Source of the DNA: a virus
DNA length: 64,000 bases
IMG/VR virus record: IMGVR_UViG_3300025264_002028
Coordinates: 39,240 to 103,239 of that record
Reading direction: 5' to 3' (one strand)
Shown here: one piece after another, positions 1-64,000 of the stretch
Layout of the letters: the number at the start of each line of letters is the position of its first letter
How positions within the stretch are numbered: position 1 is the first letter of the stretch
Notes under the pieces: model-generated
Databases searched by the model: none
Seen by the model: only the letters and a program-made list of their open reading frames with translations
What the model was told of the DNA's origin: nothing
Made by a program: the position numbers and the translations under genes

Positions 1-353
1 AGAGATAGACACGAACATGGATTGTGAAATAATCCATCTAAAACGCTTGCGCTAAATGCCACAGAGCTATAAACAATATCATCATCCGTTAAAAAACAAA
101 TATATTCCTGACAAGCGTGGGAAATTGTTTTTTCTATATCACCAAATAAACCTCCACTATCTTCCTCGTTTTGTAATATAAAATTTGTATCAAGACATTC
201 TTTCTGTAAAATCTGATAAGATTGCACATGTTCCGTAGATGCCTGAAATATAACTAATATTTCAGACACTTGTTTAAAATTTCTTTGTATACTATTTAGT
301 GTAAGATCTAGCTGAAGGGCTCTATCTTTACTAAACACGATTGCGGAAATCAT
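1..353 (-). CDS. Glycosyltransferase, GT-A-like, partial (runs off left edge)
   Basis: An open frame runs from an ATG at 351-353 to the window edge, so only the N-terminal 117 residues are visible. The protein opens with a beta strand (MISAIVFSKDRALQLDLTL) and carries an acidic LTDDDIVY motif at residues 88-95, as in the metal-binding DxD site of family 2 type glycosyltransferases. Its start overlaps the end of the GDP-fucose synthase gene by 23 bases, so it is probably co-translated as the last visible member of the glycan cluster. The C-terminal half and the acceptor specificity are unseen. Confidence 0.7.
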   Translation of the reverse strand, partial: MISAIVFSKDRALQLDLTLNSIQRNFKQVSEILVIFQASTEHVQSYQILQKECLDTNFILQNEEDSGGLFGDIEKTISHACQEYICFLTDDDIVYSSVAFSASVLDGLFHNPCSCLS

Positions 354-1275
354 ACCACCATTCCAATGTTTTTTTGAGGCCATCTTCTAAATTTATTTGT
401 GGTTCATATCCTAATAGTCTTTTTGATCTTGATATATCTAAGCATCTTCTAGGTTGGCCGTCTGGCTTAGAAGTGTCCCATTCTATTTTTCCCTTATATC
501 CCATAAGGTCACACAGGAGGTGTATCAAATCAGATATTTTGATTTCTTGTCCAGTACCTACATTGATTGGATCGGCACCAAGCTGTTCATTATCTATAGA
601 TAATCTTATTGCCTGCGCGCAATCATAAACGTATAAAAACTCACGAGAAGCATCACCAGTGCCCCAACATACAACAGAGTCTTTGTTTCCATCTATAGCC
701 TCTTGGATTTTCAGAATTAGAGCAGGAATCACATGGCTGCTTTTTGGATCAAAATTATCGTATGGTCCGTACATATTAACAGGCACAAGATTCACCGAGT
801 TAAAATTATATTGTTTATTATAAGCAATTAAAAGCTCCATCAGGGTTTTTTTGGCTATTCCGTAGGGGGCATTTGTCTCTTCTGGATATCCATTCCATAA
901 ATCATCCTCATTAAAGGGAACAGGAGTAAATTTGGGATATTCGCATACAGTACCCACCATAACAAATCTTTTAAGTTTACCATATTTTCTACAAGATTCA
1001 ATCAAATTTACACCCATAGCCAAATTTTCATACATAAAAAGTCCCGGATTGTCTTTATTAGCCCCAATTCCCCCCACTCTTGCTGCCAAATGTACAACAT
1101 AATCTGGTCTAAATTCTGACAATAAATAGTCTACCTGTTTCTGTTTGGTTAAATCCCACTTGGACTTTCCAGCCAAAGGTATTACATCTGTAAATCCATT
1201 ACTTATTAGATCATCACAAACGGCTTTCCCTAAAAATCCATATGCTCCAGTAACTAAGATTCTATCTTGTTGCAT
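331..1275 (-). CDS. fcl: GDP-L-fucose synthase-like epimerase/reductase
   Basis: The 314-residue protein has the length of the GDP-fucose synthase family. It has the Rossmann motif VTGAYGFLG (about residues 8-16), a YxxxK catalytic pair in YGIAK (138-142), and the signature REFLYVYDCAQA near residue 208. The family converts GDP-4-keto-6-deoxymannose to GDP-L-fucose with NADPH. No GDP-mannose 4,6-dehydratase is visible in the window, so the precursor would come from the host or from genes outside. The gene overlaps its neighbours on both sides within the glycosyltransferase run. A related SDR-type sugar epimerase is the main alternative. Confidence 0.85.
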   Translation of the reverse strand: MQQDRILVTGAYGFLGKAVCDDLISNGFTDVIPLAGKSKWDLTKQKQVDYLLSEFRPDYVVHLAARVGGIGANKDNPGLFMYENLAMGVNLIESCRKYGKLKRFVMVGTVCEYPKFTPVPFNEDDLWNGYPEETNAPYGIAKKTLMELLIAYNKQYNFNSVNLVPVNMYGPYDNFDPKSSHVIPALILKIQEAIDGNKDSVVCWGTGDASREFLYVYDCAQAIRLSIDNEQLGADPINVGTGQEIKISDLIHLLCDLMGYKGKIEWDTSKPDGQPRRCLDISRSKRLLGYEPQINLEDGLKKTLEWWYDFRNRV

Positions 1276-2323
1276 TTAATTCCTCTTTGGTACGATTCCA
1301 TTTGTTAATGATATCATTAGCTTCTTCAGTATATCCAAATGCTTCCAATATACTACTAATTCTATGAAAGTTTGTATGGCCATCCAACAATATTGCTTTA
1401 CCTTTTTTGGCTAAGTCATTTTTTTCATTTTCGTTTTGAAGATAATAGGCTATCTTATCAGTAAACTCTGCACGAGAACGAGCAGTAGGAACCGTGTCTC
1501 CAAAAATTTTATTTATAGATTCAACATGATCAGAAACACAAAATCCTCCCGCGCATAAAATTTTAAACACTCTTTCGTTTACATCGAATCCAAACTCTTG
1601 AGCATGAGGCTCACTAAGATTGGGAGATATTTTTGCAGAAGCGAATAAGTTTTTAACATCGGAATCATCTATAACTCCGCAATACTGGTTTACACCACTC
1701 CAAGGTTGATTTCCAAATATTTTAATATTGTAATAGCCTACTGGAAAACACAAGGGTAATAAATACTGATCAATTACTAACGACTTGTATGGCCAGTAGC
1801 CACCCACAAAACCAATATCACATGCAAGATGGTCTTGGAAAAAAGAATAATAGTATTCATCAATATCAGCGCACATCATCAATGATAAGGTGTCTATATC
1901 TAAGTTGTCTTTCCAGTGGTTATGCGTAGTGTTCATAGCGTCTTGATCATAGTGTATATGAACAAAGTCTGGCTTTCCTGTTTCTTCTTTTAGTTTTTCT
2001 AACGCTTCCTTTTCTTGATCCGTAGCATATAATATATTAAATTGCGATTTATCTACTTGTTTTTCATGATCGCCCCAATCGCCAGCTCGCAGTCCCACTT
2101 TTAAGTGTGGTCTTTCGTATATACATTTAATCAAAGAGGGTGTAAGATTATATGCTTGGCCCATAAATATATCCGGCTCAAAAGAATCAAAAGCATCAAA
2201 GGGTGATACGGCTTTACAGTCCCATATTGATGCCTCTATTCCTATGGTCCGAAAAGCCTTTAGCCATGCCATTCTTTGATAGAAATGGGCGTGTCTTCCA
2301 TCACTTGATATTAAAATTCTCAT
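1262..2323 (-). CDS. Glycosyltransferase, CgeB/GT-B-like
   Basis: This 353-residue protein has a C-terminal segment NERVFKILCAGGFCVSDHV (about 265-285), followed by a tail region. That arrangement is typical of the Glyco_trans_1_2 domain of CgeB-type glycosyltransferases, where the nucleotide sugar is bound. The N-terminus (MRILISSDGRHAHFYQRMAW) fits the first strand of a GT-B fold. It overlaps the fcl-like gene by 14 bases and the nucleotidyltransferase gene by 23. Donor and acceptor cannot be told from sequence. Confidence 0.7.
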   Translation of the reverse strand: MRILISSDGRHAHFYQRMAWLKAFRTIGIEASIWDCKAVSPFDAFDSFEPDIFMGQAYNLTPSLIKCIYERPHLKVGLRAGDWGDHEKQVDKSQFNILYATDQEKEALEKLKEETGKPDFVHIHYDQDAMNTTHNHWKDNLDIDTLSLMMCADIDEYYYSFFQDHLACDIGFVGGYWPYKSLVIDQYLLPLCFPVGYYNIKIFGNQPWSGVNQYCGVIDDSDVKNLFASAKISPNLSEPHAQEFGFDVNERVFKILCAGGFCVSDHVESINKIFGDTVPTARSRAEFTDKIAYYLQNENEKNDLAKKGKAILLDGHTNFHRISSILEAFGYTEEANDIINKWNRTKEELNATR

Positions 2324-3017
2324 TCGATAGATCCCTCATACAATCAATTTCTAATATGGACATATTATCCGGTTCATAACAAATAAAACTTCCACCTTTT
2401 GATATTATCAAATTTATTATTTCAAATAGTAACATTTTTTTTATGGTTTCATTTCCTCTCAAGTACAGATTTTTAATTGCTTCAAATTCTTTTCCAGTAA
2501 TATAAGCCATCTGACACCACTTAGTAGATAATCCATATGATAAGATGGTGGCACGTTTATTAACGACCGTCAATCCCACCTCTTTACTGCTGATTTGGTT
2601 TTTATTATCAATTATTAAAAATGACCTATCATACTTAAGTTCGCTAAGAGTATTTAAATTGAAGTAAAGATCTCCATGAAAAAAAAACATACTGTTACTA
2701 GTTGTGTTGTTGATAGCTAATCTTAAGCTTTCAGAAGAAGTTGTTTGATCGTATATCTGATTTTCTACTATCCTTACTTTATTTTTGGTTTTTCTTATAA
2801 TTCTATTTGTAGAATATCCAGTGACTAATATAATATCAGGATGACAAAAGGCATTTTCAAGAACTGATATTTGATGTTCTATTAATGTTCTGGTCCCTAT
2901 TTTAATGAGACTTCTAGGCTCATATGATTTAATTCTTTTACCTACTCCAGCAGATAAGATAGCAACACACACGGAGCCGTTTGATTCTTTTTTTATTTTT
3001 TGTGTAAATCTGCTCAT
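2301..3017 (-). CDS. Sugar nucleotidyltransferase (NTP_transferase-like)
   Basis: This 238-residue protein carries the nucleotidyltransferase signature AILSAGVGKRIKSYEPRSL (about 19-37), followed by LIKIGTRTLIEHQ, matching the GxGxR...PK region of sugar-phosphate nucleotidyltransferases. A later FFHGDLYF segment resembles the metal-binding D of the family. It probably activates a sugar-1-phosphate for the flanking glycosyltransferases. Stop and start codons overlap with both neighbours. The exact nucleotide and sugar are unknown. Confidence 0.7.
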   Translation of the reverse strand: MSRFTQKIKKESNGSVCVAILSAGVGKRIKSYEPRSLIKIGTRTLIEHQISVLENAFCHPDIILVTGYSTNRIIRKTKNKVRIVENQIYDQTTSSESLRLAINNTTSNSMFFFHGDLYFNLNTLSELKYDRSFLIIDNKNQISSKEVGLTVVNKRATILSYGLSTKWCQMAYITGKEFEAIKNLYLRGNETIKKMLLFEIINLIISKGGSFICYEPDNMSILEIDCMRDLSNENFNIK

Positions 3018-3799
3018 CGCGCTCTTATAGATGCAACATTGTTTTGGAAAACTTCATTAGTCATTTTCATCGACTGGTTTTGTCCGGTTTCTCGTACAAT
3101 AGAAAGCGGATCAGGAACATGAACGATCATACATATATTTGAAAGTCTTAGCCATAGATCATAATCTTCGATACAACCTATAAAACCTTTACTAGCTGGC
3201 CCATGTAATTGGCTATCAAAAAATTCACCATTTTTCAATATTATATGTTCTAAAAAATCCTTCTTAATTAGGGAGCCGCTATGTACTATGCACCCATTTT
3301 CTAATGCTCTTTTATCGTATGGTAATTTATATTCATGTTTAATATAATTAGTATGCCCATATGTTCTGTGTGTTTCATAGTCACCATACGCAACTCCTAC
3401 CTGACTATCATCAAGCAGTTTTTGTATCAAAACTTCTACTTTTTGAGGCTTGTACATGTCGTCGGCGTCTAAAATACCAAATATTTCGGCCCACTCCCAC
3501 GCTTCCCACATAGCTATATTTCTTGCTGTACTTGCTCCAGAATTGTTTGTTTTATATGCATACAGATTATCTTTTTGTCTTCTTTCTATTGGCCCCGTGT
3601 AATAAGGAGTGTTCATTTCTTCGGCAGAGATTTCATCTGTTATTGATGATATTTTATCCCATGAATCGTCAGATGATCCATCTTCCAACACATACACACG
3701 TATATTTGGATAGGTCTGATTTAATGCGCTATCAATAGCCCCTAAAACATACTCACCATAATTATAATTGCTGATGATGATGGCAACATTAGGATTCAT
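3014..3799 (-). CDS. Glycosyltransferase family 2
   Basis: The protein begins MNPNVAIIISNYNYGEYV and continues with YVLEDGSSDDSW, NNSGASTARNIA and GILDADDMYKP. These are the nucleotide-binding and DxD motifs of an inverting GT-A glycosyltransferase. I chose ATG 3799, giving 262 residues, because family members start next to this strand and it leaves only an 11-base overlap with the upstream gene. An in-frame upstream codon at 3844 exists but adds residues unlike the family. It is part of the left glycan cluster. Confidence 0.85.
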   Translation of the reverse strand: MNPNVAIIISNYNYGEYVLGAIDSALNQTYPNIRVYVLEDGSSDDSWDKISSITDEISAEEMNTPYYTGPIERRQKDNLYAYKTNNSGASTARNIAMWEAWEWAEIFGILDADDMYKPQKVEVLIQKLLDDSQVGVAYGDYETHRTYGHTNYIKHEYKLPYDKRALENGCIVHSGSLIKKDFLEHIILKNGEFFDSQLHGPASKGFIGCIEDYDLWLRLSNICMIVHVPDPLSIVRETGQNQSMKMTNEVFQNNVASIRAR

Positions 3800-4628
3800 T
3801 ATCGTCGATCCATACCCGATCGCCTCGCGAAGCATAGTTTTCATTAAATGTACTCCAAGTAATTATAGTATCTGGATCATCAGTAGGTACCTTTTTTAGT
3901 TTATCAATAAAAGTACCATCAGTATCTGTATCTGTTTTTGCAAAATTAAAAGCAGCAGCCTGAAAAATAAGTCCATTCATATCTTTATAAGGTTCTACTA
4001 CAACCAACCTTTTCATGTCAATGTTTATACGGCGGTGTATTTTTTCCATTAATGTTCGTTCAATACTTTCTCCGCTAGTGGTGACATATATCCAACCATT
4101 TTTTGCGTGCCGAAAAGCACTCTCTATCATTAACCATGGGTCAGGCTGATACATGTTTAATACCATATTATATTCTGTTTCCTCAAACACAAAATGCTTC
4201 ACAAAAAGACTATGAATCTCTTGGTTATATTCTACTTTTTTATTACATACTACAACATATCTTGCCTTATGATCAAGTTGATGCTTTATATCTAATAGTG
4301 TACGCTCTAAGCTTTCTAAAGGATTTTGTGGTGTATCGTCAAAAAGAATAAAAAATCCTACTATAGGTTTGATTTCTGAAAATACAGTTTTTTTAAGGTT
4401 GGATTTTTCTTCCAGAGTGAGTTCTTTGATCCACGGTGTTGGCCTATAGGTATTACAAAATCTATTAGACACAAAATGCGTTTTGCCGTCTTCATTAGTT
4501 TCTACATGATGATCAGGATTAATTTTGTCTACACGATCAATCTTACATCCAGATTGCACATATGCTCCTGATCCATGTACTATTTCTGCAAAAACACATT
4601 TATCGCAACTAAACTTCATTTCTACCAT
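3789..4628 (-). CDS. Protein with Cys-rich N-terminus, glycan-cluster member
   Basis: I do not recognise a family for this 279-residue protein. The N-terminus has CDKC, then a C about 18 residues on and another in RFCNTYRP, which suggests a small zinc-binding module. The middle (KPIVGFFILFDDTPQNP, RYVVVCNKK) alternates strand and helix, like a diverged GT-A domain without an obvious DxD. It is embedded between a family 2 glycosyltransferase and a methyltransferase-like gene and overlaps both, so a role in the same glycan pathway is likely but inferred. Confidence 0.5.
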   Translation of the reverse strand: MVEMKFSCDKCVFAEIVHGSGAYVQSGCKIDRVDKINPDHHVETNEDGKTHFVSNRFCNTYRPTPWIKELTLEEKSNLKKTVFSEIKPIVGFFILFDDTPQNPLESLERTLLDIKHQLDHKARYVVVCNKKVEYNQEIHSLFVKHFVFEETEYNMVLNMYQPDPWLMIESAFRHAKNGWIYVTTSGESIERTLMEKIHRRINIDMKRLVVVEPYKDMNGLIFQAAAFNFAKTDTDTDGTFIDKLKKVPTDDPDTIITWSTFNENYASRGDRVWIDDNES

Positions 4629-5046
4629 TAGGTCGCCTCGCGGTTACAATGCATTGAAAATTATCGTTAGAAAAATCTTTAGACTCTATTTTTAGATAGT
4701 CAGACATTAAATTGCAAATGTCTACCATATTAAATACCGAGGACTTAGAGTTGCCTGCAAATAAACATGTGTTTACATCATGAATACCGATTAAACCTTT
4801 GTTATACTGATGGGACAATAGGTCAAAGTCTAGTTGATAAAATGTAATTTGTGAATCTATTCTCATTTTAGACATGATTTTTTTTATTACGTCCCCTATT
4901 TCTTCAAATTTGAAATTAGCTAAAATATTATCAACTATTATTTCTGTAGCCTCACAATCTTCCACCAAAAGATCCAAGGTATTTAAATCACTAATCCATG
5001 TATAAGAAGCGTCTGATGGTTGACTCTTAGATAAATAAATTCTCAT
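4609..5046 (-). CDS. Small methyltransferase-like protein
   Basis: This 145-residue protein begins MRIYLSKSQPSDASYTWISD. It contains a stretch (VIKKIMSKMRIDSQITFYQLDFDLLSH, residues 53-79; shown for position only) resembling the post-core part of class I SAM methyltransferases encoded in sugar clusters. The glycine-rich SAM-binding motif I is absent. It may be a truncated or degenerate methyltransferase, or an unrelated small fold. It overlaps the Cys-rich gene by 20 bases. Confidence 0.35.
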   Translation of the reverse strand: MRIYLSKSQPSDASYTWISDLNTLDLLVEDCEATEIIVDNILANFKFEEIGDVIKKIMSKMRIDSQITFYQLDFDLLSHQYNKGLIGIHDVNTCLFAGNSKSSVFNMVDICNLMSDYLKIESKDFSNDNFQCIVTARRPNGRNEV

Positions 5047-5112
5047 TTTAATTCCTACCCTCTATTTCAGTATAGTGTACTTAATAATTTTATTTTCTTC
5101 GCGTAGTTGCTA

Positions 5113-5144
5113 GAATTGTCGCTGCTCTTTTAATCAGACAATTC
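5113..5144. repeat. 32-base inverted-repeat element, copy 1 (non-coding)
   Basis: The element lies in the 102-base gap between two glycan genes (5047-5148), which holds no ORF. It has perfect 8-base arms (GAATTGTC / GACAATTC) around a 16-base centre. A 27/32-identical copy occurs at 29907-29938 inside a coding region. No T-run follows, so it is not an obvious terminator. Function unknown. Confidence 0.5.
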
Positions 5145-5148
5145 ACAT

Positions 5149-6156
5149 CTACCCATAGTTTTTAATAACACTTCGAAACATTGAGTTCCAAGAATTAATA
5201 AATTTACTCAAGTTAAAATCTTCTTCTATAGTCTTCCTAGCTGCGTCTCCCAATCTTTTGGCTTCATCGGGATCAAACAATAATCTTTCACAAAAAATCT
5301 TTAGTTCAAGGGGGTCATTGCTAAGTAAGCCATTTTTATTATGTGTGATTACATCTGGTATCATACAATTATTGGTACTAACTATAGCGCACCCACATGC
5401 CATAGCCTCCATCAGTGCTGTGGGCACGGGAGAATGGAGGGATGTATTAAGGAACACTGCTGAAGTCTGATATCCTGTTCTCAGCTTTTGTAATGAAGAT
5501 GCAGCCTCTGACAAGCCGGGATTATTACCATATACTTTAACTGGAATACTGCTAGGTTTAACCACTTGATTCCATAAGTTCCATCCGCAGCACCAATCTC
5601 TATTAGGCCAGTCGTTTACCACCGATAAACAAACGGGATTTCTTTTTATTGTATCGTCTGGCTTCCAAAAATTACAATCAACGCCATGTTCTATCACGGA
5701 AGCACTATATTCATTTTTCCCCCATGCATTACGATTATAAGCAGATATAAAACTTTCATGGGTCACTTCTATTTGGTTGAATCCTTGTATCTGCGAAGAC
5801 ATTTCGTATCTTATGTCTGGAAGGACATGAGTGTGGCGTATAATAGGTATATTCAAAAGATCTTGTAGTTGATAAGAAGTATTTATTCTGTTGCAGCTTG
5901 TATGGCATAAAACTAAATCAAAATTTATATGAAATGGAACTTCTGATATGGGAAAATAATTAGAAGGAATTTTGGCATAATCTGTGTTCCATAGTTTGCC
6001 TTCTTTAACAGAATAAAAATTATGTCCGGTTTGACAAAGATTCTGTTCATATCTTTCATGAGTACAAAATGTAAGTATATTTAAAGGATCGATATCTGAC
6101 AGAGATGCTCTACGTAATATAGACTTTATGGATTGCGATGTAGCTTTAGCTGTCAT
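5149..6156 (-). CDS. Glycosyltransferase family 1 (GT-B)
   Basis: This 335-residue protein ends with a Rossmann domain carrying SPVPTALMEAMACGCAIVST and a following NKNGLL, the classical GT4/GT1 donor-binding signature (ExxACG..v, about 245-275). The N-terminal half is diverged, as expected for an acceptor domain. It overlaps the next glycosyltransferase gene by 11 bases. Sugar specificity cannot be predicted. Confidence 0.85.
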   Translation of the reverse strand: MTAKATSQSIKSILRRASLSDIDPLNILTFCTHERYEQNLCQTGHNFYSVKEGKLWNTDYAKIPSNYFPISEVPFHINFDLVLCHTSCNRINTSYQLQDLLNIPIIRHTHVLPDIRYEMSSQIQGFNQIEVTHESFISAYNRNAWGKNEYSASVIEHGVDCNFWKPDDTIKRNPVCLSVVNDWPNRDWCCGWNLWNQVVKPSSIPVKVYGNNPGLSEAASSLQKLRTGYQTSAVFLNTSLHSPVPTALMEAMACGCAIVSTNNCMIPDVITHNKNGLLSNDPLELKIFCERLLFDPDEAKRLGDAARKTIEEDFNLSKFINSWNSMFRSVIKNYG

Positions 6157-7255
6157 TGAGAATCCTTTTCATTATATTTCCTACCTTTTTATGGCTATAC
6201 TTAGAGGCTGCCTTTCTAGCTTTAGATTTTTCTTTTTCAAATTCTAGAGGAGACTCTTTATATTTTGTATACATAGACCTCATAGCAAAGGCTAGTTGTT
6301 CTACATTAATCTCGCGCCACTTTGAATTAGCTGTATATAAGTTGGGTAATGTGTCAATAGCCTTATAGCATGGCACTTCTATTGAGGAAACCGAGATTCC
6401 CGAACAAAAATCATCCATCCCAGTTCCTTTAGTATATATTACAGGTATTCCCATAGCCATAGCTTCCATTGCTGGTATACACCAAGCTTCTCCATAGCTA
6501 GGCATTACGAAACAGTGACATTGATTCATTAGAGACAGCAAATCTACTCTATTGAATCTACCACTAATCACTACTTCCTCTTTATAATTTTGTCTAAGTT
6601 TAAGGCCGCTTTTTATGTGGGCAACATATTCTTGAAAAGTTTTCATGCATTCATTGGCGTCAGTATTTGGCCTATTTATTTTTAAAAATAAGTTCACGGG
6701 TTCTGCCGGGTGGAATTCCAAATGAAAAGCTTTAATCAAAGCCTCAATATTTTTTCTGGAAACAAATTCTCCTATAAAGCCAAAATTAAAAGTGCTTCGC
6801 AGTTCTTCCACTTGTGCTCCGATAGGAACATTTTTATAAGACGCAATAGGCAAGGAGTGGGGAATAATTTTAATGGGAACATCTACACCACTTTGTTGTG
6901 AAGCTTTCACTATTTGTTTATTTGGCACCCAAGCTTCATCCATTATATTAATATATTTATGCCACAATGAATCCCTAAAGTTGGATGTCTCTGTCACATA
7001 AAACCCTATATTTTTATATTTTGAATTATAAGAATAGAGGTGTGGTAATGTATGTTGTATACAGATATCAGATCCTGTCGTGTCATTTTGTTCTAACTCT
7101 GTAATTCTTTGTGGAATATCATCAGACATTTCGTCAAAAGAAATAGCACGAGGAACAACATCAATACCAGCCGCATCAATAGCTAATATATTATTGATAC
7201 AAGCGTTCGACCATCCAGTTCCGTCTTTATAATTCCCGACGTACAATATTTTCAT
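6146..7255 (-). CDS. Glycosyltransferase family 1 (GT-B)
   Basis: This 369-residue protein has FGFIGEFVSRKNIEALIKAF (about 153-172), the start of the C-terminal GT-B domain. It also has FVMPSYGEAWCIPAMEAMAMG (about 251), with the E-x7-E donor-phosphate motif of GT4-type retaining enzymes. The N-terminus MKILYVGNYKDGTGWSNA is a typical first strand and glycine loop. It overlaps glycosyltransferase genes on both sides, forming a three-gene GT-B run. Confidence 0.88.
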   Translation of the reverse strand: MKILYVGNYKDGTGWSNACINNILAIDAAGIDVVPRAISFDEMSDDIPQRITELEQNDTTGSDICIQHTLPHLYSYNSKYKNIGFYVTETSNFRDSLWHKYINIMDEAWVPNKQIVKASQQSGVDVPIKIIPHSLPIASYKNVPIGAQVEELRSTFNFGFIGEFVSRKNIEALIKAFHLEFHPAEPVNLFLKINRPNTDANECMKTFQEYVAHIKSGLKLRQNYKEEVVISGRFNRVDLLSLMNQCHCFVMPSYGEAWCIPAMEAMAMGIPVIYTKGTGMDDFCSGISVSSIEVPCYKAIDTLPNLYTANSKWREINVEQLAFAMRSMYTKYKESPLEFEKEKSKARKAASKYSHKKVGNIMKRILNDS

Positions 7256-8882
7256 GTCTAGTCTGTTCCCACATGTTAAATGATTCTCTTAAATCGCAAA
7301 AGCTTTTGTAGGCTTTTTCTATATTAAATGGTTGTGAAGCCGCCGTTCCTGAGGATGTTATATTGTGAGACTCATTAAAGTAAAAATCTCTATGTGTACT
7401 TTCTACCATACGTTGATATGTTAAATCCCTCACCGTTCTTTTCCATAAGAAATTACCTATCCATTGTGGCTTCCCTAGAACCCTTTCAAACAGATAATTT
7501 GTTTGATCCGTAGCACTAATATCTTGAGGCGGTGGTGTAGTCGCAGGTGTAAAAATCTGAGGAGGCGATAACCAAGTTTGTGTATGGTCTAAAGTTTTTG
7601 TTTCGTGAAAATGTTGTGCCCACACATGCGCTGTTTTATCCCAATTATAATGGGCTAATGTGTTTTCTCTTATTTTAGCTCCTATAGCAGGAAGCGCATC
7701 TAGGTTAGAATATAGTTCTATTAATTTCTCAATCGTATCTGCGTTATTGGGTACAGCCCTATAGCATCCTGTTTCGCACTCCCTATTTAAAGCGAGCGGC
7801 TTGAGTGCTATTCCCTTAATGTTATTTATTACAGATTCCATTGCGGAATATTCTACAGACATAACTGGAACTCCACATTGAGCCGCTTCCAGTTGCGGCA
7901 TCCCAAATCCCTCACTATTAGCATATTGCATATAGATATCGAATAAGTTATATATTTTACAAAAATCATCCTCTTCTACTTTGTTATTTATGCCCGCCAT
8001 GTGACTACTAAATTTTCCACACTTTTTACAAAATGTAAATGAGTCCTTAAAGAAGTTGGGTTGTATCTCATGGCACAAATTGCATTGGTAGGTAAATAGA
8101 ACTCTGTGAGTCAAGTCAAATTCTTGAAGCAATCTTGGAATGTCCCATCCTACATCTGGATAACAAGTATGGCAATATAAATATGTGTCTATAGCCTTTG
8201 TTTCATCTAAAAATTTTCTAAAGACTCTAAATAAATCAGGGTAAAGTTTTCTTTTTTGGTTTCTCATTACAGTACCAATTAAGAATATATTTCCAGAGAT
8301 ACCCATAGATTCCTTATGTTGGACCTTATTGGTAACGGGCTTAAAGTTTGCACTAGCACAAGGAGACGCAATGCCCTTATATTTTATGTCGTCACACTGC
8401 TCAAGAAGTGTATCTCTTCCAAACTCTGAATAAGTAAATACGGCATTTGCACTGGCATATGTAGATACCCACTGTGGATTTTGTGGAAATGCATCTACAG
8501 TGGGCATAATGGACCAGTGAAACAAATCTCTGAATGGAGAACGCGCTTCAAATTCTATCATCCACCAGTCCCTAATGTCTACTACAAAATCAGGCATAAA
8601 GTCTAGTAGTACAGAATTAAATTTGTATTCTCCAAACTGAAAAGAGGGGGACGATTGATATGTACCCCAGTCGGGACCGTTTTGGAGTGGTTGGTTGGGA
8701 TATATTTTCCAAGGCACACTTGGAATGGATGGGTTGTTATCGTCTATATAACACGCTAATTCCGCTACCTCGAATTCAGGCATACAGTGCAATCTAGACA
8801 TAACCTCCTTGCTATAAACAGAATATCCGGTGGGCAAGAAAGAAGCCTCTGTACAAAAAAGTATTTTTTTACGCTTCTTCAT
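7227..8882 (-). CDS. Long glycosyltransferase (GT-B) with zinc-ribbon insertion
   Basis: This 551-residue protein is longer than the usual 350-400 for the family. The donor-binding motif is YANSEGFGMPQLEAAQCGVP (about 322-341). Just before it lies CNLCHEIQPNFFKDSFTFC followed by KKCG, a C-x2-C...C-x2-C zinc-ribbon pattern inserted in the GT-B core. About 120 extra C-terminal residues are unlike the family. It overlaps ssb (14 bases) and the next glycosyltransferase (29 bases). The insertion may bind metal or a partner; that is inference. Confidence 0.8.
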   Translation of the reverse strand: MKKRKKILFCTEASFLPTGYSVYSKEVMSRLHCMPEFEVAELACYIDDNNPSIPSVPWKIYPNQPLQNGPDWGTYQSSPSFQFGEYKFNSVLLDFMPDFVVDIRDWWMIEFEARSPFRDLFHWSIMPTVDAFPQNPQWVSTYASANAVFTYSEFGRDTLLEQCDDIKYKGIASPCASANFKPVTNKVQHKESMGISGNIFLIGTVMRNQKRKLYPDLFRVFRKFLDETKAIDTYLYCHTCYPDVGWDIPRLLQEFDLTHRVLFTYQCNLCHEIQPNFFKDSFTFCKKCGKFSSHMAGINNKVEEDDFCKIYNLFDIYMQYANSEGFGMPQLEAAQCGVPVMSVEYSAMESVINNIKGIALKPLALNRECETGCYRAVPNNADTIEKLIELYSNLDALPAIGAKIRENTLAHYNWDKTAHVWAQHFHETKTLDHTQTWLSPPQIFTPATTPPPQDISATDQTNYLFERVLGKPQWIGNFLWKRTVRDLTYQRMVESTHRDFYFNESHNITSSGTAASQPFNIEKAYKSFCDLRESFNMWEQTRHENIVRREL

Positions 8883-9213
8883 TAAGATTTTCTTCTCTAT
8901 TATTGTTGAAGATTTTGAAATTGGTTATTCTAAAGTTTACCTTTTGTCTTTTTTCTTCACCAACTGTCCATCTTTGTTGTCTGGCGATAGCTTCTACGGC
9001 AATAAAGTCCCCTTTTTTGCAGTATTTATGAATAGTGGTGGCGCCACTATCCCATGCCTCGAATTCTAGAAAATCCACCCTTTTCTTTTTCGTGCCGTCT
9101 TTATCTTTTCTATGTTCCTCAATAGCCAAAGTAAAGCTTACAAGGTGGGTATTATTTACTTCTTTTAGTCTGGGGTCGGCTACCAGCCTGCCGACAAAAG
9201 TGCATCTATTCAT
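8869..9213 (-). CDS. ssb: Single-stranded DNA-binding protein (OB fold)
   Basis: Starting at ATG 9213 the 114-residue protein reads MNRCTFVGRLVADPRLKEV, then LVSFTLAIEE, VDFLEFEAWDS and GDFIAVEAIARQQRW, which is the order of beta strands in bacterial SSB. It lacks the long acidic tail of cellular SSB but ends in an acidic ENLNEEA stretch. GGAG lies 9 bases upstream of this ATG; an upstream in-frame TTG overlaps that RBS and was rejected. It follows the polymerase genes and overlaps the long glycosyltransferase. Confidence 0.92.
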   Translation of the reverse strand: MNRCTFVGRLVADPRLKEVNNTHLVSFTLAIEEHRKDKDGTKKKRVDFLEFEAWDSGATTIHKYCKKGDFIAVEAIARQQRWTVGEEKRQKVNFRITNFKIFNNNREENLNEEA

Positions 9214-9262
9214 AGGGATCTCCAAATTAAGTATGGGGGCTCCTATGTTATATAGACCCTTC

Positions 9263-10828
9263 TTAAATTTGGCACACTTTATTTACAATAATTCCACCAT
9301 CTTCTTTCTTGGATGTCTGTCCCATTAGGATCACCATGTTACCTTCGACTAAAAATTCCTTGTTTTTTTGGTAGTCTTCTGGGAATATGATGACTGAATC
9401 TAGTACGCCAGAGCTATCTTCCACTGATAAAAATGCCATAAGTTGTCCCGGATTTTTACCCTTTTTAGTCTTATATTCTCTTAAGGAATTAATCTGCACA
9501 GCCACATTTACTTTGCCTTTCATGTACCCAAGAGCTACATCTTTACATACAGTATTTACAAGGTTGCTTTGAACATAGTCTGTTTTACCGCAAGTTAAGG
9601 CGCATCCCATGTATTTCTCTTCCGTATCGGCAATCCATATGGGGTCATCTTTGATATCATAAAATGGGTTTTCTAGGGAGTTTTTGATATCTACTACTGT
9701 AATCAGTCTTCTAGAATTAATCTTGAGATTATTGATCATATATCCTATACATTGAATAAGAGTCTCATGGTTGGAATAATTCTCTTTGATATATTTTTGT
9801 TCTCTTGCAGATAGTTGTTTCCAGCTGTCAAACTCATATAGCATTTCATTTCTGTTCTTGTTATTATTTTTACCATTAAAAGCCCCTACAGAAATCAAAG
9901 CCACCACAGCCTGTTTATTCAAAATGGAACATAAGTTATTTAAAATATCAAGCCAATTCCAATCATCTATAGTCTTGTTCAAAATCTCTTCTGTTTCAGG
10001 AAGAAACTTGTTTATCTTATCACATTCTACTTCGCCCACATGTTTAACATTATTGATACCAAAGTAAATTGTTTTTGAGACAGACTGAAAGTTTTTATAT
10101 AGATGCTTCAAACGGGGAGGATATACTTCAATATCATTCATTTTAGCATCAGTCACTAGCTCTTTAATTTCTTGTTTGGGGTCTGGTTTTCTTTTTGCAT
10201 GATTAAGGTAAGTCTTAAAAAATCTCACGGGACGATAGCACTTACAGTATGCACTCCAATAGGCATTGATAGCATAGCTAACAGCGTGGGACTTGTTGAA
10301 AGCATAACGATTGGATTTTTCAATCCATGAAAAAATCTCTTCAGCGACTGCCGTAGTAACAGTGCCTTTATTTTTTGAGCCTTCTAGAAAAGACTTCTTG
10401 ACTTCTGTCATCAAGCCAGCTTTCTTTTTTCCGATAGCCTTACGTAATGAGTCGGCATCCTTTAGACTAAAACCTGCCAGTTCTTGAGCTATCATCATGG
10501 ACTGCTCTTGATAAACAAGCACCCCATATGTTTCTTCTAGGATGCGTTCTAAAGATTCATGTGGATATGTTACAGGATCAGTTTTGGATTTTCTATCTAC
10601 ATAATGTTGCGTCATAGACTTATCATCCGTAAAAGCTTTAAGACAGCCGGGACGGATTAGTGAAATAAGAGCGGCTAGTTCTTGAATATTTCGGGGGGCT
10701 ACCCTTCTAGCCCATGAACGTCCGAGTTGCGACTCTAGCTGAAATACTCCCTTTGTCCTACCATCACATATGAGATCCCACACCCTATCATCGTGAAAAT
10801 CGTTCATGTTAAACGTAAAATTCGCCAT
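9263..10828 (-). CDS. dnaE: DNA polymerase III alpha, C-terminal half (split DnaE)
   Basis: The 521-residue product begins exactly where the N-terminal half (11740-13287) ends in the DnaE alignment. It has DLICDGRTKGVFQLESQLG, fingers sequence YPHESLERILEETYGVLVYQEQ, GFSLKDADSLRKAIGKK and NRYAFNKSHAVSYAIN. A C-terminal OB fold (about 440-521) includes GVLDSVIIFPEDYQKN. The catalytic aspartates lie on the other subunit, so the two chains must assemble. Start ATG 10828 has AAGG 9 bases upstream; ATG 10807 is also possible. It overlaps the exonuclease gene by 20 bases. Confidence 0.9.
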   Translation of the reverse strand: MANFTFNMNDFHDDRVWDLICDGRTKGVFQLESQLGRSWARRVAPRNIQELAALISLIRPGCLKAFTDDKSMTQHYVDRKSKTDPVTYPHESLERILEETYGVLVYQEQSMMIAQELAGFSLKDADSLRKAIGKKKAGLMTEVKKSFLEGSKNKGTVTTAVAEEIFSWIEKSNRYAFNKSHAVSYAINAYWSAYCKCYRPVRFFKTYLNHAKRKPDPKQEIKELVTDAKMNDIEVYPPRLKHLYKNFQSVSKTIYFGINNVKHVGEVECDKINKFLPETEEILNKTIDDWNWLDILNNLCSILNKQAVVALISVGAFNGKNNNKNRNEMLYEFDSWKQLSAREQKYIKENYSNHETLIQCIGYMINNLKINSRRLITVVDIKNSLENPFYDIKDDPIWIADTEEKYMGCALTCGKTDYVQSNLVNTVCKDVALGYMKGKVNVAVQINSLREYKTKKGKNPGQLMAFLSVEDSSGVLDSVIIFPEDYQKNKEFLVEGNMVILMGQTSKKEDGGIIVNKVCQI

Positions 10829-11498
10829 TTGCAAAAGCCTTTTCAAATTTGGTTTTTTCTGCAAGCTTTCTTTGGAACTTCAAAAATTTAATTAAAATGT
10901 TAGCTGTATCCTTAACATCCTGAAGAGCATCGTGAGCTTTCTCTTTTGATTCTTCTGGGAAGCCAAAATATTCACGGAGGTAATCCATGTTTAAGGATTT
11001 TACATCTTTATTGTTTTCCGTCCATGAAAAAACCATGTCCATCAAATCAAGTTTAAAGATAGGATTAAAAAGTTTTTGTCTACCCTTAGTGTCGGTTGGC
11101 CCATGCTCTTCACACATTCGATGCACTATAGGCAAATCAAATCCAATAATATTATATCCGGCGGCTATTGGCGCAGTGTAACTAGATTTTCTGAAATTAT
11201 ATTTGTCACAGAACTGTCCAAATTTTTTCCAAACTGTCTTAGGGAGAGGTGCTTTCGCTAGTTTGTCCCTTGTCTTATGCGTAATTGTTAAAGCTTCATC
11301 TTCAAGCGGATCAACACCTGCCGCCACAGCCTTTTCCTCATCTACTATTGGCCTCATCTCACTATTAAAAACACCTCCGGGTTGAAGGGTTAATTTTCTA
11401 GCATGGATGGCAATTGCTGCTATCTGAGTAGGTTGCGTCATCAGTGGATTACGACTACCAGTTTCAAAATCGAAGACAATAATATCTCTATAGTTCAT
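10809..11498 (-). CDS. DnaQ-like 3'-5' exonuclease (proofreading)
   Basis: This 229-residue protein has the three DEDDh motifs: IVFDFETGSRNP (Exo I, about residues 7-18), YNIIGFDLPIVHRM (Exo II, about 111-124) and HDALQDVKDTANIL (Exo III, about 189-202). The expected role is proofreading for the split polymerase, since the gene lies between the two dnaE halves. It overlaps the small gene upstream by one base and dnaE-C by 20 bases. In most bacteria dnaQ is unlinked to dnaE, or the exonuclease is built into PolC, so this placement is unusual. Confidence 0.9.
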   Translation of the reverse strand: MNYRDIIVFDFETGSRNPLMTQPTQIAAIAIHARKLTLQPGGVFNSEMRPIVDEEKAVAAGVDPLEDEALTITHKTRDKLAKAPLPKTVWKKFGQFCDKYNFRKSSYTAPIAAGYNIIGFDLPIVHRMCEEHGPTDTKGRQKLFNPIFKLDLMDMVFSWTENNKDVKSLNMDYLREYFGFPEESKEKAHDALQDVKDTANILIKFLKFQRKLAEKTKFEKAFANGEFYV

Positions 11499-11737
11499 TA
11501 GGATGTCCCTTCTACAATTTCAAAGAATTTATCTAACGCATCATCAATATTTCTATATATTTTCGAGAACTTTACTTGTGAGCTACTTGCGTCTACTTGA
11601 TACATACCGTCTTTTCTATCTCTATACTCTGGGAGCATCTTTCTTAGGTCACACACTGAGATCTTATTATACTCTAGAGCGCACCCATAATAAATAACTG
11701 ATTTAAAGTCCTGCCTAAGGATGTTGTGGTCTCTCAT
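11498..11737 (-). CDS. Small hypothetical protein between polymerase genes
   Basis: This 79-residue protein begins MRDHNILRQDFKSVIYYGCA. I see no recognised motif. Its position, two bases after dnaE-N and overlapping the exonuclease start by one base, suggests co-translation with the polymerase subunits. A subunit-bridging role is speculative. Confidence 0.6.
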   Translation of the reverse strand: MRDHNILRQDFKSVIYYGCALEYNKISVCDLRKMLPEYRDRKDGMYQVDASSSQVKFSKIYRNIDDALDKFFEIVEGTS

Positions 11738-11739
11738 GT

Positions 11740-13287
11740 CTACTCCTTAATTTCCATAATTTTACTTAATAGATCAATACCTAATATATCAAACTTAACA
11801 TGTCCCTGACTTTCCAAGTCGCCCATTTCAAATGCAGCTATCATATTGCCGCTTTTATCCTGTGTCATAGGACAAATAGAATTCAGGCGATCCTTAGAAA
11901 TAATGACACCAGCAGCGTGTTTACCCATAGATTTGTTTGTACCCTCTATTCGTATGGCTTGTTCAAAAAGTGGCGCTAAGGAGCCTTCTAGGGCTCCCTC
12001 GTTGATCTTACACCACTTTCTAAGATTGTCTCCTTCGTTTAACAATGCCCATTTGATAATGGACCTTTCTTCCATACTTTCCAGCTGATCAGAAATATCT
12101 GCTTCGTTAGGAATACCCTTGGTGATCTCATTCATTTCAGCAAATGAAACGGCGTCATGCATTCTTAGTACTTCCTTAAGGGCTGCTCTTCCTTGTAGTC
12201 TACCAAATGTGATCATCTGAGACACTTTCTCTTCGCCATACTTTCTTTTAATATAATCTATTACTTCTTCTCGGTGTTCAGCTGGTACATCAATATCAAT
12301 ATCAGGTAGCGATATATATTCTTCGGTGTTTCTGCCTTCGTTATAGAATCTTTCAAAAATCAAATTATATTCAATAGGATCTACGTTAGTAATTCCTATA
12401 AGGTAGGATATTAAACAGCCAGCTGCTGATCCTCGACCGGGACCAGCGAGCCAACCCTCTGATTCAATATGTCTAATGATATCTTGTACAATAAGAAAAT
12501 ATCCTGAAAGATCTGCGCCAAATATGACATCTAGTTCCTTCTTTATTCTATCTACGTAGGCCTGTTTAGCCTGATCTGTTTTTACTTTACCTTGTGGAAT
12601 TAATAAACGTTTCCACCCTTTTCTACATAACTCTGTTAAATAATCGTTTTCTTCCATACCATCTGGACATACAAATTTAGGAAGCATCGGCTTCCTTAAG
12701 ATATCATATTCTTCACAGAGGTCAACTACTTGGTTCACTTTTTTGATTTCATTTGCATCAATACCCATACTTTCAAAGTCATCAGGAGAGGGGAGATAAA
12801 ATTCATCTGAATCAAAGAAGCGTCTGTCAGCCCCTTCTAGTTTCTTTTCTACTTTAGATAGAGTGGTTTTCATCCCAGAGCATAGTAATATTCTTTGTAG
12901 AATAGCATCTTCTTTCTGGGCATAATAGATTTCTCTTTCTCGTAGTGGTGAATCTAGTCGATACAGATTATCCTTTTTAGTCATCTTCTCTAATGTCGTA
13001 TTAAAATTGTCTGTACCTATGGTTCCGGTTAGCTCTATCAGATCAAACCAGCCCGCTTTGTTTTTTGCTAAGAGACTAAAGTCGCCAAAATCACATCCTA
13101 TAATTGGTTTAATATCCTCGGCTTGACACGCTTTATAAAAATTTACGGCGCCCGACAGTGATTTATAGTCAGTAATAGCGCACGCTTTATATCCATACTC
13201 CTTACATTTAGATACGATTTCATCAGGCTTACAAAAACCCCGAAGAAGACTGTAGTGCGTGTGTATACAGAGAGGAGCCCAGTTCAC
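11740..13287 (-). CDS. dnaE: DNA polymerase III alpha, N-terminal half with PHP and palm
   Basis: This 515-residue protein carries the PHP domain (CIHTHYSLLRG, residues 7-17; ACAITDY) and the palm with GPGRGSAAG (282-290). LPDIDIDV supplies D331 and D333, and VKFDILG supplies D500. These correspond to the three catalytic aspartates of DnaE. The chain stops 15 residues after D500, before the fingers, which are encoded at 9263-10828. The start is GTG at 13287 with GAGGA 8 bases upstream. The split falls in a loop and nothing essential appears lost. Confidence 0.92.
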   Translation of the reverse strand: MNWAPLCIHTHYSLLRGFCKPDEIVSKCKEYGYKACAITDYKSLSGAVNFYKACQAEDIKPIIGCDFGDFSLLAKNKAGWFDLIELTGTIGTDNFNTTLEKMTKKDNLYRLDSPLREREIYYAQKEDAILQRILLCSGMKTTLSKVEKKLEGADRRFFDSDEFYLPSPDDFESMGIDANEIKKVNQVVDLCEEYDILRKPMLPKFVCPDGMEENDYLTELCRKGWKRLLIPQGKVKTDQAKQAYVDRIKKELDVIFGADLSGYFLIVQDIIRHIESEGWLAGPGRGSAAGCLISYLIGITNVDPIEYNLIFERFYNEGRNTEEYISLPDIDIDVPAEHREEVIDYIKRKYGEEKVSQMITFGRLQGRAALKEVLRMHDAVSFAEMNEITKGIPNEADISDQLESMEERSIIKWALLNEGDNLRKWCKINEGALEGSLAPLFEQAIRIEGTNKSMGKHAAGVIISKDRLNSICPMTQDKSGNMIAAFEMGDLESQGHVKFDILGIDLLSKIMEIKE

Positions 13288-13288
13288 T

Positions 13289-13465
13289 TCAACAATCCTC
13301 GTATAAATTCTTAAGCATTTTTAAACTAACTGCCAATGATTCATTTTCTGTATACTTTCCTACTTGTTCATAAAGACGTGTTGTTATTTTTTTTGCCGTC
13401 TCAACATCAATAAACTCATTAATTATACCAAATATTTGGCGCGCTTCGTAGTTATTAGTTGGCAT
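13289..13465 (-). CDS. Small hypothetical protein
   Basis: The 58-residue protein starts MPTNNYEARQIFGIINEF and is mostly helical and charged. I chose ATG 13465 because AAGGA sits about 7 bases upstream and the overlap with the upstream nuclease gene is then 11 bases. A longer frame starting at 13546 would run through that gene. It lies immediately before the dnaE-N start. No family recognised. Confidence 0.6.
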   Translation of the reverse strand: MPTNNYEARQIFGIINEFIDVETAKKITTRLYEQVGKYTENESLAVSLKMLKNLYEDC

Positions 13466-13976
13466 TAATTTTTCCTTTTTTCTTTCTAAACTTTTTAAGA
13501 TCTGAAATAGCCACGTTATAACAATTTGCCTTGACCCTAAATCCATTTGATGGGTCAGTCTGTCCCTTACGCAACTTGTGCGCGCTCCTAAAATAATCCT
13601 CCTTTGCTAACCAACCTAATAACCAAGCCCTCCCCCATTTTCCACTTTTATATTCCACCCTTACAAACGCATACCTATCACACTCTTGCTTAGTATTATA
13701 GGCAGCCACGCTGCATTCGTAAAATGGTTTAGGTTCACTCGTACATCTTTTGGTTTTGACATCGTATTTGATTTTACTCGATGCTGTTTCGTAGAGAATA
13801 TCGTAGTCGTAAGTATTTGATACTATACCATTGATTATCTCATTGGCAACCTCTTCTCCTAAAAATCCAGCAATATTTCCGTCGCCAGCAGTTATGGAGT
13901 TCTTTAGTTTACCCATACTACGTGCCTTACGCCAAGCCCGCTGTTTCATTTTTTCTGTAATTGCTATTTCAATCAT
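13455..13976 (-). CDS. PD-(D/E)XK-type endonuclease-like protein
   Basis: This 173-residue protein begins MIEIAITEKMKQRAW. It has GFLGEEVANEII, YDYDILYE and then KYDVKTKRC, in the spacing of a PD-(D/E)XK nuclease core (E, D...D-x-K). It resembles small phage or restriction-type endonucleases. ATG 13976 follows GGAGATAA, a clear RBS. Its place beside replication genes suggests DNA processing or host-DNA degradation; substrate unknown. Confidence 0.6.
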   Translation of the reverse strand: MIEIAITEKMKQRAWRKARSMGKLKNSITAGDGNIAGFLGEEVANEIINGIVSNTYDYDILYETASSKIKYDVKTKRCTSEPKPFYECSVAAYNTKQECDRYAFVRVEYKSGKWGRAWLLGWLAKEDYFRSAHKLRKGQTDPSNGFRVKANCYNVAISDLKKFRKKKGKINAN

Positions 13977-13978
13977 AT

Positions 13979-14581
13979 TTATCTCCAAACAAAAATATCC
14001 CAACTTCTTAATTCCGTAGTGTAGTTTTCATGTTTAAACATGTCTAGTATTAATTCTGTATCGGGACCATTTGCTTCTACAGTCCAGCATTTAATGTCAT
14101 ATTCTGTAAAATTAAATGTTTCTAATATTTCTTTTTCAAACCCTTCTACATCTATACTAATATAATCTATGGTAGAAGGCGCTCCATGTTTTTGCAATAA
14201 ATTATTTAAGCTAATTGTTGTGAGATGGTGCTGCGGGTAACGAAAACAATTATTATCGTAATCTTTTACATAGCCAAAAGGAGCTACCGCAGATAGCATC
14301 GGATCTTCCTCATGCGCATAAAATGGTACAGTTATACCGCTTGTATCCAACACAGGAGAATTTTCTAAGGAGCATGTTCTATTTTCTTTTAATTTTATAA
14401 ATGACTCTGGGTTTGCTTCCACACATATTCCATACCAACCAAAATCTTTTTCCAAGGTATAGGTGTTAGATAGCTCAATACCATCATGAGCACCTATGTC
14501 AACAAAAAATCCTCCAGTTTTGTTATCATGCCTATCTAGCACCCACTTGTCCTGTCCTATTTGAGAATAAAAAATATTCAT
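13979..14581 (-). CDS. FkbM family SAM-dependent methyltransferase
   Basis: This 200-residue protein starts MNIFYSQIGQDKWVLDRHDN. It has the SAM-binding motif GGFFVDIGAHDGIELSNT (about 23-40), GICVEANPESF and IDYISIDVEGFEKEIL, the diagnostic pattern of FkbM methyltransferases that O-methylate sugars and other acceptors. ATG 14581 is preferred over an upstream TTG. It lies apart from the glycosyltransferase clusters, next to a 2OG dioxygenase. Confidence 0.88.
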   Translation of the reverse strand: MNIFYSQIGQDKWVLDRHDNKTGGFFVDIGAHDGIELSNTYTLEKDFGWYGICVEANPESFIKLKENRTCSLENSPVLDTSGITVPFYAHEEDPMLSAVAPFGYVKDYDNNCFRYPQHHLTTISLNNLLQKHGAPSTIDYISIDVEGFEKEILETFNFTEYDIKCWTVEANGPDTELILDMFKHENYTTELRSWDIFVWR

Positions 14582-14585
14582 TTGT

Positions 14586-15233
14586 TTACCATGCAAGTAG
14601 TTTATTAGCCACCTTGGTTGTTAGAATAAACACATCCATATAACCATCACTATTTTGGTCAAGAGATTTAATGGGACGCCCATGATGCCATAATTTTTTA
14701 TCGTCCATTGTTACCATATATCCCGCCTCTAATGGCAAATAAATAAAGGGTTCCTCGTCTTTTTCCATATAAACTAAAAGATGGCCGCCTTCTATGTTAT
14801 GTCTTGCTATTCCTACCGTTGCTATGAAATCATTTCCATCTTGGTGTACGCCTTCTGGAGAAATTGGGGTTTCCTCATATAGTGTAACAATACGCATTTG
14901 ATGTATCTCAACAAGAGTAGTATAAGGAAGAGAATTCACCATTCTAAATTGATAAATTATCTCTTTCATGCCGTCGCTATAGAGCGCACTCTCATCAATA
15001 TTTTCAAATTTTCTTTCAACATTACCTTGAAAGTTATTATATTTGTCTGTCTGCATAAATTGATTAATAGGAAGTGCTTTAATAGCTGTAGGTTCTACCA
15101 TGAGTTCTACCACAGAATATCGTCGCAATCTATATTTGCCATCCTTATGTTCTGTGGAAGGCAGATGATTAAATGAGGGAGACAAATCTTGTACCGTAGA
15201 ATCCGTTAATTTATCTAATCGTAAAAGACTCAT
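14586..15233 (-). CDS. 2-oxoglutarate/Fe(II) dioxygenase family protein
   Basis: This 215-residue protein carries ISPEGVHQDGNDFIATVG (about 128-145) with an HxD iron-binding pair, NIEGGHLLVY, and a distal histidine in KKLWHHGRPI (about 183-192). The pattern matches the 2OG-Fe dioxygenase family (PF10014) that includes amino-acid hydroxylases such as L-isoleucine 4-hydroxylase. The substrate here is unknown: a free amino acid, a nucleotide or a virion protein are all possible. It sits between FkbM and a RecB-like nuclease. Confidence 0.72.
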   Translation of the reverse strand: MSLLRLDKLTDSTVQDLSPSFNHLPSTEHKDGKYRLRRYSVVELMVEPTAIKALPINQFMQTDKYNNFQGNVERKFENIDESALYSDGMKEIIYQFRMVNSLPYTTLVEIHQMRIVTLYEETPISPEGVHQDGNDFIATVGIARHNIEGGHLLVYMEKDEEPFIYLPLEAGYMVTMDDKKLWHHGRPIKSLDQNSDGYMDVFILTTKVANKLLAW

Positions 15234-15251
15234 ACTACATTCCTTTTTCTG

Positions 15252-16271
15252 TTAGCCCGGCGCTTCATAATGGCCAATACTAAAATCCTTTTTAGTGCAA
15301 TTGCCAACTGTGTCTTTCATACTGCTTCCTTTCAGCTCTTCTTCAATATACTGACACATTGATTTGTTAGTTCCGGGCCATTTGTTTTTGTAAAAATGAC
15401 ATAATTTTGTACACTTCCAGTGGTTGCGATTTTTTGAAATAGGAAGAGGCTTATCGTTCTTTTGTATTTGTTGAAATCTTTTCCCTAGCATGTATAAAAA
15501 TTTATTTTGATCGTTTCTATCAAAACACATACTAAACGGACCCCCATCCCTAATATAAAATATAGACATAATAGCTTGATCATATTGTGGAAACATCTTA
15601 GATATAGCGTAATTATACAATAGTAATTGAGGATCTTCAATCAATTTCTCATAAGTTTTTTCTTCTCCGGTAGCCCAGTTTAATCTACGTCCTGTTTTCC
15701 AATCAATAACTTCTATAGTGTTATCATCTACTTGTGTAACCAAATCAATAGTTCCCTTGATGGCTAGTCTTCCGTTTATTTTTTTTCCGTCTGGCATTTT
15801 ATAAGAATACTCAGCCCAATCTTCTTCTATGGGAATGTCAAATTGAGGCTCACTAGCAATGACATTTCTATTGCGAGGATCAAATTGTCCATCATTATAT
15901 TCTAAGGCATCCCAAGTTGATTTCTTGCAAAAGTTAAAATCTGCATTTGTATAATTATGAATACACGTACTAGTGTAGTAGTCATAACTTAAATCCAACA
16001 AATTATTAACAAATTTCTTAGTGCTAAGTTGTTTCTTAGAGAACTGGATTTTTCCAAGGGCATCATCAGTAATAGACATCTGTTTGTTTTCTTTACGCTG
16101 CATTCTTTTTTTACAGGAGGCTAGGCATTCCATGACCTTATGAACAATGGTGCCCAGTTGGGCCTTTTTTCCAGAAATAGATTGATGACCTAATACATAT
16201 GTAATAAAATATTGCATTTGGCAATAATCATAATTGTTGTAGGACGAACTACGAATGTATGTTACTATCAT
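15252..16271 (-). CDS. RecB/AddB-like nuclease with probable Fe-S cluster
   Basis: This 339-residue PD-(D/E)XK nuclease has KKAQLGTIVHKVMECLA (helix with catalytic H), then IKGTIDLV and TIEVIDWKTGRR, giving the D...D-x-K site. Cys17 (YDYCQMQYF) plus three cysteines near the C-terminus (CTKLC...SMC, roughly 290-310) match the 4Fe-4S staple of AddB/Cas4-type nucleases. It probably processes DNA ends for replication or recombination. The start codon overlaps the stop of the dNMP kinase gene (ATGA). No CRISPR array is near, so a Cas4 role is not indicated. Confidence 0.85.
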   Translation of the reverse strand: MIVTYIRSSSYNNYDYCQMQYFITYVLGHQSISGKKAQLGTIVHKVMECLASCKKRMQRKENKQMSITDDALGKIQFSKKQLSTKKFVNNLLDLSYDYYTSTCIHNYTNADFNFCKKSTWDALEYNDGQFDPRNRNVIASEPQFDIPIEEDWAEYSYKMPDGKKINGRLAIKGTIDLVTQVDDNTIEVIDWKTGRRLNWATGEEKTYEKLIEDPQLLLYNYAISKMFPQYDQAIMSIFYIRDGGPFSMCFDRNDQNKFLYMLGKRFQQIQKNDKPLPISKNRNHWKCTKLCHFYKNKWPGTNKSMCQYIEEELKGSSMKDTVGNCTKKDFSIGHYEAPG

Positions 16272-17104
16272 GGGCTCTCTTTAAATTTATGGATTCCACC
16301 TACAAGTTCTTTGTTAACTTTAGGTTCTGGTTCTGGTTTTTGTATTACATTGCCCAACCATCCCCAGCTATCTAACGTTTTTACAAGTTCTACATTTGTT
16401 TCATAGATACTTAAATTCTGGTTATCTATAACAGCATCCCAATCTTCCCAGTTTTCCAAGGCTGTTTCACTAGTATGTTTATCTTTTGTGTCTTTATGTC
16501 TAGTTAATTTAATTACCTTACCACCAGCATTTTGAATCGCTTCTGCTTCATTTGGAAATCTACAATCACTGATGATTGCCACTAAAGGGTTTTCTCTTTC
16601 TATTTGGTCTATTGTGGTATCTGTCCAAATATTTTCCTTAATGGTTCTACAAATATCACTACCAAAATATTGTAGAAATTCCCTAGCGCTCATTTGTCCC
16701 GAGGAAGACTTTTTGCATCCGGGCATATTTTCCCACCTCATTGGTATCATAGTGTTTTTTTGTCTGTCGGTGCCGTAACACTGTATTCGGGTCAAACCAA
16801 ATAAAGCTATAGACATTTCCTTAAGGGTGGTAGCAAATGCATAATGCTTTACAAAGGGCCACATGTTATTAGACGCCCACTCGGCAAATTCTAGGTCACT
16901 CCTAGTAATATCCAGAAGGCCTTGGTTTTGCTGTTCATGACCTTCGGCATCTATAGTTTTTGTGTCTACAGCCAATCCACCATCTTCAGTAATAGAAAAA
17001 TTATCTACAATATGGTGTGATCTCAGTTGGTAACCATGTAAAAAATTACAGCAAGTGTTTTTGCCAGACTGTTTGGTACCAGCAAAAGCAAGAATTCTGT
17101 TCAT
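16268..17104 (-). CDS. Deoxynucleoside monophosphate kinase (T4 gp1-like)
   Basis: This 278-residue protein opens with a P-loop, AFAGTKQSGKNTCCNFL (about 6-22). It also contains KEMSIALFGL, SAREFLQYFGSD and VAIISDCRFPNEAEAI, motifs of the phage deoxynucleotide monophosphate kinase family. It would convert dNMPs to dNDPs, complementing dUTPase, ThyX and ribonucleotide reductase in this genome. ATGA overlaps join it to both the nuclease and the primase genes. Confidence 0.82.
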   Translation of the reverse strand: MNRILAFAGTKQSGKNTCCNFLHGYQLRSHHIVDNFSITEDGGLAVDTKTIDAEGHEQQNQGLLDITRSDLEFAEWASNNMWPFVKHYAFATTLKEMSIALFGLTRIQCYGTDRQKNTMIPMRWENMPGCKKSSSGQMSAREFLQYFGSDICRTIKENIWTDTTIDQIERENPLVAIISDCRFPNEAEAIQNAGGKVIKLTRHKDTKDKHTSETALENWEDWDAVIDNQNLSIYETNVELVKTLDSWGWLGNVIQKPEPEPKVNKELVGGIHKFKESP

Positions 17105-18144
17105 AGAGATGCTCCTTGGATTTGGTCACTAAGTTCTTCTTTGATTTTCTCAATAGTCATATCTCCAACATCTTTTTCGGAGATCTTAGGACGATAATAA
17201 TTAAATCTTCTTCCGCCTTTTTCGGCTATTTGTTCAGCTGCCTTCTCGCCCGCTTCATCAGAATCCGTAAGAATCACTACATTTAGTGCTCCACTTTGTT
17301 CTAACAATACCAATTGATCATCAGTGAGGCTGGCTCCGAAGATTCCAACCGTATTTGGAAAACCAGCCTCATGCATTTTCCATACGTCTCCTTGACCTTC
17401 TACTAAGATAACGGTACCAGTTTTTCTAACGTGCTCAAGAGCTAAGTTTAAACCGTAAAGATAGGATTTTCGGAAGCCCTTACTATGTAACCACTTAGGC
17501 TGCATGTCTGGAGATGTTGATCTACCAACGCATCCAACATAATTATAGTCTTCATCGTAGATTGGAACAACAATTCTTCCTGACATTGGCCTATTTTTTT
17601 CTAAACAAAGTCCCACATCAAACAAATCAAGCGTTTCTGGATAATATCCTCTGTTAATATAATATTTAGCGGGTATATTTATTCTTCTGCGTACCTCTTC
17701 TCGTTTGACAGGATGTGAAAAACGTTGGGGTTTTCTTTCAAAAACCTCAAGCAACTTCAACTCTTTATTTATTTCTAGGGGTTCACTATAAGTCTCTAGG
17801 TTCTCAATTTTTGTATCAAGAAATTTGAGGCAGTATTCAAATGCCGTTATCAGGTTGACTTCTTTATCAAGACGATGATTTAATACACCACGCACAAAAC
17901 CCAACAGGCTAGAAGCAAAATCCTCTTCACACTGTCGTGTCCAACATTTCCAATTTCCCTTGATGACATCCCCATCTGTAAAAATAGAACACCCTTCAGG
18001 ATTATCTCCCCCATGTATTGGACATGGAAAGACAAGCCTATTGTGGTGTTCCACGGGCTCTATTTCAAAATGGTCTAATAGATCTGACACTCTATCAAAC
18101 AGCTGATTAGACAGATGCGATATCTGTGGCTTCGTAATCTTCAT
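17101..18144 (-). CDS. dnaG: DnaG-type primase with zinc finger and TOPRIM
   Basis: The 347-residue protein has an N-terminal zinc finger (FPCPIHGGDNPEGCS...WKCWTRQC, about 39-75). Its TOPRIM domain has VILVEGQGDVWKMHEAG (about 248) and VVILTDSDEAGEKAA (about 290). It is shorter than cellular DnaG and has no clear helicase-binding C-domain. ATG 18144 is used; the longer frame starts with TTG. It overlaps the DnaB-like helicase gene by 38 bases, so primase and helicase are made together. Confidence 0.9.
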   Translation of the reverse strand: MKITKPQISHLSNQLFDRVSDLLDHFEIEPVEHHNRLVFPCPIHGGDNPEGCSIFTDGDVIKGNWKCWTRQCEEDFASSLLGFVRGVLNHRLDKEVNLITAFEYCLKFLDTKIENLETYSEPLEINKELKLLEVFERKPQRFSHPVKREEVRRRINIPAKYYINRGYYPETLDLFDVGLCLEKNRPMSGRIVVPIYDEDYNYVGCVGRSTSPDMQPKWLHSKGFRKSYLYGLNLALEHVRKTGTVILVEGQGDVWKMHEAGFPNTVGIFGASLTDDQLVLLEQSGALNVVILTDSDEAGEKAAEQIAEKGGRRFNYYRPKISEKDVGDMTIEKIKEELSDQIQGASL

Positions 18145-19579
18145 CAGTTTCAAATCCTCGATCAGTTTTCTTGGTGGCTTTTTTCAATTCATTACGTGTT
18201 TTGCCTTCTTCTATTCTACCATACTTTCCGAACATATTCATGTTGATATAATCGCCATCATCTAGGCCAGCCCCATGACGTGCTACTACGGGCACTAATT
18301 TTCTGTTGCCATTTTCTTCGAGGTCGTCTGCTATCTCTTCATCTGATTTCATCTTGAATATAGTAAAGCTTGTACATAGCCAAATCAAACGATCAGAACC
18401 AGAAACTACATCCGTTGACTCTTTAGTTATACCATCTCTATTCAATTGCACAAAACTTAAACATGGCACATCATGCTTAACACAAAAATTATGGAGTTGG
18501 GTAATCTGAAAACCAAGCAACTGGAATTCTTGCATGGAGTTAGAAATACCATCTGATCCCATTAGCTTAAGGTAGTCATATATTATTAAACAGTCTTTAG
18601 TTCTACCATTTTCGTCTATTCCTACGTGTTGATATAGCCACTTACGCATCAGCCCTAAGATATTTTCAAAAGGCTGTCCCGCAATACTAATATAATGATA
18701 AGGTATAGCCTTAAGCTTTTCGGCGGCTTCCTCTATCTTTTTTTTGTCTATCTCATTTTCTGCAAATTTTCCAGTAGATATTCTATTGATGTCTACGCCA
18801 CTGAGATTAGCAAGCATTCTATTCAAATGATCTTCTTTAGACATTTCCGTGTCTAACATCAACACTGGGATCTCTAAATTCTGTGTCACATGCAGAGCCA
18901 CTTCATCACCAAACATAGACTTACCAACTTTTGGTCGCGCGGCCACAAGGTCTACGCACTTTCTTCTAAAGCCGCCTCCTATAGCCTGATCGTAAATTGA
19001 GAAACCACTACTAATACCAATCATATCGGTAGGATTGTCTGCGAGATGGTGAATGTATGCTTCTACTTCGTCACCAATTATTTCTGGTTGATGACTAGAT
19101 GATTCATATATTGCAGAGGTAGCGTCCAGTATTGGCGACTCTACCATAGTAATTAAATCATTTATATCCTCATCACCACTAATAGTGTTGAGGCGTTTTT
19201 CACAAACCTTGAGAGTCTGCTGAATATTTCTAGCTAGTTTTAGCTTAGCTATTTTGGCCGCATGAATACTAATATTATCTTTATGGATAGGAAAATTGAA
19301 AAGGGATCGTAAAAATCCTATCTCATTTTTATTATTAATATTTTCATACAGGTTTAGATTGTTAGCTGCCGCTAAAATAGAGGCTAGTTCTACATGACTA
19401 CTTTCTGAGATTACCTTCTTGACACATTTGAAAATGATCTGATTCATTTCATTAGTAAAATGATCAGTATCAATAAAATCAATATTCAAAAAGGCATCTA
19501 GGCCATATTGACATAGACCAGCCAGTACAGCCCTTTCGGCAGCTAGATCCTGTAAATTTCTTTTGCTTACTTTTTCCAT
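18107..19579 (-). CDS. dnaB: DnaB-like replicative helicase
   Basis: This 490-residue protein has an N-terminal helical domain (LAAERAVLAGLCQYGLDAF) and a RecA-like ATPase with Walker A AARPKVGKSMFGDEVA (about 212-227), VLMLDTEMSKEDHLNR, and Walker B DCLIIYDYLKLM. This is the DnaB family layout and length. It should unwind DNA at the phage fork with the adjacent primase. It overlaps the small upstream gene by 13 bases. Confidence 0.93.
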   Translation of the reverse strand: MEKVSKRNLQDLAAERAVLAGLCQYGLDAFLNIDFIDTDHFTNEMNQIIFKCVKKVISESSHVELASILAAANNLNLYENINNKNEIGFLRSLFNFPIHKDNISIHAAKIAKLKLARNIQQTLKVCEKRLNTISGDEDINDLITMVESPILDATSAIYESSSHQPEIIGDEVEAYIHHLADNPTDMIGISSGFSIYDQAIGGGFRRKCVDLVAARPKVGKSMFGDEVALHVTQNLEIPVLMLDTEMSKEDHLNRMLANLSGVDINRISTGKFAENEIDKKKIEEAAEKLKAIPYHYISIAGQPFENILGLMRKWLYQHVGIDENGRTKDCLIIYDYLKLMGSDGISNSMQEFQLLGFQITQLHNFCVKHDVPCLSFVQLNRDGITKESTDVVSGSDRLIWLCTSFTIFKMKSDEEIADDLEENGNRKLVPVVARHGAGLDDGDYINMNMFGKYGRIEEGKTRNELKKATKKTDRGFETDEDYEATDIASV

Positions 19580-19752
19580 TTTTTGATGGCTTTAAAATAA
19601 TTAAGCTCTTGTGTGACGGCTGAAATTCTACCGACTTCAGAACTTGGATATTTATCCTTTGCTATTTGTTCAGCTTGTTTGCAATCCGTTGCTTTTATTT
19701 TCAAATGTTTGGCTTGTCCATCTGGTAAAGTAATATAAACAACGTATTGCAT
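19567..19752 (-). CDS. Small hypothetical protein upstream of helicase
   Basis: This 61-residue protein begins MQYVVYITLPDGQAKHLKI and has an alternating strand-helix pattern (KATDCKQAEQIAKDKYPSS). A strong RBS (AGGGGGATAT) precedes ATG 19752. It overlaps dnaB by 13 bases. No family recognised. Confidence 0.65.
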   Translation of the reverse strand: MQYVVYITLPDGQAKHLKIKATDCKQAEQIAKDKYPSSEVGRISAVTQELNYFKAIKKWKK

Positions 19753-19760
19753 ATATCCCC

Positions 19761-20336
19761 CTATTTTTTAATGAGTTTCTCATACTCTTGTCTAGAAATA
19801 AAAGTTGTTTCTGTTGTCTGTTTGCTTCTGAGTTTCATACAATCGGGGCATTTTTCAATGGCCCCAGCTCCTTCATGGGTGTGGCTTTTTAGATAGTGAT
19901 ATGTTCTTTCTTCAGAGTTGCGTATCATATACAAAAATGAACGGTGTCCTTTCAGTAGCGTAATTATAGAATCTAGCTCTTCTTCAACAGAAAGCTTTTC
20001 TTCTGGCAAATCTGTAGACTCTTCTTTTATTTGCTGAAGTTGATTTAGTTTTTCTACTGAAATTTCTACAATTTGTTTGTCTTCAGTACCCCATAGATCG
20101 TAACACTCCGTACAAAACTTTTGCATTTCCGTGTGGGGTTTTGCGTAGTGCAAACTTCTTAGTTGTGTATCCACCAAGCAATTTTCGTATTCATTCATCT
20201 TAGTTAAGATAGTATATATTTCTTCAAATTTACTTTCTATGGTTTTTTGTGGAGGAGTGGAGGATGTTGAAACCGTCATTGCTAGACAAACACCAAGGCC
20301 AATCAGATATAAAGCATTTAACAAATTGATCTTCAT
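19761..20336 (-). CDS. Membrane-anchored protein with two HYxxxH-CxxC motifs
   Basis: The 191-residue product starts MKINLLNALYLIGLGVCLAM, one N-terminal membrane helix, followed by coiled-coil-like sequence. Two copies of a probable metal site follow: HYAKPHTEMQKFCTEC (about 62-77) and HYLKSHTHEGAGAIEKCPDC (about 149-168). A third copy is in the protein at 59475-59954. ATG 20336 has AGGAGATATA directly upstream. Function unknown; see findings. Confidence 0.65.
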   Translation of the reverse strand: MKINLLNALYLIGLGVCLAMTVSTSSTPPQKTIESKFEEIYTILTKMNEYENCLVDTQLRSLHYAKPHTEMQKFCTECYDLWGTEDKQIVEISVEKLNQLQQIKEESTDLPEEKLSVEEELDSIITLLKGHRSFLYMIRNSEERTYHYLKSHTHEGAGAIEKCPDCMKLRSKQTTETTFISRQEYEKLIKK

Positions 20337-20344
20337 TATATCTC

Positions 20345-20662
20345 CTATGGTCCATGCCACGGCCACTTCTCAGCCATGGCCTTATTAACAGTGCCATTTT
20401 CACCAATCTCAACTAGCCATCTTCCATACTTTCCTGTTTTATATGTTCGAACATTCACGTTACCACGGTCATCCATATTAGCTACTATTAATTTTTTAAG
20501 TTCATTGGTAGCCGTTTTGTAATCTACATGTCCCCGTTCAGGAGTATTAACACCTATAAGCCTACAACGAAGACGTGCCGTAAGCTTTAACCCTAGATCT
20601 ACATCGAATTCGACAGTATCACCGTCAATACAGCGAATTAATTTTGCTCGATAGTTATACAT
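20345..20662 (-). CDS. Staphylococcal nuclease-like (SNase) protein, paralogue 1
   Basis: This 105-residue protein has IDGDTVEFDVDLGLKLTARL (about 12-31) and RLIGVNTPERG (about 34-44), then KTGKYGRWLVEI. It matches the SNase/thermonuclease OB fold with the Ca-binding D, the catalytic R and the TPE motif. It has no signal peptide, so it acts inside the cell or is unprocessed. A second copy is at 54292-54609. It lies between dUTPase and the membrane-anchored Cys/His protein. Confidence 0.85.
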   Translation of the reverse strand: MYNYRAKLIRCIDGDTVEFDVDLGLKLTARLRCRLIGVNTPERGHVDYKTATNELKKLIVANMDDRGNVNVRTYKTGKYGRWLVEIGENGTVNKAMAEKWPWHGP

Positions 20663-20671
20663 ATCATCTCC

Positions 20672-21103
20672 CTATTTGCCAGAACTACCAAAGCCATCTC
20701 CTCCCCTCTCAGTTATATCAAGAGAATCAACCACTGTCAAAGAAAAGTCTGGAACTTCCTGAAAAAGTATTTGGGCGATTCTATCTCCAGCACTAACCTT
20801 TAGAGGAAATGGATCATTGGAAGCATTATAAAGACATACTTTTATTTCACCTCTGTATCCTGAATCTATTACGCCAGCAAAAATTGCAACCCCTCGTTTA
20901 ACAGCTAGACCAGACCGAGGCCAAATTAAGCCAACATATCCTTCTGGGATTGACATAGCAATTCCAGTAGCAATGGTAGCTCTGCGGCCACGCTCTATCT
21001 CCCTATCCTCTAAGGAGTAAAGATCCCAACCAGCATCACTTGTATTATTTTTAGTGGGCACAATTGCTGTATCATCAAGTTTTTTAATATCAATATTAAG
21101 CAA
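20672..21103 (-). CDS. dut: dUTPase (TTG start)
   Basis: This 143-residue trimeric-type dUTPase has all five motifs: SDAGWDLYS, PRSGLAVKRGVAI, GVIDSGYRGEIKV, AGDRIAQILF and the C-terminal RGGDGFGSSGK arm. It hydrolyses dUTP to dUMP, feeding ThyX and keeping uracil out of DNA. The start is TTG at 21103, placed 7 bases after AAGGAG and immediately after the stop of the upstream gene; no ATG fits. Confidence 0.95.
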   Translation of the reverse strand: MLNIDIKKLDDTAIVPTKNNTSDAGWDLYSLEDREIERGRRATIATGIAMSIPEGYVGLIWPRSGLAVKRGVAIFAGVIDSGYRGEIKVCLYNASNDPFPLKVSAGDRIAQILFQEVPDFSLTVVDSLDITERGGDGFGSSGK

Positions 21104-21544
21104 TTATCTTCTCCTTTTTACGAGGCAACTATCACACACAAAAAAATCTCGCGCGTGCGCTTCTGGAACAATACTTGTTTTACGACACTCTTCACATTTT
21201 TGCTCTACCCTTTTAGCTTTTTTTCTATCTCTTGCAGTTGGTTTGTAGGATGGGGTGGTGACATCCATAGCCTCAATTTTATCATCAACAAAAAGATTCT
21301 TACGTTTACCTTGATTAACTGGTGTAGCACTAGCAGATCGCAGGTCTTTATCATCGGTTATTGATGAGATAAAGTTGTCTTCATTTCGTGTTACTAGAGA
21401 ATCTTTCTGCGGATCTTCTTCTTTGGGCTCTTCTGGTGGCGTCTCAACTGTTGCTAGTAACGTATTGGCCATCTTAATAAGTTCAGGATCGTTAAGTTCC
21501 ATTCCCTTTTTTAATAGTTCCTTAGCTGTGTCAATTACTGACAT
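21104..21544 (-). CDS. Hypothetical protein with C-terminal zinc ribbon
   Basis: This 146-residue protein has an N-terminal helix (VIDTAKELLKKGMELNDPEL), a disordered acidic middle and a C-terminal CEEC...CDSC zinc-ribbon pattern (about 122-142). It abuts dut with no gap and shares one base with the gene upstream. It resembles small phage accessory proteins; function unknown. Confidence 0.6.
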   Translation of the reverse strand: MSVIDTAKELLKKGMELNDPELIKMANTLLATVETPPEEPKEEDPQKDSLVTRNEDNFISSITDDKDLRSASATPVNQGKRKNLFVDDKIEAMDVTTPSYKPTARDRKKAKRVEQKCEECRKTSIVPEAHARDFFVCDSCLVKRRR

Positions 21545-22008
21545 TATGTTCTCCTCTTAGACAGGTTTTGTAATATATCTCCCATTCTTTTAGCATTATC
21601 AGCCTTTTCGATAAGGGAACTAAGTCTGGCATGGGTATGTGTTTTTATTTTAATAATTTCAGAAGCTAGAGGATTTTCTCTCACGGCGTTCCAATATTTT
21701 TCTTGCCATTTAGTATACTTGTCACCATATTGATTAACAATTGGAGATATTATATACCAGATGCTATCGTCAGCCCAATCTAAAATTATTCTTTGTTTAT
21801 TGTAAATGCTTTGTAAATAGTCTGCATGAGAATATAATGTATATGCCTTTTCTAGACACTCCTCAGCACTCAATGCCCGTAGTTCCATTTCACTTGTATT
21901 TAATATAATACCAGCCGTAGAATTTTCTTTCGTAATATCAATATTATTGATTGTTATCCAGTCTTCTACCTTGGATAAAAATTCATTCAATTTTGCTTCG
22001 CCACTCAT
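21544..22008 (-). CDS. Helical protein near recA (possible recombination mediator)
   Basis: This 154-residue, mainly helical protein has EKAYTLYSHADYLQSIYNKQ (about 50-69) and YGDKYTKWQEKYWN. I do not recognise a firm family. Its size, helicity and position next to a RecA-like gene and a nuclease recall UvsY-type recombination mediators of T4-like phages, but there is no motif proof. It overlaps the nuclease gene by 26 bases. Confidence 0.5.
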   Translation of the reverse strand: MSGEAKLNEFLSKVEDWITINNIDITKENSTAGIILNTSEMELRALSAEECLEKAYTLYSHADYLQSIYNKQRIILDWADDSIWYIISPIVNQYGDKYTKWQEKYWNAVRENPLASEIIKIKTHTHARLSSLIEKADNAKRMGDILQNLSKRRT

Positions 22009-22390
22009 CTATGTCCTCATTATATTTTAGTGCTACAAAAGTAATATCGTTTAGATTACACCATTCAACTTTATCTTTGTCCCGAGCCTGTGCTTTATAA
22101 AAGTTCATCTTGTTTTTAAAAAAATGCGAATTATATTTGAAGTGTTGTTCTCCATGGACTTCTACAATTAGATTTCTATTTGGAACAACAAAGTCAGCAC
22201 GCAAAACAGACTTTCGTATACTTGTTTTAGATCCCGGAAGAGAAACCTCCTCTAATATTCTATCAAAAGGAAAAATTTCTTCAAGAAGTTTTTTTGCTTT
22301 ATCGTGTAAGTTAGATCTTTCTTTTGACCTTGCTTGGTTACGGGCTGGTGTCCAGCTGTATTCTTTACCGTCAAGACCTTTTACTTTCAT
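21983..22390 (-). CDS. PD-(D/E)XK endonuclease (DUF559/Vsr-like)
   Basis: This 135-residue protein has VLRADFVVPNRNLIVEVHGE (about 67-86) followed by QHF, then ARDKDKVEWC. The D...E-x-H/Q core looks like the Vsr/DUF559 endonuclease superfamily. Adjacent to recA, it may act as a recombination or repair nuclease. It starts four bases after recA ends. Confidence 0.65.
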   Translation of the reverse strand: MKVKGLDGKEYSWTPARNQARSKERSNLHDKAKKLLEEIFPFDRILEEVSLPGSKTSIRKSVLRADFVVPNRNLIVEVHGEQHFKYNSHFFKNKMNFYKAQARDKDKVEWCNLNDITFVALKYNEDIDEWRSKIE

Positions 22391-22393
22391 ACT

Positions 22394-23455
22394 CTAAAGC
22401 ATCTCCTTTATTTCGCTTTCTAATATATGAACCACCTTAGGATTCTTATCCAAGAACTGATATAGTTTTTCTTGACCCTGTACTTTTACTGATTTCAAAA
22501 CTGCCTCCATGTCTTCAATATTGACTTCTGGATTAATTTCTTTTACAAGCTCTAAATGGGATGCCATAAACTCACACGTCAACCAAGCACCAGCTTTACC
22601 TATCATACCGAGGTCTTGTCCTAGAATAATAAGCTCTTGAATCTTATCTATACCATGTCCATATTTTAGCCAGCTTTGACATTCTCCTCCCGGAGGACCC
22701 ATAGAAGAACATAATATACGCCAATTAATAGCCTGTCCTACTTGTTGATCTCTTTGCTCCCACGCGGCTATAGACTTAACTTCCATACGTGTATCGGCTT
22801 GATACTGTATTTTTTTACCGCAGTCTGGCATTCGTGGGGCGCCATAGCCTGACGTATTAGCAATAAAATGAGTAATAATAATCATAGTAGCCCGTTGCTT
22901 TGGTACAATTTGCCCTAGTTTTTTGCAGAAAACAGATAGCAGCTTGGGAAGACCTGCTCGTCCGGGGGACATATCTCCATCTAGTTCTTTTTCAGGCATT
23001 AAGGCTGAAGTAGAATCAATAATACATACGCACCTATAGTTTTCTTTAGCGCTTACTAATTTAACTGTGATGTCTAAAAATGCCTCAGCGCTTAATGGCT
23101 CGTCTTCTGCGTGTACAATATGAATTTTTTCTTTATCCAGACCATCTACGCCTAACAAATTCATTTCTTTAAGACGCCCTTCTGCATCTAAATAGATAAT
23201 CGGGCGCTCTTCCTTTTGGCAGTTAGCTGCAATTTGAAGTGCTGTAGTTGTTTTACCACACTTAGGATCGCCCGTCAAAATAATCCAAGAGCCCTCTTTA
23301 ATCCCACCTCCCAATGCGATATCTATAGATGGTCCCACAGATATAACTTTGAAGTCTTTTCGTTGATCAAGGATCTGATTACCTGTCGATATCACGTTTC
23401 CATACTTTTTAATAATTTCCTTTTTAAAGGATGGATTATTCTTTACCACAATCAT
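22394..23455 (-). CDS. recA: RecA/UvsX-like recombinase
   Basis: The 353-residue protein has ISVGPSIDIALGGGIKEGSW, Walker A LTGDPKCGKTTTALQIA (about 57-73), IIYLDAEG and Walker B CVCIIDSTSALMPE. It also has THFIANTSG, a RecA loop-like region. It should pair and exchange strands in phage recombination. The tandem ATGs at 23458 and 23455 follow AAAGGAG; 23455 has the better spacing. The longer frame upstream would overlap the preceding gene by far more. Confidence 0.92.
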   Translation of the reverse strand: MIVVKNNPSFKKEIIKKYGNVISTGNQILDQRKDFKVISVGPSIDIALGGGIKEGSWIILTGDPKCGKTTTALQIAANCQKEERPIIYLDAEGRLKEMNLLGVDGLDKEKIHIVHAEDEPLSAEAFLDITVKLVSAKENYRCVCIIDSTSALMPEKELDGDMSPGRAGLPKLLSVFCKKLGQIVPKQRATMIIITHFIANTSGYGAPRMPDCGKKIQYQADTRMEVKSIAAWEQRDQQVGQAINWRILCSSMGPPGGECQSWLKYGHGIDKIQELIILGQDLGMIGKAGAWLTCEFMASHLELVKEINPEVNIEDMEAVLKSVKVQGQEKLYQFLDKNPKVVHILESEIKEML

Positions 23456-23906
23456 CATCACTCCTTTCAGCTCTTTTAATTTTAGAAAACAGATTTGTCT
23501 GACCAAAGGCCTTACGAGGTTTAGAAGTATTGTCTATTTTTTTAACAATATTTTCTTCAGTCTTGGGCTGTTGATCTAGAAGATGGCGCATAAACGCCAC
23601 TTCTTTTTTAACAAATGGACGTGGATTAAAAAAACCCAGAGAATAGGTGTTCTTTCCTCTGGGGGAATTTATATATTTTATTAAGGCATCTTCACCAAAT
23701 TCTTTGATTAACTTTCTAGCTGCAACTATTTGTCCTTGATAGGACCTTTTTTGTTTTTTGTTCCAAAATTTATATGCCAGACTGCCTTCGTTATCTTTCT
23801 CGCATTTACGTTGACACATTATTTCAGCGGCGTACTGAGCAGCATCACAATATTCACCCGTTGAGGGCGACTTGAACCTGCTTACTTTGCTTCTTTTTTG
23901 AGCCAT
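23436..23906 (-). CDS. Basic hypothetical protein upstream of recA
   Basis: This 156-residue, lysine-rich protein contains CDAAQYAAEIMCQRKCEKDN and QGQIVAARKLIKEFGEDAL. No recognised family. Basic charge and position beside recA suggest nucleic-acid contact, which is inference. It overlaps recA by 20 bases and the upstream gene by 53. Confidence 0.6.
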   Translation of the reverse strand: MAQKRSKVSRFKSPSTGEYCDAAQYAAEIMCQRKCEKDNEGSLAYKFWNKKQKRSYQGQIVAARKLIKEFGEDALIKYINSPRGKNTYSLGFFNPRPFVKKEVAFMRHLLDQQPKTEENIVKKIDNTSKPRKAFGQTNLFSKIKRAERSDDDCGKE

Positions 23907-24363
23907 CTTTAAAAATCATTAGGTTAACGTTTTCGGGGGTCAATTTTCTAGTTTGGACGGGTGCCTCGAATTCGCACAGCGGCCAACTAAATTTTCTAAC
24001 GTCTACAGTTTCAAGGTTATCATTTAAAACGCCGGCTGTCAAGTGCTGAAAAGCAGTAGCTGCTCCACTTTCCATATTTATATCTTTAGACACGCCACGT
24101 ACTACAAACACTCCGTCCAAACCGTTGGGATTATCAAACAAAACTTCCTGAGGGGCGCCAAAAACCAATACTTGAACCTTGGTTACACATTCTCCAGTTT
24201 CTTCACAAAAATTCATAAGGCGCTCCCATGGAGAGCCCGTTTCTCCGGGCCTGTCATAATCTGACCATACAGTTTGACCGTCTGTCAGCGCGCATTTCCA
24301 GAGAATTTCTATATCTTCCATAAGGAGTTTATGAACATATGAGTCTTGTTTGGTACAAAGCAT
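23854..24363 (-). CDS. Hypothetical protein
   Basis: Starting at ATG 24363 (RBS AGAGGA), the protein is 169 residues and begins MLCTKQDSYVHKLLMEDIEI. It contains WSDYDRPGETGSPWERLMNF and is rich in beta-type sequence later (VLVFGAPQEVLF). No family recognised. It overlaps the basic protein gene by 53 bases, a long but typical overlap for this genome. Confidence 0.55.
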   Translation of the reverse strand: MLCTKQDSYVHKLLMEDIEILWKCALTDGQTVWSDYDRPGETGSPWERLMNFCEETGECVTKVQVLVFGAPQEVLFDNPNGLDGVFVVRGVSKDINMESGAATAFQHLTAGVLNDNLETVDVRKFSWPLCEFEAPVQTRKLTPENVNLMIFKDGSKKKQSKQVQVALNG

Positions 24364-24364
24364 A

Positions 24365-24676
24365 TCAGTCCTCTTTAATCTTGTGTATTGATCCTTCATG
24401 TCTGGTAGAGACATTTACTTTATTTTTTCGTTTGTTTTTATTTTCATCTGACACTATTGAGGCCGCTTCTGTCATTACCACCACTCCTCTCTCCTTTTTT
24501 CGGGCAAATAGATTATGCGTTATAGTGGTTGCATCTACGTCATCTTTAATAGTTTCTAGATGTCCAGTAACTATTGTTTCTGATCTATTCAGCTTTTTAG
24601 ACAAAGACGCTACAGTTTTATTGGAGTTTTGTTCTATGTAAGACTTCTCATCGTTAGATAGTGGTCCACGTTTCAT
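24365..24676 (-). CDS. Small HTH-like DNA-binding protein
   Basis: This 103-residue protein begins MKRGPLSNDEKSYIEQNSNK and continues TVASLSKKLNRSETIVTGHL. That is the helix-turn-helix pattern seen in small phage regulators (residues about 8-42), followed by a basic tail. It may regulate this early-type gene block. One base separates it from the next gene. Confidence 0.5.
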   Translation of the reverse strand: MKRGPLSNDEKSYIEQNSNKTVASLSKKLNRSETIVTGHLETIKDDVDATTITHNLFARKKERGVVVMTEAASIVSDENKNKRKNKVNVSTRHEGSIHKIKED

Positions 24677-24677
24677 A

Positions 24678-25010
24678 TTAGTTCTCCATCATAAGCCTTC
24701 TGGCTCTAGTAAGGAATATCCTACTCGAAGATTTCAGATATTCTATATACAAATCAAATACATTTTTTTTAACTTTTTTGAAATCAAAATAAGGCCTGTT
24801 ATACGTAAGCCTGTCTGCGTGATATGGATCGAGAAGATCTCCTCTTCCATATTTTACATAATAAATTTCAGCATCACCTTTTATGATTAATTTAGCAAAT
24901 GCCATTTTTTGTTCAGCCGTCTTTCCTCCGTTACCATAGAAGACTTCTGTGGTTTTAGGAGGTTCAGGAATATTTAATCCTGAAAGATCTTCATTTTCCC
25001 ACCTAGCCAT
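24678..25010 (-). CDS. Hypothetical protein
   Basis: This 110-residue protein begins MARWENEDLSGLNIPEPPKT and ends with a basic segment (IFLTRARRLMMEN). No recognised motif. Its ATG (25008-25010) overlaps the last codons of the upstream small gene by 8 bases, so the two are probably translationally coupled. Confidence 0.6.
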   Translation of the reverse strand: MARWENEDLSGLNIPEPPKTTEVFYGNGGKTAEQKMAFAKLIIKGDAEIYYVKYGRGDLLDPYHADRLTYNRPYFDFKKVKKNVFDLYIEYLKSSSRIFLTRARRLMMEN

Positions 25011-25233
25011 TTAAACTCTCCAGTTTATCTTTAACTTGTTTAAGACAATCGGCCTCATTTAGACCGTCTAAAGTAAATTCAGCCGCGTTTGAAATACCGT
25101 ATTTGTTAAAAGTTTTAGTGCTTAATGGTGTTGTGTCTAAGCTTCCATCTGTATTTCTTTTAACTATTTCTACAGTGAATCGTATAGTTGCATGATGAGG
25201 ACAGTTCGCTCTTATAGGATCTTTTTCTATAAT
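25003..25233 (-). CDS. Small gene with apparent AUU start codon
   Basis: An uninterrupted 76-codon frame fills what would otherwise be a 225-base gap. It begins IIEKDPIRANCPHHATIRFT and ends KLESLNG. No ATG, GTG or TTG lies between the in-frame upstream stop and the conserved-looking body. A strong GGGAGGG sits 6 bases before ATT 25233, right after the stop of the FmdB-like gene. The 3' end overlaps the next ATG by 8 bases. Codon use fits the neighbours. Function unknown. Confidence 0.6.
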   Translation of the reverse strand: MIEKDPIRANCPHHATIRFTVEIVKRNTDGSLDTTPLSTKTFNKYGISNAAEFTLDGLNEADCLKQVKDKLESLNG

Positions 25234-25235
25234 TG

Positions 25236-25574
25236 TTAGCCCTCCCTAATCCACTTGGCTTTTTGTTTCGGAGTCATTTTATTAATTTTTCTGTACAGAT
25301 CAGATTTTTCTTTATTTTGCTTGTCTTCGACGGCGTTGTCTTCTTTTCGTCTTTTGTCCAGTTCATATTTTCCCATTTTAGATTTGTTTCTATCGGCCAT
25401 TTGTCCCACCGTAGTAGGCTCCCCAACTACGAATGCAATTGGGGCCTCTAAAGTTACTCGTTGTAATTTTTTCTTTTTGCATTCAGGACATTTAGATAAT
25501 GCATCATCTTTAATACTTTGCGAAACCGAAAAGCTGTGGTCACACGATGAGCACTCATAATCATATGTTATCAT
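25236..25574 (-). CDS. FmdB-type zinc-ribbon protein
   Basis: From ATG 25574 the 112-residue protein reads MITYDYECSSCDHSFSVSQS, then SKCPECKKKKLQRV. This is the C-x2-C...C-x2-C zinc ribbon of the FmdB/CxxC_CXXC_SSSS family. The C-terminal half is highly charged (GKYELDKRRKEDNAVEDK). Small zinc-ribbon proteins like this are frequent in phages; the role is unknown. Its stop codon is inside the RBS/start region of the AUU gene. Confidence 0.75.
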   Translation of the reverse strand: MITYDYECSSCDHSFSVSQSIKDDALSKCPECKKKKLQRVTLEAPIAFVVGEPTTVGQMADRNKSKMGKYELDKRRKEDNAVEDKQNKEKSDLYRKINKMTPKQKAKWIREG

Positions 25575-25575
25575 G

Positions 25576-25902
25576 TTAATATTTTGCATAAAGTAAATAA
25601 TAAAGCAACCAAAAGTGGAACGCCAATATGCCCACGGCGGTTGCAAATGTTTTATTTCTTAGTTTATCTATCAAATAGAATTTTTGTAAAAAGGTAGCTA
25701 TAAAGAATGTATTTATAAATTTTAACGCTATCAATAAGGAAACTTTTCCGCCGCTATGTGTTATTATAAACTTTGCTACAGGATTTTGCTCATTTTCCAA
25801 AATAATTTCTTGGGTTTCTATAGTCCAAAAGCAATCCACCGCAACAATGACTACGATAATAATTATCATAGCGTTGAATGTTATGTTTTTAAGTGTTGTC
25901 AT
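25576..25902 (-). CDS. Membrane protein (DUF5658-like)
   Basis: This 108-residue protein has three hydrophobic segments: MIIIIVVIVAVDCFWTI (about 12-28), SLLIALKFINTFFIATFL (about 55-72) and AVGILAFHFWLLYYLLYA (about 89-106). The order and size recall the DUF5658 family. It overlaps phoH by 4 bases (ATGA). Role unknown. Confidence 0.6.
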   Translation of the reverse strand: MTTLKNITFNAMIIIIVVIVAVDCFWTIETQEIILENEQNPVAKFIITHSGGKVSLLIALKFINTFFIATFLQKFYLIDKLRNKTFATAVGILAFHFWLLYYLLYAKY

Positions 25903-26573
25903 GATAGTTCAATTAAGATCTTAGCTATTATATTATTCCTAACTATATCTGAATTATCCAATTCACAAACTGACACTCCATCGACATTCTTTAGTTTATC
26001 CATACAGCGAGAAAGAGCACCTGCTTCGTTACTGACCAAGTCTGTTTGATAGAGATCACCGTTGATAATTGCTTTAGATTCTTGACCAATTCTGGTAATA
26101 AACATTTTTATTTGTTCATAGGTGGCATTTTGTGCCTCGTCAAGAATCATAAAACAGTCATGAAAATTTCTTCCCCTCATATATTCTAGGGGGCATAACT
26201 CAATTTTACCCTGTGATCTGAAACTATTAACAGTTTCCCTACTGAGAAAAAGATTTAACTCTTCTATTATAGGCATTAAATAAGGCTGTACTTTTTCAGT
26301 GAGTGAACCGGGTAGATAGCCTAAGCCTCTCCCCGCTTCTACGACTGGCCTTGATACTATAATTCTGTCAACCTTTTTACTTAAAAGATATTCAGATGCT
26401 AAACCTACCGCAACGGCTGTTTTACCAGACCCAGCTGGACCAGAACAGAAAGTAATTTCTGATTCCACCATGGATATAATATATTCTCGTTGATTTTCTG
26501 TTTTTGGTTTTAATTGTTTCCTATAATGTAAAGGTTGGTGTGGTGACTTTGGTTGTTTTCTTCTTCTAGGCAT
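25899..26573 (-). CDS. phoH: PhoH-like P-loop ATPase
   Basis: From ATG 26573 the 224-residue protein has Walker A CSGPAGSGKTAVAVGLA (about 43-59), IIVSRPVVEAGRGLGYLPG, and Walker B CFMILDEAQNATYEQ, the PhoH signature. PhoH homologues are common in phage genomes and are often called auxiliary metabolic genes, with a role in phosphate stress or RNA metabolism that is unsettled. The start was placed after the upstream stop because the N-terminal extension of the longer frame has codon use unlike these genes. Confidence 0.9.
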   Translation of the reverse strand: MPRRRKQPKSPHQPLHYRKQLKPKTENQREYIISMVESEITFCSGPAGSGKTAVAVGLASEYLLSKKVDRIIVSRPVVEAGRGLGYLPGSLTEKVQPYLMPIIEELNLFLSRETVNSFRSQGKIELCPLEYMRGRNFHDCFMILDEAQNATYEQIKMFITRIGQESKAIINGDLYQTDLVSNEAGALSRCMDKLKNVDGVSVCELDNSDIVRNNIIAKILIELS

Positions 26574-26583
26574 TAAATTTGGT

Positions 26584-27069
26584 TTACCTTCTGAAGGTGG
26601 GACGATCAGTGCGAGTTCTAAGTCCATCATACCATAGTTTACGTCGATTGTCAACACGTTTTCTATTGTGGCGATCATGATGAGCGTGCGCTCTAGGATG
26701 CACATTAATAAAAACATCTACTTGACGACGTGGTCGATAGCGTACTGACCACCAACATCTGTTACATCTACAGTTGGGATGATGACGATATTGGTTTATG
26801 CCTCCATTACCAAAAATAATAATAATACGGGGTTTGATCTTAGATCTGTGTATCCTATCTTTTCTTCTCTTCGCCTCTTCTGCGGCTCTTTCTTTAATTT
26901 TTTTACGAATTTCTCTTTTGATACACGCCCTACACTTATCACATGCCTTGCAGCTATCAATACATCCTTGCTCGTCGCACTCACAATCTTTATGTTTACG
27001 GGGAGTGGCCGCCAAAGAAGGGGTAGCCATCATTAAAAATAGTACCGTAGTAATAATTAAGTGTTTCAT
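26584..27069 (-). CDS. Secreted basic Cys/His/Arg-rich protein
   Basis: This 161-residue protein has a clear signal peptide (MKHLIITTVLFLMMATPSLA). A cysteine-rich segment follows with pairs C-x-C, C-x3-C and C-x2-C (about 29-49), then a lysine/arginine helix and an Arg/His-rich C-terminus (HPNCRCNRC; HPRAHAHHDRHNRK). The pattern suggests an exported metal-binding or envelope-binding protein. No family recognised. It follows the DUF1501 genes after a probable terminator. Confidence 0.65.
   Translation of the reverse strand: MKHLIITTVLFLMMATPSLAATPRKHKDCECDEQGCIDSCKACDKCRACIKREIRKKIKERAAEEAKRRKDRIHRSKIKPRIIIIFGNGGINQYRHHPNCRCNRCWWSVRYRPRRQVDVFINVHPRAHAHHDRHNRKRVDNRRKLWYDGLRTRTDRPTFRR
26626..26654 (-). 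promoter_or_regulatory. sigma70-type promoter ahead of phoH (inside upstream gene)
   Basis: On the minus strand, TTGACA (26649-26654), a 17-base spacer and TATGAT (26626-26631) lie in the 3' end of the secreted Cys-rich gene. Initiation would be near 26619, about 46 bases before phoH ATG 26573. Perfect -35 and spacing, 5/6 at -10; it is in coding sequence, so chance cannot be excluded. Confidence 0.45.
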
Positions 27070-27081
27070 TTTATCCTCCAG

Positions 27082-27131
27082 AAAAGAAAACGGGTTTTAA
27101 CTGAATTGATCAGTACAGAGAGGAGAACCCG
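27082..27131 (-). terminator. Probable terminator after DUF1501 gene
   Basis: On the minus strand, arms CGGGTT (27126-27131) and AACCCG (27091-27096) enclose an inner hairpin ACTGA/TCAGT (27110-27114 with 27100-27104). A T-rich run (TTTTCTTTT, 27082-27090) follows. It separates the RNR-DUF1501 operon from the secreted protein gene. Confidence 0.45.
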
Positions 27132-27158
27132 AAACCTCCTGCATAATAAAGCTGCTGA

Positions 27159-28427
27159 TCAAACCAGCTCTGTCATGGGATCTCGGTGATCTAGAAGATA
27201 CTGAGGTCGTCCACCTGTGTCGATAACCGTTGTGTCTCTAGGATCAATTCCAAGATTATAATAAATCGTACTAGTAATTTCCTGAAAATGAACTGGGCGC
27301 TCGACAGCGTGTTCACCAAGACGATTTGTTTCGCCAATCGTTTGACCAAGCTTCATACCGCCACCAGCCAATAGAGCGCAACTAACTTGTGGCCAGTGAT
27401 CTCGGCCAGCACCCTTATTAATCTTGGGTGTACGACCAAACTCGCCCCATACCACAACAGTCACATCATCAAGCATCCCTCTTTCATCCAGATCCTCAAC
27501 CAATGCGCTGACACACTGATCAAGCTTACCACCATGATCTCTAACGAGATCAAAGTTAGCGCCATGACTATCCCATCTACCATAAGAAAGGCTCACAGAA
27601 CGCACTCCTACCTCAACCAAACGGCGTGCCATGAGGACGTGTTCATTAACAGTAGGAGCACCGTCATACTGATACTTAAAAGGCTTACCATCTCCATAAC
27701 GTTCACGGATTTTAGGGTCCTCCTGACTTAAATCCAGAGCGTCTACAAGTTTACTAGAAGTAAGTACATCAAAAGCCTCATCAATGAAAACATCTCCTTC
27801 AGGCTTAATATTACCAAGGCCTGTTAGCAATTCTTTTCTAGATTGTAGCCTATCTTTAGTAATACCATTAAGGGTGAGGTCAGACATCATCTCGCCATTA
27901 GGTTTAAAAGGTCTATGGGAGATACCGAGATAGCCCTCACTACCAGACTCAGACCACGGGCTATGTTTGGTTTTAGCTGCCAGACCAATAGTGGCTGGAA
28001 CTGATACGTCTACGGGACCTTGAATCTTTGAAGCAACCGATCCAATACTAGGATAGCCAACTCCAACGATCTTTTCATTTCGTCCCCATCCGCTCATACA
28101 TTGATAGCCGTCATGACCACCAGCCGAACCGATCACTGAACGAATAGCAACAAACTTATCCATCATAGAGGCGATCTTAGGAAAACTTTCTCCAATCTGG
28201 ATACCGGGTACTGACGTATCGATAGGCTGGAATTCGCCTCTAATTTCTGCGGGAGCATCTGTTTTAATGTCCCACATGTCTTGATGCGGAGGACCTCCTC
28301 CTAAAAATATATTAATAACAGCTTTGTGTTGGGTGCCGTTTTGTTGTTGTGCCTGTAAAATATTAGGCAAAGACAACATACCAAAACCGCCCACCGATAA
28401 GAATCCTCTTCTTGATAGTCTAAACAT
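27159..28427 (-). CDS. DUF1501 family Tat-exported protein (divergent copy)
   Basis: This 422-residue protein begins with a twin-arginine signal (SRRGFLSVGGFGMLSLP). It carries the DUF1501 core: NIFLGGGPPHQDMWDIK, SYGRWDSHGANFD, VVVWGEFGRTPKIN and GRDHWPQVS. DUF1501 proteins belong to the alkaline-phosphatase/sulfatase-like superfamily and are abundant in Planctomycetes; their activity is not established. The expected location is periplasm or cell surface. It starts 13 bases after the second DUF1501 gene and is clearly different from the other two copies. Confidence 0.9.
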   Translation of the reverse strand: MFRLSRRGFLSVGGFGMLSLPNILQAQQQNGTQHKAVINIFLGGGPPHQDMWDIKTDAPAEIRGEFQPIDTSVPGIQIGESFPKIASMMDKFVAIRSVIGSAGGHDGYQCMSGWGRNEKIVGVGYPSIGSVASKIQGPVDVSVPATIGLAAKTKHSPWSESGSEGYLGISHRPFKPNGEMMSDLTLNGITKDRLQSRKELLTGLGNIKPEGDVFIDEAFDVLTSSKLVDALDLSQEDPKIRERYGDGKPFKYQYDGAPTVNEHVLMARRLVEVGVRSVSLSYGRWDSHGANFDLVRDHGGKLDQCVSALVEDLDERGMLDDVTVVVWGEFGRTPKINKGAGRDHWPQVSCALLAGGGMKLGQTIGETNRLGEHAVERPVHFQEITSTIYYNLGIDPRDTTVIDTGGRPQYLLDHRDPMTELV

Positions 28428-28440
28428 CTTAATCTCCTAA

Positions 28441-29691
28441 TCATAAAATTGATTGGGCTTCACCCTCTAACAAGTAACGCGGCCTTCCGCCATTATCCAC
28501 TTTCTGAATACTCATAGGAATATTAAAGTGGTCAAATAGTGTTGCGCACACATCCAACGGACCATATGGGTTTTCTTTAGGTGTATACGACTTATCAGCC
28601 TTACCTACAGTTCTTCCTAACTCATATTCTCCTCCAGCCATAAGCATAGGTGACATCGCGGGCCAGTGGTCGCGACCTGCGTTGCCATTAAGTTTAGTTC
28701 GGCCAAACTCTCCGGTGACCACCAGTAAAATCTTTTCATTTAATCCTTTTTCCCAGACATCCTGCAAGAAAGCCGCAATAGCCTGATCAACAGGAGGAAC
28801 TCTACCCTTAAGAGCATTAGAAATATTACCATGCATGTCCCAACCCCCGTAGTGCATCGTAATAAATTTTGTACCATACTCTGAAAGTCTACGTGCTAGT
28901 AACATTTGCTTTCCAATATCGGTATTACCATATGCATCTCTAGTTTTAGTTGGCTCTTTATCGATATTGAATGCCAGCTTAGCAGTGCCGAGAATAGTAT
29001 CATAAGCCTGTGTAGTATATTTACCTATGGAATTAGCTGCATTACTAACGATTTCATGCTGCTTATCCAAGGCCGCCAGTAATTCACCGCGCGACTTGAA
29101 TCTACCTATTTCTACTCTAGGACTGAGGTTGTCCTTGTTGGAAGGATCAAATGGTTTATACGCTCCACCTAACCATGAAGGTCCCTCTCCCGAAATACCA
29201 CCTTGTTTAATATAAGTTGGAATTCCCGTAGAAGTATTAGCTCCATAGATGGAAGAAACGATAGAGCCAAAACCCGGATATTTTGGGTTGGATGTTTGGG
29301 CTCGTTCGCCGTTGTAGTGACCCGTCATCATCCAGTGAGTTGCTTGACGATGAGATGAGTCACCGTGCGTAAAAGAATTAACAGTTACAATTTTATCTTT
29401 ATGTTTAAATGTTTGAAGCCAATCAGCCCCTAATGATATATTAGTAGCGCTGTCATATAACAACCCATTCACAGGTCTAAATTGATCAGGAACATTGAAA
29501 TCAGTGGGAGCATGAAACGTTTCAAATTGAGTGGGTCCACCACCCAGCCACAGCCATACTACTGATTTGTCTTTTAGAGCCAGCTCCTCTTCTTCCGATA
29601 ATGCTAAATCGGATAGACCTATCGTAGACATTCCAGCTCCGATACTTCCCATACGTAAAAAATCACGCCTATTAAAATAAAAATCTAACAT
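28441..29691 (-). CDS. DUF1501 family Tat-exported protein, duplicate A
   Basis: This 416-residue protein has a Tat signal (FNRRDFLRMGSIGAGMS) and DUF1501 motifs VWLWLGGGPTQFETFH, HYGGWDMHGNIS, VVTGEFGRTKLNG and GRDHWPAMSPM. A strong RBS (AGGAGG) precedes ATG 29691. It aligns without gaps to the copy at 51290-52540, about 36 differences in 416 by eye. It lies 12 bases after a putative virion protein gene and appears co-transcribed with ribonucleotide reductase. Host acquisition is likely, since such families typify PVC bacteria. Confidence 0.92.
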   Translation of the reverse strand: MLDFYFNRRDFLRMGSIGAGMSTIGLSDLALSEEEELALKDKSVVWLWLGGGPTQFETFHAPTDFNVPDQFRPVNGLLYDSATNISLGADWLQTFKHKDKIVTVNSFTHGDSSHRQATHWMMTGHYNGERAQTSNPKYPGFGSIVSSIYGANTSTGIPTYIKQGGISGEGPSWLGGAYKPFDPSNKDNLSPRVEIGRFKSRGELLAALDKQHEIVSNAANSIGKYTTQAYDTILGTAKLAFNIDKEPTKTRDAYGNTDIGKQMLLARRLSEYGTKFITMHYGGWDMHGNISNALKGRVPPVDQAIAAFLQDVWEKGLNEKILLVVTGEFGRTKLNGNAGRDHWPAMSPMLMAGGEYELGRTVGKADKSYTPKENPYGPLDVCATLFDHFNIPMSIQKVDNGGRPRYLLEGEAQSIL

Positions 29692-29703
29692 GCTTTCCTC
29701 CTT

Positions 29704-30900
29704 CTAGTAGATATCGGCTCCTCGCGTTATACTTTGAATAGCTGTATGCCTGTAAGGAACGTAATCATTAAATGTATTGGCATATTCTAAAGTGAGTTCC
29801 GTATTACCGCCTCCAGTGTCTCCTCCGCTGTATGATATAGAAGATAGATAATTTTTTGTACTAAGATCCCAAACAAAATATGTATAAATAAGTGGGTTGG
29901 TGGTTGGAATTGTCGCTGCTATCTTAATCGGACAATCTGCTGTTTGTCCCGGCGCAGCATTTGCATTAGTATTGAAGTTCGTGTCTACATTTTTAACAGC
30001 CCTATTAAAAGTTGTTTCTCCTGACCGAAACCCCTGCGCAGCAATCCCATTGAATGAGCATGTAATTTCCAATGGCATATTAATATATTTCCATTTATTC
30101 AATTCATTAGCCTTAAGGTCAGTACCAGCATCAAGTTCAGACCCACGCCAATTTCCCATATCAGGAAGTTCAGAATAAGTTACACCCACAGAAATATCTA
30201 TACTTTGAAGACCCTGCAAACTAGCAATTGGAGTAAAGGTTTGTGTCACTTCATCTGGATAAGTGCCTCCTGTAATGTGACTCCATTTTACTAAACTAGC
30301 GCTTTCTGGAAACGTAGGAAGATTAGTATAATCTGCTACTTCCAAATAATCTATATTTCTGCGCGTACTTTTAGTAATAAATGTTAATGATTCTGTAACT
30401 GCTTGTCCTACAGATATATTATATGATACATTTGTTAAAAGGCAATATTCATAGGTAATAGATTCGACTAAGTCTGGAGTTGGGTCAGTCGGATCAATAA
30501 CTTTACCTATATAAGCAGCCGCGTCTGCCCCGTATAGTAGAACTATATTATATTGAGGTAATTCGTTGCCTGACATCCCAAAGTTAGCAGTATTCAGAAA
30601 ATAACTGGCGTCATAGGCTACAGGAGGAGATGTAGTAGGCGTGTAAAAGGGTGTAGTATTTTCGTCTAGGACACGCTCAATAGTTATTTCTATATTTGGT
30701 TGTTCATACCATAAATAATTTCTTTGGGATCTTCCGATATCGGGAAGACTATAAGAGGGCGTATCGACATTTACGCCTACAGATTGAATCCCACTTAGAA
30801 ATGTAGCGTCAGTGGGATCACTAATATAAGATGTGGGGCTTACTTTCTTGTACAAAACCCCTTGACAGGCATAAAATATCCTGTTATTATTATTTACCAT
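29704..30900 (-). CDS. Putative virion structural protein (tail-tube-like) with internal repeat
   Basis: This 398-residue, cysteine-poor, beta-rich protein has two similar modules: GIQSVGVNVDTPSYSLPDIG (about 36-55) with PNIEITIERV, and GLQSIDISVGVTYSELPDMG (about 224-243) with MPLEITCSFNG. The C-terminal LSSISYSGGDTGGGNTELTL resembles phage tail-tube type proteins. Assignment is by style, not a firm family. It overlaps the reductase stop codon (TAATG). Confidence 0.5.
   Translation of the reverse strand: MVNNNNRIFYACQGVLYKKVSPTSYISDPTDATFLSGIQSVGVNVDTPSYSLPDIGRSQRNYLWYEQPNIEITIERVLDENTTPFYTPTTSPPVAYDASYFLNTANFGMSGNELPQYNIVLLYGADAAAYIGKVIDPTDPTPDLVESITYEYCLLTNVSYNISVGQAVTESLTFITKSTRRNIDYLEVADYTNLPTFPESASLVKWSHITGGTYPDEVTQTFTPIASLQGLQSIDISVGVTYSELPDMGNWRGSELDAGTDLKANELNKWKYINMPLEITCSFNGIAAQGFRSGETTFNRAVKNVDTNFNTNANAAPGQTADCPIKIAATIPTTNPLIYTYFVWDLSTKNYLSSISYSGGDTGGGNTELTLEYANTFNDYVPYRHTAIQSITRGADIY
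29907..29938. repeat. 32-base element, copy 2 (within coding sequence)
   Basis: 27 of 32 bases match the non-coding inverted-repeat element at 5113-5144, including GAATTGTCGCTGCT and TTAATC. In this copy the arms pair over only 6 bases (ATTGTC/GACAAT). It lies in the second half of the putative virion protein gene. Confidence 0.5.
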
Positions 30901-33080
30901 TACAGGATCTCACAGGTTCCACCGGAACAAGCTAATTCTTGTTGCAGCTTGGTGTTGTCTTCTTTTTCCACTACAGAAATATAATCTACATCCTGATATT
31001 CCCGGTTTAATTCAGTCCACAACTTATAATTATACACATCTTTCATACAATAAGTCAACTTCTTGATGTCATCATCAAAATATTTTTTAGTGAATCTATG
31101 GCATCTTTTTACCCAATTTCTTTTAGAGGACCCTTTAACCGGACCCCCTAGATTGAGTAGGGTATCACATGCAGCCCACAAATTATCTTCCCAAAGCGTT
31201 AAAGCTACTTCGATTAGCCCACTTACAAACATTACGCCATCCCCATGATGGGACACCATTTCACTAGGCAAATAGATGGTTGTAAAAGGGGCCTGAGGAT
31301 AATCTTTATCGCCGGTAACAGGTAATAGAGAAATCCCACAGAACCATTTTCTATTTCTGTAAATAAATTTTTCTACATCATCCCATTCACTCTCTTTGAT
31401 ATTAATAGTATTACTAACATTATGGCTAAGCCATGGCTGAGTGCATAAATCTTGATTTGTACCAGTAATCACCCAATTTTGTTGTGTAGATTTTACAGCG
31501 ATTAGGAGGTCTAAAGCCCCCACTTTATTCTTGGTTTTTGAGCCTGCTGCCACTTCAATACAAAAGGATATCACGTCATCGCTATCATTAGCGGACCACA
31601 CAGACTCCTGACAGGCTCTAGGATTAATTTTTTTAAAATGCTTATATATATCTTCCATTTTGTTAGCCTGAACGCGCCTAATGTACCTTTTTGCGTGATG
31701 TGGGTGTATTCCAGAGCTAGTTCCTAGTATACAACTAGCAGTACCTTCTGGCTTAACACACGTACATCTGGCAGCTTGATTAATACCAATTTTTTGGGCT
31801 AATTCTTTATTCACTTGCTTTACTGTTCTAGCTGCTCTTCTTTGGAACTCAGGAGATAGACATACCTCGTGTGCCTCCATTATACCAGTCATAGAAACGC
31901 CAATAAGCGCTTCCCGTTCCATAATGTTTTTGCTGGCATGTTCCAAATAGCCCACATCAGTAAAACCAGCTTGTAGAGTCCCAATAATAGCAGCAGCCCT
32001 TGCTGACTCATAAAGATCCTCTTCACTCTTAATTCGGGCACAATTAATTGTAGACAAATTACAGGCCTGCCATCCAGACTGACCAGTTTTTTGATCAACA
32101 GGCCAAAATCCTATTTCTACACAGGGATTCACTAAAAACTCAGTGGAGTCTGCCCAAACAAAACCGGGCTCGCCAAACTCTCTAACTGATTGCATCAAGT
32201 CAGAAAATTGTTCTGGCGTCGTAGTCTCTCTAAGCAGTAAGGCTGAGTTATTAGAACGTCCTCTTTGAGGATTCTCATGAAACCAGTTACCTGTTTTTGC
32301 GGACGCCATTTTTGTGTCATCTGGTGAAAACAGGCATATAGTAGCGCTTCGCCTAACACCACCACTAATAACAGCGTCAGCAGAATGCATAACAATATCA
32401 TAAGCATCAATTGGACTAAGTTGTTTATTACCATGTTTAACTGTTTCATCTAAAAGACTCTTTATATTTTTAAGTGACTTTTTAAGAGGTTCCGGTCCCG
32501 GAGCCTTTCCCCCATGAGAAAGAGGGGCGCCCGCTTCTCTTATTTTTGTAAAATCAAATACTACATTTTTACCGGAGTATTCTTTAAAATCTTTTGGTCT
32601 ATTAAAATAAGAATTAACCAACACACCAACTGCATCTGACCACCCCTCTATATTATCTTCTACCGTAAACCTTTTGGTGCCTTCTTTATTTTTTACTAAA
32701 TTAGGTAACTTAGCTACATGATGTTTCTGTACAGAAAATCCAGTCCCACACCCACAAAGAAGGAGATACATGCATTCTTGAAAGAATTGTGGGCGATCAC
32801 AGAAGGAGGAAATACAATTATACATCCTCATGTTATGTTTAAGAATGGGTTTTCCACCAAATTGTAAGGCACGTTGAGATCCTAAAACACGTCTCTTCTT
32901 CATCATATCATATGCCCACTCGATATCCTCATGTATCTCTGAAATATCTTCGTATTTTTTGAGCATCATTTTTTTTACACGATCTACAGTTTCATGCCAT
33001 GTTTCTCTTCTTTTTTTGTCTGATATCCATCGGGCATATTTAGCGACAAAAGTATAATCCATCAGCGATTTGATCGACAT
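30900..33080 (-). CDS. nrdJ: Adenosylcobalamin-dependent (class II) ribonucleotide reductase
   Basis: This 726-residue protein is close in length to monomeric RTPR-type class II enzymes. It has GCGTGFSVQ, SGGVRRSATICLF, the active-site region NPCVEIGFWP and WQACNLSTIN, KPEGTASCILGTSSGIHP, and a C-terminal redox pair ACSGGTCEIL. No glycyl-radical motif or separate beta subunit is visible, which fits class II (B12-dependent, oxygen-independent). It reduces ribonucleotides for phage DNA synthesis. It starts 15 bases after dCMP deaminase and overlaps the virion protein start. Confidence 0.92.
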   Translation of the reverse strand: MSIKSLMDYTFVAKYARWISDKKRRETWHETVDRVKKMMLKKYEDISEIHEDIEWAYDMMKKRRVLGSQRALQFGGKPILKHNMRMYNCISSFCDRPQFFQECMYLLLCGCGTGFSVQKHHVAKLPNLVKNKEGTKRFTVEDNIEGWSDAVGVLVNSYFNRPKDFKEYSGKNVVFDFTKIREAGAPLSHGGKAPGPEPLKKSLKNIKSLLDETVKHGNKQLSPIDAYDIVMHSADAVISGGVRRSATICLFSPDDTKMASAKTGNWFHENPQRGRSNNSALLLRETTTPEQFSDLMQSVREFGEPGFVWADSTEFLVNPCVEIGFWPVDQKTGQSGWQACNLSTINCARIKSEEDLYESARAAAIIGTLQAGFTDVGYLEHASKNIMEREALIGVSMTGIMEAHEVCLSPEFQRRAARTVKQVNKELAQKIGINQAARCTCVKPEGTASCILGTSSGIHPHHAKRYIRRVQANKMEDIYKHFKKINPRACQESVWSANDSDDVISFCIEVAAGSKTKNKVGALDLLIAVKSTQQNWVITGTNQDLCTQPWLSHNVSNTINIKESEWDDVEKFIYRNRKWFCGISLLPVTGDKDYPQAPFTTIYLPSEMVSHHGDGVMFVSGLIEVALTLWEDNLWAACDTLLNLGGPVKGSSKRNWVKRCHRFTKKYFDDDIKKLTYCMKDVYNYKLWTELNREYQDVDYISVVEKEDNTKLQQELACSGGTCEIL

Positions 33081-33095
33081 GAAATATATTTTCCT

Positions 33096-33551
33096 TTAGG
33101 TAATCTTTAAATCAAGATTTGTTTTAACATTGTAGATCTCTAGACCGTTCTTAACTAAAAATTGATGTACAGATGTATCGTTATCATTCTTGGAAGATAC
33201 AAAAGAATCTTTTTCTATGTACCACTTATTAATGCCATTTTGCCATAATAGTTTAGCACACCGAAAACATGGATAATGTGTGACATACGCTTTAAGGGGA
33301 CCAAAATATCTGCGTTCCATATTAGATACGGCATTTTCTTCAGCATGAACCATAAACGGATATTTTTCTGGACGAAAAGTAGGAAGGACAGAGTCGTTAC
33401 AACCTGCTGGAAAACCATTGTAACCCATACCTACTACATGATTAAGTGTATTAACTAAAACGCACCCAACCCTAGTCTCGCTATCGTGACTACGGATGGA
33501 TGCGTAATGAGCCATACCCATAAAATACTGATCCCAAGACGGTCTGTCCAT
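33096..33551 (-). CDS. dCMP/deoxycytidylate deaminase, paralogue 1
   Basis: This 151-residue zinc deaminase has VHAEENAVSN (about 87-96; H and E of the active site) and HYPCFRCAKLLWQNG (PCxxC zinc ligands, about 111-125), plus GYNGFPAGC. It would produce dUMP from dCMP for thymidylate synthesis. It is the first gene after a consensus promoter at 33588-33616 and precedes the ribonucleotide reductase. A second copy is at 56109-56555. Confidence 0.9.
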   Translation of the reverse strand: MDRPSWDQYFMGMAHYASIRSHDSETRVGCVLVNTLNHVVGMGYNGFPAGCNDSVLPTFRPEKYPFMVHAEENAVSNMERRYFGPLKAYVTHYPCFRCAKLLWQNGINKWYIEKDSFVSSKNDNDTSVHQFLVKNGLEIYNVKTNLDLKIT

Positions 33552-33587
33552 TGTTTATTCCAAATTAAGAGATAGCCTGACACTTAC

Positions 33588-33616
33588 ATTATCTACAATT
33601 ATCTAGCTTTTGTCAA
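33588..33616 (-). promoter_or_regulatory. Consensus sigma70 promoter for dCMP deaminase-RNR-DUF1501 operon
   Basis: On the minus strand, TTGACA (33611-33616), a 17-base spacer and GATAAT (33588-33593) lie in the 82-base intergenic gap 33552-33633. Initiation would be near 33581, about 30 bases before ATG 33551. All six -35 bases match and five of six at -10. Confidence 0.7.
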
Positions 33617-33633
33617 ACATTTTTTTGTAAAAA

Positions 33634-33942
33634 CTATCGGTTTCTCAATGTATTAATCATAACATCAAACTTTTCATTAAGTTTATCATTTAAGTGTAGT
33701 TTGCAGTCTGCCACGCTACTTTCTAGGTTGTCTATTTTTGTTTCTATTTTGCCTTCTAGGCTATCGACTTTATTTTCTAAAGATGTTAATCTTCTATTTA
33801 ATGAATCGTTCACTCTCTCCTCCAGTAAAATAATTTTTTTACCATGAGTCATAATAGTAAACAACATCCAGCCCATTAAGGGTATAAATACCATACCGAC
33901 AACTTCAGCTATACTTTTAAGCAGTTGCCATGTATCAGTCAT
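33634..33942 (-). CDS. Membrane protein with coiled-coil tail
   Basis: This 102-residue protein has one membrane helix (EVVGMVFIPLMGWMLFTIM, about 13-31). A long heptad coiled coil follows (RRLTSLENKVDSLEGKIETK, about 50-69). The layout resembles small phage membrane proteins, including some holin or spanin-like accessory proteins, but no function can be assigned. It follows a strong terminator. Confidence 0.6.
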   Translation of the reverse strand: MTDTWQLLKSIAEVVGMVFIPLMGWMLFTIMTHGKKIILLEERVNDSLNRRLTSLENKVDSLEGKIETKIDNLESSVADCKLHLNDKLNEKFDVMINTLRNR

Positions 33943-33963
33943 AACAAGCCTTTCATATAAAAT

Positions 33964-33997
33964 AAAAAAAAAGGGGGAGAGAAATTCCCTCCCCCTT
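33964..33997 (-). terminator. Strong Rho-independent terminator
   Basis: On the minus strand, a 9-bp stem AAGGGGGAG/CTCCCCCTT (33989-33997 with 33971-33979) with a 9-base loop is followed by a run of T (33964-33972). It lies 15 bases past the stop of the probable structural gene at 34012-34710. Confidence 0.88.
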
Positions 33998-34011
33998 CTT
34001 ATAAGTTTAGA

Positions 34012-34710
34012 TTACATACCAGTAATTGGTGAATAATCGAAGAAGTCACCGCCAGTTGCGACAGTAAGATCAACGAAATCAACTTTCATTACCAACTCAC
34101 CCGGAATGGCTCTAGTTGGATTAGCAGCCTTGTCTGTTCTAGCACCAGTAGCACCAGCAATCGGGTCCCACATATTGGTAGTAGACAGGGTGTCTGGAGC
34201 AGTCGCGGTATCCATACCACCAGTAGCCACGTCTAGCCAGTTAATTCTGGAGTCGGTCATTTTGGCTCCAGTACGTGTGGTATGTGTCCAGCTAAACCGA
34301 TCAGCACGGAATGCCGTGACAATCTTAGCCCCATAATCATGCTGGAATTGAAGAATCGCTTGATTCGAGGTGCCAACGCCCATGAATAGCAAGTTTGTTT
34401 TAGCCACACCAGAAAGGGTGGTGGATTGACGAGCAATAACATATTTGCCCTCAGCTTCGTAGGCAAACGTACCAGCGCTTAAAGCCTTTTGAGCATTATA
34501 AGCGCCATTACCAGTAATAATTCTAGGTAGCGTGTTAGAGTCTGCGGCGAGCGATACGCCATCTTTAAGAGAGAGCGCTTTGGTGATAACTGCACCAAGT
34601 CCGCTGGTCACAGCTGAATTCTGTAGAATGCATCCACCTTCTACTGCAAAAATAAAAGCGCCGCCCGTCGTGTTAACTAAATAAGCACTTGTAGATGTAG
34701 GAACTGCCAT
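34012..34710 (-). CDS. Probable virion structural protein, single-gene unit
   Basis: From ATG 34710 (RBS GGAGG, 8 bases) the protein is 232 residues, begins MAVPTSTSAYLVNTTGGAFI and is rich in A, T, G and beta-type sequence. It has almost no cysteine and no enzyme motif. A strong terminator follows directly, and a gap precedes it, so it looks like a separately and strongly expressed unit, typical of abundant virion proteins (for example a decoration protein). The assignment is by context and composition. Confidence 0.5.
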   Translation of the reverse strand: MAVPTSTSAYLVNTTGGAFIFAVEGGCILQNSAVTSGLGAVITKALSLKDGVSLAADSNTLPRIITGNGAYNAQKALSAGTFAYEAEGKYVIARQSTTLSGVAKTNLLFMGVGTSNQAILQFQHDYGAKIVTAFRADRFSWTHTTRTGAKMTDSRINWLDVATGGMDTATAPDTLSTTNMWDPIAGATGARTDKAANPTRAIPGELVMKVDFVDLTVATGGDFFDYSPITGM

Positions 34711-34800
34711 TAGATAAGCCTCCATAATGGAAATAAATATATGTTCCTACAATATCCAAAAACGGTCCGGTTCCTATCTAACAATACACAAAAAGCCGTC

Positions 34801-35253
34801 TCATCGGTTTATTTTTTCAAATGATTTTAAGGCTTTTTTAAATCTTCTTCTAGCGGTTTCTCGACTGTAACCGTTTTGCCGTCCCATTTCTTCCATGGTC
34901 ATGCCGTATACATATTTTTGTTTAATCAAAATAGTATATTCATCACTTAAACCGTCTAGCACATGATCTATATCGTCTATAACCTCACTAGACTTTTCGA
35001 TATTTTTACAGCTGAACTCCCTTTTCTTTTTTTTCATAGTATTTTTTATAGCATAGTCAAGCTGTTGATATAGAAACGTAGTAAACTTAGTTTTTTTAGA
35101 TGGATCATATCTGTTAAGACATCTCCAAAGTGTAGTTAATTTTAGTGAATACAAATCGTCTGCGCTTAAAGCAGTAGAATATCTTGCGCAAACCTTATTC
35201 ATAACCTTAATATTATCAATATTGCTCAAGGATTCTTCAAAAGTTCTATCCAT
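34801..35253 (-). CDS. Phage RNA polymerase sigma factor (sigma70-like)
   Basis: This 150-residue protein has a region 2-like part (ALSADDLYSLKLTTLWRCLN, about 28-47; DPSKKTKFTTFLYQQLDYAI). A region 4-like HTH follows (GLSDEYTILIKQKYVYGMTM and EEMGRQNGYSRETARRRFKK, about 101-140). Region 3 is short and region 1 is absent, as in small phage sigma factors. It probably redirects host polymerase to middle or late phage promoters. It overlaps the upstream gene by 8 bases. Confidence 0.82.
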   Translation of the reverse strand: MDRTFEESLSNIDNIKVMNKVCARYSTALSADDLYSLKLTTLWRCLNRYDPSKKTKFTTFLYQQLDYAIKNTMKKKKREFSCKNIEKSSEVIDDIDHVLDGLSDEYTILIKQKYVYGMTMEEMGRQNGYSRETARRRFKKALKSFEKINR

Positions 35254-35878
35254 TCGTGCTCCTTAATATAACACCACCTAATTTTTGCTTGAGGGCTTCC
35301 AATTCACTAAGTTCATCTAAATACTGTTTATTCATATCGTCTGAAACTATATAATCTATTTCTCCTTGTGGTGAAACAAATATAGACCAATATCTATTGG
35401 TGTCCAGTTGTTCTTTAACCAAATCAACAGCCAACATTATTTCTGCGTCGTCGAGAACTTCGCTCACGGTGTAATTACATATTGTATCTTCTATTTCTTT
35501 TCTGACTTCGGAAGTATTGAACATTTTTGCAATACCCACAAAAAATGTATATCTTCCAAGAGGTTTTAAGGCCTCAATACCGTTAACATCTTCTAGCACT
35601 TCAATTATTTCATTAGTTAAATCAAAATTGGTATAGCACATCCAACAATCCCACCTATCGGATGGTTTAAGTGAGGACTCTGCTGGGTAAGGCCCATATG
35701 GGGTGTACACTACCTTTTGTTTGACGGGAACAAAATATTCTTTCAAAAGTCCTTCTGGATCAGTGTCCATCATACCAAATTCTTCGTTTTCTTCTTCTGG
35801 TTGGGGTTTCTCTTCTCTTAATATTTCTTCTATTTTGGCATTCCAGCTCTCCCAGCCTATTTTTTTAGATGTGGACAT
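35246..35878 (-). CDS. Conserved phage hypothetical protein
   Basis: This protein of about 210 residues begins MSTSKKIGWESWNAKIEEIL. It has WDCWMCYTNFDLTNEIIEVL followed by GRYTFFVGIAKMF, a pattern I associate with a conserved protein of T4-like and other myoviruses without known function. AAGGAG precedes tandem ATGs at 35881 and 35878; the second has better spacing. It is translationally coupled to the sigma factor gene. Confidence 0.6.
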   Translation of the reverse strand: MSTSKKIGWESWNAKIEEILREEKPQPEEENEEFGMMDTDPEGLLKEYFVPVKQKVVYTPYGPYPAESSLKPSDRWDCWMCYTNFDLTNEIIEVLEDVNGIEALKPLGRYTFFVGIAKMFNTSEVRKEIEDTICNYTVSEVLDDAEIMLAVDLVKEQLDTNRYWSIFVSPQGEIDYIVSDDMNKQYLDELSELEALKQKLGGVILRSTNG

Positions 35879-35926
35879 CATATATCTCCTTAAAGCTAGG
35901 ACTATATATACTATCAAGTATACACA

Positions 35927-36268
35927 TTATGGCTTGACTTGTAGTGGAGATACTGCCACATCATCCTTATTTTTATTTGACACATGAAGTTCCTGTAATT
36001 GGGTATATTTAACTAAGAGTTTATTGAATTCTTCTTGTCTACCACCAGACACACATTTTTCATAAAGATCCTCTAATAGAATAGTAACCAAATTATCATA
36101 TTTTAATTTATACAATATGGTAGCTAAAAAATCAATGTTTACTTCTCCATCTTGCCACCCACATTCAAAAAAAACCATACCTTCGTGATCCGTAGATACT
36201 GTTACGAAACAGCTTTTTTCGTCATCTTCTGAAGGTGGAAGATCCGAATTTTGAGATAAGTTCGACAT
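35927..36268 (-). CDS. Hypothetical protein
   Basis: This 113-residue protein begins MSNLSQNSDLPPSEDDEKSC and has a beta-rich middle (VTVSTDHEGMVFFECGWQDG) and a helical C-terminus. ATG 36268 gives a 47-base overlap with the upstream gene. No family recognised. Confidence 0.5.
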   Translation of the reverse strand: MSNLSQNSDLPPSEDDEKSCFVTVSTDHEGMVFFECGWQDGEVNIDFLATILYKLKYDNLVTILLEDLYEKCVSGGRQEEFNKLLVKYTQLQELHVSNKNKDDVAVSPLQVKP

Positions 36269-36581
36269 AGTAAGGGTCCAGCTCCGGTAGGTGGGATTTT
36301 TCCATTTTATCAAAAGTATAAAAATCACCCTTTTTTTCTATTACACCAGAAAGAGATAGTGTTGTTATGTAAATCACTTCGGCCTCAGATAGGTTTAATT
36401 TTCTGAAACCGCACAACATCTTTGTAGCCCATTCATAGTCTACATTTAAATATTTTTCATGTATAGAGCGAAGGGTGGATGACTCATCTCCTGTTCCCAT
36501 ATATGCGGAAGGTAAAAACCCCTCATTAGTTAGGAGGGTCTTAATGTAATTATCATCGGTAGGAAACAGAGATTTATTCAT
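36222..36581 (-). CDS. Hypothetical protein
   Basis: This 119-residue protein begins MNKSLFPTDDNYIKTLLTNE and continues with helical sequence (KLNLSEAEVIYITTLSLSGV). ATG 36581 lies beyond the upstream stop at 36604. No family recognised; it is part of the block before the sigma factor gene. Confidence 0.5.
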   Translation of the reverse strand: MNKSLFPTDDNYIKTLLTNEGFLPSAYMGTGDESSTLRSIHEKYLNVDYEWATKMLCGFRKLNLSEAEVIYITTLSLSGVIEKKGDFYTFDKMEKSHLPELDPYYVELISKFGSSTFRR

Positions 36582-36603
36582 TGTTATCACAAGATAACTA
36601 ATT

Positions 36604-36858
36604 TTAATCTTCATTTGTTGACTCATCGAGATCTTGTGCTGACTGTAACTGTTGCATCATTTGTGACTTCATCTCTTGAATCACATTAAAATTGCTTTGG
36701 GCCGATTCATACTTCTTAACGGCATTTATAAATTCCCCAAAAACATCGGGGTGTTCACCAATACCTACCGAACTGGTCATGTAGAGATTAAGAGTAAGAG
36801 CGTGCTCATCCATAAGAGCCTTAAAGAGTGATTCGGCAGCGTTCAAAAAATTATTCAT
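36604..36858 (-). CDS. Small helical protein with VGIGEH motif, paralogue 1
   Basis: From ATG 36858 the 84-residue protein has MTSSVGIGEHPDVFGEFINA (about 27-46). It shares the VGIG(E/D)H pattern and helical tail with the protein at 59965-60183. It is the first gene after the promoter/terminator element at 36872-36929. Related short proteins occur in T4-like phages; function unknown. Confidence 0.6.
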   Translation of the reverse strand: MNNFLNAAESLFKALMDEHALTLNLYMTSSVGIGEHPDVFGEFINAVKKYESAQSNFNVIQEMKSQMMQQLQSAQDLDESTNED

Positions 36859-36871
36859 GTTTTCTCCCAAT

Positions 36872-36915
36872 AAAAAAGAAAAAGTGAGTCGCTATACTCC
36901 ATTATAGCAACTCAC
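36872..36915 (-). terminator. Terminator hairpin that contains a promoter -10
   Basis: On the minus strand, 13-base arms (36903-36915 with 36884-36896, one mismatch) and a 6-base loop are followed by TTTTTCTTTTTT (36872-36883). It ends transcripts arriving from the 36981-38299 genes. The TATAAT of the next promoter lies in its loop and 5' arm. Confidence 0.75.
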
Positions 36916-36929
36916 CTTCAATATGTCAA
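36901..36929 (-). promoter_or_regulatory. Perfect consensus sigma70 promoter
   Basis: On the minus strand, TTGACA (36924-36929), a 17-base spacer and TATAAT (36901-36906) match consensus at every base. Initiation near 36894 would fall after the 5' arm of the overlapping hairpin, so new transcripts would not form that terminator. It drives the VGIGEH gene through the sigma factor gene. Confidence 0.82.
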
Positions 36930-36980
36930 TTTTTTTTACTTTTTTTTGAAAGTAACTTGGAATTGACTTACCTATATTAT

Positions 36981-37160
36981 TCAGACGGTTTCCCGTACCG
37001 TGTCGCCAATAATCCATGCAGCGACAATAGTCGTAACACCCACAATTTGCTCAGTGTCGAATTCCATACCAAAAATTTCTGAGCCAACCACAGCGATAAC
37101 GCCAGCAGCGGCTACCCAAAAACGACGCGATTTAAGCAACGAAACAAGTTTATCTTTCAT
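36981..37160 (-). CDS. Small holin-like membrane protein
   Basis: This 59-residue frame begins MKDKLVSLLKSRRFWVAAAG and has two hydrophobic stretches (FWVAAAGVIAVVGSEIFG; IVGVTTIVAAWIIGD, about 39-53) with a basic N-terminus. This is a common design of small phage membrane proteins, often called holin-like. ATG 37160 follows AGGAG at 7 bases. It lies 25 bases after the matrixin gene, so a lysis link is possible. Confidence 0.7.
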   Translation of the reverse strand: MKDKLVSLLKSRRFWVAAAGVIAVVGSEIFGMEFDTEQIVGVTTIVAAWIIGDTVRETV

Positions 37161-37185
37161 AACAGTTCTCCTATAAAGTAAAATT

Positions 37186-37833
37186 TTAGCCGTCCGTGTT
37201 CACACAAATACTAGGTCCATACAGTTTCTGTATTTTTTGTATATCGTCTGCCTGTGGCCCCAAAGAGTTATTTATATAAGGAAACATTAACGCATTTTCA
37301 TCATTAGAATGGTCGAGACCTAATAAATGTCCGATTTCATGAGCGGCTACAGATCGTAATACGATACCCTGAAGATAATCCTCAGGTATTACCCATTTTT
37401 CAGCGAGGTCAAACTTAGTCAACAGCTGACCATCAAAATCTTTGTCATTCGGCATTTGTGCCCAAGCTAATATGCCTCCCCTTCTACCGAAACCCTCACG
37501 CCATCTACGTCCCACGCTAATGATAATATCGGCTTCATTTGAACGGTTGGTGTGCTCAAAAACAAGTGGAGTTATTGCAGACCAAGCGTCAAAAGCGAGC
37601 TTAAATTCGTGATCCCATACATCTCTTTCTAATTCTCTCGTGTCCCTGCCTTGCATATGATAAGAAAGATTATTTTTTCCCCATTTTGATTTTTTTCCAG
37701 ATACATCCTCTATTGAATCTTTAACGCCACATCTTGGATAGTTTTTTGATATCGAGTATGCTTCGTTTTGATTATATATTGAAAAACCTAAAAATGCCGA
37801 CAAGGTACCAGCACAAAATTTTCTTCTTCTCAT
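37186..37833 (-). CDS. Secreted matrixin (MMP-like) zinc metalloprotease with cysteine switch
   Basis: This 215-residue protein has an N-terminal basic-hydrophobic export signal (RRRKFCAGTLSAFLGFSI). At residues 33-37 it has PRCGV, in the context YPRCGVKDSIEDV, which resembles the cysteine switch of matrix metalloproteinase propeptides. KWGKNNLSYHM (50-60) matches the start of the MMP catalytic domain. HEIGHLLGLDH (165-175) supplies the zinc ligands and catalytic Glu, LMFPY is the Met-turn, and DDIQKIQKLYGP ends the domain. No hemopexin domain. Likely exported and self-inhibited until activated. It is flanked by small membrane proteins. Confidence 0.9.
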   Translation of the reverse strand: MRRRKFCAGTLSAFLGFSIYNQNEAYSISKNYPRCGVKDSIEDVSGKKSKWGKNNLSYHMQGRDTRELERDVWDHEFKLAFDAWSAITPLVFEHTNRSNEADIIISVGRRWREGFGRRGGILAWAQMPNDKDFDGQLLTKFDLAEKWVIPEDYLQGIVLRSVAAHEIGHLLGLDHSNDENALMFPYINNSLGPQADDIQKIQKLYGPSICVNTDG

Positions 37834-37844
37834 CGTAACCCCCT

Positions 37845-37881
37845 AAAAAAGCACTAAAGCCCCCAATCCATTGAGAGCCTT
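37845..37881 (-). terminator. Probable terminator upstream of the matrixin gene
   Basis: On the minus strand, 12-base arms (37870-37881 with 37856-37867, paired with several G-U wobbles) and a 2-base centre are followed by TTTAGTGCTTTTTT. It lies 13 bases past the stop of the small membrane gene at 37894-38076. The tight loop lowers confidence. Confidence 0.4.
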
Positions 37882-37893
37882 AGAGTTTACATC

Positions 37894-38076
37894 CTAGTCT
37901 TTTACAAACAGCTGTTTGAAAGAATCTACAGACCACCATCCCTGCCACACACCACCGAAAAACACACCAGCGCCGACACAAGCCAAAAAGAGCAACGGTC
38001 GACGGTTTGCTAATTCGAGGGGATGCGTGAGGCCATAAATTAGGCTTCGTAACGGTTTTTTTTCGTCAAAACCCAT
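37894..38076 (-). CDS. Small membrane protein
   Basis: This 60-residue protein has a basic N-terminus and one membrane segment (PLLFLACVGAGVFFGGVWQGW, centred at about residue 37). It sits in a group of three tiny membrane genes around the secreted metalloprotease. No family recognised; virion, lysis or envelope roles are possible. Confidence 0.6.
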   Translation of the reverse strand: MGFDEKKPLRSLIYGLTHPLELANRRPLLFLACVGAGVFFGGVWQGWWSVDSFKQLFVKD

Positions 38077-38104
38077 GATTACCCCTTTGTAAACAGGAAA
38101 TTAA

Positions 38105-38299
38105 TTAAAACACCCTAAAAACGCCATATGCAATTACAGCAACGGCAGCAGCTATCGCAAACCACTTAAATACACTCGCTAGAGCTAAAAGTAAATCACG
38201 AAGTGGTCTGGGTCGCTTTATTCTCCACTCTCTATATCTATCTACTCGTTTTCTATAGGCCTCCCTACGTTTTTCTGCCTTTTCTGCAAATGATGCCAT
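38105..38299 (-). CDS. Small membrane protein with long basic N-terminus
   Basis: This 64-residue protein has about 35 mostly basic residues (EKAEKRREAYRKRVDRYREW). A single C-terminal membrane helix follows (FKWFAIAAAVAVIAYGVFRVF). It lies directly before the 37894 gene in transcription order. Function unknown. Confidence 0.6.
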   Translation of the reverse strand: MASFAEKAEKRREAYRKRVDRYREWRIKRPRPLRDLLLALASVFKWFAIAAAVAVIAYGVFRVF

Positions 38300-38316
38300 T
38301 ATATTTCCTCATTTTA

Positions 38317-39372
38317 TCAAATACCACCCAGTAACTCATTAGCCGAATTTTTCCACGAAAATTTTACAGCCGTATTGATGCCTGATGTATTAGGTGATAA
38401 GGAGCCCTCATTTTTTTTGTGATATATTGATCTCATATGTTCTATGGTTTGGTCTTTTTGATTTTCAGATATTTCCGCCCAAAAACCTCTGTCACCGTGA
38501 AACCAAACGCCATCATAGGCGGTTTCTAGGTTATCAATATTTATCAAATGGGCATTTTCTGTGGTACAAAATTCCGTGTGACCGGAGTAATTGGTAGCTA
38601 TAACGTGTTTACCGCAACTCATCATTTCAAGTAATTCTAAGTTCCAGCCCTCCGCTCTGGCGGGAAAAATACCACAATCTGTTTGTGTCATAATATTATA
38701 CACATCTTTTTGTGTTTTTTGACGGGGAATGACGCGGATTTTGTCTCCGAGAGGAGACGATTTGTATGTATCAATCCATTTTTGATTATCAACATTAGGA
38801 AATGGGTTATCGCACATCATCCACAATTCCACATTATCGTTATAGTTAAATGCTTCATTAAAATAATCCACCAAAACATCATGTCCCTTTCTAACTTCCC
38901 ATTTTCCACAATTAAAAAAAATAGTCTGTTGTCGGGAAGATGGTTTTTCCTTAAAAATATTTCTATCAACACCCAAAGGCACAACGTGAATATTGTCACC
39001 GTTAAAACTTGTATTTTGAGCAACAATTTCCTTGGCCCACCTAGAACAAACAAATATTTTATCACAGTGTAACATACTGGCAACTTCAGTAGGACTAAAT
39101 TTAGTTAATTCAAAAACGGGAAAGCCAACATGCACCCCTTTACCTACATGATGATGTAGCTCATGCTGATGCCATAATCGCACAGAAGGAGAAGACGTGC
39201 TAACCGATTGTTGGTTACTAAGGCATTTTTCTACTATTGCCATATCGGGCATTTGTTCTGGTTGCCCAATGGGATACAGGGCAACACCATTATTTTTGTG
39301 TAGCTCTTTCATAATGTTATAGCCAGCAATACCATATCCCAAATTATTAATTGGGGCTGTTAAATTTATCAT
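38317..39372 (-). CDS. Glycosyltransferase family 1 (GT-B)
   Basis: This 351-residue protein begins MINLTAPINNLGYGIAGYNI. It has IFFNCGKWEVRKGHDVLVDY (about 160) and the donor-binding signature GIFPARAEGWNLELLEMMSCGK (about 225), with FCTTENAHLI. It opens the second glycan cassette and overlaps the cytidylyltransferase gene by 26 bases. The acceptor is unknown. Confidence 0.88.
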   Translation of the reverse strand: MINLTAPINNLGYGIAGYNIMKELHKNNGVALYPIGQPEQMPDMAIVEKCLSNQQSVSTSSPSVRLWHQHELHHHVGKGVHVGFPVFELTKFSPTEVASMLHCDKIFVCSRWAKEIVAQNTSFNGDNIHVVPLGVDRNIFKEKPSSRQQTIFFNCGKWEVRKGHDVLVDYFNEAFNYNDNVELWMMCDNPFPNVDNQKWIDTYKSSPLGDKIRVIPRQKTQKDVYNIMTQTDCGIFPARAEGWNLELLEMMSCGKHVIATNYSGHTEFCTTENAHLINIDNLETAYDGVWFHGDRGFWAEISENQKDQTIEHMRSIYHKKNEGSLSPNTSGINTAVKFSWKNSANELLGGI

Positions 39373-39823
39373 TTTTGATCCTTTGCGTTATTACAGTAGT
39401 AGATATCGCTTTAGCGTAAGGAATAAACAAAATTTCACACTTCATATCGTCCAGTAATTCTTGTGTTAGATTTAAATAACTCAAATAATTTTTTGTTTTC
39501 CAGTTTGACCCCAAAACAATGTAATGGGGCTTACACACCTGTTCTATAAGATATCGCTGGTTGTGTTCAGAAGGAACTATAAACGCTTCGTCTACATATT
39601 GACATGCTTGAACGACTTCTAGGCGCTCATTACCATGCATAATTGGCGTATTTTCCTCAGAAAAATGATCTCCTTCAATAGCCACAATCAGCTTGCAGCT
39701 CTGACTGAAAACATAGGCGCGATTTTTTTTTCTAAAATATCTTTTGATGTTTCTAAGAAATTTGACATGTCCGTAATGGAACAAATCAAATGTGCCTCTG
39801 GTGTAAACTATGGGGGGGCTCAT
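39347..39823 (-). CDS. Cytidylyltransferase-like nucleotidyltransferase (TagD/HldE type)
   Basis: This 158-residue protein has YTRGTFDLFHYGHVKFLRN (about 7-25) with the HxGH catalytic motif, GNERLEVVQACQYVDEAF, and a terminal ISTTVITQRI matching the family ISTTxI. Such enzymes activate glycerol-3-phosphate, heptose-phosphate or similar with CTP or ATP. It probably supplies an activated donor to the neighbouring transferases. The gap 39824-39900 upstream holds nothing recognisable. Confidence 0.85.
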   Translation of the reverse strand: MSPPIVYTRGTFDLFHYGHVKFLRNIKRYFRKKNRAYVFSQSCKLIVAIEGDHFSEENTPIMHGNERLEVVQACQYVDEAFIVPSEHNQRYLIEQVCKPHYIVLGSNWKTKNYLSYLNLTQELLDDMKCEILFIPYAKAISTTVITQRIKNDKFNSPN

Positions 39824-39900
39824 GTCTATGCCTTTGTGTGTGTGTTCTTAAATCTTGGAGAAGAAAGGACTCAGTCGGAAAAGAAGAGGTAGGACATACC

Positions 39901-40734
39901 TTAATTATCTAGTATTTTTTTTATTACCGGAGCCAACGTATCATATACCGCAAAATGTTCTTCTGTAGTGGGATAATAACTATTATGGGTCATAACTCGT
40001 TTTGGCTCCCCTAAAAACTCTTGTGCGTACTTATTTTCTTGGGGAAAAGGGAATCTTTCGGGCTCAGACTGATATATTATTTCTACGAATTCGTCGGCTT
40101 CTTCAGCAATATTCATTATGGTGTCTTTGTCAATCAATTGGGGGAACCTACCAAATAAAGTATTTGTATCAGTTGTATCTATAGTGTTATCTGAATATCC
40201 AAATTTTGACATGAATAAAAATATGACTGGCACAGTAATAGCCCTAAAAAGTTCTTTGAACTCCTTCATGTATTGCACACGAGTTTCCAAAACTAATTCT
40301 ATAATTTTATCCGTTTCAAATTTATTAATTATATATTCCCAAAAGACTTGTCCTACACAGTGCTCACCGGTTATTTCATTTTTTCCATGATTAGACCACG
40401 CTGTCCAATATTTATTACTCACGCTTCTTCCAGACATAACTGTTACAACCGCCAACTGACCTCTATTAATAACATCTAAATTATCCACAAAAAAGGGACT
40501 GGAAGGCCCATGGCCAGCAGTTCCAAAGTTTGCACATTCAACACCTAAAAAATTATGAATAAGTGTCGGAAAAGGGAACGACGCATATCTTCCAAAAACT
40601 TGTCCAGCCCCCAAAAACGAAATATAATCTTTCTCTAACATAGGAGCAGGACCCCTAAAGGGATGCCTATTGGAATGCCATATTTCATAATTAAACCAAG
40701 GGTCTTCTTTTTGATAGTATCCGTAGTCTAGCAT
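39901..40734 (-). CDS. DUF6473-like protein of the glycan cassette
   Basis: This 277-residue protein has DYISFLGAGQVFGRYASFPF (about 36-55), CANFGTAGHGPSSPFFVDN and VVTVMSGRSVSNKYWTAW. This order resembles DUF6473, a family of surface-polysaccharide regions thought to be SGNH-hydrolase-like; I could not confirm it. It lies one base from the sulfotransferase gene. The role is inferred from context. Confidence 0.6.
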   Translation of the reverse strand: MLDYGYYQKEDPWFNYEIWHSNRHPFRGPAPMLEKDYISFLGAGQVFGRYASFPFPTLIHNFLGVECANFGTAGHGPSSPFFVDNLDVINRGQLAVVTVMSGRSVSNKYWTAWSNHGKNEITGEHCVGQVFWEYIINKFETDKIIELVLETRVQYMKEFKELFRAITVPVIFLFMSKFGYSDNTIDTTDTNTLFGRFPQLIDKDTIMNIAEEADEFVEIIYQSEPERFPFPQENKYAQEFLGEPKRVMTHNSYYPTTEEHFAVYDTLAPVIKKILDN

Positions 40735-40735
40735 C

Positions 40736-41461
40736 TCAATTATTTCCTATGGTGTTTCTAAGTTCGGTTGCGTTGGGTATTAATTCATATTTAATATTAC
40801 CTAAATTAAATTTGTCAGCAGGCGAGAGGAATTGCTTCCACTGATCATTCTTTATGCGGCACTCTAGAAAATTACAAAGTCCAAGAAAATTTTTTTGCAC
40901 ATTTTCATTGTACCATTTTTCATAAGTTATATAATATGTCTGTTTACGTTGTGCCATTCTACGGTATATTTTTAAATTTTTATTCAGCAGCCTGTGCCTA
41001 TGGTTGACAAGACCCATAGGCATCGGGTCTCTCATGAGAGTATGGAAATCTGAAAAATCTTTTTTCGTATGACCACCTTCGGCCTTGTCCCATTCATTCC
41101 AAAATGAGTGTCCAGTTTTTTGTTTATAGTTAATAGACATCCATTCTGATAAAGCAACCTCCAGCTGGTCTTCTCTGTGTATAAAAACAATTTTGTGAGC
41201 GATGTCAAACAGTCTCTTCAAATCAGCCATTGGGATTTGGTGAGACAAATGTTTGATACCTTCGTTTGACATAGTTGCTAACATCTCAAATACAGATTCA
41301 ATATCCTCATGCACAATAAGGTTATCTGGCCCCTTTTTAATATTCTTGTTGCAGTCTGGATTAAAGGGTTCTACTAAAATATTAATGTCCGTAGACTTGT
41401 TTAAAGATTTGTTTATTGATGTACTTCCACATCTGGGAGTTGTTCCAAATAGTAATATCAT
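40736..41461 (-). CDS. Sulfotransferase-like protein
   Basis: This 241-residue protein begins MILLFGTTPRCGSTSINKSL, the 5'-phosphosulfate-binding loop of PAPS-dependent sulfotransferases. It continues with HKIVFIHREDQLEVALSEW (about 88-106), the 3'-phosphate-binding motif. It probably transfers sulfate to a glycan made by the flanking glycosyltransferases. Overlaps are minimal (1-4 bases), typical of an operon. A sulfated phage-directed glycan would be unusual. Confidence 0.78.
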   Translation of the reverse strand: MILLFGTTPRCGSTSINKSLNKSTDINILVEPFNPDCNKNIKKGPDNLIVHEDIESVFEMLATMSNEGIKHLSHQIPMADLKRLFDIAHKIVFIHREDQLEVALSEWMSINYKQKTGHSFWNEWDKAEGGHTKKDFSDFHTLMRDPMPMGLVNHRHRLLNKNLKIYRRMAQRKQTYYITYEKWYNENVQKNFLGLCNFLECRIKNDQWKQFLSPADKFNLGNIKYELIPNATELRNTIGNN

Positions 41462-41462
41462 G

Positions 41463-42434
41463 TTACCCGCTCACAATATATGATAACGACTTTACTAATG
41501 ATTGCGAAAACAAATGGCCACTAAGCCACCTTTTATCCATTTGCTTAAGATAAGTATGGGCTTTTATTATATTGTTAGTATTCGATAGCAATTGGGCCGC
41601 ATGATTAAGATTATTGAAATACAAGGGATAATCTTCTCCTAGGTATTCTACAACTGCGTCTATCTTATTTATTAGAATGGGAGTATTGCTGGCCACACAT
41701 TCAATTACGGCGTTATTAGCAGAACTATCGTACAGATCTAAAAAGACAACAGATGATGACATTAGATAGTCGTACTCTTCGTTTGTTACGGTGTCACATA
41801 TCGCCACTGAAGAGTCTTTAAATAGGTAGCTATGAGGCTGAGGTAGTAGTGACTTGTATTTATCAAATAAACCTATCGCGTGATCCTTCTCACTAGGAAG
41901 CCAAACTTTACAAAATTGTGGCGGCGATTGTAAATCAAATATGGATTCCAATTTTCTTAACCAATAACCTATTTGAATAATTTTTTTAGGGTGACAAGAT
42001 AAAAATTTAGAAGGTGACCATTTGATCAAAGGGATTCGTGTAGGATGCTTGATTGATATCACTGGCACCTCTACCCTTTTACGAAGCCACTTACCAAGAT
42101 ACTCCGATAGCGTAACAAAGCATTTACAGGTAGATAAAGATTCCTTAAATACCTGCCTATCCAGTATGGCCTGTGGCGAATTATATATTTCAAACCAATC
42201 AGGAGGATTTGGAGGATTATGTAAGAACCCAATCCAATCTTGTTTGTAGGGCAGATTGTGTGGATTGTTTCCACAGTAATATTCGTTTAGTTTCCATGAG
42301 AAACTTCTTTCCATGAAATCATCAAGAATAATACCCGCCTTAGAATGAAATGGACGCAGCGCGTTTATACAATAAGCCCATCCACTTCTATGATGAGTGA
42401 ACCCGCTGCACTGAGACAGGTTTAAAGATATCAT
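41463..42434 (-). CDS. GT-B-like glycosyltransferase
   Basis: This 323-residue protein begins MISLNLSQCSGFTHHRSGWA. It has KKIIQIGYWLRKLESIFDLQ and the donor-side sequence FLDLYDSSANNAVIECVASN, with a glutamate where GT1/GT4 enzymes bind the nucleotide sugar. It is more diverged than the other GT-B genes here. It overlaps the next transferase gene by 4 bases. Confidence 0.65.
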   Translation of the reverse strand: MISLNLSQCSGFTHHRSGWAYCINALRPFHSKAGIILDDFMERSFSWKLNEYYCGNNPHNLPYKQDWIGFLHNPPNPPDWFEIYNSPQAILDRQVFKESLSTCKCFVTLSEYLGKWLRKRVEVPVISIKHPTRIPLIKWSPSKFLSCHPKKIIQIGYWLRKLESIFDLQSPPQFCKVWLPSEKDHAIGLFDKYKSLLPQPHSYLFKDSSVAICDTVTNEEYDYLMSSSVVFLDLYDSSANNAVIECVASNTPILINKIDAVVEYLGEDYPLYFNNLNHAAQLLSNTNNIIKAHTYLKQMDKRWLSGHLFSQSLVKSLSYIVSG

Positions 42435-43300
42435 ATTATCTTTCTGCCTAACATTCCTTCAAAAAAGCCCACTTGGTATTTACACTTAAGAAATACTAAC
42501 TTTTCAGCATAGCTATAATTTGTTTCCTCGTCATCAGACAGTAGCCAACGAGGAGATGTATTATCAAACATTTCTGGAGATTCAATAAATCTATGCCATG
42601 TTTCTGCCAGTCTTTCCTTGTCTGTCTTATAAGATATAAGTATACCGTCTTGATATCCTAAGTCATAATAATATTCAGAAATACTTTCTATATCAAATTC
42701 AGCCTCTGATATAAAATATATACTCTTTAAAGAAGACGAATGTATTATCCGGCCCTTTGTGGACATCATTTTTATAAAATGTTTATTATTGCGTAAATAT
42801 CCTCTAGGAGAAGCGATTGGTGTATAGCCACCTATTTCATTGTATATTCTACCAGAAAAGAAGCATCCATTAATGGGCGGAAAATTATGTTCTTCATCTG
42901 ATATGTCAATCAACAACATCTCTTCTGTAACTGGTATACTATAGTTTTTATAATTTTCCTCAATCGCCTTTGTAAACCAATCGGAATTATTTTTATGCCG
43001 AGTACAAATTGGTCCACATAACACGGCTGCATCTCTATGTAAATTATTTATAGAAACAACAGCCGCCAAATAATCACTTCTAATAAACATATTTTCATCT
43101 AATATACCCACTAACGAAGCATCACTAGTTGTAGGGATATTCTCTACATCTACAAGAGTAACTATAGCATCAATACCAAATTGGGTAGCTTGTTTTTGAA
43201 GGGAGTCTGTACACGATTCCAAAACGGTGTCCTTTTGTCGTATACTGTTTTCCTTAACTGTATGTTTGTTTGGTATAACAAATATTTCAATTTGTTTCAT
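42431..43300 (-). CDS. Diverged GT-A glycosyltransferase-like protein
   Basis: This 289-residue protein has DASLVGILDENMFIRSDYLA (about 60-79), where a DxD-like acidic patch is expected. NGCFFSGRIYNEIGGYTP (about 143-160) matches the late GT2 region that contacts the acceptor. It overlaps both the HAD phosphatase gene and the GT-B gene by 4 bases. Weak but consistent with a GT2-like enzyme. Confidence 0.6.
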   Translation of the reverse strand: MKQIEIFVIPNKHTVKENSIRQKDTVLESCTDSLQKQATQFGIDAIVTLVDVENIPTTSDASLVGILDENMFIRSDYLAAVVSINNLHRDAAVLCGPICTRHKNNSDWFTKAIEENYKNYSIPVTEEMLLIDISDEEHNFPPINGCFFSGRIYNEIGGYTPIASPRGYLRNNKHFIKMMSTKGRIIHSSSLKSIYFISEAEFDIESISEYYYDLGYQDGILISYKTDKERLAETWHRFIESPEMFDNTSPRWLLSDDEETNYSYAEKLVFLKCKYQVGFFEGMLGRKII

Positions 43301-43698
43301 ATTTTATTCCCATACCGATCACGGCCTTGTAAATTATCAATTTCATCCCATACCTGTGTCCAGCCTTCCTCGCTATTTCCATTAACTCTTGCAGCCTTAT
43401 CATCAATATACATTACTCCCGCTGGTTTTCCCATAAATGCATGATGATATTTTACACCATGCTTAGCCAACCAATCAGTCCACTCTCTATACCCTCGTTC
43501 GTATTGTTTATGAAGGTTACCCTTTTCCCTATCTCCATATCTAGCAGTATAAAGAGTAATCTTATATCCCATATCATATAACTTATTAACTTGAGCTATA
43601 CCGTGAAGCAACGGCCCAGCTTTTGCATATTCTCCACCATGTGCTTTGTCGGCTATCACACCATCACAATCTACTATAAGTGTTTGTTCGGATGACAT
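43297..43698 (-). CDS. HAD-superfamily phosphatase
   Basis: This 133-residue protein has TLIVDCDGVIADKAHGG (motif I, DxD, about 7-23), YKITLYTARYGDREKG (motif II) and GKPAGVMYIDDKAARV (motifs III/IV). It lacks a cap domain. Between glycosyltransferases and ThyX, it may dephosphorylate a sugar phosphate or a nucleotide; the sequence does not decide. Confidence 0.78.
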   Translation of the reverse strand: MSSEQTLIVDCDGVIADKAHGGEYAKAGPLLHGIAQVNKLYDMGYKITLYTARYGDREKGNLHKQYERGYREWTDWLAKHGVKYHHAFMGKPAGVMYIDDKAARVNGNSEEGWTQVWDEIDNLQGRDRYGNKI

Positions 43699-43699
43699 A

Positions 43700-44338
43700 T
43701 TAATCCTCCCATTCCAGTGCTGCTGACACGTTAGAAAAGTTTTCTTGAAATATTTTTTTGATTCCGTTTGCGACCTCCCTATGTTCCTTTTGTGTCTCCT
43801 CCTTACATCTTAGTTGCAAGTAATGTACCCAACTCCTAATACTTCCTTTCATATACATAGTAGTCTGTATTCCCAATGGAAGAATCATTCTAGCGGATTC
43901 TTTTGCTACACCCATAGCAATCATGTCACCATAAACCTGAAGACATCTATCCATTGCTTGTTTTGCATGGGCGTGCCATTTTTGATCAGCAATATCCGTA
44001 CTACTCTGCCGATTACTTTTGGCTTGGTTACGCAGTTCTAGGTCCTCTATTTCTTGGGCTACTGAATATCTTTGGGAAAATTCTTGGAAAGAAAAAGAGC
44101 GATGCCGCAAAATTTGTGCGGCTATCGCCCTACTAGTTTTTATCTCCACGCACATATCTACCATTTCAAATGGAGACCAGTGCTTATGTTTAATTAAATA
44201 TTTAATAAGACGAGGAGCAGTTTCATTGTTAGACTGATTTTCAGGATTACTGACCCTAGCACAATATACTATCAGCTCCTCTGGCAAAGCTAGATCTTCA
44301 ATTAACGGAGCTGTTATACTAACGAGCTTTACTTCCAT
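43700..44338 (-). CDS. thyX: Flavin-dependent thymidylate synthase, canonical
   Basis: This 212-residue ThyX has the full signature RHRSFSFQEFSQRY (78-91) with AQILRHR preceding it, plus HWSPFEM and a C-terminal ARMILPLG region. It methylates dUMP to dTMP with methylene-tetrahydrofolate and NADPH. ATG 44338 with GAGGA at 8 bases is preferred over a TTG three bases upstream. A second, altered ThyX is at 53673-54299. Confidence 0.93.
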   Translation of the reverse strand: MEVKLVSITAPLIEDLALPEELIVYCARVSNPENQSNNETAPRLIKYLIKHKHWSPFEMVDMCVEIKTSRAIAAQILRHRSFSFQEFSQRYSVAQEIEDLELRNQAKSNRQSSTDIADQKWHAHAKQAMDRCLQVYGDMIAMGVAKESARMILPLGIQTTMYMKGSIRSWVHYLQLRCKEETQKEHREVANGIKKIFQENFSNVSAALEWED

Positions 44339-44341
44339 CAA

Positions 44342-44674
44342 TTAGTCCTCAGTATCATCTTCCTCTTCTACATTTAAACCTAACGCCACTATTTTTTGAT
44401 ACCAATATCTTTCATTACTCTTATCGTTTACTGGGCCACCAGTATTATTATTAAAATGTGATCTAAGGAGATGTAGTTGCACTACAGTTCCTTGTGGATT
44501 TTTAGCGTGGACGATATATCCATCGTCTGTTGCATGGGGAAGGTTGAGTTTTACGGGATCGCCGCCGAACTCACCATCTTCTACATCCTCATCCCATTCG
44601 TCATTATGTACAACCACAGGGACCTCAGGTACGGGCTCGTTCGGTTCACGATGCCACTCAGGAAAGACAGACAT
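44342..44674 (-). CDS. Acidic hypothetical protein
   Basis: This 110-residue protein begins MSVFPEWHREPNEPVPEVPV and is acidic at both ends (NDEWDEDVEDGEFGGD; EEEDDTED), with a compact middle (GTVVQLHLLRSHFNN). No family recognised. It precedes thyX by three bases. Confidence 0.55.
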   Translation of the reverse strand: MSVFPEWHREPNEPVPEVPVVVHNDEWDEDVEDGEFGGDPVKLNLPHATDDGYIVHAKNPQGTVVQLHLLRSHFNNNTGGPVNDKSNERYWYQKIVALGLNVEEEDDTED

Positions 44675-44692
44675 ATCATTCTCCTTTTATTT

Positions 44693-44929
44693 TTAAGTTT
44701 TTCCCTTATATACTAAAACAACACCGTCTTTTTTATACAAACCTCTTCGTGTATAAGTAAATACTTCGCCTGTTTTAGGATTTCGGTATTTATAGTCAGC
44801 ACTTGACTCTTCCTCACACATAGATGCTTGATATTCTTCATCAGCCTTTTCAAAAAGACTTTTAGATTTTTTCCTATATCTCCATAAAATCCGATCGTTT
44901 TCATTTTTGCTTGGCGTTGGTAGAGGCAT
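44693..44929 (-). CDS. Small protein with MPLPTPxKNE N-terminus
   Basis: This 78-residue protein begins MPLPTPSKNENDRILWRYRK. The first ten residues nearly match those of the 200-residue protein at 46688-47290 (MPLPTPNKNE). Its C-terminus (NPKTGEVFTYTRRGLYKKDG) has a strand pattern. It looks like a small paralogue sharing the leader of phage virion-associated proteins; function unknown. Confidence 0.55.
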   Translation of the reverse strand: MPLPTPSKNENDRILWRYRKKSKSLFEKADEEYQASMCEEESSADYKYRNPKTGEVFTYTRRGLYKKDGVVLVYKGKT

Positions 44930-44940
44930 AGCTTTCTCCT

Positions 44941-45009
44941 CTAAAAGTTATACTGAACTAGATAACTCATTGAATCGCAATAGCCATCGTCACACTCTAT
45001 ACTAGACAT
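44941..45009 (-). CDS. Possible 22-residue micropeptide
   Basis: In the 98-base gap 44930-45027, an ATG at 45009 with GGA five bases upstream opens a 22-codon frame (MSSIECDDGYCDSMSYLVQY...). Its stop abuts the RBS AGAGGAG of the next gene. The arrangement fits translational coupling, but the ORF is too short to be sure. Confidence 0.3.
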   Translation of the reverse strand: MSSIECDDGYCDSMSYLVQYNF

Positions 45010-45027
45010 AAATTCCAAATTTAGCAA

Positions 45028-46254
45028 CTATTTTTTTCCCCAACCCTCTCGTAATACACGTAAGGCATTACCCCCTAGTATGTGTTCCATCTGTTTTTCC
45101 GTGTACCCTAACGCGCATAAATAACTCGTAAGTCGAGGCATTTCTGACATATCTACAATTTCGTCTGGAGGATCAGTAAACCCATCCAAGTCACTACCTA
45201 TTCCTACTACTTCTATTCCACCTACATTTATCATATGATTAATATTATTTTCTATATGCTTTAATCCTAATCCACTGTGCGAATTAGATAAATAATAAGT
45301 CATCAGTATTACACCAATAACCCCTCCATTATCAGCAATCCATTTAATTTCTTTATTGGTTAGGTTGATAGGGTCACGGTTAATATCAAAGGAGGCCATG
45401 TGACTAGCTATAATACAATTCTTTTTGCGATGGTGCTTGGCGATATCCATAACCTTAGCTCTGGCACTGGGCGTACAGTGTGTGATGTCTATCAGCATCC
45501 CCAACTCCAGCATTCTTTCTACTACCTTTTCGCCTATGGATGTCAACCCTTTATTCATATCCCAACTGCCAGTTACTTTACGCCAGTCAAGCATCTTGCT
45601 AGAATATTCTGGATAAGGAAACACGGGATAAGCCACATGGTTAGGATAGAAATGAGCCAAAGTGAGATAGGCCACACCCCGATTGAAAAGGTATACCAGA
45701 TTAGATAATAATTCTTTTTCAACTGAATCGGCACACGCTCCATCTTCCACGGTTTTTCCGCCCTCTATACCATTAAGAGAATGGGCTCCTTCCACAGAAT
45801 GCACAACACACATATCTCCAGCCTCAAGACCTTGGTTCAATGTTGAAACAGAATCAGACAAACATACTTTTCTAGAAGGCTTCTTCTTGTTATATGAAAT
45901 AATCTGACGTTCCATTTCATCTAACATAAAATTTGTAGCATCAAAATAGGGAGGATCTACGATGGCGCGTCGTACACTGGGGAATATTCTAAAGAGCCAC
46001 CTTATAAGGGAGATTTCTTTAATCCACTCTTGTTCTAAAATATAAGCAGTAGATAGTATTACATCTACACCACCCTTGTCCATCTTGGGAAACGTAACTC
46101 GATTACTAAGTGGCCAAAATTTCTTGTCAAACATTCTAGATAGCCAATTTCTTTTGGATGAGTCTAGACTGATTTCCAAAATAATAGCCTTGAGGGCTGG
46201 ATGCGTATGTAGATCTACAAGCGTAGATTCTTTATGTAGATTTTGCCAGTTCAT
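45028..46254 (-). CDS. Renal-dipeptidase-like M19 metallopeptidase
   Basis: This 408-residue protein has LVDLHTHPALKA (metal site, about 13-24), HSVEGAHSLNG (bridging Glu), MLIDITHCTPSARAKV and IASHMASFDINRDP (metal His and substrate Arg), and VVGIGSDLDGF (catalytic Asp). All expected positions of a family M19 dipeptidase are present. There is no signal peptide, so it appears cytoplasmic. ATG 46254 is used, one base after the upstream stop; GTG 46263 is possible. Such an enzyme is unusual in a phage and may be host-derived. Confidence 0.85.
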   Translation of the reverse strand: MNWQNLHKESTLVDLHTHPALKAIILEISLDSSKRNWLSRMFDKKFWPLSNRVTFPKMDKGGVDVILSTAYILEQEWIKEISLIRWLFRIFPSVRRAIVDPPYFDATNFMLDEMERQIISYNKKKPSRKVCLSDSVSTLNQGLEAGDMCVVHSVEGAHSLNGIEGGKTVEDGACADSVEKELLSNLVYLFNRGVAYLTLAHFYPNHVAYPVFPYPEYSSKMLDWRKVTGSWDMNKGLTSIGEKVVERMLELGMLIDITHCTPSARAKVMDIAKHHRKKNCIIASHMASFDINRDPINLTNKEIKWIADNGGVIGVILMTYYLSNSHSGLGLKHIENNINHMINVGGIEVVGIGSDLDGFTDPPDEIVDMSEMPRLTSYLCALGYTEKQMEHILGGNALRVLREGWGKK

Positions 46255-46255
46255 A

Positions 46256-46684
46256 TCAATCACTGAATAAGATATTTAAGTTACCCCGAACAGTTGTTTC
46301 AACATCTTCCAAATGATCATCAGACATTGGATATAGAAAGGGAGAAACCTCGGCTCGCACCTCCGTGGGAGCGTCAGGAATCCATTCCAAATCTTTTACG
46401 GTAAGAACCACAGAAGCTCCCTTAGATTTAAAGTCGTGCCCTTCGATTTCATTTACAGACGTAATAGATACATGTACATCATCAGTGTATTTAGGGTTCC
46501 ATACCTTACCGTCTTTATTCCACAGCGGAAGACTGCCCCTCCATTCGTTCTGAGTGGGACCAAGAATTTCACTGACATATGGTACACCGCTAGGCATTAA
46601 TCCTAAAACGTTTATTTCAAATTCCTGATGATGAATACCAGAAGGCGGCACCCACTGCACATGTATCTCTGGATATTTTCTCAC
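46256..46684 (-). CDS. Hypothetical protein (GTG start)
   Basis: This 142-residue, beta-rich protein contains HVQWVPPSGIHHQEFEINVL and VTVKDLEWIPDAP-like sequence. The start is GTG 46684, with AAAGG six bases upstream formed by the last codons of the preceding gene. It may be a structural or adhesin-type protein; no family recognised. Confidence 0.55.
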   Translation of the reverse strand: MRKYPEIHVQWVPPSGIHHQEFEINVLGLMPSGVPYVSEILGPTQNEWRGSLPLWNKDGKVWNPKYTDDVHVSITSVNEIEGHDFKSKGASVVLTVKDLEWIPDAPTEVRAEVSPFLYPMSDDHLEDVETTVRGNLNILFSD

Positions 46685-46687
46685 ATT

Positions 46688-47290
46688 TTACCTTTCGTAT
46701 TTAACATCTTTCTTGTCTTCTCTTTTATCTTTCTCCAAATCTCGAATTTCTCTTTCGATATTTTTGATAGCGTCCTTGTGATGCTTTAGGCGTTCACGAA
46801 GTGTTTCACTATCCATTTCTTTCTTGTCTTGATGATCTTCGTCTCGATCTAGTCTTTCATGTCTTTGACGATCAGAAGCATCTCTCTTGTCGTATCGCTC
46901 GTCTTTTTTCAGATCTTTAGTTTCTCTTTCTTTCTTATCAGAAGGAGGATCTTTTTTAAGCTTTTTGAGTTTTTCTTTATCGTCTTTTATAGCGTCCTTT
47001 TCATGTTCTTTTTTTTCTTTTTTGGTATCACGTTTGAGTTCTTTTCTATCAATTTTATCCCAATCTTTTTTGGTTTTGCCTGATGTGCCATCAAGCTCTT
47101 CACTATATTTAGTAGCTCTATATTCATCATCAGTTTTACCGAGAAGGCCTTGAGATTTCTTTTTTCTGAATTGACTCATACAAATAGCAATCGCTTGCTT
47201 ATTATCTTTAGCCTCTTTGCTGGCAATAGGCATACATCTTTGCACAAAATCAGATTCTTTTTCGTTTTTGTTAGGTGTTGGTAGTGGCAT
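46688..47290 (-). CDS. Highly charged protein with phage-type MPLPTP leader
   Basis: This 200-residue protein begins MPLPTPNKNEKESDFVQRCM, then ANDS-like spacing to QAIAICMSQFRKKK. That leader (MPLP..K.E....FV.RCM...QA.A.C..Q) recurs at the start of many phage proteins of head or tail modules. Residues 70-200 are almost entirely K, D, E and R (KKLKKDPPSDKKERETKDLK), likely a long charged helix. It may be a scaffold or core-type protein; inferred. Confidence 0.6.
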   Translation of the reverse strand: MPLPTPNKNEKESDFVQRCMPIASKEAKDNKQAIAICMSQFRKKKSQGLLGKTDDEYRATKYSEELDGTSGKTKKDWDKIDRKELKRDTKKEKKEHEKDAIKDDKEKLKKLKKDPPSDKKERETKDLKKDERYDKRDASDRQRHERLDRDEDHQDKKEMDSETLRERLKHHKDAIKNIEREIRDLEKDKREDKKDVKYER

Positions 47291-47291
47291 A

Positions 47292-47963
47292 TCAGATTCC
47301 TTTTAGTAAGTGCTGTTTAACATTATTCCACAGTACGTTTGCTAGAACTACACCAGCATCGTTATCAGAAGCATAATGAACTCCCTGTAAAACTCTCGCA
47401 TAACCCGCTAGTAATCCCATCCTGTAGAACTCAGGTGCATGTTCTGGGTATATATCGCTCAGTATAGAAGCCACCAGAGCACCATAGGCAGCATGACCAG
47501 AAGGATAAGCGGGAGTTTGATGAGTATCAGTATTAATAATATCTAGAGGGATATTAAAAATTTTAGCCAGCTGATAAGGACGTGGTCGTGAATACTGCCA
47601 TTTTAATTGAATGGCGACAATTTCTAAGATATCGTTAGCTTTCTTAAATATATTATGAGGAAAAGAAAGGTTGTGTTTCTTTAAGAATGGCAGAAATAGA
47701 TCGATGGGATCTTTATCCACGAGCTTTATAAGATCTATATCTAATTTTGTACGATTACTCGTAGCCTCAGATACGTTTTTAAGCTCATTTCTGGTGATAT
47801 CACTATCGTTTTGAGGAGGGGCTGGAAGGATATTTTTCCAGTCAATAGTGACAAGTTGAGATACACTTTTACGCAACAACCTACGGTAATGTGCGCTAGG
47901 TGGATAAGTGTATTTAATATTATTTATGTAGCCGCTTTCGGCGAGTAGGATCTGTTCTTCCAT
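47292..47963 (-). CDS. PAP2/vanadium-haloperoxidase-type phosphatase
   Basis: This 223-residue protein has the three PAP2 motifs: KWQYSRPRPY (KxxxxxxRP, about 123-132), AYPSGHAAYG (PSGH, about 157-166) and ARVLQGVHYASDNDAG (R..H..D, about 197-212). There are no obvious membrane helices, so it resembles soluble PAP2 or haloperoxidase-like enzymes. It could remove phosphate from lipid or sugar carriers. It overlaps the upstream zinc-ribbon gene by 44 bases. Confidence 0.85.
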   Translation of the reverse strand: MEEQILLAESGYINNIKYTYPPSAHYRRLLRKSVSQLVTIDWKNILPAPPQNDSDITRNELKNVSEATSNRTKLDIDLIKLVDKDPIDLFLPFLKKHNLSFPHNIFKKANDILEIVAIQLKWQYSRPRPYQLAKIFNIPLDIINTDTHQTPAYPSGHAAYGALVASILSDIYPEHAPEFYRMGLLAGYARVLQGVHYASDNDAGVVLANVLWNNVKQHLLKGI

Positions 47964-48156
47964 AGTCTATTTCCATTTCGATAATATCACCTTTTTGTTG
48001 GGTGCCACAAAATGGACATACAAATATGTATGATCTGCCAGATTTTGTTTCAACAATATCTACAAGATTACATAGTCTGGAATCGTATTCAGTCTTACAA
48101 GAACTACAATATAATCCATACTGACTGTGATTTATGTACGTGTCAAACTGGCTCAT
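47920..48156 (-). CDS. Small zinc-ribbon protein
   Basis: This 78-residue protein has YCSSCKTEYDSRLCNLV (about 16-32) and FVCPFCGTQQKGD (about 45-57), a two-knuckle zinc ribbon, with a basic C-terminal tail. It overlaps the PAP2 gene by 44 bases. Role unknown. Confidence 0.65.
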   Translation of the reverse strand: MSQFDTYINHSQYGLYCSSCKTEYDSRLCNLVDIVETKSGRSYIFVCPFCGTQQKGDIIEMEIDYGRTDPTRRKRLHK

Positions 48157-48196
48157 AGTTTCACCCCCATTTTAATATATACACAAATTATGACTT

Positions 48197-48748
48197 TTAA
48201 CCAAATACATCCTGAATTATACTTCCCGCATCTGTATAAGATTTATCCTTGAGAAACCCCTTTACTGTGTCAGTGGCTTCTTTTTTGCGAAAACCAAGGG
48301 AAGTAAGGCCCTGAATTGCTTCCCGTGCCACCTGCGGGGGTGTATTATGCTTTGGTTGAGAGGGAGTCTCTACCTTTGGTTTGGGAGTAGCTTTTGGTTT
48401 CGCAGACACTGGCTTTGAGGGTGCTCGTTTTGGTTTCGAAGAAGCGGTCTTCGGTGGCCTTTGTTTGGTCACGGGTGAAGATTTAGGAGTTTTTGATGGA
48501 GACTTAGGTTGAAATACATTTTCTGTAACCCAGTCTCTAGCATCAGCATCTCCGTTAATAGCATTCTGTATGGTACGCTGTTTAATTTGTGTCCACGCTT
48601 CTGTTTCTGATTCAACAGAATTGTACTGACCAGATTCTATGTTTGACAGAATAGCTCCTACAAAATACAAAACTATAGGCACAAGAAGAGCAGCCGTAAA
48701 AATAAAAAGCAGATCAGAATTCCATGTCCCAATATTTTCCATTATCAT
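48197..48748 (-). CDS. Membrane protein with Pro/Lys linker and RuvA-C-like domain
   Basis: This 183-residue protein has one N-terminal membrane segment (LLFIFTAALLVPIVLYFVGA, about 13-32). A long proline/lysine linker follows (about 80-140). The terminal helical domain AREAIQGLTSLGFRKKEATD and AGSIIQDVF (about 143-182) resembles RuvA domain III (ALxxLGYxxxEA). The combination is odd: the domain normally binds RuvB. It could recruit a DNA motor to the membrane. ATG 48748 or 48742. Confidence 0.6.
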   Translation of the reverse strand: MIMENIGTWNSDLLFIFTAALLVPIVLYFVGAILSNIESGQYNSVESETEAWTQIKQRTIQNAINGDADARDWVTENVFQPKSPSKTPKSSPVTKQRPPKTASSKPKRAPSKPVSAKPKATPKPKVETPSQPKHNTPPQVAREAIQGLTSLGFRKKEATDTVKGFLKDKSYTDAGSIIQDVFG

Positions 48749-48780
48749 TTTTCCCTAAATCGTGTACCAGAACCCAAATA

Positions 48781-49116
48781 TCAGACACTAAAGCTTTCCC
48801 CGCAGCCACAGGTGCGACTTGCGTTAGGATTGTTAAAGGTAAAGCCTTGTTTCATAAGGTCATTATACCAGTCGATAGTCGTGCCGTCTATATATAATTC
48901 AGATTTTTTATCAACTATAACTGTGATGCCATCCTGATTATATTTATTGTAGATATCTTCTGTATATTCGCTTTTATCAACAAAAGAAAGTTTATAATCA
49001 AATCCTGCACATCCTCCTCCTGCTACTCCTATTCGAAGATAGGGATCGGAATCATATGAAGCATCTTTCATGACTCGTTTTACTTCTGTGACTGCCGCAT
49101 CGCTAAGACTAATCAT
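48781..49116 (-). CDS. A-type iron-sulfur carrier (IscA/HesB-like)
   Basis: This 111-residue protein has GVAGGGCAGFDYKLSFVD (first Cys, about 29-46) and a terminal SRTCGCGESFSV with the CxC pair (about 100-111). These are the three ligands of IscA/SufA/ErpA proteins. It may support Fe-S enzymes such as the RecB-like nuclease encoded here. Its ATG overlaps the YopX stop through the repeated junction module. Confidence 0.88.
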   Translation of the reverse strand: MISLSDAAVTEVKRVMKDASYDSDPYLRIGVAGGGCAGFDYKLSFVDKSEYTEDIYNKYNQDGITVIVDKKSELYIDGTTIDWYNDLMKQGFTFNNPNASRTCGCGESFSV

Positions 49117-49535
49117 TTACCAACTCCTTCAAAGATATTACCCACGACAGTTTTCTCGGCTTCATCCATGTTAATCCGATCTCCACCGGATAGAAGACAC
49201 GCATAAAACATGCAGGCATCTTGATCCCATTTTACAACCATCGTCTCCTGTGAAGCCCAATGGTCAGAAAGAATCAGATCCCCCTCATAAATCTCAACAC
49301 CATTCTTATCTTTGAGTCCGGTGTATTGTTGAACAACATAATTCTCTGAATCTTCAACATTGGCAGCACCATTACCATACCCCTCATGGCACAAAAAACC
49401 ATCGTGAGAAATTGCCAAAAAGTCTCCACTGTCTTTATACTTTACTGGTCCTTTTCCGTATTCCCAATCCTCTTGAGACATTGTTACATATTTATTAGTT
49501 GGTTTGTGCCAAACCCTAAACTTTAGAAGTCTCAT
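49113..49535 (-). CDS. YopX family protein, copy 1
   Basis: This 140-residue protein begins MRLLKFRVWHKPTNKYVTMS. It has the YopX hallmark VVQQYTGLKDKNGVEIYEGD (about 78-97), then VVGNIFEGVGK at the end. YopX proteins are frequent phage/prophage accessory proteins of unknown function. A second copy is at 49909-50367. Its end forms one of the repeated junction modules. Confidence 0.9.
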   Translation of the reverse strand: MRLLKFRVWHKPTNKYVTMSQEDWEYGKGPVKYKDSGDFLAISHDGFLCHEGYGNGAANVEDSENYVVQQYTGLKDKNGVEIYEGDLILSDHWASQETMVVKWDQDACMFYACLLSGGDRINMDEAEKTVVGNIFEGVGK

Positions 49536-49693
49536 TTGTCAATATCCTCTGCCCAATCTGAAAATAATAAATCACTATACCAATCTGCTTTTAAGAAACC
49601 CAGCGAAAAAACAGTAACTAAAGACTCTATAATTCGCACCAAATGCAATACAACAAACTTACCTTTTCTTCGACATTTAGTTTTTTTAATCAT
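49532..49693 (-). CDS. Small basic/hydrophobic protein (53 residues)
   Basis: The frame begins MIKKTKCRRKGKFVVLHLVR and ends FSDWAEDIDK. Its stop overlaps the YopX ATG (ATGA) and its start overlaps the upstream stop (ATGATTAA), which strongly supports translation. A basic N-terminus followed by a moderately hydrophobic segment suggests membrane contact. No family recognised. Confidence 0.65.
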   Translation of the reverse strand: MIKKTKCRRKGKFVVLHLVRIIESLVTVFSLGFLKADWYSDLLFSDWAEDIDK

Positions 49694-49907
49694 TTTCTAT
49701 CCAACTAGGAGGATACCAACTGTGAGCATCATCTTCCGCAATAAACTCTTTAATTTCAACAAAATCATGGTTAGATTCTTCACAGTCAACCGCCTGCCAT
49801 TCATCGTAATGGTCAGACCATTCCCACCACTCGTCTGCGATATTTTGAATATAACACAGGTCAGTTTTTTTGTCAACAAACATTTTCCAATTAATTAGGT
49901 TTTCCAT
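49686..49907 (-). CDS. Small acidic Trp-rich protein
   Basis: From ATG 49907 the 73-residue protein has ADEWWEWSDHYDEWQAVDCE and ends SWYPPSWIEND. It is acidic and unusually rich in tryptophan. It starts just after the junction module that ends YopX copy 2. No family recognised. Confidence 0.6.
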   Translation of the reverse strand: MENLINWKMFVDKKTDLCYIQNIADEWWEWSDHYDEWQAVDCEESNHDFVEIKEFIAEDDAHSWYPPSWIEND

Positions 49908-49908
49908 C

Positions 49909-50367
49909 TTATTTGTCAACTCCTTCAAAGATATTTCCAACTACTTCCCAAGATTTATCAGGAGGGCAACCGTAATAAAATTCTATTTCTGGCAGTTCTC
50001 CATCCTCTCCCTTTTCTGCATAAACCCATCCTTCTTTTTTATATGGGACGTATTGATATTGTAAAAGATTCCAACCAAGAATACCACCATAGTTTCTATC
50101 ATTAAAGTCAACTAGACCTCTTTCTCGTCGTCTTTCTACTATATCCCCTTCATAAATCTCTACTCCATTCTTATCTTTAAGTCCGGTGTATTGCTGCACA
50201 ACAACGTGATCAGACACGTCTTCTTTTACAAGACCAGAAGTGAACATGCCACCGTGATCGTTCCCAAGCAGTACTACCATCAGTCGTGCTGTCAGAACGT
50301 CATGCCCTAGTTCATGTCTAAATTTATTGACTCGTTTATCCCAAAAACGAAATTTAATCTCCCTCAT
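49909..50367 (-). CDS. YopX family protein, copy 2
   Basis: This 152-residue protein begins MREIKFRFWDKRVNKFRHEL. It shares VVQQYTGLKDKNGVEIYEGD (about 64-83) and NIFEGVDK with copy 1. The middle differs, so the two are diverged paralogues. It is joined to the upstream gene by the repeated ATGA junction. Confidence 0.9.
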   Translation of the reverse strand: MREIKFRFWDKRVNKFRHELGHDVLTARLMVVLLGNDHGGMFTSGLVKEDVSDHVVVQQYTGLKDKNGVEIYEGDIVERRRERGLVDFNDRNYGGILGWNLLQYQYVPYKKEGWVYAEKGEDGELPEIEFYYGCPPDKSWEVVGNIFEGVDK

Positions 50368-50555
50368 TTATCAACTCCTAAAAAATTTCTACCTGCTGTA
50401 GACCAATTTTCTATTCCCATGCAAATAACCTCGCCACCGACCTGAATACCAATTATTCCGTCTTTGGTTACATGTATTGAGGGCGAATAAAAGTCTTCGT
50501 TGTCCTGCCTCCAAAGTTCTATATCACTATTGGCTTTAGGTTCGTCAGAACTCAT
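50364..50555 (-). CDS. Small hypothetical protein
   Basis: This 63-residue protein begins MSSDEPKANSDIELWRQDNE and ends TAGRNFLGVDK. It has a beta-like middle (HVTKDGIIGIQVGGEVICMG). It is linked on both sides by the repeated junction. No family recognised. Confidence 0.65.
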   Translation of the reverse strand: MSSDEPKANSDIELWRQDNEDFYSPSIHVTKDGIIGIQVGGEVICMGIENWSTAGRNFLGVDK

Positions 50556-50884
50556 TTATCAACTCCTTCGCGGTCCTTCAACATAGTCAAAGTAAAACCA
50601 ATCTCAACTGCTAATCTTTCTATGATTACCAGCATGTCAGATCTATCAACATTATCCTCTTCCATCTTATCAATCATTTCCCGCCCCCATTTGAGGCATT
50701 CATGATTCGCAAAGTAAATCGCTAAACTCGCAGTAATATGTTCCATTTCACCGGATAAATAAGCGTTTCTTAAACGATCCATAGCTTCTTGAGTTATATT
50801 GTAACTATTTTCAAATTCTACCCAAGACTGATCCGGTTTCTTCATAAGAATTATAAGTTCGTCTATGATCTTTAGATCAGTCAT
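50552..50884 (-). CDS. Helical hypothetical protein
   Basis: This 110-residue protein is almost all helical (TDLKIIDELIILMKKPDQSW; CLKWGREMIDKMEEDNVDRS) and ends KDREGVDK. It belongs to the chain of small genes sharing the junction module. No family recognised. Confidence 0.6.
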   Translation of the reverse strand: MTDLKIIDELIILMKKPDQSWVEFENSYNITQEAMDRLRNAYLSGEMEHITASLAIYFANHECLKWGREMIDKMEEDNVDRSDMLVIIERLAVEIGFTLTMLKDREGVDK

Positions 50885-50892
50885 TTATTTTA

Positions 50893-51063
50893 TTAACTCC
50901 ATCGCTCGTTAAACAGAATATTCAATACTGCGCACACTAACATTATAACACCGACCCAGAAATTAAGCAAGCTATCTAGCGCAAAAAAAAAGGCAAAATT
51001 AATTCCCGCAAACAAAAGACACAGGTTGGATTGTTTAATTCTCACAGTGTTGTCCTCGGCCAT
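50893..51063 (-). CDS. Small two-helix membrane protein (56 residues)
   Basis: The frame begins MAEDNTVRIKQSNLCLLFAG and ends VCAVLNILFNERWS. Two hydrophobic segments (LCLLFAGINFAFFFAL; FWVGVIMLVCAVLNILF) make it a likely inner-membrane hairpin protein. Its start overlaps the upstream gene by 22 bases. Its stop lies within the variant junction GGAGTTAATAAA. Confidence 0.65.
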   Translation of the reverse strand: MAEDNTVRIKQSNLCLLFAGINFAFFFALDSLLNFWVGVIMLVCAVLNILFNERWS

Positions 51064-51278
51064 TTAGGATAAAGGGGGGAGTGGCGTCCAGTAAGTTTAT
51101 ACAATCTCTTCTTGAGTTCGATTATTTCAAACGCATGTTCCAGCATAAGATTTCTTTGAGCTGTCGGACCACCCATCCCCTCTCTACTGTAGTTCGATTT
51201 CTTTATCACTTGAATTGCATACTGACGCCTTCGGATCAAATATTCTATTTTATGATCCTCCCGGAGTGGACCGTGCAT
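51042..51278 (-). CDS. Small basic hypothetical protein
   Basis: This 78-residue protein begins MHGPLREDHKIEYLIRRRQY and is basic and helical (NLMLEHAFEIIELKKRLYKL). It starts 12 bases after the DUF1501 duplicate and overlaps the two-helix membrane gene. No family recognised. Confidence 0.6.
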   Translation of the reverse strand: MHGPLREDHKIEYLIRRRQYAIQVIKKSNYSREGMGGPTAQRNLMLEHAFEIIELKKRLYKLTGRHSPLYPKWPRTTL

Positions 51279-51289
51279 AACACCCCCCG

Positions 51290-52540
51290 CTAAAGAATTA
51301 CCTCAGCTTCACCTTCTAACAAATAACGTGGCCTCCCGCCATTATCCACTTTCTGAATACTCATAGGAATATTAAAGTGGTCAAATAGTGTTGCACACAC
51401 ATCCAGTGGCCCATATGGGTTTTCTTTAGGTGTATACGACTTATCTGCCGTACCAATTGTTCTCCCTAGCTCATATTCCCCACCAGCCATAAGCATAGGT
51501 GACATTGCGGGCCAGTGATCTCGTCCAGCATTTCCATTAAGTTTGGTTCTGCCAAATTCTCCAGTAACTACCAAAAGAATCTTTTCATTGAGACCCCGGT
51601 CCCACACATCCTGTAAAAAAGCCGCAACAGCTTGATCAACAGGAGGAACTCTACCTTTAAGGGCATTAGAAATATTCCCGTGCATATCCCACCCACCATA
51701 GTGCATAGTAACAAATTTAGTTCCATGTTCTGCTAGGCGTCGTGCAAGCAGCATTTGTTTACCAATATCAGTATTGCCATATGCGTCTCTAATTTTAGTG
51801 GGCTCCTTGTCTATGTCAAATGCCAGTTTAGCAGTACCAAGTATGGTATCATATGCTTGCACAGTATATTTTCCTATAGAAGTAGCCGCATTACTAACGA
51901 TTTCATGCTGCTTATCCAAAGCTGCTAGTAATTCACCACGCGATTTAAATCTATCCACCTTAACTCGCGGGCTAAGATTATCTTTATTAGAAGGATCAAA
52001 AGGTTTATATGCGCCACCTAACCATGATGGTCCTTCTCCAGAGATACCACCCTGCTTAATATAGGTTGGAATTCCAGTAGAAGTATTAGCACCATAGATA
52101 GAGGAAATAATAGAACCAAAACCCGGATACTTGGGATTAGAAGTTTGTGCTCGTTCTCCATTGTAGTGACCCGTCATCATCCAGTGAGTTGCTTGACGAT
52201 GAGATGAATCTCCATGAGTGAAGGAATTAACACTAACTAATTTATCTTTATGTTTAAATGTTTCAAACCAGTCAGCCCCAAAAGAAAGATTAGTGTCGGG
52301 ATCATATAGAAGGCCGTTTACAGGTCTAAATTGATCAGGAACATTGAAATCGGTGGGGGCATGGAAAGTTTCAAACTGAGTAGGACCCCCTCCAAGCCAT
52401 AGCCATATTACAGACTTATCCTTAAGCGCCAGCTCCTCCTCTTCGGCCATAGCTAAATCAGAAAGACCCATAGCTGTCATGCCCGATCCAATACTACCAA
52501 TCCTAAGAAAATCACGTCTGTTAAAATTGATATCTAACAT
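51290..52540 (-). CDS. DUF1501 family Tat-exported protein, duplicate B
   Basis: This 416-residue protein has a Tat signal (FNRRDFLRIGSIGSGMT) and the same DUF1501 motifs as duplicate A, with no gaps between them. Differences cluster in the signal region and around residues 79-95 and 192-196. RBS GGGAG lies 9 bases before ATG 52540. It follows a secreted serine protease by 17 bases. Retention of both copies with mostly conservative changes suggests selection on both; that is inference. Confidence 0.92.
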   Translation of the reverse strand: MLDINFNRRDFLRIGSIGSGMTAMGLSDLAMAEEEELALKDKSVIWLWLGGGPTQFETFHAPTDFNVPDQFRPVNGLLYDPDTNLSFGADWFETFKHKDKLVSVNSFTHGDSSHRQATHWMMTGHYNGERAQTSNPKYPGFGSIISSIYGANTSTGIPTYIKQGGISGEGPSWLGGAYKPFDPSNKDNLSPRVKVDRFKSRGELLAALDKQHEIVSNAATSIGKYTVQAYDTILGTAKLAFDIDKEPTKIRDAYGNTDIGKQMLLARRLAEHGTKFVTMHYGGWDMHGNISNALKGRVPPVDQAVAAFLQDVWDRGLNEKILLVVTGEFGRTKLNGNAGRDHWPAMSPMLMAGGEYELGRTIGTADKSYTPKENPYGPLDVCATLFDHFNIPMSIQKVDNGGRPRYLLEGEAEVIL

Positions 52541-52557
52541 CGCACTATCTCCCGATT

Positions 52558-53472
52558 TTAATATATGAGTGTAGGAAATTTAATAGCATCCGGTGTGAAG
52601 CTTTTTTGATCACTACTAGACTTAGATTTAGGTCCCTCAACTGGTAATGATAAAATTTCTTCCATGTCGGGCACTTCTTTATTCATATCTATGGCCCACA
52701 AAATATCATGTTTCGTTGCCCATACTCGCATTCGTCGTACCGGTACGATAAGATTAAAAGTTTCGCCCGCCCCTCTTACAAGCATTCCCATGTATTGTCC
52801 AGCCTTATCGCCTGATCTTTCTGACAGAAAAACACCACCACCGGAACTACCGGGAAATGCTGTAACTGTAGTTTGATCAAAAACGGTACCATCCCCACTA
52901 CCTAAATTTAGCACACGTCCTACCTGAGAAACAATACCGCGTGTCATAGAATTAGAACCGGTTTGCCCCAATAATGATCCCACATGATACAGTTCAGCCC
53001 CAATAGAGACAGGCTTACCCTTTCCATTATAAAATTCAGCATTACTTTTAATAAAACTTCTTTTTCTAACCATAAGTAACGCAAGATCTTCTCCATCAGT
53101 AGCATCGCTGTATTTAATGACCTTGGTATCCATTTTTAGCTCACCTACCCGTCTACCATTTTCTACCAACTCTTGTACAATTTGTGCGTCTTTAAATTCA
53201 ACCACCTTTTTTGGTTGACCATTTTCTATGACATTTCGTACAGAGCGGAGGCCACTAATAACATGCGCTGCCGTCCATACAAAATTAATTTGTTCAGTTT
53301 CATTACCCTCAGTTTTTACAGCTCTAGTAATAATAACTCCCGATCCTTCACTAGAGGAGGCTTTTACAGTAACGGAAATATCTTGTAGCTTTTTATAAAG
53401 CTCCTGTGCATTAGTAGTATTAACACACGCAACACACACCAACAAAATTGCCAAAGTCATTCGTCTAATCAT
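52558..53472 (-). CDS. Secreted trypsin-like serine protease
   Basis: This 304-residue protein has a signal peptide (MTLAILLVCVACVNTTNA). The catalytic triad is in order: FVWTAAHVI (His70), DGEDLALL (Asp129) and FPGSSGGGVF (Ser210), as in the DegP/trypsin clan. No PDZ domain is present; the C-terminus (about 265-304) is a Ser/Lys-rich tail. It should act outside the cytoplasm. It shares a transcription unit with the DUF1501 duplicate. Substrate unknown. Confidence 0.88.
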   Translation of the reverse strand: MIRRMTLAILLVCVACVNTTNAQELYKKLQDISVTVKASSSEGSGVIITRAVKTEGNETEQINFVWTAAHVISGLRSVRNVIENGQPKKVVEFKDAQIVQELVENGRRVGELKMDTKVIKYSDATDGEDLALLMVRKRSFIKSNAEFYNGKGKPVSIGAELYHVGSLLGQTGSNSMTRGIVSQVGRVLNLGSGDGTVFDQTTVTAFPGSSGGGVFLSERSGDKAGQYMGMLVRGAGETFNLIVPVRRMRVWATKHDILWAIDMNKEVPDMEEILSLPVEGPKSKSSSDQKSFTPDAIKFPTLIY

Positions 53473-53487
53473 GATCTATCTCTCCTT

Positions 53488-53676
53488 TTAAAGGTCTTGG
53501 TCTTGCCACTTGCGCCATTCTAGATCCTCTTCCGGCTCCAGAAAATATAGATTGTAAACTTTTTCCAACGTATCAATTGCTTCCCGATCAACCACATACT
53601 CTGTTTTTAAACCTGTTTTTCTGTATTGTGATATCACACGCTCAATAGCTTCCCGCATGTCTTCAAACATACTCAT
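53488..53676 (-). CDS. Small helical hypothetical protein
   Basis: This 62-residue protein begins MSMFEDMREAIERVISQYRK and ends acidic (EPEEDLEWRKWQDQDL). Its start overlaps the stop of the second thyX (ATGA). No family recognised. Confidence 0.6.
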   Translation of the reverse strand: MSMFEDMREAIERVISQYRKTGLKTEYVVDREAIDTLEKVYNLYFLEPEEDLEWRKWQDQDL

Positions 53677-54299
53677 GCTCCAAATGCTGCAATACTGTGT
53701 TCAAAAGGGTTACCTTCAATACTTTTTACCTGATCTAACATTGTACTCGCAATTTCACGAATTTCAACCTGTGCATCGGATTTATTTCGTAAACCCTGAA
53801 AATGCATAAAACTCCTCCAGTTAAACATAACATCAGCTGTGATCTGCGTATTGTATGATCGGAAAAATCGAGCTGATTCTTTAGCTCTTTTTCTATCTAT
53901 ACCATGGTCTTCTATTAGACTTTTGACACAATTATGGTACATTTTTAGCCCAAGATTAGTATAGGCTTTTAAAGAATCTTGCCAATTAATAGGCCAATCA
54001 TCAGGAATATAGAATTTATCTTCCTTGATCTCTTTATACCGCGCAGACTCGCCATTAACATTTACGCCAATTCTATGTTTAATGATATGAATGTGGCTTG
54101 CGATGTCTGTGGTTACTAGAAAATGTATAGCCGACTTCTCAAATGGTGTATGGTGACCATTTTCAGCTAACATTTTTAAGAGATTACCCATACGTTTACG
54201 TTTATTATCGGTTAAATCGCGAGATGTGCTCGTCCAAGCCGATAAGGCATGCGATTCATCTCCACCATAATAACCTATCAATTCAATTTCGTTACGCAT
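53673..54299 (-). CDS. thyX: ThyX paralogue with altered signature
   Basis: This 208-residue protein has HHTPFEKSAIHFLVTT and the ThyX region IIKHRIGVNVNGESARYKE (72-90). Relative to the RHRxxSx4SxRY signature, the first Arg is Lys74 and the first Ser is Val79, while HR and SARY remain. FRSYNTQITADVMFNWRSFM matches the conserved ThyX C-terminal part. ATG 54299 overlaps the SNase stop. It may be a true synthase with a relaxed motif or act on a different pyrimidine; the canonical copy is at 43700-44338. Confidence 0.82.
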   Translation of the reverse strand: MRNEIELIGYYGGDESHALSAWTSTSRDLTDNKRKRMGNLLKMLAENGHHTPFEKSAIHFLVTTDIASHIHIIKHRIGVNVNGESARYKEIKEDKFYIPDDWPINWQDSLKAYTNLGLKMYHNCVKSLIEDHGIDRKRAKESARFFRSYNTQITADVMFNWRSFMHFQGLRNKSDAQVEIREIASTMLDQVKSIEGNPFEHSIAAFGA

Positions 54300-54609
54300 T
54301 TCCAGCAGTCCTATATGGCCATTTTTCCGCGAGTGTCTTATTAATATTACCAACCTTTACTAACCATCTGCCATATTTTCCGGTCTTGGTTGTTGTTATG
54401 GTTACATAACCACTGGCATCTCTTTCGCTCGCTATCAACATTCTAAGTTCTTGAGTTGCCAGTTTCCAGTCTTCATGCCCCCTCTCAGGTGTATCTACAT
54501 CCATCAATCTTCCACGCACCCTTATTGTAATATTAAAACCTAAATCTACATCAAAATCTACTGTATCTCCATCTACAATTTTTATTACTTTTGCTTTATA
54601 CTCATACAT
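54292..54609 (-). CDS. Staphylococcal nuclease-like protein, paralogue 2
   Basis: This 105-residue protein begins MYEYKAKVIKIVDGDTVDFD and has RLMDVDTPERGHEDW and TKTGKYGRWLVKVG. It parallels the SNase gene at 20345-20662 along its whole length. It is coupled to thyX copy 2 by an 8-base overlap and to the zinc-ribbon gene by a shared base (TAATG). Intracellular, no signal peptide. Confidence 0.85.
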   Translation of the reverse strand: MYEYKAKVIKIVDGDTVDFDVDLGFNITIRVRGRLMDVDTPERGHEDWKLATQELRMLIASERDASGYVTITTTKTGKYGRWLVKVGNINKTLAEKWPYRTAGNA

Positions 54610-55040
54610 TACTCATCCTTTTCTTCCTTGTTAGAGGAATCATGCCTCTTGAAAATCATTCCACAGTCCTTGCAGTTAAATTTATCATTGGCAGGATCAG
54701 CTGGGCATTCCCAATTAGCTACCCAATTGATGCTTCCACATGGGCATTTAACAATTATATTTTTTATATCATCATCATCATCATCACTATAGTAGAAACT
54801 ATTCCATTCATTAGCTTCTAATTGATTTTGAATCAAAGCATACATAGTACATAAGCCTTTAACATATCCAGTAACTTCTATCTGATTATCCCATGAAGCA
54901 TGCGCTGTTTTAATTAAAGCATACAATAATTTGTTTTCTTTCCTGATGTTTTTAAGTTGGTTTTTAAACCACTGTTTGTCATGTTCCATAGACACCGTCA
55001 GTGAAGCCACAGTATCCTTCGATACCTCTGGAATCTTCAT
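54609..55040 (-). CDS. Hypothetical protein with zinc ribbon
   Basis: From ATG 55040 the 143-residue protein begins MKIPEVSKDTVASLTVSMEH. It has a poly-Asp stretch followed by VKCPCGSINWVANWEC and FNCKDCGMIF, a zinc ribbon (about 99-128). The longer frame upstream reads GGSIPPTS, a familiar false translation of a tRNA-like 3' end, so it was rejected: that sequence belongs to the tmRNA. Confidence 0.65.
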   Translation of the reverse strand: MKIPEVSKDTVASLTVSMEHDKQWFKNQLKNIRKENKLLYALIKTAHASWDNQIEVTGYVKGLCTMYALIQNQLEANEWNSFYYSDDDDDDIKNIIVKCPCGSINWVANWECPADPANDKFNCKDCGMIFKRHDSSNKEEKDE

Positions 55041-55066
55041 CGTATCACTCCTTACATTGTAAGCAG

Positions 55067-55324
55067 TGGAGGTGGGGGGAATTGAACCCCCGTCCAGTAT
55101 AAACTCAAATAACAACGTCTACATGTTTAAACTCACTCACGAAAAACGTAACTCTTCGTCCTAATTGGGTAACAAGGTCTAGGACAACCCCGCGCTACTA
55201 GGCAGCGAGTGCTAAGCTAGGCTCGGCAAGTAAAATTAGTTTAATCGATTTTTTAACTGGCCGTTCGATCAACCAGTACATGCAGTTATTACTCTTGTTC
55301 ATCTGTCGATCCCTTATCACCCCC
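55067..55324 (-). ncRNA. ssrA: Transfer-messenger RNA (tmRNA), tag AEPSLALAA
   Basis: This 258-base RNA has a tRNA-like domain: 5' GGGGGTG (55318-55324) pairs with 3' CACCTCC (55068-55074, one G-U), discriminator A at 55067, and a T-arm GGGGG-TTCAATT-CCCCC. The 5' GGGATCGACAG resembles the tmRNA GATTCGACGG. PK1 is visible: ACTGG/CCAGT with the loop TTGATCG pairing CGATTAA. The tag frame starts at GCC (55225-55227), reads AEPSLALAA and ends TAGTAG. A single downstream pseudoknot (GGGT/ACCC with GTCCTA/TAGGAC) follows. TGCATG and AATAAC pair with the 3' side as in helix 2. CCA is not encoded. It rescues stalled ribosomes and tags proteins for proteolysis. Confidence 0.92.
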
Positions 55325-55699
55325 GTTTAACTCATTTAAAATTGATTTATCTTTCTTCGCTTGTGCTATTCCTTTGTTGGTGAGTCTAAATGAAAATTCA
55401 CCATCCTCTCCTATCAAAGTTTCTACATAACCCTCTTTACACAATTCTTCTAAGGTGGCTTCAACAGTACCACTCTCATGATCTAATGCATAGGCACAAC
55501 TATCTACTATATGCTCTTCAATTACATAAAAAACCTTATCAGAATGAGGGCTGTCGTAATAATATTGTTTTCTCTGTTTACAGAGTTGTTTAAGGGCTTC
55601 AGCGCTCTTTTGGGGCGTCGTGAATGCTCCTAATATATCCATATCATAAAATTCGTCGCCAATAAGCTCGTGTCTAGTTAAAACATATATTTGAGTCAC
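55289..55699 (-). CDS. Hypothetical protein overlapping tmRNA (GTG start)
   Basis: This 136-residue protein begins MTQIYVLTRHELIGDEFYDM. It has a winged-helix-like C-terminal part (VEATLEELCKEGYVETLIGE; RLTNKGIAQAKKD). GTG 55699 lies 8 bases after GGAG and overlaps the upstream stop (GTGA). Its last 12 codons (including stop) are also the first 36 bases of the tmRNA. No firm family. Confidence 0.65.
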   Translation of the reverse strand: MTQIYVLTRHELIGDEFYDMDILGAFTTPQKSAEALKQLCKQRKQYYYDSPHSDKVFYVIEEHIVDSCAYALDHESGTVEATLEELCKEGYVETLIGEDGEFSFRLTNKGIAQAKKDKSILNELNGGDKGSTDEQE

Positions 55700-55974
55700 A
55701 GAGGAGTCTCCGATTTAAGTGCTAATCTAACAATTAATATATATTGATCTACTTCAGTAGGGGTTAACTCAAACCCCATTTCAGCTATTTTTGTACGCCA
55801 TAACAACTTTTCTTCACGATCCATATAGCACAGATGATATAGATATATAATGGTATAAAAATCATCATCTTTACATAATTCAACCATTTTTTTATATACA
55901 TTCCATGCCGTACTTGAATGTAATGCATCATCGTAACAGCTCGTTAGTATTTGATATAGCCCGGTTTCTTCCAT
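55696..55974 (-). CDS. Small hypothetical protein
   Basis: From ATG 55974 (GGGGAG, 7 bases) the 92-residue protein begins MEETGLYQILTSCYDDALHS and is mainly helical. An ATG at 56007 is possible but lacks an RBS. It overlaps the GTG gene by 4 bases. No family recognised. Confidence 0.6.
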   Translation of the reverse strand: MEETGLYQILTSCYDDALHSSTAWNVYKKMVELCKDDDFYTIIYLYHLCYMDREEKLLWRTKIAEMGFELTPTEVDQYILIVRLALKSETPL

Positions 55975-56045
55975 GGGATAACTCCCCGAGTATGGAATAT
56001 GTAACATATAGCCATATCATAATACACATTTTTCCCTGTTATTAG

Positions 56046-56118
56046 TACCCTCGGCAGGATTTGAACCTGCGACCCACGGTTTAGAAGACCGTTGCTCTGT
56101 CCCCTGAGCTACAAGGGC
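56046..56118 (-). tRNA. tRNA-Arg (anticodon UCU)
   Basis: This 73-base cloverleaf has acceptor GCCCTTG/CGAGGGT (with G-U pairs), D-stem GCTC/GAGC, anticodon stem ACGGT/ACCGT with loop CTTCTAA (anticodon TCT, reads AGA) and T-arm GCAGG-TTCAAAT-CCTGC. CCA is not encoded. It overlaps the end of the dCMP deaminase gene by 10 bases. AGA codons suit an AT-rich phage. Confidence 0.95.
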
Positions 56119-56555
56119 AATGCATATTCCTCCATAGATACATTCACCTCTTTTAATATTTTTCTAGATAATTGGAACTCTTCTTTCCATCTTTCATTAG
56201 TGTTTACATATGATACCACTCTAGAAATACCGCTTTGAATTATCATTGACGCACATTTTGGACACGGTATAAAGGGATAAGTATATATGGCGCATTCTGT
56301 TAATGGACGTTGAGCAAATAACAAAGCGTTACATTCAGCATGCACTATCATTTTATACTTAGTTTCACGATTGTCAAGTCTTATATCGTCAGAAATCCCT
56401 TTTGGAAATCCATTATACCCAACTGATACTACACGGTTATTGATGTCCACAATAACCGCCCCCACTTTAGTGGAGGGGTCTTTGGACCATGCAGATACTA
56501 ACTGAGCCATGTCTAAAAAACGTATATCCCAGTTATATCGTTCCAATCTATTCAT
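56109..56555 (-). CDS. dCMP deaminase, paralogue 2
   Basis: From ATG 56555 the 148-residue protein begins MNRLERYNWDIRFLDMAQLV. It has GYNGFPKG, VHAECNALLFAQR (active-site H and E) and YPFIPCPKCASMIIQSG (PCxxC zinc site). It differs considerably from the copy at 33096-33551. It overlaps the tRNA-Arg gene. It supplies dUMP or another deaminated pyrimidine. Confidence 0.9.
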   Translation of the reverse strand: MNRLERYNWDIRFLDMAQLVSAWSKDPSTKVGAVIVDINNRVVSVGYNGFPKGISDDIRLDNRETKYKMIVHAECNALLFAQRPLTECAIYTYPFIPCPKCASMIIQSGISRVVSYVNTNERWKEEFQLSRKILKEVNVSMEEYALPL

Positions 56556-56556
56556 A

Positions 56557-57654
56557 TTATAAGCACTCCGCAAAATTAAATAATAGATTTAACTTTTCGT
56601 CAAAAATACTATAGGGAATGTCTCGATATGTACATACTGATGGTTCAGCTCTATCTGCTATTATGGAAGCGGCTGACGCCAGAGGAAACGCTGTCGCCAT
56701 TTGCATTGCCGAAAACTGTGAATTACAATGAATTACTTTTTCATTCGACCAATCATCTACGGAAACTTTAATTATTACCAAATCTTTTTGGGGTGGACAG
56801 CTATTTTTGAATACATCAATTAAAGATTTATCATCGAGCCCTGACTCATGGACGAGGAAATTAACAATTTGATGGTGAGAGGGATACCGAAGAGTTTTAT
56901 AGCAACAATTTTGTATCCCTTTCATCTTCATAGAGGAGACCGTGTGTGATGTGCCTCCGCTGGTATAAAAAGCTTCTAGAGTCCCTATATCGCTGGATAT
57001 TGGAAATTGATACCCTTCCATGCCACGTACAACAGTTTCCTGTCCATCCACTAGCACGAGACAGCTATCTCTGTATTCGTTAATCAGCCCATCATACGAC
57101 CATGTACAGCTGTACTTAAGGGTATTGTTGGGGCACTGAGGAAGGCCACCAACCATCATAGTGACGGTGTGAGGGACCTCTCCTTCTCTTTCCATGTATT
57201 CTTGGCACATATTTTCTGCCATAATATTGACCCATCCGGGGGCTAAGCCAAGATCAGTCATAATTGAACATCGCATATAGCGACGACCCATTTCATTTAT
57301 GCCTCCACTAATTCCTTCATTACCACCCAGATCGCAATATGCAACATTCCTACATACGCAGTGATAGGCCAGCTGTGTATTTTGGTGGTAGGGAAGCGCT
57401 GAAATAACAACATCTACATCCTTGTCTATAAATGAATAGTCTGGATATTTTTTATTCACCACATATTTTTCTATGGAAGATGATCCATTAATAAATCGCT
57501 TCCATACAGAAGATTTCATATCAATTAAAGCTTCACACTCATTAAGATTATCAGCATCCACATCTGCTATAACCAAGTCATCAAATCCCAATTTATGCAT
57601 TGCCCAAGTAGTAGCTCTCCCCATCTGACCAACGCCAATTATTGCAGCTTTCAT
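56557..57654 (-). CDS. Saccharopine-dehydrogenase-like NAD(P) oxidoreductase
   Basis: This 365-residue protein has a Rossmann start (KAAIIGVGQMGRATTWAM, about 2-19), DVVISALPYHQNTQLAYHCV, MTDLGLAPGWVNIMA and YTSGGTSHTVSSMK with KTLRYPSHH. It fits the saccharopine dehydrogenase / L-lysine dehydrogenase superfamily, which also includes carboxynorspermidine dehydrogenases of polyamine synthesis. Near speD it may take part in a polyamine or lysine step. It is one base from dCMP deaminase. Rare in phages. Confidence 0.82.
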   Translation of the reverse strand: MKAAIIGVGQMGRATTWAMHKLGFDDLVIADVDADNLNECEALIDMKSSVWKRFINGSSSIEKYVVNKKYPDYSFIDKDVDVVISALPYHQNTQLAYHCVCRNVAYCDLGGNEGISGGINEMGRRYMRCSIMTDLGLAPGWVNIMAENMCQEYMEREGEVPHTVTMMVGGLPQCPNNTLKYSCTWSYDGLINEYRDSCLVLVDGQETVVRGMEGYQFPISSDIGTLEAFYTSGGTSHTVSSMKMKGIQNCCYKTLRYPSHHQIVNFLVHESGLDDKSLIDVFKNSCPPQKDLVIIKVSVDDWSNEKVIHCNSQFSAMQMATAFPLASAASIIADRAEPSVCTYRDIPYSIFDEKLNLLFNFAECL

Positions 57655-57702
57655 TTTTGTAACTCTGTAAAAGGGAAATCAGAAAGGATAAGGTAAGACA
57701 AA

Positions 57703-57966
57703 CTAAAATATTTTCCTAATAGGTTTAATAACATAGTGACCGATGAAACCACCGATTGTTTTTTTTCCTAGCTTAGTTCTAATCTCATTTTCCCAATTTG
57801 TCAAGGGGCACCTGATCTCTTTACTGAATGTAATAAGAAAAATAAAAGAACATATAGGTAACGCAACATACCAAGGTGATAGAAATGGAGCGATAAAAAA
57901 GGACACCGCATTACCCACGATAATACACATGTGAAATATGATTAACAACATCCATGCTATTTTCAT
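57703..57966 (-). CDS. Small membrane protein (DUF2784-like)
   Basis: This 87-residue protein has two hydrophobic segments (MLLIIFHMCIIVGNAVSFFI; LPICSFIFLITF). It then has CPLTNWENEIRTKLGKKTIG, the CPLTxxE signature I associate with DUF2784. It lies between the oxidoreductase and speD, one base from the latter. Role unknown. Confidence 0.6.
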   Translation of the reverse strand: MKIAWMLLIIFHMCIIVGNAVSFFIAPFLSPWYVALPICSFIFLITFSKEIRCPLTNWENEIRTKLGKKTIGGFIGHYVIKPIRKIF

Positions 57967-57967
57967 C

Positions 57968-58318
57968 TCACTCCTTCCAAGCTATTTCTATAAGATTCTT
58001 TCCGAAAAATTGTTTTGTAAATTCCACTGCATCCAGTGGGTCAAATTTTTTACAGGTATATATATCTACACTAAAAAAAGCAGGAGTGATCGCATCCCAC
58101 GTATACATATGCATACCAGATTCTTTCCAATGCATGTATCCACACCACCCATATTCGGCGTCGTGAGACAAAACTGGAGCCATAAGTGATGTCATATCAA
58201 GCAATGGCCCAGTTTGTTCTATATAATCCGACATATTCTGCGCAGACATGGGGGACGTTAGAGTGCCTTCAATTATCAGTCTTTGCCTAATAATAGTTGG
58301 TGATAAATCTTTCCACAT
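57968..58318 (-). CDS. speD: S-adenosylmethionine decarboxylase-like (SpeD) protein
   Basis: This 116-residue protein has MHWKESGMHMYTWDAITP (62-79) and FFSVDIYTCKKFDP (81-94). These align with the SpeD autocleavage site (E66-S67) and catalytic Cys (C89). Where SpeD has His five residues after the Ser, this has Tyr72, with a His at 70. The family forms a pyruvoyl cofactor by self-cleavage. Homologues in phages and elsewhere can be AdoMet, ornithine or arginine decarboxylases, so the substrate is open. RBS GGAGG precedes ATG 58318. Confidence 0.75.
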   Translation of the reverse strand: MWKDLSPTIIRQRLIIEGTLTSPMSAQNMSDYIEQTGPLLDMTSLMAPVLSHDAEYGWCGYMHWKESGMHMYTWDAITPAFFSVDIYTCKKFDPLDAVEFTKQFFGKNLIEIAWKE

Positions 58319-58322
58319 AATA

Positions 58323-58622
58323 CTAACCCTCCAAAAAAGGTGGCACTCTTTTATCAATTGCCTTTTGGACTCTTCCCTTAAAGGCTATTGCAGAAAAGGG
58401 GAGGTCGATGGTTACTTTCACATTTGTGTCTTGTATATCAATGGAGCCCTTTGTATTAACACCCCGGCTAATTCCTTCAAATTGAAACCTATTGTCCGTT
58501 TCTTCAATAGAAGCATCACTTATCTCAAATGATTCTAAAAGATCATCCAGCGCAAATTTCATTTTATCTTTCGCGTCACAAACTTGAAGAGTGTGATTAT
58601 AAGTTCCTGTTACTTTAGGCAT
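58323..58622 (-). CDS. Small protein, PHA-granule-region-like
   Basis: This 99-residue protein has TKGSIDIQDTNVKVTIDLPF (about 57-76) and KGRVQKAIDKRVPPFL. This pattern resembles the polyhydroxyalkanoate-system protein family (PHA_gran_rgn). The similarity is modest. It precedes speD by four bases. Confidence 0.5.
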   Translation of the reverse strand: MPKVTGTYNHTLQVCDAKDKMKFALDDLLESFEISDASIEETDNRFQFEGISRGVNTKGSIDIQDTNVKVTIDLPFSAIAFKGRVQKAIDKRVPPFLEG

Positions 58623-58632
58623 TTCTTCCTCC

Positions 58633-58725
58633 TTAAAATAATATCAAGTGGAGAGCGAATGTCATAAGCCAGATCACTCCCCCCACTATAAGTACCCCAA
58701 CCCAATCTGTCTCAGGTTTATTCAT
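58633..58725 (-). CDS. 30-residue single-pass membrane peptide
   Basis: The frame begins MNKPETDWVGVLIVGGVIWL and is one membrane helix with a polar N-terminus. Its ATG overlaps the upstream stop as ATGA (58722-58725), the same coupling used by verified neighbours, which supports translation despite its length. Confidence 0.55.
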   Translation of the reverse strand: MNKPETDWVGVLIVGGVIWLMTFALHLILF

Positions 58726-59300
58726 TGGTACACCTTTTCAAAATCAAAAAATCTCCATCTGTTGTAATGCTCTTGATCCCACCCGGAATTAACGTCTTGT
58801 AAATATTGCATAAGGCTATACCAATCTGAAAACATATGTTGATGAGGCATCACCCCAAACATCCAGTTAGGTATTTCTTGTTTCCCCTGTTCGCACATTA
58901 CTAATACAGGTTTTTTTTGGCTAATTGCAACAAAAGCTTCATGATAGGAGCCGCACATGTGAACATCAATGTCCATATACATAATGAGAAAATGGGCTAT
59001 GTCTACCATTCGTAGATCAATAGCAGCAATATCTCTCATTGAATTTTTGACTGAATCAAAAGTGCCCTCTTTTTTGCAATAATTTATTTCGTCTCTGAAA
59101 GAAGAATCTTCTTGCGCAAAATCCGTAGGTTTATTAGATGGATCAAGAACGCCCACGCCCATCTCTTTTAATTTAGGAGTTAAGTTCCTTCTCCATGTTA
59201 CACCACCATCCTCGACCCTGTCCATCGGGCCACACAGATACGCCAACGTATTTTTTAACCTGTTACGCTCAAAAGATTCTCCGAAACCATAGGTGGTCAT
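58722..59300 (-). CDS. Nucleoside 2-deoxyribosyltransferase-like protein
   Basis: From ATG 59300 the 192-residue protein has TLAYLCGPMDRVEDGGVTWR (about 18-37), DLRMVDIAHFLIMYMD and CGSYHEAFVAISQKKPVLVM. This is the pattern of the nucleoside deoxyribosyltransferase family (G-P-M, D and G-x3-E catalytic Glu). It may exchange or remove bases from (deoxy)nucleosides. Coupled on both sides by ATGA overlaps. Confidence 0.75.
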   Translation of the reverse strand: MTTYGFGESFERNRLKNTLAYLCGPMDRVEDGGVTWRRNLTPKLKEMGVGVLDPSNKPTDFAQEDSSFRDEINYCKKEGTFDSVKNSMRDIAAIDLRMVDIAHFLIMYMDIDVHMCGSYHEAFVAISQKKPVLVMCEQGKQEIPNWMFGVMPHQHMFSDWYSLMQYLQDVNSGWDQEHYNRWRFFDFEKVYQ

Positions 59301-59485
59301 AGCGCTCTCTCTCCTAAGTGAAAAATATTCCGTATACGATACCACCATCCACGCGATTTTTTGCTCTTTCTAAATTCAGTAGTAAATCCTGATCGATGTT
59401 CTTTCATCATCTTCTGCGCTTTCCGTCGCCAACATTTGCTAACCTCCTTGAGCTGTTGATCCGATAAACCGGTATCACCTCTCAT
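59297..59485 (-). CDS. Small basic protein
   Basis: This 62-residue protein begins MRGDTGLSDQQLKEVSKCWR and is strongly basic (TEFRKSKKSRGWWYRIRNIF). It may bind nucleic acid or membrane. Its start overlaps the upstream gene by 11 bases. No family recognised. Confidence 0.55.
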   Translation of the reverse strand: MRGDTGLSDQQLKEVSKCWRRKAQKMMKEHRSGFTTEFRKSKKSRGWWYRIRNIFHLGERAL

Positions 59486-59954
59486 TACGGGCCTCTCTTA
59501 ATTTTTCAAGTACGCTTTTAAGTAAAATGGTCTGTGACCATACGCTATTATTAACAGTATGCACTCCGTTGTAAATTTCTTTTGTATCCTTCTTTAGTTG
59601 TTCTACAGTTTCGGGAATTTCCTCCAGTTGTTCTTCAGAATGGGTAACCAAAACATCTTCTTTCTCAACACCAGCTGAGCATTCAGGACAGAATTGTATG
59701 GATTCTGTTGCTGGGTCATGCTTATCTAAATAATGGTTGTACCGTAATATCATATCTGTGGTGCTTGAGAGCTGTTGGTGTGCTTTGCCTATTTCGTTAA
59801 TCACTTGGGTGTTAGCAACAATGACATTCCTAATCATGGTTTTCTGAGCGCTTAACTCACGACGCATACGGTGATATCTTGTTATAACCCCAGCAAACAT
59901 TATAAGCAAGATAAAGATAAAAACCACATCGAACCACAGTAAATATTTTTTCAT
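59475..59954 (-). CDS. Membrane-anchored coiled-coil protein with HYxxxH-CxxC motif
   Basis: This 159-residue protein has an N-terminal membrane helix (LLWFDVVFIFILLIMFAGVI). Coiled-coil sequence flanks HYLDKHDPATESIQFCPEC (about 74-92), the same motif found twice in the protein at 19761-20336. The C-terminal half is helical and acidic. Probably the same membrane-protein family; function unknown. Confidence 0.6.
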   Translation of the reverse strand: MKKYLLWFDVVFIFILLIMFAGVITRYHRMRRELSAQKTMIRNVIVANTQVINEIGKAHQQLSSTTDMILRYNHYLDKHDPATESIQFCPECSAGVEKEDVLVTHSEEQLEEIPETVEQLKKDTKEIYNGVHTVNNSVWSQTILLKSVLEKLREARNER

Positions 59955-59964
59955 GGTAACTATT

Positions 59965-60183
59965 TCAACTGAGCAGGTGTTTGGAAATTATTTCTAGGCG
60001 GTCTTCCGCATCTACGAGATTATCTAGTGCTGTGTCCAATTCTTTGTAGAGATCGTCTGTACTGTGATCCCCAATACCCACAGCATTATCCAAAAGAAGT
60101 TCAAAGGATGCTAAGGAAGCTGATTTATCAGACTCAGCTTTTTTTAGCATGTAAGCAACTGCGTGTTTCCTGAAGTTTAACAT
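59965..60183 (-). CDS. Small helical protein with VGIGDH motif, paralogue 2
   Basis: From ATG 60183 the 72-residue protein begins MLNFRKHAVAYMLKKAESDK. It has DNAVGIGDHSTDDLYKELDT (about 31-50), paralogous to the 36604-36858 protein. It follows a terminator hairpin. Function unknown. Confidence 0.6.
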   Translation of the reverse strand: MLNFRKHAVAYMLKKAESDKSASLASFELLLDNAVGIGDHSTDDLYKELDTALDNLVDAEDRLEIISKHLLS

Positions 60184-60207
60184 TGTTTCCTCATTATGAT
60201 AAGAATT

Positions 60208-60241
60208 AAAAAAAAGTCCCCGCGAATAAATTCGCGAGGAC
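60208..60241 (-). terminator. Rho-independent terminator
   Basis: On the minus strand, GTCCTCGCGAA and TTCGCGGGGAC (60231-60241 with 60216-60226, one mismatch) and a 4-base loop are followed by TTTTTTTT. It lies seven bases past the stop of the secreted protein gene at 60248-60661. Confidence 0.85.
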
Positions 60242-60247
60242 ACGGGT

Positions 60248-60661
60248 TCAACGACGAGTTACACTGGATGGCAATGGTGGAATGGGGAAATGAAGGGGAT
60301 GAACTACTGGTCCCGATCCCTCGGTGGGAGTTACTTCAATAGGTGGTAGCTCCTCAAAGGTTGGACCCGGTAGTTCTTTCAGTTCTCCCGGAACGTAACG
60401 CCAACGAAGCTGAGGTCGACGATACATATATGTTCTGCGTTTCGGAAGACACATGCGTGCCCTGAAGGGAGCTGTCACAATTGCTCCTACACCATGTACC
60501 ACTTTTCCAGTGAGATCACATGCGTAAACACCAACACCCATAACCAAGTCCAGCGGGCTACGACATTCTACAAAAATGGGTTTTGGCTTACGTCTCTCGA
60601 CTGCACTAACTCCTGAAGTCAAAAACAAAACAGTAAACATCGCAATAACTAATTTCTTCAT
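60248..60661 (-). CDS. Secreted basic proline-rich protein
   Basis: This 137-residue protein has a signal peptide (MKKLVIAMFTVLFLTSGVSA). A basic body follows with two cysteines in the first half (FVEC; YACDL) and a Pro/Glu-rich tail (LKELPGPTFEELPPIEVTPT). It may be envelope-directed or virion-associated. No family recognised. Confidence 0.6.
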   Translation of the reverse strand: MKKLVIAMFTVLFLTSGVSAVERRKPKPIFVECRSPLDLVMGVGVYACDLTGKVVHGVGAIVTAPFRARMCLPKRRTYMYRRPQLRWRYVPGELKELPGPTFEELPPIEVTPTEGSGPVVHPLHFPIPPLPSSVTRR

Positions 60662-60663
60662 GT

Positions 60664-60843
60664 CTAATCCTTGTGTCTTGTAATATAAGCTATCTGATTT
60701 GCGCTATCAAGCGCCACTATCCTATAAGATCCATCTTCCTCTATCTCAATTACATCTTCCACCTCCATATCACTAGTCATAGAATATAAACGCACACGCT
60801 CAGATCCGATTTCTTTAGCTGCGTCAAAGTGCTCAGGAATCAT
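60664..60843 (-). CDS. Small hypothetical protein (59 residues)
   Basis: The frame begins MIPEHFDAAKEIGSERVRLY and ends IAYITRHKD, filling what would be a 180-base gap. Its ATG overlaps the upstream stop (ATGA). Mixed strand/helix; no family recognised. Confidence 0.65.
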   Translation of the reverse strand: MIPEHFDAAKEIGSERVRLYSMTSDMEVEDVIEIEEDGSYRIVALDSANQIAYITRHKD

Positions 60844-61049
60844 TTCGTAAATCTGTTTCCAATATCAAGACCTGTCTTATATACTTGAGAAAAGATTTTA
60901 TGCTCATCTTTACTCTTAATATTCTCAACAAATTCTCGTAAAAATGCAACCCTAACTTTGATTCTTTGTTGATTATTGGGATATCGTGTTAACATTTCAC
61001 TAATTTCATCTACATATTGTAACACAACTTTTTTTTCAGTCACACTCAT
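60840..61049 (-). CDS. Small helical protein after rIIB
   Basis: From ATG 61049 the 69-residue protein begins MSVTEKKVVLQYVDEISEML. It is helical with basic and acidic faces. A second ATG lies at 61052. It overlaps rIIB by 14 bases and the next small gene by 4. No family recognised. Confidence 0.6.
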   Translation of the reverse strand: MSVTEKKVVLQYVDEISEMLTRYPNNQQRIKVRVAFLREFVENIKSKDEHKIFSQVYKTGLDIGNRFTK

Positions 61050-61833
61050 CATAGTCAGGCTCCTCATTGTTGTATTCAAAAAAACCACACACGTCCGACT
61101 CACTCTCGTAATCCTCTACAACAGCAGGCAGTAATTCGCCGTCATATTCTCCAACAACTTCATATTTGCAGCAACGAAGCTTTTGGTGACCCGAGTCCAG
61201 AGGAACACTGACAACATCAGCTGGATCGATTTTGCAGATTACAATCTTGTCACCCGCACTGCCGTATGATTTGACGTAATCAATGGCGCCAACGTGGAGA
61301 CCCTGACTGCATCCAATATCACAGTTGTCATCAACTCGAAATCTAGGCATGCTGACCATCTCTCCCACAGAATTATTCATCTTACCTGAATATTTATCTG
61401 TGAAGTCACGCTTAACAGCCTTATATGCCAAGAAATAACCCTCTGGAGTTATAGGTAGAAATTTGTGAGATAGAAATTCGTATAGTTCATGAATAGCCCT
61501 GTATGAGGGGTTTTGGTATAACCGTTTGAGAAAATTTAGAATAGGATCAACGTCGAAATTTTGTTTAATCATTTCGACAATCCGATTGGTAATCGCACTG
61601 TGAACCTGTTCGTCTACGTAATACAGTACCCCATCCCGAAATCTAAATGATCCGTTACTCCAGTTCTCAATTTTGGAACCGGTATCAATTAATTCTACCA
61701 TTTGTGTAGCATCTCCACTCCGCACACACTCAACTAGAGACATGTATTCTGGATGAGATGGTCCAAACTGATAAGACTTATTGTCTGTTACTACTGTCCA
61801 GTTTCCTTGGCTGTCTTTAATGTGACTAAGCAT
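61036..61833 (-). CDS. rIIB: RIIB-like protein
   Basis: This 265-residue protein has ITPEGYFLAYKAVKRDFTDK (about 143-162), SGKMNNSVGEMVSMPRFRVD, CSQGLHVGAIDYV and KIDPADVVSVPLDSGHQKLR, the characteristic T4 rIIB core. RII proteins protect T4 lysis-inhibited or superinfected cells, acting with rIIA at the membrane. rIIA lies two genes upstream. ATG 61833 follows GAGGA. The acidic tail ends EPDYDECD. Confidence 0.9.
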   Translation of the reverse strand: MLSHIKDSQGNWTVVTDNKSYQFGPSHPEYMSLVECVRSGDATQMVELIDTGSKIENWSNGSFRFRDGVLYYVDEQVHSAITNRIVEMIKQNFDVDPILNFLKRLYQNPSYRAIHELYEFLSHKFLPITPEGYFLAYKAVKRDFTDKYSGKMNNSVGEMVSMPRFRVDDNCDIGCSQGLHVGAIDYVKSYGSAGDKIVICKIDPADVVSVPLDSGHQKLRCCKYEVVGEYDGELLPAVVEDYESESDVCGFFEYNNEEPDYDECD

Positions 61834-61834
61834 C

Positions 61835-62134
61835 CTAAAAAATCCTCTCGTCTCGGGGTTTCGGTTGAATAGTTTTGTCCACGATTTCACCGTCGTCAGT
61901 GAGCACAACAAAAAACGATTTTTCAATTTTAAAACTGGGGGCTATACTCTCCTCTTTTTTATATTCATTGGTCCATATATCTATACGATATCGATTGTGA
62001 AATACATTTGTAACAGAGATCTCGTAAAGATGATCGACATGTCCCACAAAATCCTTTAACATCTTTTCAGACATCTCTGGTTTTTTGCGTTTAATTTTCT
62101 TGGCCGCTGGAGGTTTTGTCATAATCTGTTCCAT
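61835..62134 (-). CDS. Small protein between rIIA and rIIB
   Basis: From ATG 62134 (GGGAG, 6 bases) the 99-residue protein begins MEQIMTKPPAAKKIKRKKPE. It has a beta-rich middle (LYEISVTNVFHNRYRIDIWT) and VVLTDDGEIVDKTIQ. It lies one base after rIIA and one base before rIIB. No family recognised; partnership with the RII pair is inferred. Confidence 0.65.
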   Translation of the reverse strand: MEQIMTKPPAAKKIKRKKPEMSEKMLKDFVGHVDHLYEISVTNVFHNRYRIDIWTNEYKKEESIAPSFKIEKSFFVVLTDDGEIVDKTIQPKPRDERIF

Positions 62135-62135
62135 T

Positions 62136-64000
62136 TTAGGCTCCCTTGATGTAATTGAGGACAACTTCTAGTTTTTCAGGCTTCCGTAGTTCCCATGAGT
62201 TAGTAAATTCCAACATGGGATACTTGTCCGTAATCTCTTTTTGAATTATATCAAGTGAATAATCATAGTCAAGCTTAATTTCTAGATTATCATAGATTAT
62301 AGTGTCTGCCTGCTTACTAAATTGCTCTAATTTTTCTGCAAAAGTACTAAATACTGGAAGATCGGAGTGACAGGCTAAATATCGAATGGTATTATTGGCA
62401 GAGCGCTCACACTTCATAACACTCTCAGGTGCAGTTTTCTTTACTTCACGTTGGAGATAATCATTGAGTGATATCCAGTTACCTTTCTCAAACTTTTTAG
62501 TTTTGGTAAATGCTGACTTCACACCATATACTACAGGCGTTTCAACACCCACCTCCCCAGCTTGTTGCAAGGTGCGTAAAATTCGATTAACACTATTAAG
62601 ATACCATGCTCCTCCTTGCCACACAGGCTTCCATCTCCTGATTTCAACATAAACTCGCTCCGTTGTGGTATCATTCATATCTACGTCCGTTTTACTCCAG
62701 CACTCGGCTGCCTTATGGGCGTTCCCACACATATCAAGAGTAAATACTTTCTCCTTGCATATTTCAGTTTTCCTGCGATAGGTCTCTGTCTTAGGGATCT
62801 CTTTTTCTAGATCCAAGATAAATTCAGGATCAATATTTAATTCATCTATTTGTTGCTGGGTAAGAAGTACCACAAGCATACGCATGTCTCCCAGCTCAGA
62901 CAAATATTGGCGAATACGTGTTTCATAACGGGGTTGATGTAAAAATAACTTAACTTCAGGACCGAAAGGAAGCGAGTGTGTTTCAGCCCTGTCAGGAGCC
63001 TTTCTGTATGAGGTTTTTGAAAAATAGGTGATTGGTTTTTCCGTGTGAGGAATTAAGTACGGCGCAAAATCACCAGAGTGTTTCATAATTATACTACCGG
63101 TATGACCAGTTTTCATAGAAGCTAACTTAAGTGACTTTTTATACGGAGTAGGTTCTTTTTCAATTTCATCAACAAGATAATCTTTAAGCTTGAGAAGTAC
63201 TGTTGTAATTGTGTTCGTCAGGGCATTTCTCGTTTTATCATCCAGCGAAAGATTTTCGCGCCCCGGATCAAAGCTTAGATCCCCAAGCTCAAATCTGACA
63301 TACCCTGACAGATCAGAAAACTCACTCGGTATATCGTACGCAACATTACCCATCACGGCTTTTAGCTGAGCCCAACCATGCTGAAGGCCAATCTTACCAT
63401 TGTTAAAAATGTAAGATGTTTTCTTGAGCCTAATGCGTTCGGTACATTCAGATAGGTTAATGTTTGGTACATCCTGAAAATATTGATACACCTCGACGGC
63501 CTCATCAATAAATTCGCCGACTCTCCCGTCTACATTGACAATAACTTCTAGGCCCGCATGATCTTCTGAAGTTTCTGTGATCAGTAACGCTATCTGTGGC
63601 TCACCATCTTCATCACGATAACAGCTGTAGGTTTTCTTACTCCCGCCAAAACAGCTGGCCACCGTAAAACTATCTACTAAACAGAACGGTGACTTACTCC
63701 CGAGACCCAGAGCCCCAATATAATCGTTAGATCCTGTTTTTGTACTACAAAAATAAGTGGTGAAGATCTCCCTGACATCTTGTTCAGAGAGACCCACACC
63801 ATAATCTCGAACGCCGAACCACGGTTCTAAGCTAGTAGGGAGATGCACGTCAAACGGCTGGTCGTTGCCAGCCTCGATATGAGCATCGTGGGCGTTACAG
63901 CTTAACTCCCTAATAACTGCACGAACCTTGTGGGTATAAATATTGGATGACAAAATATCAAACGCTTTAGCACTTGCCGCAATCTTAAAACTACTAGTTT
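62136..64000 (-). CDS. rIIA: RIIA-like GHKL ATPase, partial (runs off right edge)
   Basis: The frame is open to the window edge; the visible part is about 621 residues. Near the edge it reads AASAKAFDILSSNIYTHKVR, then AVIRELSCNAHDAH (N box), WFGVRDYGVGLS (G1 box) and GALGLGSKSPF (G2 box) of a Bergerat-fold ATPase. This is the rIIA layout. The apparent start at 63953 is an internal TTG, and the true start lies beyond 64000. The C-terminal half is diverged. Confidence 0.9.
   Translation of the reverse strand, partial: TSSFKIAASAKAFDILSSNIYTHKVRAVIRELSCNAHDAHIEAGNDQPFDVHLPTSLEPWFGVRDYGVGLSEQDVREIFTTYFCSTKTGSNDYIGALGLGSKSPFCLVDSFTVASCFGGSKKTYSCYRDEDGEPQIALLITETSEDHAGLEVIVNVDGRVGEFIDEAVEVYQYFQDVPNINLSECTERIRLKKTSYIFNNGKIGLQHGWAQLKAVMGNVAYDIPSEFSDLSGYVRFELGDLSFDPGRENLSLDDKTRNALTNTITTVLLKLKDYLVDEIEKEPTPYKKSLKLASMKTGHTGSIIMKHSGDFAPYLIPHTEKPITYFSKTSYRKAPDRAETHSLPFGPEVKLFLHQPRYETRIRQYLSELGDMRMLVVLLTQQQIDELNIDPEFILDLEKEIPKTETYRRKTEICKEKVFTLDMCGNAHKAAECWSKTDVDMNDTTTERVYVEIRRWKPVWQGGAWYLNSVNRILRTLQQAGEVGVETPVVYGVKSAFTKTKKFEKGNWISLNDYLQREVKKTAPESVMKCERSANNTIRYLACHSDLPVFSTFAEKLEQFSKQADTIIYDNLEIKLDYDYSLDIIQKEITDKYPMLEFTNSWELRKPEKLEVVLNYIKGA

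Follow-up and report, generated by a model that had tools for sequence, protein, structure and literature searches.

Animal matrix metalloproteinases (MMPs; MEROPS M10A), among them proMMP-9, -2 and -3, combine a catalytic fold that carries the HExxHxxGxxH and Met-turn motifs with a PRCG cysteine switch, features shared by the phage-encoded enzyme analyzed here; the latter lacks, however, their 80-residue helical prodomain and their hemopexin domain, and bears a Tat-type signal. Bacterial matrixins are already known (PMC12587646), and matrixins have been annotated in a few phages and in insect viruses. In the papers searched, however, no clade of phage matrixins that combine a cysteine switch with a Tat-type signal is described. 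Karilysin from Tannerella forsythia pairs its matrixin domain, as the phage enzyme does, with a propeptide that is very short, but its switch is an aspartate (PMC8259862) and its secretion domains are different. In mirolysin, too, the pro-segment is very short and Cys23 serves as a cysteine switch (PMC8259862), but this enzyme belongs to the pappalysins (M43), a different metzincin family, and is T9SS cargo. The Paenibacillus plasmid matrixins WP_202677761 and WP_338709029 bear a switch as well (RCG[LQ]PD); they differ from the phage enzyme by a long prodomain (a PG_binding_1 domain in WP_202677761), by long C-terminal repeats and by an identity of only ~31–34%.

Two further comparisons involve viruses. 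A metzincin associated with Listeria prophages, often encoded downstream of holin–lysin genes, sensitises cells to phage lysis (PMC8235301). This protein, of the Mtz-Tim pair, is a phage-linked, secreted metzincin like the phage matrixin, but it has a Sec signal and a TIMP-like partner, and the word 'cysteine' is absent from the main text of PMC8235301. The MMPs of insect viruses (granulovirus, ascovirus, entomopoxvirus, iridovirus) are virus-encoded matrixins too; they belong, however, to viruses of animals, and their identity to the phage matrixin is low (~20–26%).

The gene that we examined lies in a 64,000-nucleotide stretch of DNA (the window), which corresponds to bases 39240–103239 of a 103,239-base virus record, probably itself a fragment. 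Its features are as follows.

37839–37844, minus strand: Shine-Dalgarno-like AGGGGG, 5 nt before the matrixin ATG (sequence)
37186–37833, minus strand: phage matrixin gene, 215 aa, ATG start (ORF call, PF00413, AlphaFold2 model)
37753–37833, minus strand: predicted Tat-type signal MRRRKFCAG..., approximately residues 1–27 (RRx(x)[FILA] motif)
37717–37737, minus strand: switch segment PRCGVKD, residues 33–39 (C35 codon 37729–37731)
37216–37689, minus strand: catalytic domain, residues 49–206 (Pfam 49–205; pLDDT mostly >90)
37309–37341, minus strand: catalytic zinc site HEIGHLLGLDH, residues 165–175 (sequence)
37279–37293, minus strand: Met-turn ALMFP, residues 181–185 (sequence)

The 215-aa translation of ORF 37186–37833 (MRRRKFCAGTLSAFLGFSIYNQNEAYSISKNYPRCGVKDSIED...HEIGHLLGLDHSNDENALMFPYINNSLGPQADDIQKIQKLYGPSICVNTDG) matches PF00413 (Peptidase_M10, matrixin) over the full profile (positions 1–159) with E=1.5e-34 and 119.6 bits, for a curated cut-off of 24 bits; the match is far above chance. 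Metzincin matches in NCBIfam were weak and below cut-off. All the motifs listed in the initial annotation of the locus are present, in order, between residues 33 and 206: the PRCGV switch with C35, HEIGHLLGLDH, the Met-turn ALMFP and DDIQKIQKLYG (residues 196–206), the C-terminal helix being normal. Moreover, His165, Glu166, His169 and His175 of the zinc site and L182, M183 and P185 of the Met-turn are invariant in the alignment of matrixin relatives. By its profile score, by its HExxHxxGxxH and Met-turn motifs and by its catalytic fold, the protein is thus a member of PF00413. The solved structures closest to it in sequence are those of MMP-9, MMP-2 and MMP-1, with the PRCG segment inside several of the alignments; the best match in the PDB sequence search, proMMP-9 (E=1e-23), aligns from the switch onwards.

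The protein also departs from animal MMPs. The ligands of their structural zinc (three His, one Asp) are missing, as recognized by alignment to MMP-9 and MMP-2: the HGD segment is gone, LAHA has become LAWA, and the His preceding FD is replaced (GD.HFD in the animal enzymes, LLTKFD in the phage protein). Because these ligands are lost, we call the enzyme a matrixin rather than a true MMP; on this point, its earlier description calls for correction. In addition, the helical prodomain of ~80 residues typical of MMPs is replaced by a pro-segment in which ~20 residues separate the signal from the catalytic domain, which bears out the short prodomain previously reported. The protein is encoded identically (100% aa) in four IMG/VR contigs. 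Comparison with its closest relative, L220 (72% aa identity), gave a dN of 0.21 for a dS of ~2.5, which is saturated, indicating purifying selection on the matrixin.

The switch segment PRCGVKD differs from the MMP consensus PRCGxPD by a Lys in place of the Pro, and qualifies as a cysteine switch. Its Cys lies 16 residues ahead of the first Trp in the catalytic domain, nearly the spacing of animal MMPs (17 residues in MMP-2). The initial annotation would have been contradicted by homologues that uniformly lack the switch; instead, the cysteine is kept in every intact relative of the clade described below (21 of 21 members, i.e. the window protein and 20 others). The flanking Pro, Arg and Gly occur in no more than 9, 8 and 9 of these 21 proteins, respectively: PRCG occurs in three and CPFC or CPYC in four, the remaining variants being PVC, HPFC, VKC, YRC, CRC, KCG, FRC, CFC, MIC and TEC. 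It is therefore the cysteine itself that is conserved. Since the set contains near-copies (L219/L233 and L224/L285/L287), these counts amount to ~17 or 18 independent observations; in L217 and L195, where two candidate cysteines lie close together, the first was chosen manually. The Cys–Trp distance is 14–20 residues throughout the clade, except in one subgroup (9 residues), and no second Cys is invariant among the 21 members. A C35–C210 disulphide was considered and rejected: C210, the sole possible partner, is absent from L220 and other relatives, and neither the window matrixin nor L220 has any further Cys in the pro-segment. Some relatives carry an extra Cys ahead of the switch Cys, either three residues ahead (CPxC; L229, L252, L222 and L282) or two residues ahead (L285, L224, L287, L286 and L188). 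Judging from their sequences, such doubled cysteines could possibly act as a redox trigger.

We also examined where an AlphaFold (AF2) model places C35, a check that had been proposed together with the switch. The model, built from a 28-sequence alignment, has a mean pLDDT of 86.5; most of the catalytic domain exceeds 90, residues 31–40 average 82, and residues 7–29 are below 50. Its best structural match is proMMP-2 (1eak_C; Z 23.5, rmsd 2.4, model residues 29–209), followed by other proMMP-2 and proMMP-9 entries, proMMP-3 (1slm) and proMMP-1 (1su3); pro-karilysin (4r3v) gave a Z of 21.8, and the top 50 rows are all MMPs and karilysin, with Z of 21–23.5. As the top matches are latent pro-forms, the C35 segment of the model sits at the zymogen switch position. 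In the prediction, then, the pro-segment is docked as in latent pro-MMPs, in agreement with the proposed role of C35. The model of L229, which has CPFC and no PRCG, averages 72 and drops below 50 at the switch; this poor prediction leaves the segment unplaced.

A scan of IMG/VR with the signature HExGHx[LFIMV]G..H, seven residues, M.P returned at least 120 stretches; genes of the matrixin type are thus no rarity among viral contigs. Together with the phage examples already annotated, this number contradicts the view, expressed in the initial annotation, that such a protease would be unusual in a phage. The scan and a second search yielded, from viral contigs, at least 20 proteins that share the short architecture of the window matrixin and are 36–72% identical to it. 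By contrast, tblastn found no relative of the protein in 50,697 records of sequenced phages, and a locus search with an MMP-based alignment returned only copies of the window virus. Maximum-likelihood analysis of 73 sequences places the window protein and 20 short matrixins in one clade (97 ultrafast bootstrap/96 SH-aLRT; 98% of bootstrap trees), which lies apart from human MMPs and from the planctomycete and Paenibacillus matrixins sampled. Next to the clade stand phage matrixins that combine a PG_binding_1 prodomain (Pfam-confirmed in three) and a PRCG switch; two short phage matrixins devoid of an apparent signal are also close. Matrixins of the neighbouring groups (L139, L146, L165, L209 and L211) have the LAWA/LAYA signature and the switch Cys in common with the window protein, but differ by their large PG_binding_1 prodomain and by having no apparent export signal. 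One phage contig, L223, encodes two matrixins (5308–7116), one of the Tat type and one of a PRCGCPD type without apparent signal.

The export signal previously noted is present, but its type had gone unremarked: it is a twin-arginine signal, which probably directs the protein to the Tat pathway. Indeed, all 21 clade members conform to the pattern RRx(x)[FILA]; the Tat assignment is based on this N-terminal motif (RRxF[LI]-like, with a hydrophobic stretch). The N-termini inspected for related phage matrixins with a different architecture show no RR signal. Three DUF1501 proteins of the same phage (see below) display the RR pattern too (NRRDFL, SRRGFL). Plain Sec secretion was set aside, as the conserved RR fits Tat better; the trypsin-like protein of this phage, for its part, has a Sec-type signal. 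Tat transports folded, often metal-loaded proteins, and a lock that acts ahead of export therefore makes sense.

The genes around the matrixin identify the context as that of a phage, and several of them bear on its host and on the use of the enzyme.

36981–37160, minus strand: holin-like small membrane protein, 59 aa, directly downstream of the matrixin gene (phrog_297, E=0.0019)
37894–38076, minus strand: small membrane protein, 60 aa, directly upstream of the matrixin gene (pattern ..YG.THP..A..P..F..G..GWW)
38105–38299, minus strand: small membrane protein, 64 aa, further upstream (homologues adjoin matrixins in L220 and L155/L228)
27159–28427, minus strand: DUF1501 Tat protein, host indicator (PF07394, E=3.5e-82)
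28441–29691, minus strand: DUF1501 Tat protein, second copy (PF07394, E=3.8e-58)
51290–52540, minus strand: DUF1501 Tat protein, third copy (PF07394, E=6.2e-59)
45028–46263, minus strand: M19 membrane-dipeptidase family protein (PF01244, E=4.9e-50)
52558–53472, minus strand: trypsin-like protease with a Sec-type signal (PF13365, E=4.5e-10)

By reading, the window encodes a DnaB-like helicase, a DNA polymerase III alpha in pieces, PhoH-like and RecA-like proteins and a ribonucleotide reductase, the latter with matches in many phages, and the left arm of the record encodes tail-like proteins; a sigma factor and a RIIB homologue are also present. The earlier proposal that a genuine phage encodes an exported matrixin with a switch is supported. 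No near DNA relative of the 28–52 kb region was found among the 50,697 phage records. The window also contains a tmRNA gene (55066–55324, tag AEPSLALAA), a tRNA-Arg (56045–56118), an S-adenosylmethionine decarboxylase-like gene (57968–58357, PF02675) and, by reading, two ThyX-like thymidylate synthase genes (43700–44341 and 53673–54353); the polymerase III alpha-like sequence (9263–13287) is split into two ORFs with an exonuclease-like ORF (10809–11498) between them. A metabolic block on L007 (1–4600) and L006 (17135–19998) comprises, by reading, aldehyde dehydrogenase, aminotransferase, saccharopine-dehydrogenase-like and class I aldolase-like genes.

The host assignment comes mainly from the DUF1501 genes. 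The protein encoded at 27159–28427 shares 73% identity, across 422 aa, with a protein from a Blastopirellula MAG, its best 80 loci are nearly all labelled planctomycetes, and it has no match among the 50,697 phage records; these genes point to planctomycete bacteria as the host, which the phage probably infects. Several relatives, too, have DUF1501 genes close to their matrixin, and two of the three DUF1501 proteins of this phage are near-identical paralogues. Matrixin matches occur in 103 of 294 planctomycete (Planctomycetota) genomes, but none of the matches listed spans the switch, and identity reaches 37% at best; likewise, a profile search of 392 planctomycete genomes gave no match aligning over the switch, and no PRCG-like segment was seen by eye in the best planctomycete matrixins. 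The planctomycete wall was long held to be proteinaceous and was later found to include peptidoglycan (PMC4432640); in Planctopirus limnophila, the peptidoglycan synthesis genes are mostly dispensable (PMC10632474).

Homologues of the holin-like protein share the matrixin locus in nine other viral contigs, at distances from adjacency to ~6 kb, and family members match holin PHROGs weakly (phrog_9987, best 1e-5; phrog_5847; phrog_4712). Several relatives encode, not far from the matrixin, homologues of the 60-aa protein, which has no family match, and L155/L228 combine a related short matrixin with a homologue of the 64-aa protein. Overall, one or both flanking membrane-protein families co-locate with the matrixin in many related contigs, and they are absent from control loci, save for further copies of the window virus and L155/L228. 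An M19 dipeptidase homologue adjoins the matrixin in L217 and is close to it in L237, and a trypsin-like gene of the Sec type is near it in L156 and L237; in L252 and L222, the matrixin lies near terminase-like genes instead of the membrane-protein cassette. Among 45 otherwise unassigned ORFs of the incomplete record, no peptidoglycan hydrolase was detected with Pfam and PHROGs; an ordinary endolysin may be encoded elsewhere in the phage genome.

We give about even chances to the following reading as a whole: a latent matrixin of a planctomycete phage is exported folded and cuts envelope proteins late in infection. The protein would very probably take up its fold around the catalytic zinc while still in the cytoplasm, with C35 of the ~20-residue pro-segment binding the metal and keeping the enzyme off, as the conserved cysteine and the model suggest. 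The twin-arginine signal would quite probably route the folded, locked protein through the host Tat pathway, judging from its motif. Outside the cell, cleavage of the pro-segment or oxidation of the cysteine would open the protease, which, late in infection and together with its holin-like neighbours and the other exported hydrolases, would cut envelope proteins and aid progeny release. The lock and the export are well supported, and we infer the target and the role in lysis. The presumed planctomycete host makes envelope proteins a more plausible target, and the Listeria metzincin offers, by analogy, a precedent for a supporting role in lysis. The conserved membrane-protein neighbours, one of them holin-like, count in favor of lysis; the weakness of the holin match (E no better than 1e-5, in a single family member, and 0.0019 for the window copy) and the presence of peptidoglycan in planctomycetes (PMC4432640) count against it. 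In a stronger version, which we hold to be unlikely, the enzyme would be a protein-cutting 'endolysin' of planctomycete phages, i.e. a Tat-exported zymogen locked in the reducing cytoplasm and opened outside by oxidation or cleavage, with the CPxC of some relatives as the redox trigger, that would replace peptidoglycan hydrolysis or act beside it.

The same enzyme and lock could also serve a non-lytic purpose, the secreted protease trimming host surface proteins in the course of infection so as to block other phages, loosen the holdfast or matrix, or gain nutrients, in the manner of this phage's other host-modifying genes. We regard this alternative as possible, if on the unlikely side: the record contains many host-like genes, including the three DUF1501 genes and many glycosyltransferase-like genes, Tat export could operate early and needs no holin, and the membrane-protein neighbours are missing in some relatives; yet the window matrixin lies directly between small membrane-protein genes, an arrangement that recurs in divergent contigs. 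It is improbable that the protein is a working matrixin devoid of a true switch, whose pro-segment Cys is kept for a disulphide, for lipid or metal binding, or for redox sensing. The extra cysteines of nine relatives (CPxC in four, two residues ahead in five) and the unplaced segment in the L229 model would fit such a role, but the switch Cys is the sole invariant one and stands at a near-fixed distance from the catalytic domain (bar the one short subgroup), the window protein and L220 have no other Cys in the pro-segment, and the predicted docking resembles that of pro-MMPs.

Two other explanations concern the origin and the site of action of the protein. Phages employ proteases in head maturation, and some related phage matrixins have no apparent export signal, e.g. 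that of L165, which lies amid seemingly virion genes; a virion or assembly protease acting on phage proteins, with a signal-like N-terminus of another role, is nevertheless very improbable here, given that the RR signal is present in 21 of 21 clade members and that no recognised head or tail genes adjoin the window matrixin. Finally, matrixins are common enough in Planctomycetota for the recent capture of a host gene, or contaminating cellular DNA, to come to mind. We rejected capture because the matches listed from planctomycete genomes never reach the switch; with relatives that sit in viral contigs among phage genes and a clade separate from host matrixins, we give this origin hardly any credence.

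This matrixin, apparently latent and Tat-exported, provides a small, defined protease amenable to testing in phages that probably infect a phylum with a long-contested wall biology. The occurrence of the same lock and export tag in ~20 related phages suggests a phage tool directed against a protein-rich cell envelope, as the initial annotation had surmised, and, more broadly, that phages could use folded-exported proteases locked by a single cysteine on cell envelopes. If true, the cysteine-switch principle would extend to phage-encoded, Tat-exported enzymes, and these enzymes may offer tools to open planctomycete cells.

Follow-up and report, generated by a model that had tools for sequence, protein, structure and literature searches.

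A compact one-piece tmRNA, probably functional, encoded by a phage contig

The tmRNA gene and its surroundings

The window analysed here, a 64,000-nucleotide stretch of IMG/VR virus record IMGVR_UViG_3300025264_002028 (positions 39,240 to 103,239), comes from an uncultured marine phage and carries a one-piece tmRNA gene (ssrA) of 259 nt on its minus strand at 55324..55066. ARAGORN classed it as a standard (non-permuted) tmRNA with the tag AEPSLALAA and two stops, and a search of the 64 kb against 4227 Rfam families returned an RF00023 match at 55324-55064 with 97.1 bits (E 1.2e-36), covering model positions 1-374, the full length of the model. The RF00023 gathering score is 47 bits, so the match lies far over threshold in the covariance-model search by which an earlier note, made from the letters alone, had proposed checking its claim of a compact phage-encoded tmRNA with this tag; the agreement of ARAGORN and the placement in a 103 kb virus contig likewise bear that claim out. 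The note had put the RNA at 55067-55324, which is the right locus but stops one base short at the 3' end (55066) and omits the strand. No other tmRNA occurs in the 103,239-base record. A permuted two-piece tmRNA (RF04321) was considered and rejected, scoring 22.2 bits against a cut-off of 47 where ARAGORN gives the standard form; in gene order the 3' tRNA part does not come before the 5' part, as it does in the permuted layout.

The gene is flanked upstream by tRNA-Arg(UCU) and dCMP deaminase and downstream by ThyX. An upstream open reading frame of 136 aa with weak winged-helix resemblance (55289..55699, minus strand), possibly a genuine gene as far as its stop and possibly not, shares 36 nt with the 5' end of the tmRNA. 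Promoter and terminator scans gave matches at chance level, and smpB was found neither in this record, which is an incomplete virus contig, nor in seven others searched. The 103 kb record carries phage replication and rII genes. In related contigs the tmRNA likewise occupies the region downstream of rII, though at another spot, directly following a homologue of window 47292-47963.

Matches of the helicase, polymerase, RNR and ThyX to cultured phages are distant only, and a T4-like identity was dropped because the polymerase is of the PolIII-alpha type. This DNA polymerase III alpha is split in two genes (window 9263-13287, minus strand), a PHP+NTPase half at 11740-13287 and a finger half at 9263-10864, between which lies a gene for a DnaQ-like exonuclease (10809-11498); no intein was found in the split polymerase. 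The order is kept in all 30 of the 30 related loci holding both halves, and the gap between the first half and the exonuclease is usually 220-245 nt, reaching 1-2.5 kb in L019, L052 and L055. Among relatives not identical to the window the exonuclease is 70-93% conserved, as against mostly ~60% for the polymerase halves. Cargo unusual for a phage is also present, namely three DUF1501 proteins, an M19 membrane dipeptidase, a trypsin-like protease and a saccharopine-dehydrogenase-like protein (window 27159-29691, 51290-52540, 45028-46263, 52558-53472 and 56557-57654); a search found no viral relative of the last of these proteins, which neighbours the tmRNA gene.

Structure and conservation of the RNA

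We number the RNA from window 55324 (position 1), and every feature below lies on the minus strand. The acceptor stem is formed by the 5' strand GGGGGUG (55318..55324, RNA 1-7), pairing with RNA 251-257, and the 3' strand CACCUCC, which is followed by the discriminator A258 and by C259 (55066..55074). G3 stands opposite U255 and constitutes the G3-U70 alanine identity pair. Because C259 is followed by UG in the genome (genomic ACTG), CCA is not encoded. The T-arm, GGGGG-UUCAAUU-CCCCC, occupies 55075..55091 (RNA 234-250), and helix 2 is built from a 5' strand at 55278..55304 (RNA 21-47) and a 3' strand at 55096..55126 (RNA 199-229). PK1, with stems of 5 and 8 bp (55241..55277, RNA 48-84), lies upstream of the tag frame, which starts at resume codon GCC (RNA 98) and extends over 55201..55227 (RNA 98-124). 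Together with the tandem TAG TAG stops (55195..55200, RNA 125-130) the frame reads GCC GAG CCT AGC TTA GCA CTC GCT GCC TAG TAG. The A at −4 of the resume codon, equivalent to A86 of E. coli, is preceded by U at −5. The first stop codon spans the loop of the 6-bp helix 5 (55193..55207, RNA 118-132), and PK2, with stems of 5 and 7 bp, follows at 55158..55191 (RNA 134-167).

Between PK2 and the closing of helix 2 only ~30 nt are left, and where longer relatives have PK3-PK4 there is a short hairpin (55141..55157) of 6 bp or a competing 5 bp, neither of which has covariation support in a seven-sequence alignment. All the elements that had been picked out by eye in the earlier note (acceptor stem, T-arm, tag frame with double stop, PK1 before the tag and one pseudoknot after it) were recovered, and its statement that the PK2-PK4 run is reduced to one holds against the ~340-nt homologues described below. 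Compared with the standard bacterial tmRNA (RF00023), the window RNA has all features of the tRNA-like domain, including the acceptor G3-U70 pair and discriminator A, as well as PK1, a resume codon and tag frame, a stop in helix 5, and PK2, and its Rfam score is twice the gathering score. It differs in being viral, in encoding no CCA, and in having PK2 and the short hairpin only in place of the downstream PK3 and PK4, which are usual though not obligatory for the RF00023 type. At 259 nt it is indeed shorter than the usual ~350-400 nt, but not outside the range known for tmRNAs, 230-400 nt (PMC3968760), among which the number of pseudoknots varies (PMC1168896, PMC3968760).

Covariation was assessed over 66 pairs in an alignment of seven phage tmRNAs, in which standard pairs fill 86.8% of pair cells. 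Both-sided changes occur in 20 of the 66 pairs against a shuffled mean of 9.1, a count reached in none of 500 shuffles, and sliding the partners by 1-3 columns lowers it to 3-5. PK1 alone has both-sided changes at 5 of its 13 pairs. The G3-U pair is kept in 7/7 sequences despite flips at acceptor pairs 4 and 5, and the A at −4 is conserved in every aligned relative. The E value of 1.2e-36, together with covariation beyond all 500 shuffles, excludes a chance origin, and we regard the window tmRNA as real and probably functional. The tag is informative too: in L281, a relative encoding the same peptide, 6 of the 27 tag nucleotides differ and all six differences are synonymous, an outcome matched by chance in 45 of 200,000 random sets. 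From these comparisons the tag peptide is judged to be under purifying selection.

Relatives and the shortening of the gene

A tmRNA over the Rfam cut-off is carried by five contigs related through their DnaB-type helicase, four of them (L082-L085) with a form of ~342 nt and tag VEENFALAA and one (L086) with a form of ~340 nt and tag AEPSFAIAA. The other 39 of 44 related records have none and are mostly fragments, so the gene may be dispensable in the clade. By way of the downstream neighbour protein we found a 281-nt tmRNA in IMG/VR contig 3300025300_001994 (L269) with a tag identical to that of the window, and a degenerate tag pattern search yielded further AEPS-tag tmRNAs, including the 338-nt form of L281 (AEPSLALAA) and ~340-nt forms with AEPSFAIAA in L280, L283, L284 and L286. 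In L282 (6374-6689) and L285 (497-812) a permuted tmRNA was seen that carries the tag AEPCFALAA and overlaps a predicted tRNA-Trp.

The ~340-nt relatives, all from marine phage contigs, are homologous to the window RNA in the shared parts, have the same or similar 9-aa tags and likewise encode no CCA, but they possess ~80 nt extra downstream of PK2. The resemblance to L269 extends to identical tag nucleotides, a near-identical PK2 and related flanking genes, whereas L269 is 22 nt longer, mostly after PK2. Between these two short forms acceptor pairs 4 and 5 and one T-arm pair swap from G-C in the window to C-G, and compensatory changes affect two pairs of PK1. In a maximum-likelihood tree from ungapped columns the 259-nt and 281-nt forms are sisters, the ~340-nt AEPS forms adjoin them and the VEENFALAA forms lie outside; the split setting the two short forms apart from the rest has support 93. 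This sister relationship suggests that a single event in their lineage probably removed the PK3-PK4 region, with the polarity hanging on how the tree is rooted.

Short one-piece tmRNAs, 243-275 nt overall, also occur in unrelated phage contigs: marine forms of 243-253 nt with tag ANDNVALSLAA or ANDNVALTLAA, a 267-nt Streptomyces phage type with tag ANSKFAFALAA (L144, L147), a tag that the annotations of Streptomyces phages Anedea and Riptide also give, and a 268-nt form with tag ANTNFALAA. Like the window RNA, the Streptomyces and marine types are in one piece and shortened downstream of the tag, but their sequences and tags differ and the shortening is apparently independent. The existence of short tmRNAs in unrelated phages suggests that shortening probably occurred several times. 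A broader reading, that phages have repeatedly and independently evolved minimal PK1+PK2 one-piece tmRNAs, each with its own tag, that replace host trans-translation in infected cells while depending on host SmpB, is one we put forward tentatively and consider rather doubtful. Among the matches listed, one-piece tmRNAs of similarly compact size (257-271 nt), here with CCA encoded, are also found in bacterial MAG contigs (L170, L173, L191) assigned to Moraxellaceae (L170, 257 nt), Deltaproteobacteria and Rhodocyclales; these contigs may be chromosomal or belong to mobile elements.

The Pelagibacter phage Mosig, whose group has a permuted tmRNA described in PMC9004378, offers a further comparison. 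Its annotated SsrA (L088, 3943-4281) is permuted, carries the tag GEDNFALAA and adjoins a late-transcription accessory gene and thyX. Both are marine phage tmRNAs with thyX one or two genes downstream, but that of Mosig is circularly permuted and of the alphaproteobacterial type, whereas the window gene is in one piece. Mosig and Melnitz also have a riboswitch or another Rfam element close to the tmRNA, and none was found near the window gene.

Proposed function and significance

A tmRNA frees stalled ribosomes and labels their incomplete proteins for degradation. In the known system, G3-U and the discriminator A direct alanylation, and EF-Tu and SmpB are bound through the tRNA-like domain (PMC3968760, PMC2481249); the A at −4 sets the frame, A86 being essential in E. 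coli (PMC2481249); and ClpX recognises tags that end in LAA (PMC3968760). All required elements are present in the window RNA, and it therefore most likely works in the phage as a tmRNA whose pseudoknots are PK1 and PK2 alone, taking part in ordinary trans-translation through host proteins. Function depends on PK1, whereas PK2-PK4 can be replaced (PMC3968760), so the loss of PK3-PK4 need not abolish function, though it could lower activity. The flanking ThyX, dCMP deaminase and tRNA-Arg suggest transcription within an early-type gene cluster. Host RNase P and 3' nucleases would then trim the RNA, a host enzyme would supply CCA, host AlaRS would charge it with alanine, and host SmpB and EF-Tu would bring it to stalled ribosomes. 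Ribosomes would be freed from truncated mRNAs there and AEPSLALAA, whose LAA end suits recognition by ClpXP, would be added; the most likely benefit is a ribosome pool kept active in infection, with host tmRNA supplemented or replaced.

The two roles raised in the earlier note, rescue on phage mRNA and recoding of host degradation tagging, are both plausible, but recoding, like action as a decoy, has less in its favour than ordinary trans-translation. The phage tag might serve mainly to recode the fate of tagged proteins, for instance by letting them escape a host adaptor, rather than to rescue ribosomes, and AEPSLALAA does lack an obvious SspB-type motif (AANDENY) while retaining the LAA end (for the role of which see PMC3968760); 9-aa tags ending in ALAA are, however, common in bacteria and the tag may just match a host-like type, and we consider this reading unlikely. 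An RNA that acted as a decoy, damping trans-translation in the host by binding SmpB, AlaRS or EF-Tu, would have a precedent in mycobacteriophage DS6A, whose tmRNA form without a tag reportedly inhibits endogenous tmRNA (PMC11915505), and could accommodate the reduced pseudoknot set. For a decoy, however, the tag frame, stops, helix 5 and A at −4 would be superfluous, and their retention, with a tag under purifying selection, makes such a role very improbable.

We attach equally little weight to the possibility that the gene is a neutral passenger, a decaying copy of a transduced host gene now shedding its pseudoknots. Its patchy presence in related contigs, its varying position among them and its shortened 3' half are what such decay would look like, but the acceptor-stem, PK1 and T-arm compensation between the two short forms indicates that selection has continued inside phages, the tag differences from L281 are synonymous only, and the tmRNA family is spread over several phage contigs.

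The earlier note had called phage tmRNA uncommon; it is less rare than that, having been reported in 402 of 18,146 phage genomes, or 2.3% (PMC9004378), and 79 unique phage sequences are held in the 2025 tmRNA database (PMC11915505). What is new is thus not a tmRNA in a phage but the trimming of one member in a family of phage tmRNAs that otherwise mostly measure ~340 nt. The phage repertoire gains a compact one-piece tmRNA and no new kind of system. The 259-, 281- and ~340-nt forms make up a natural series of which part of a tmRNA phages can discard, and the window RNA is a small natural tmRNA that could be used for studies of structure or activity.
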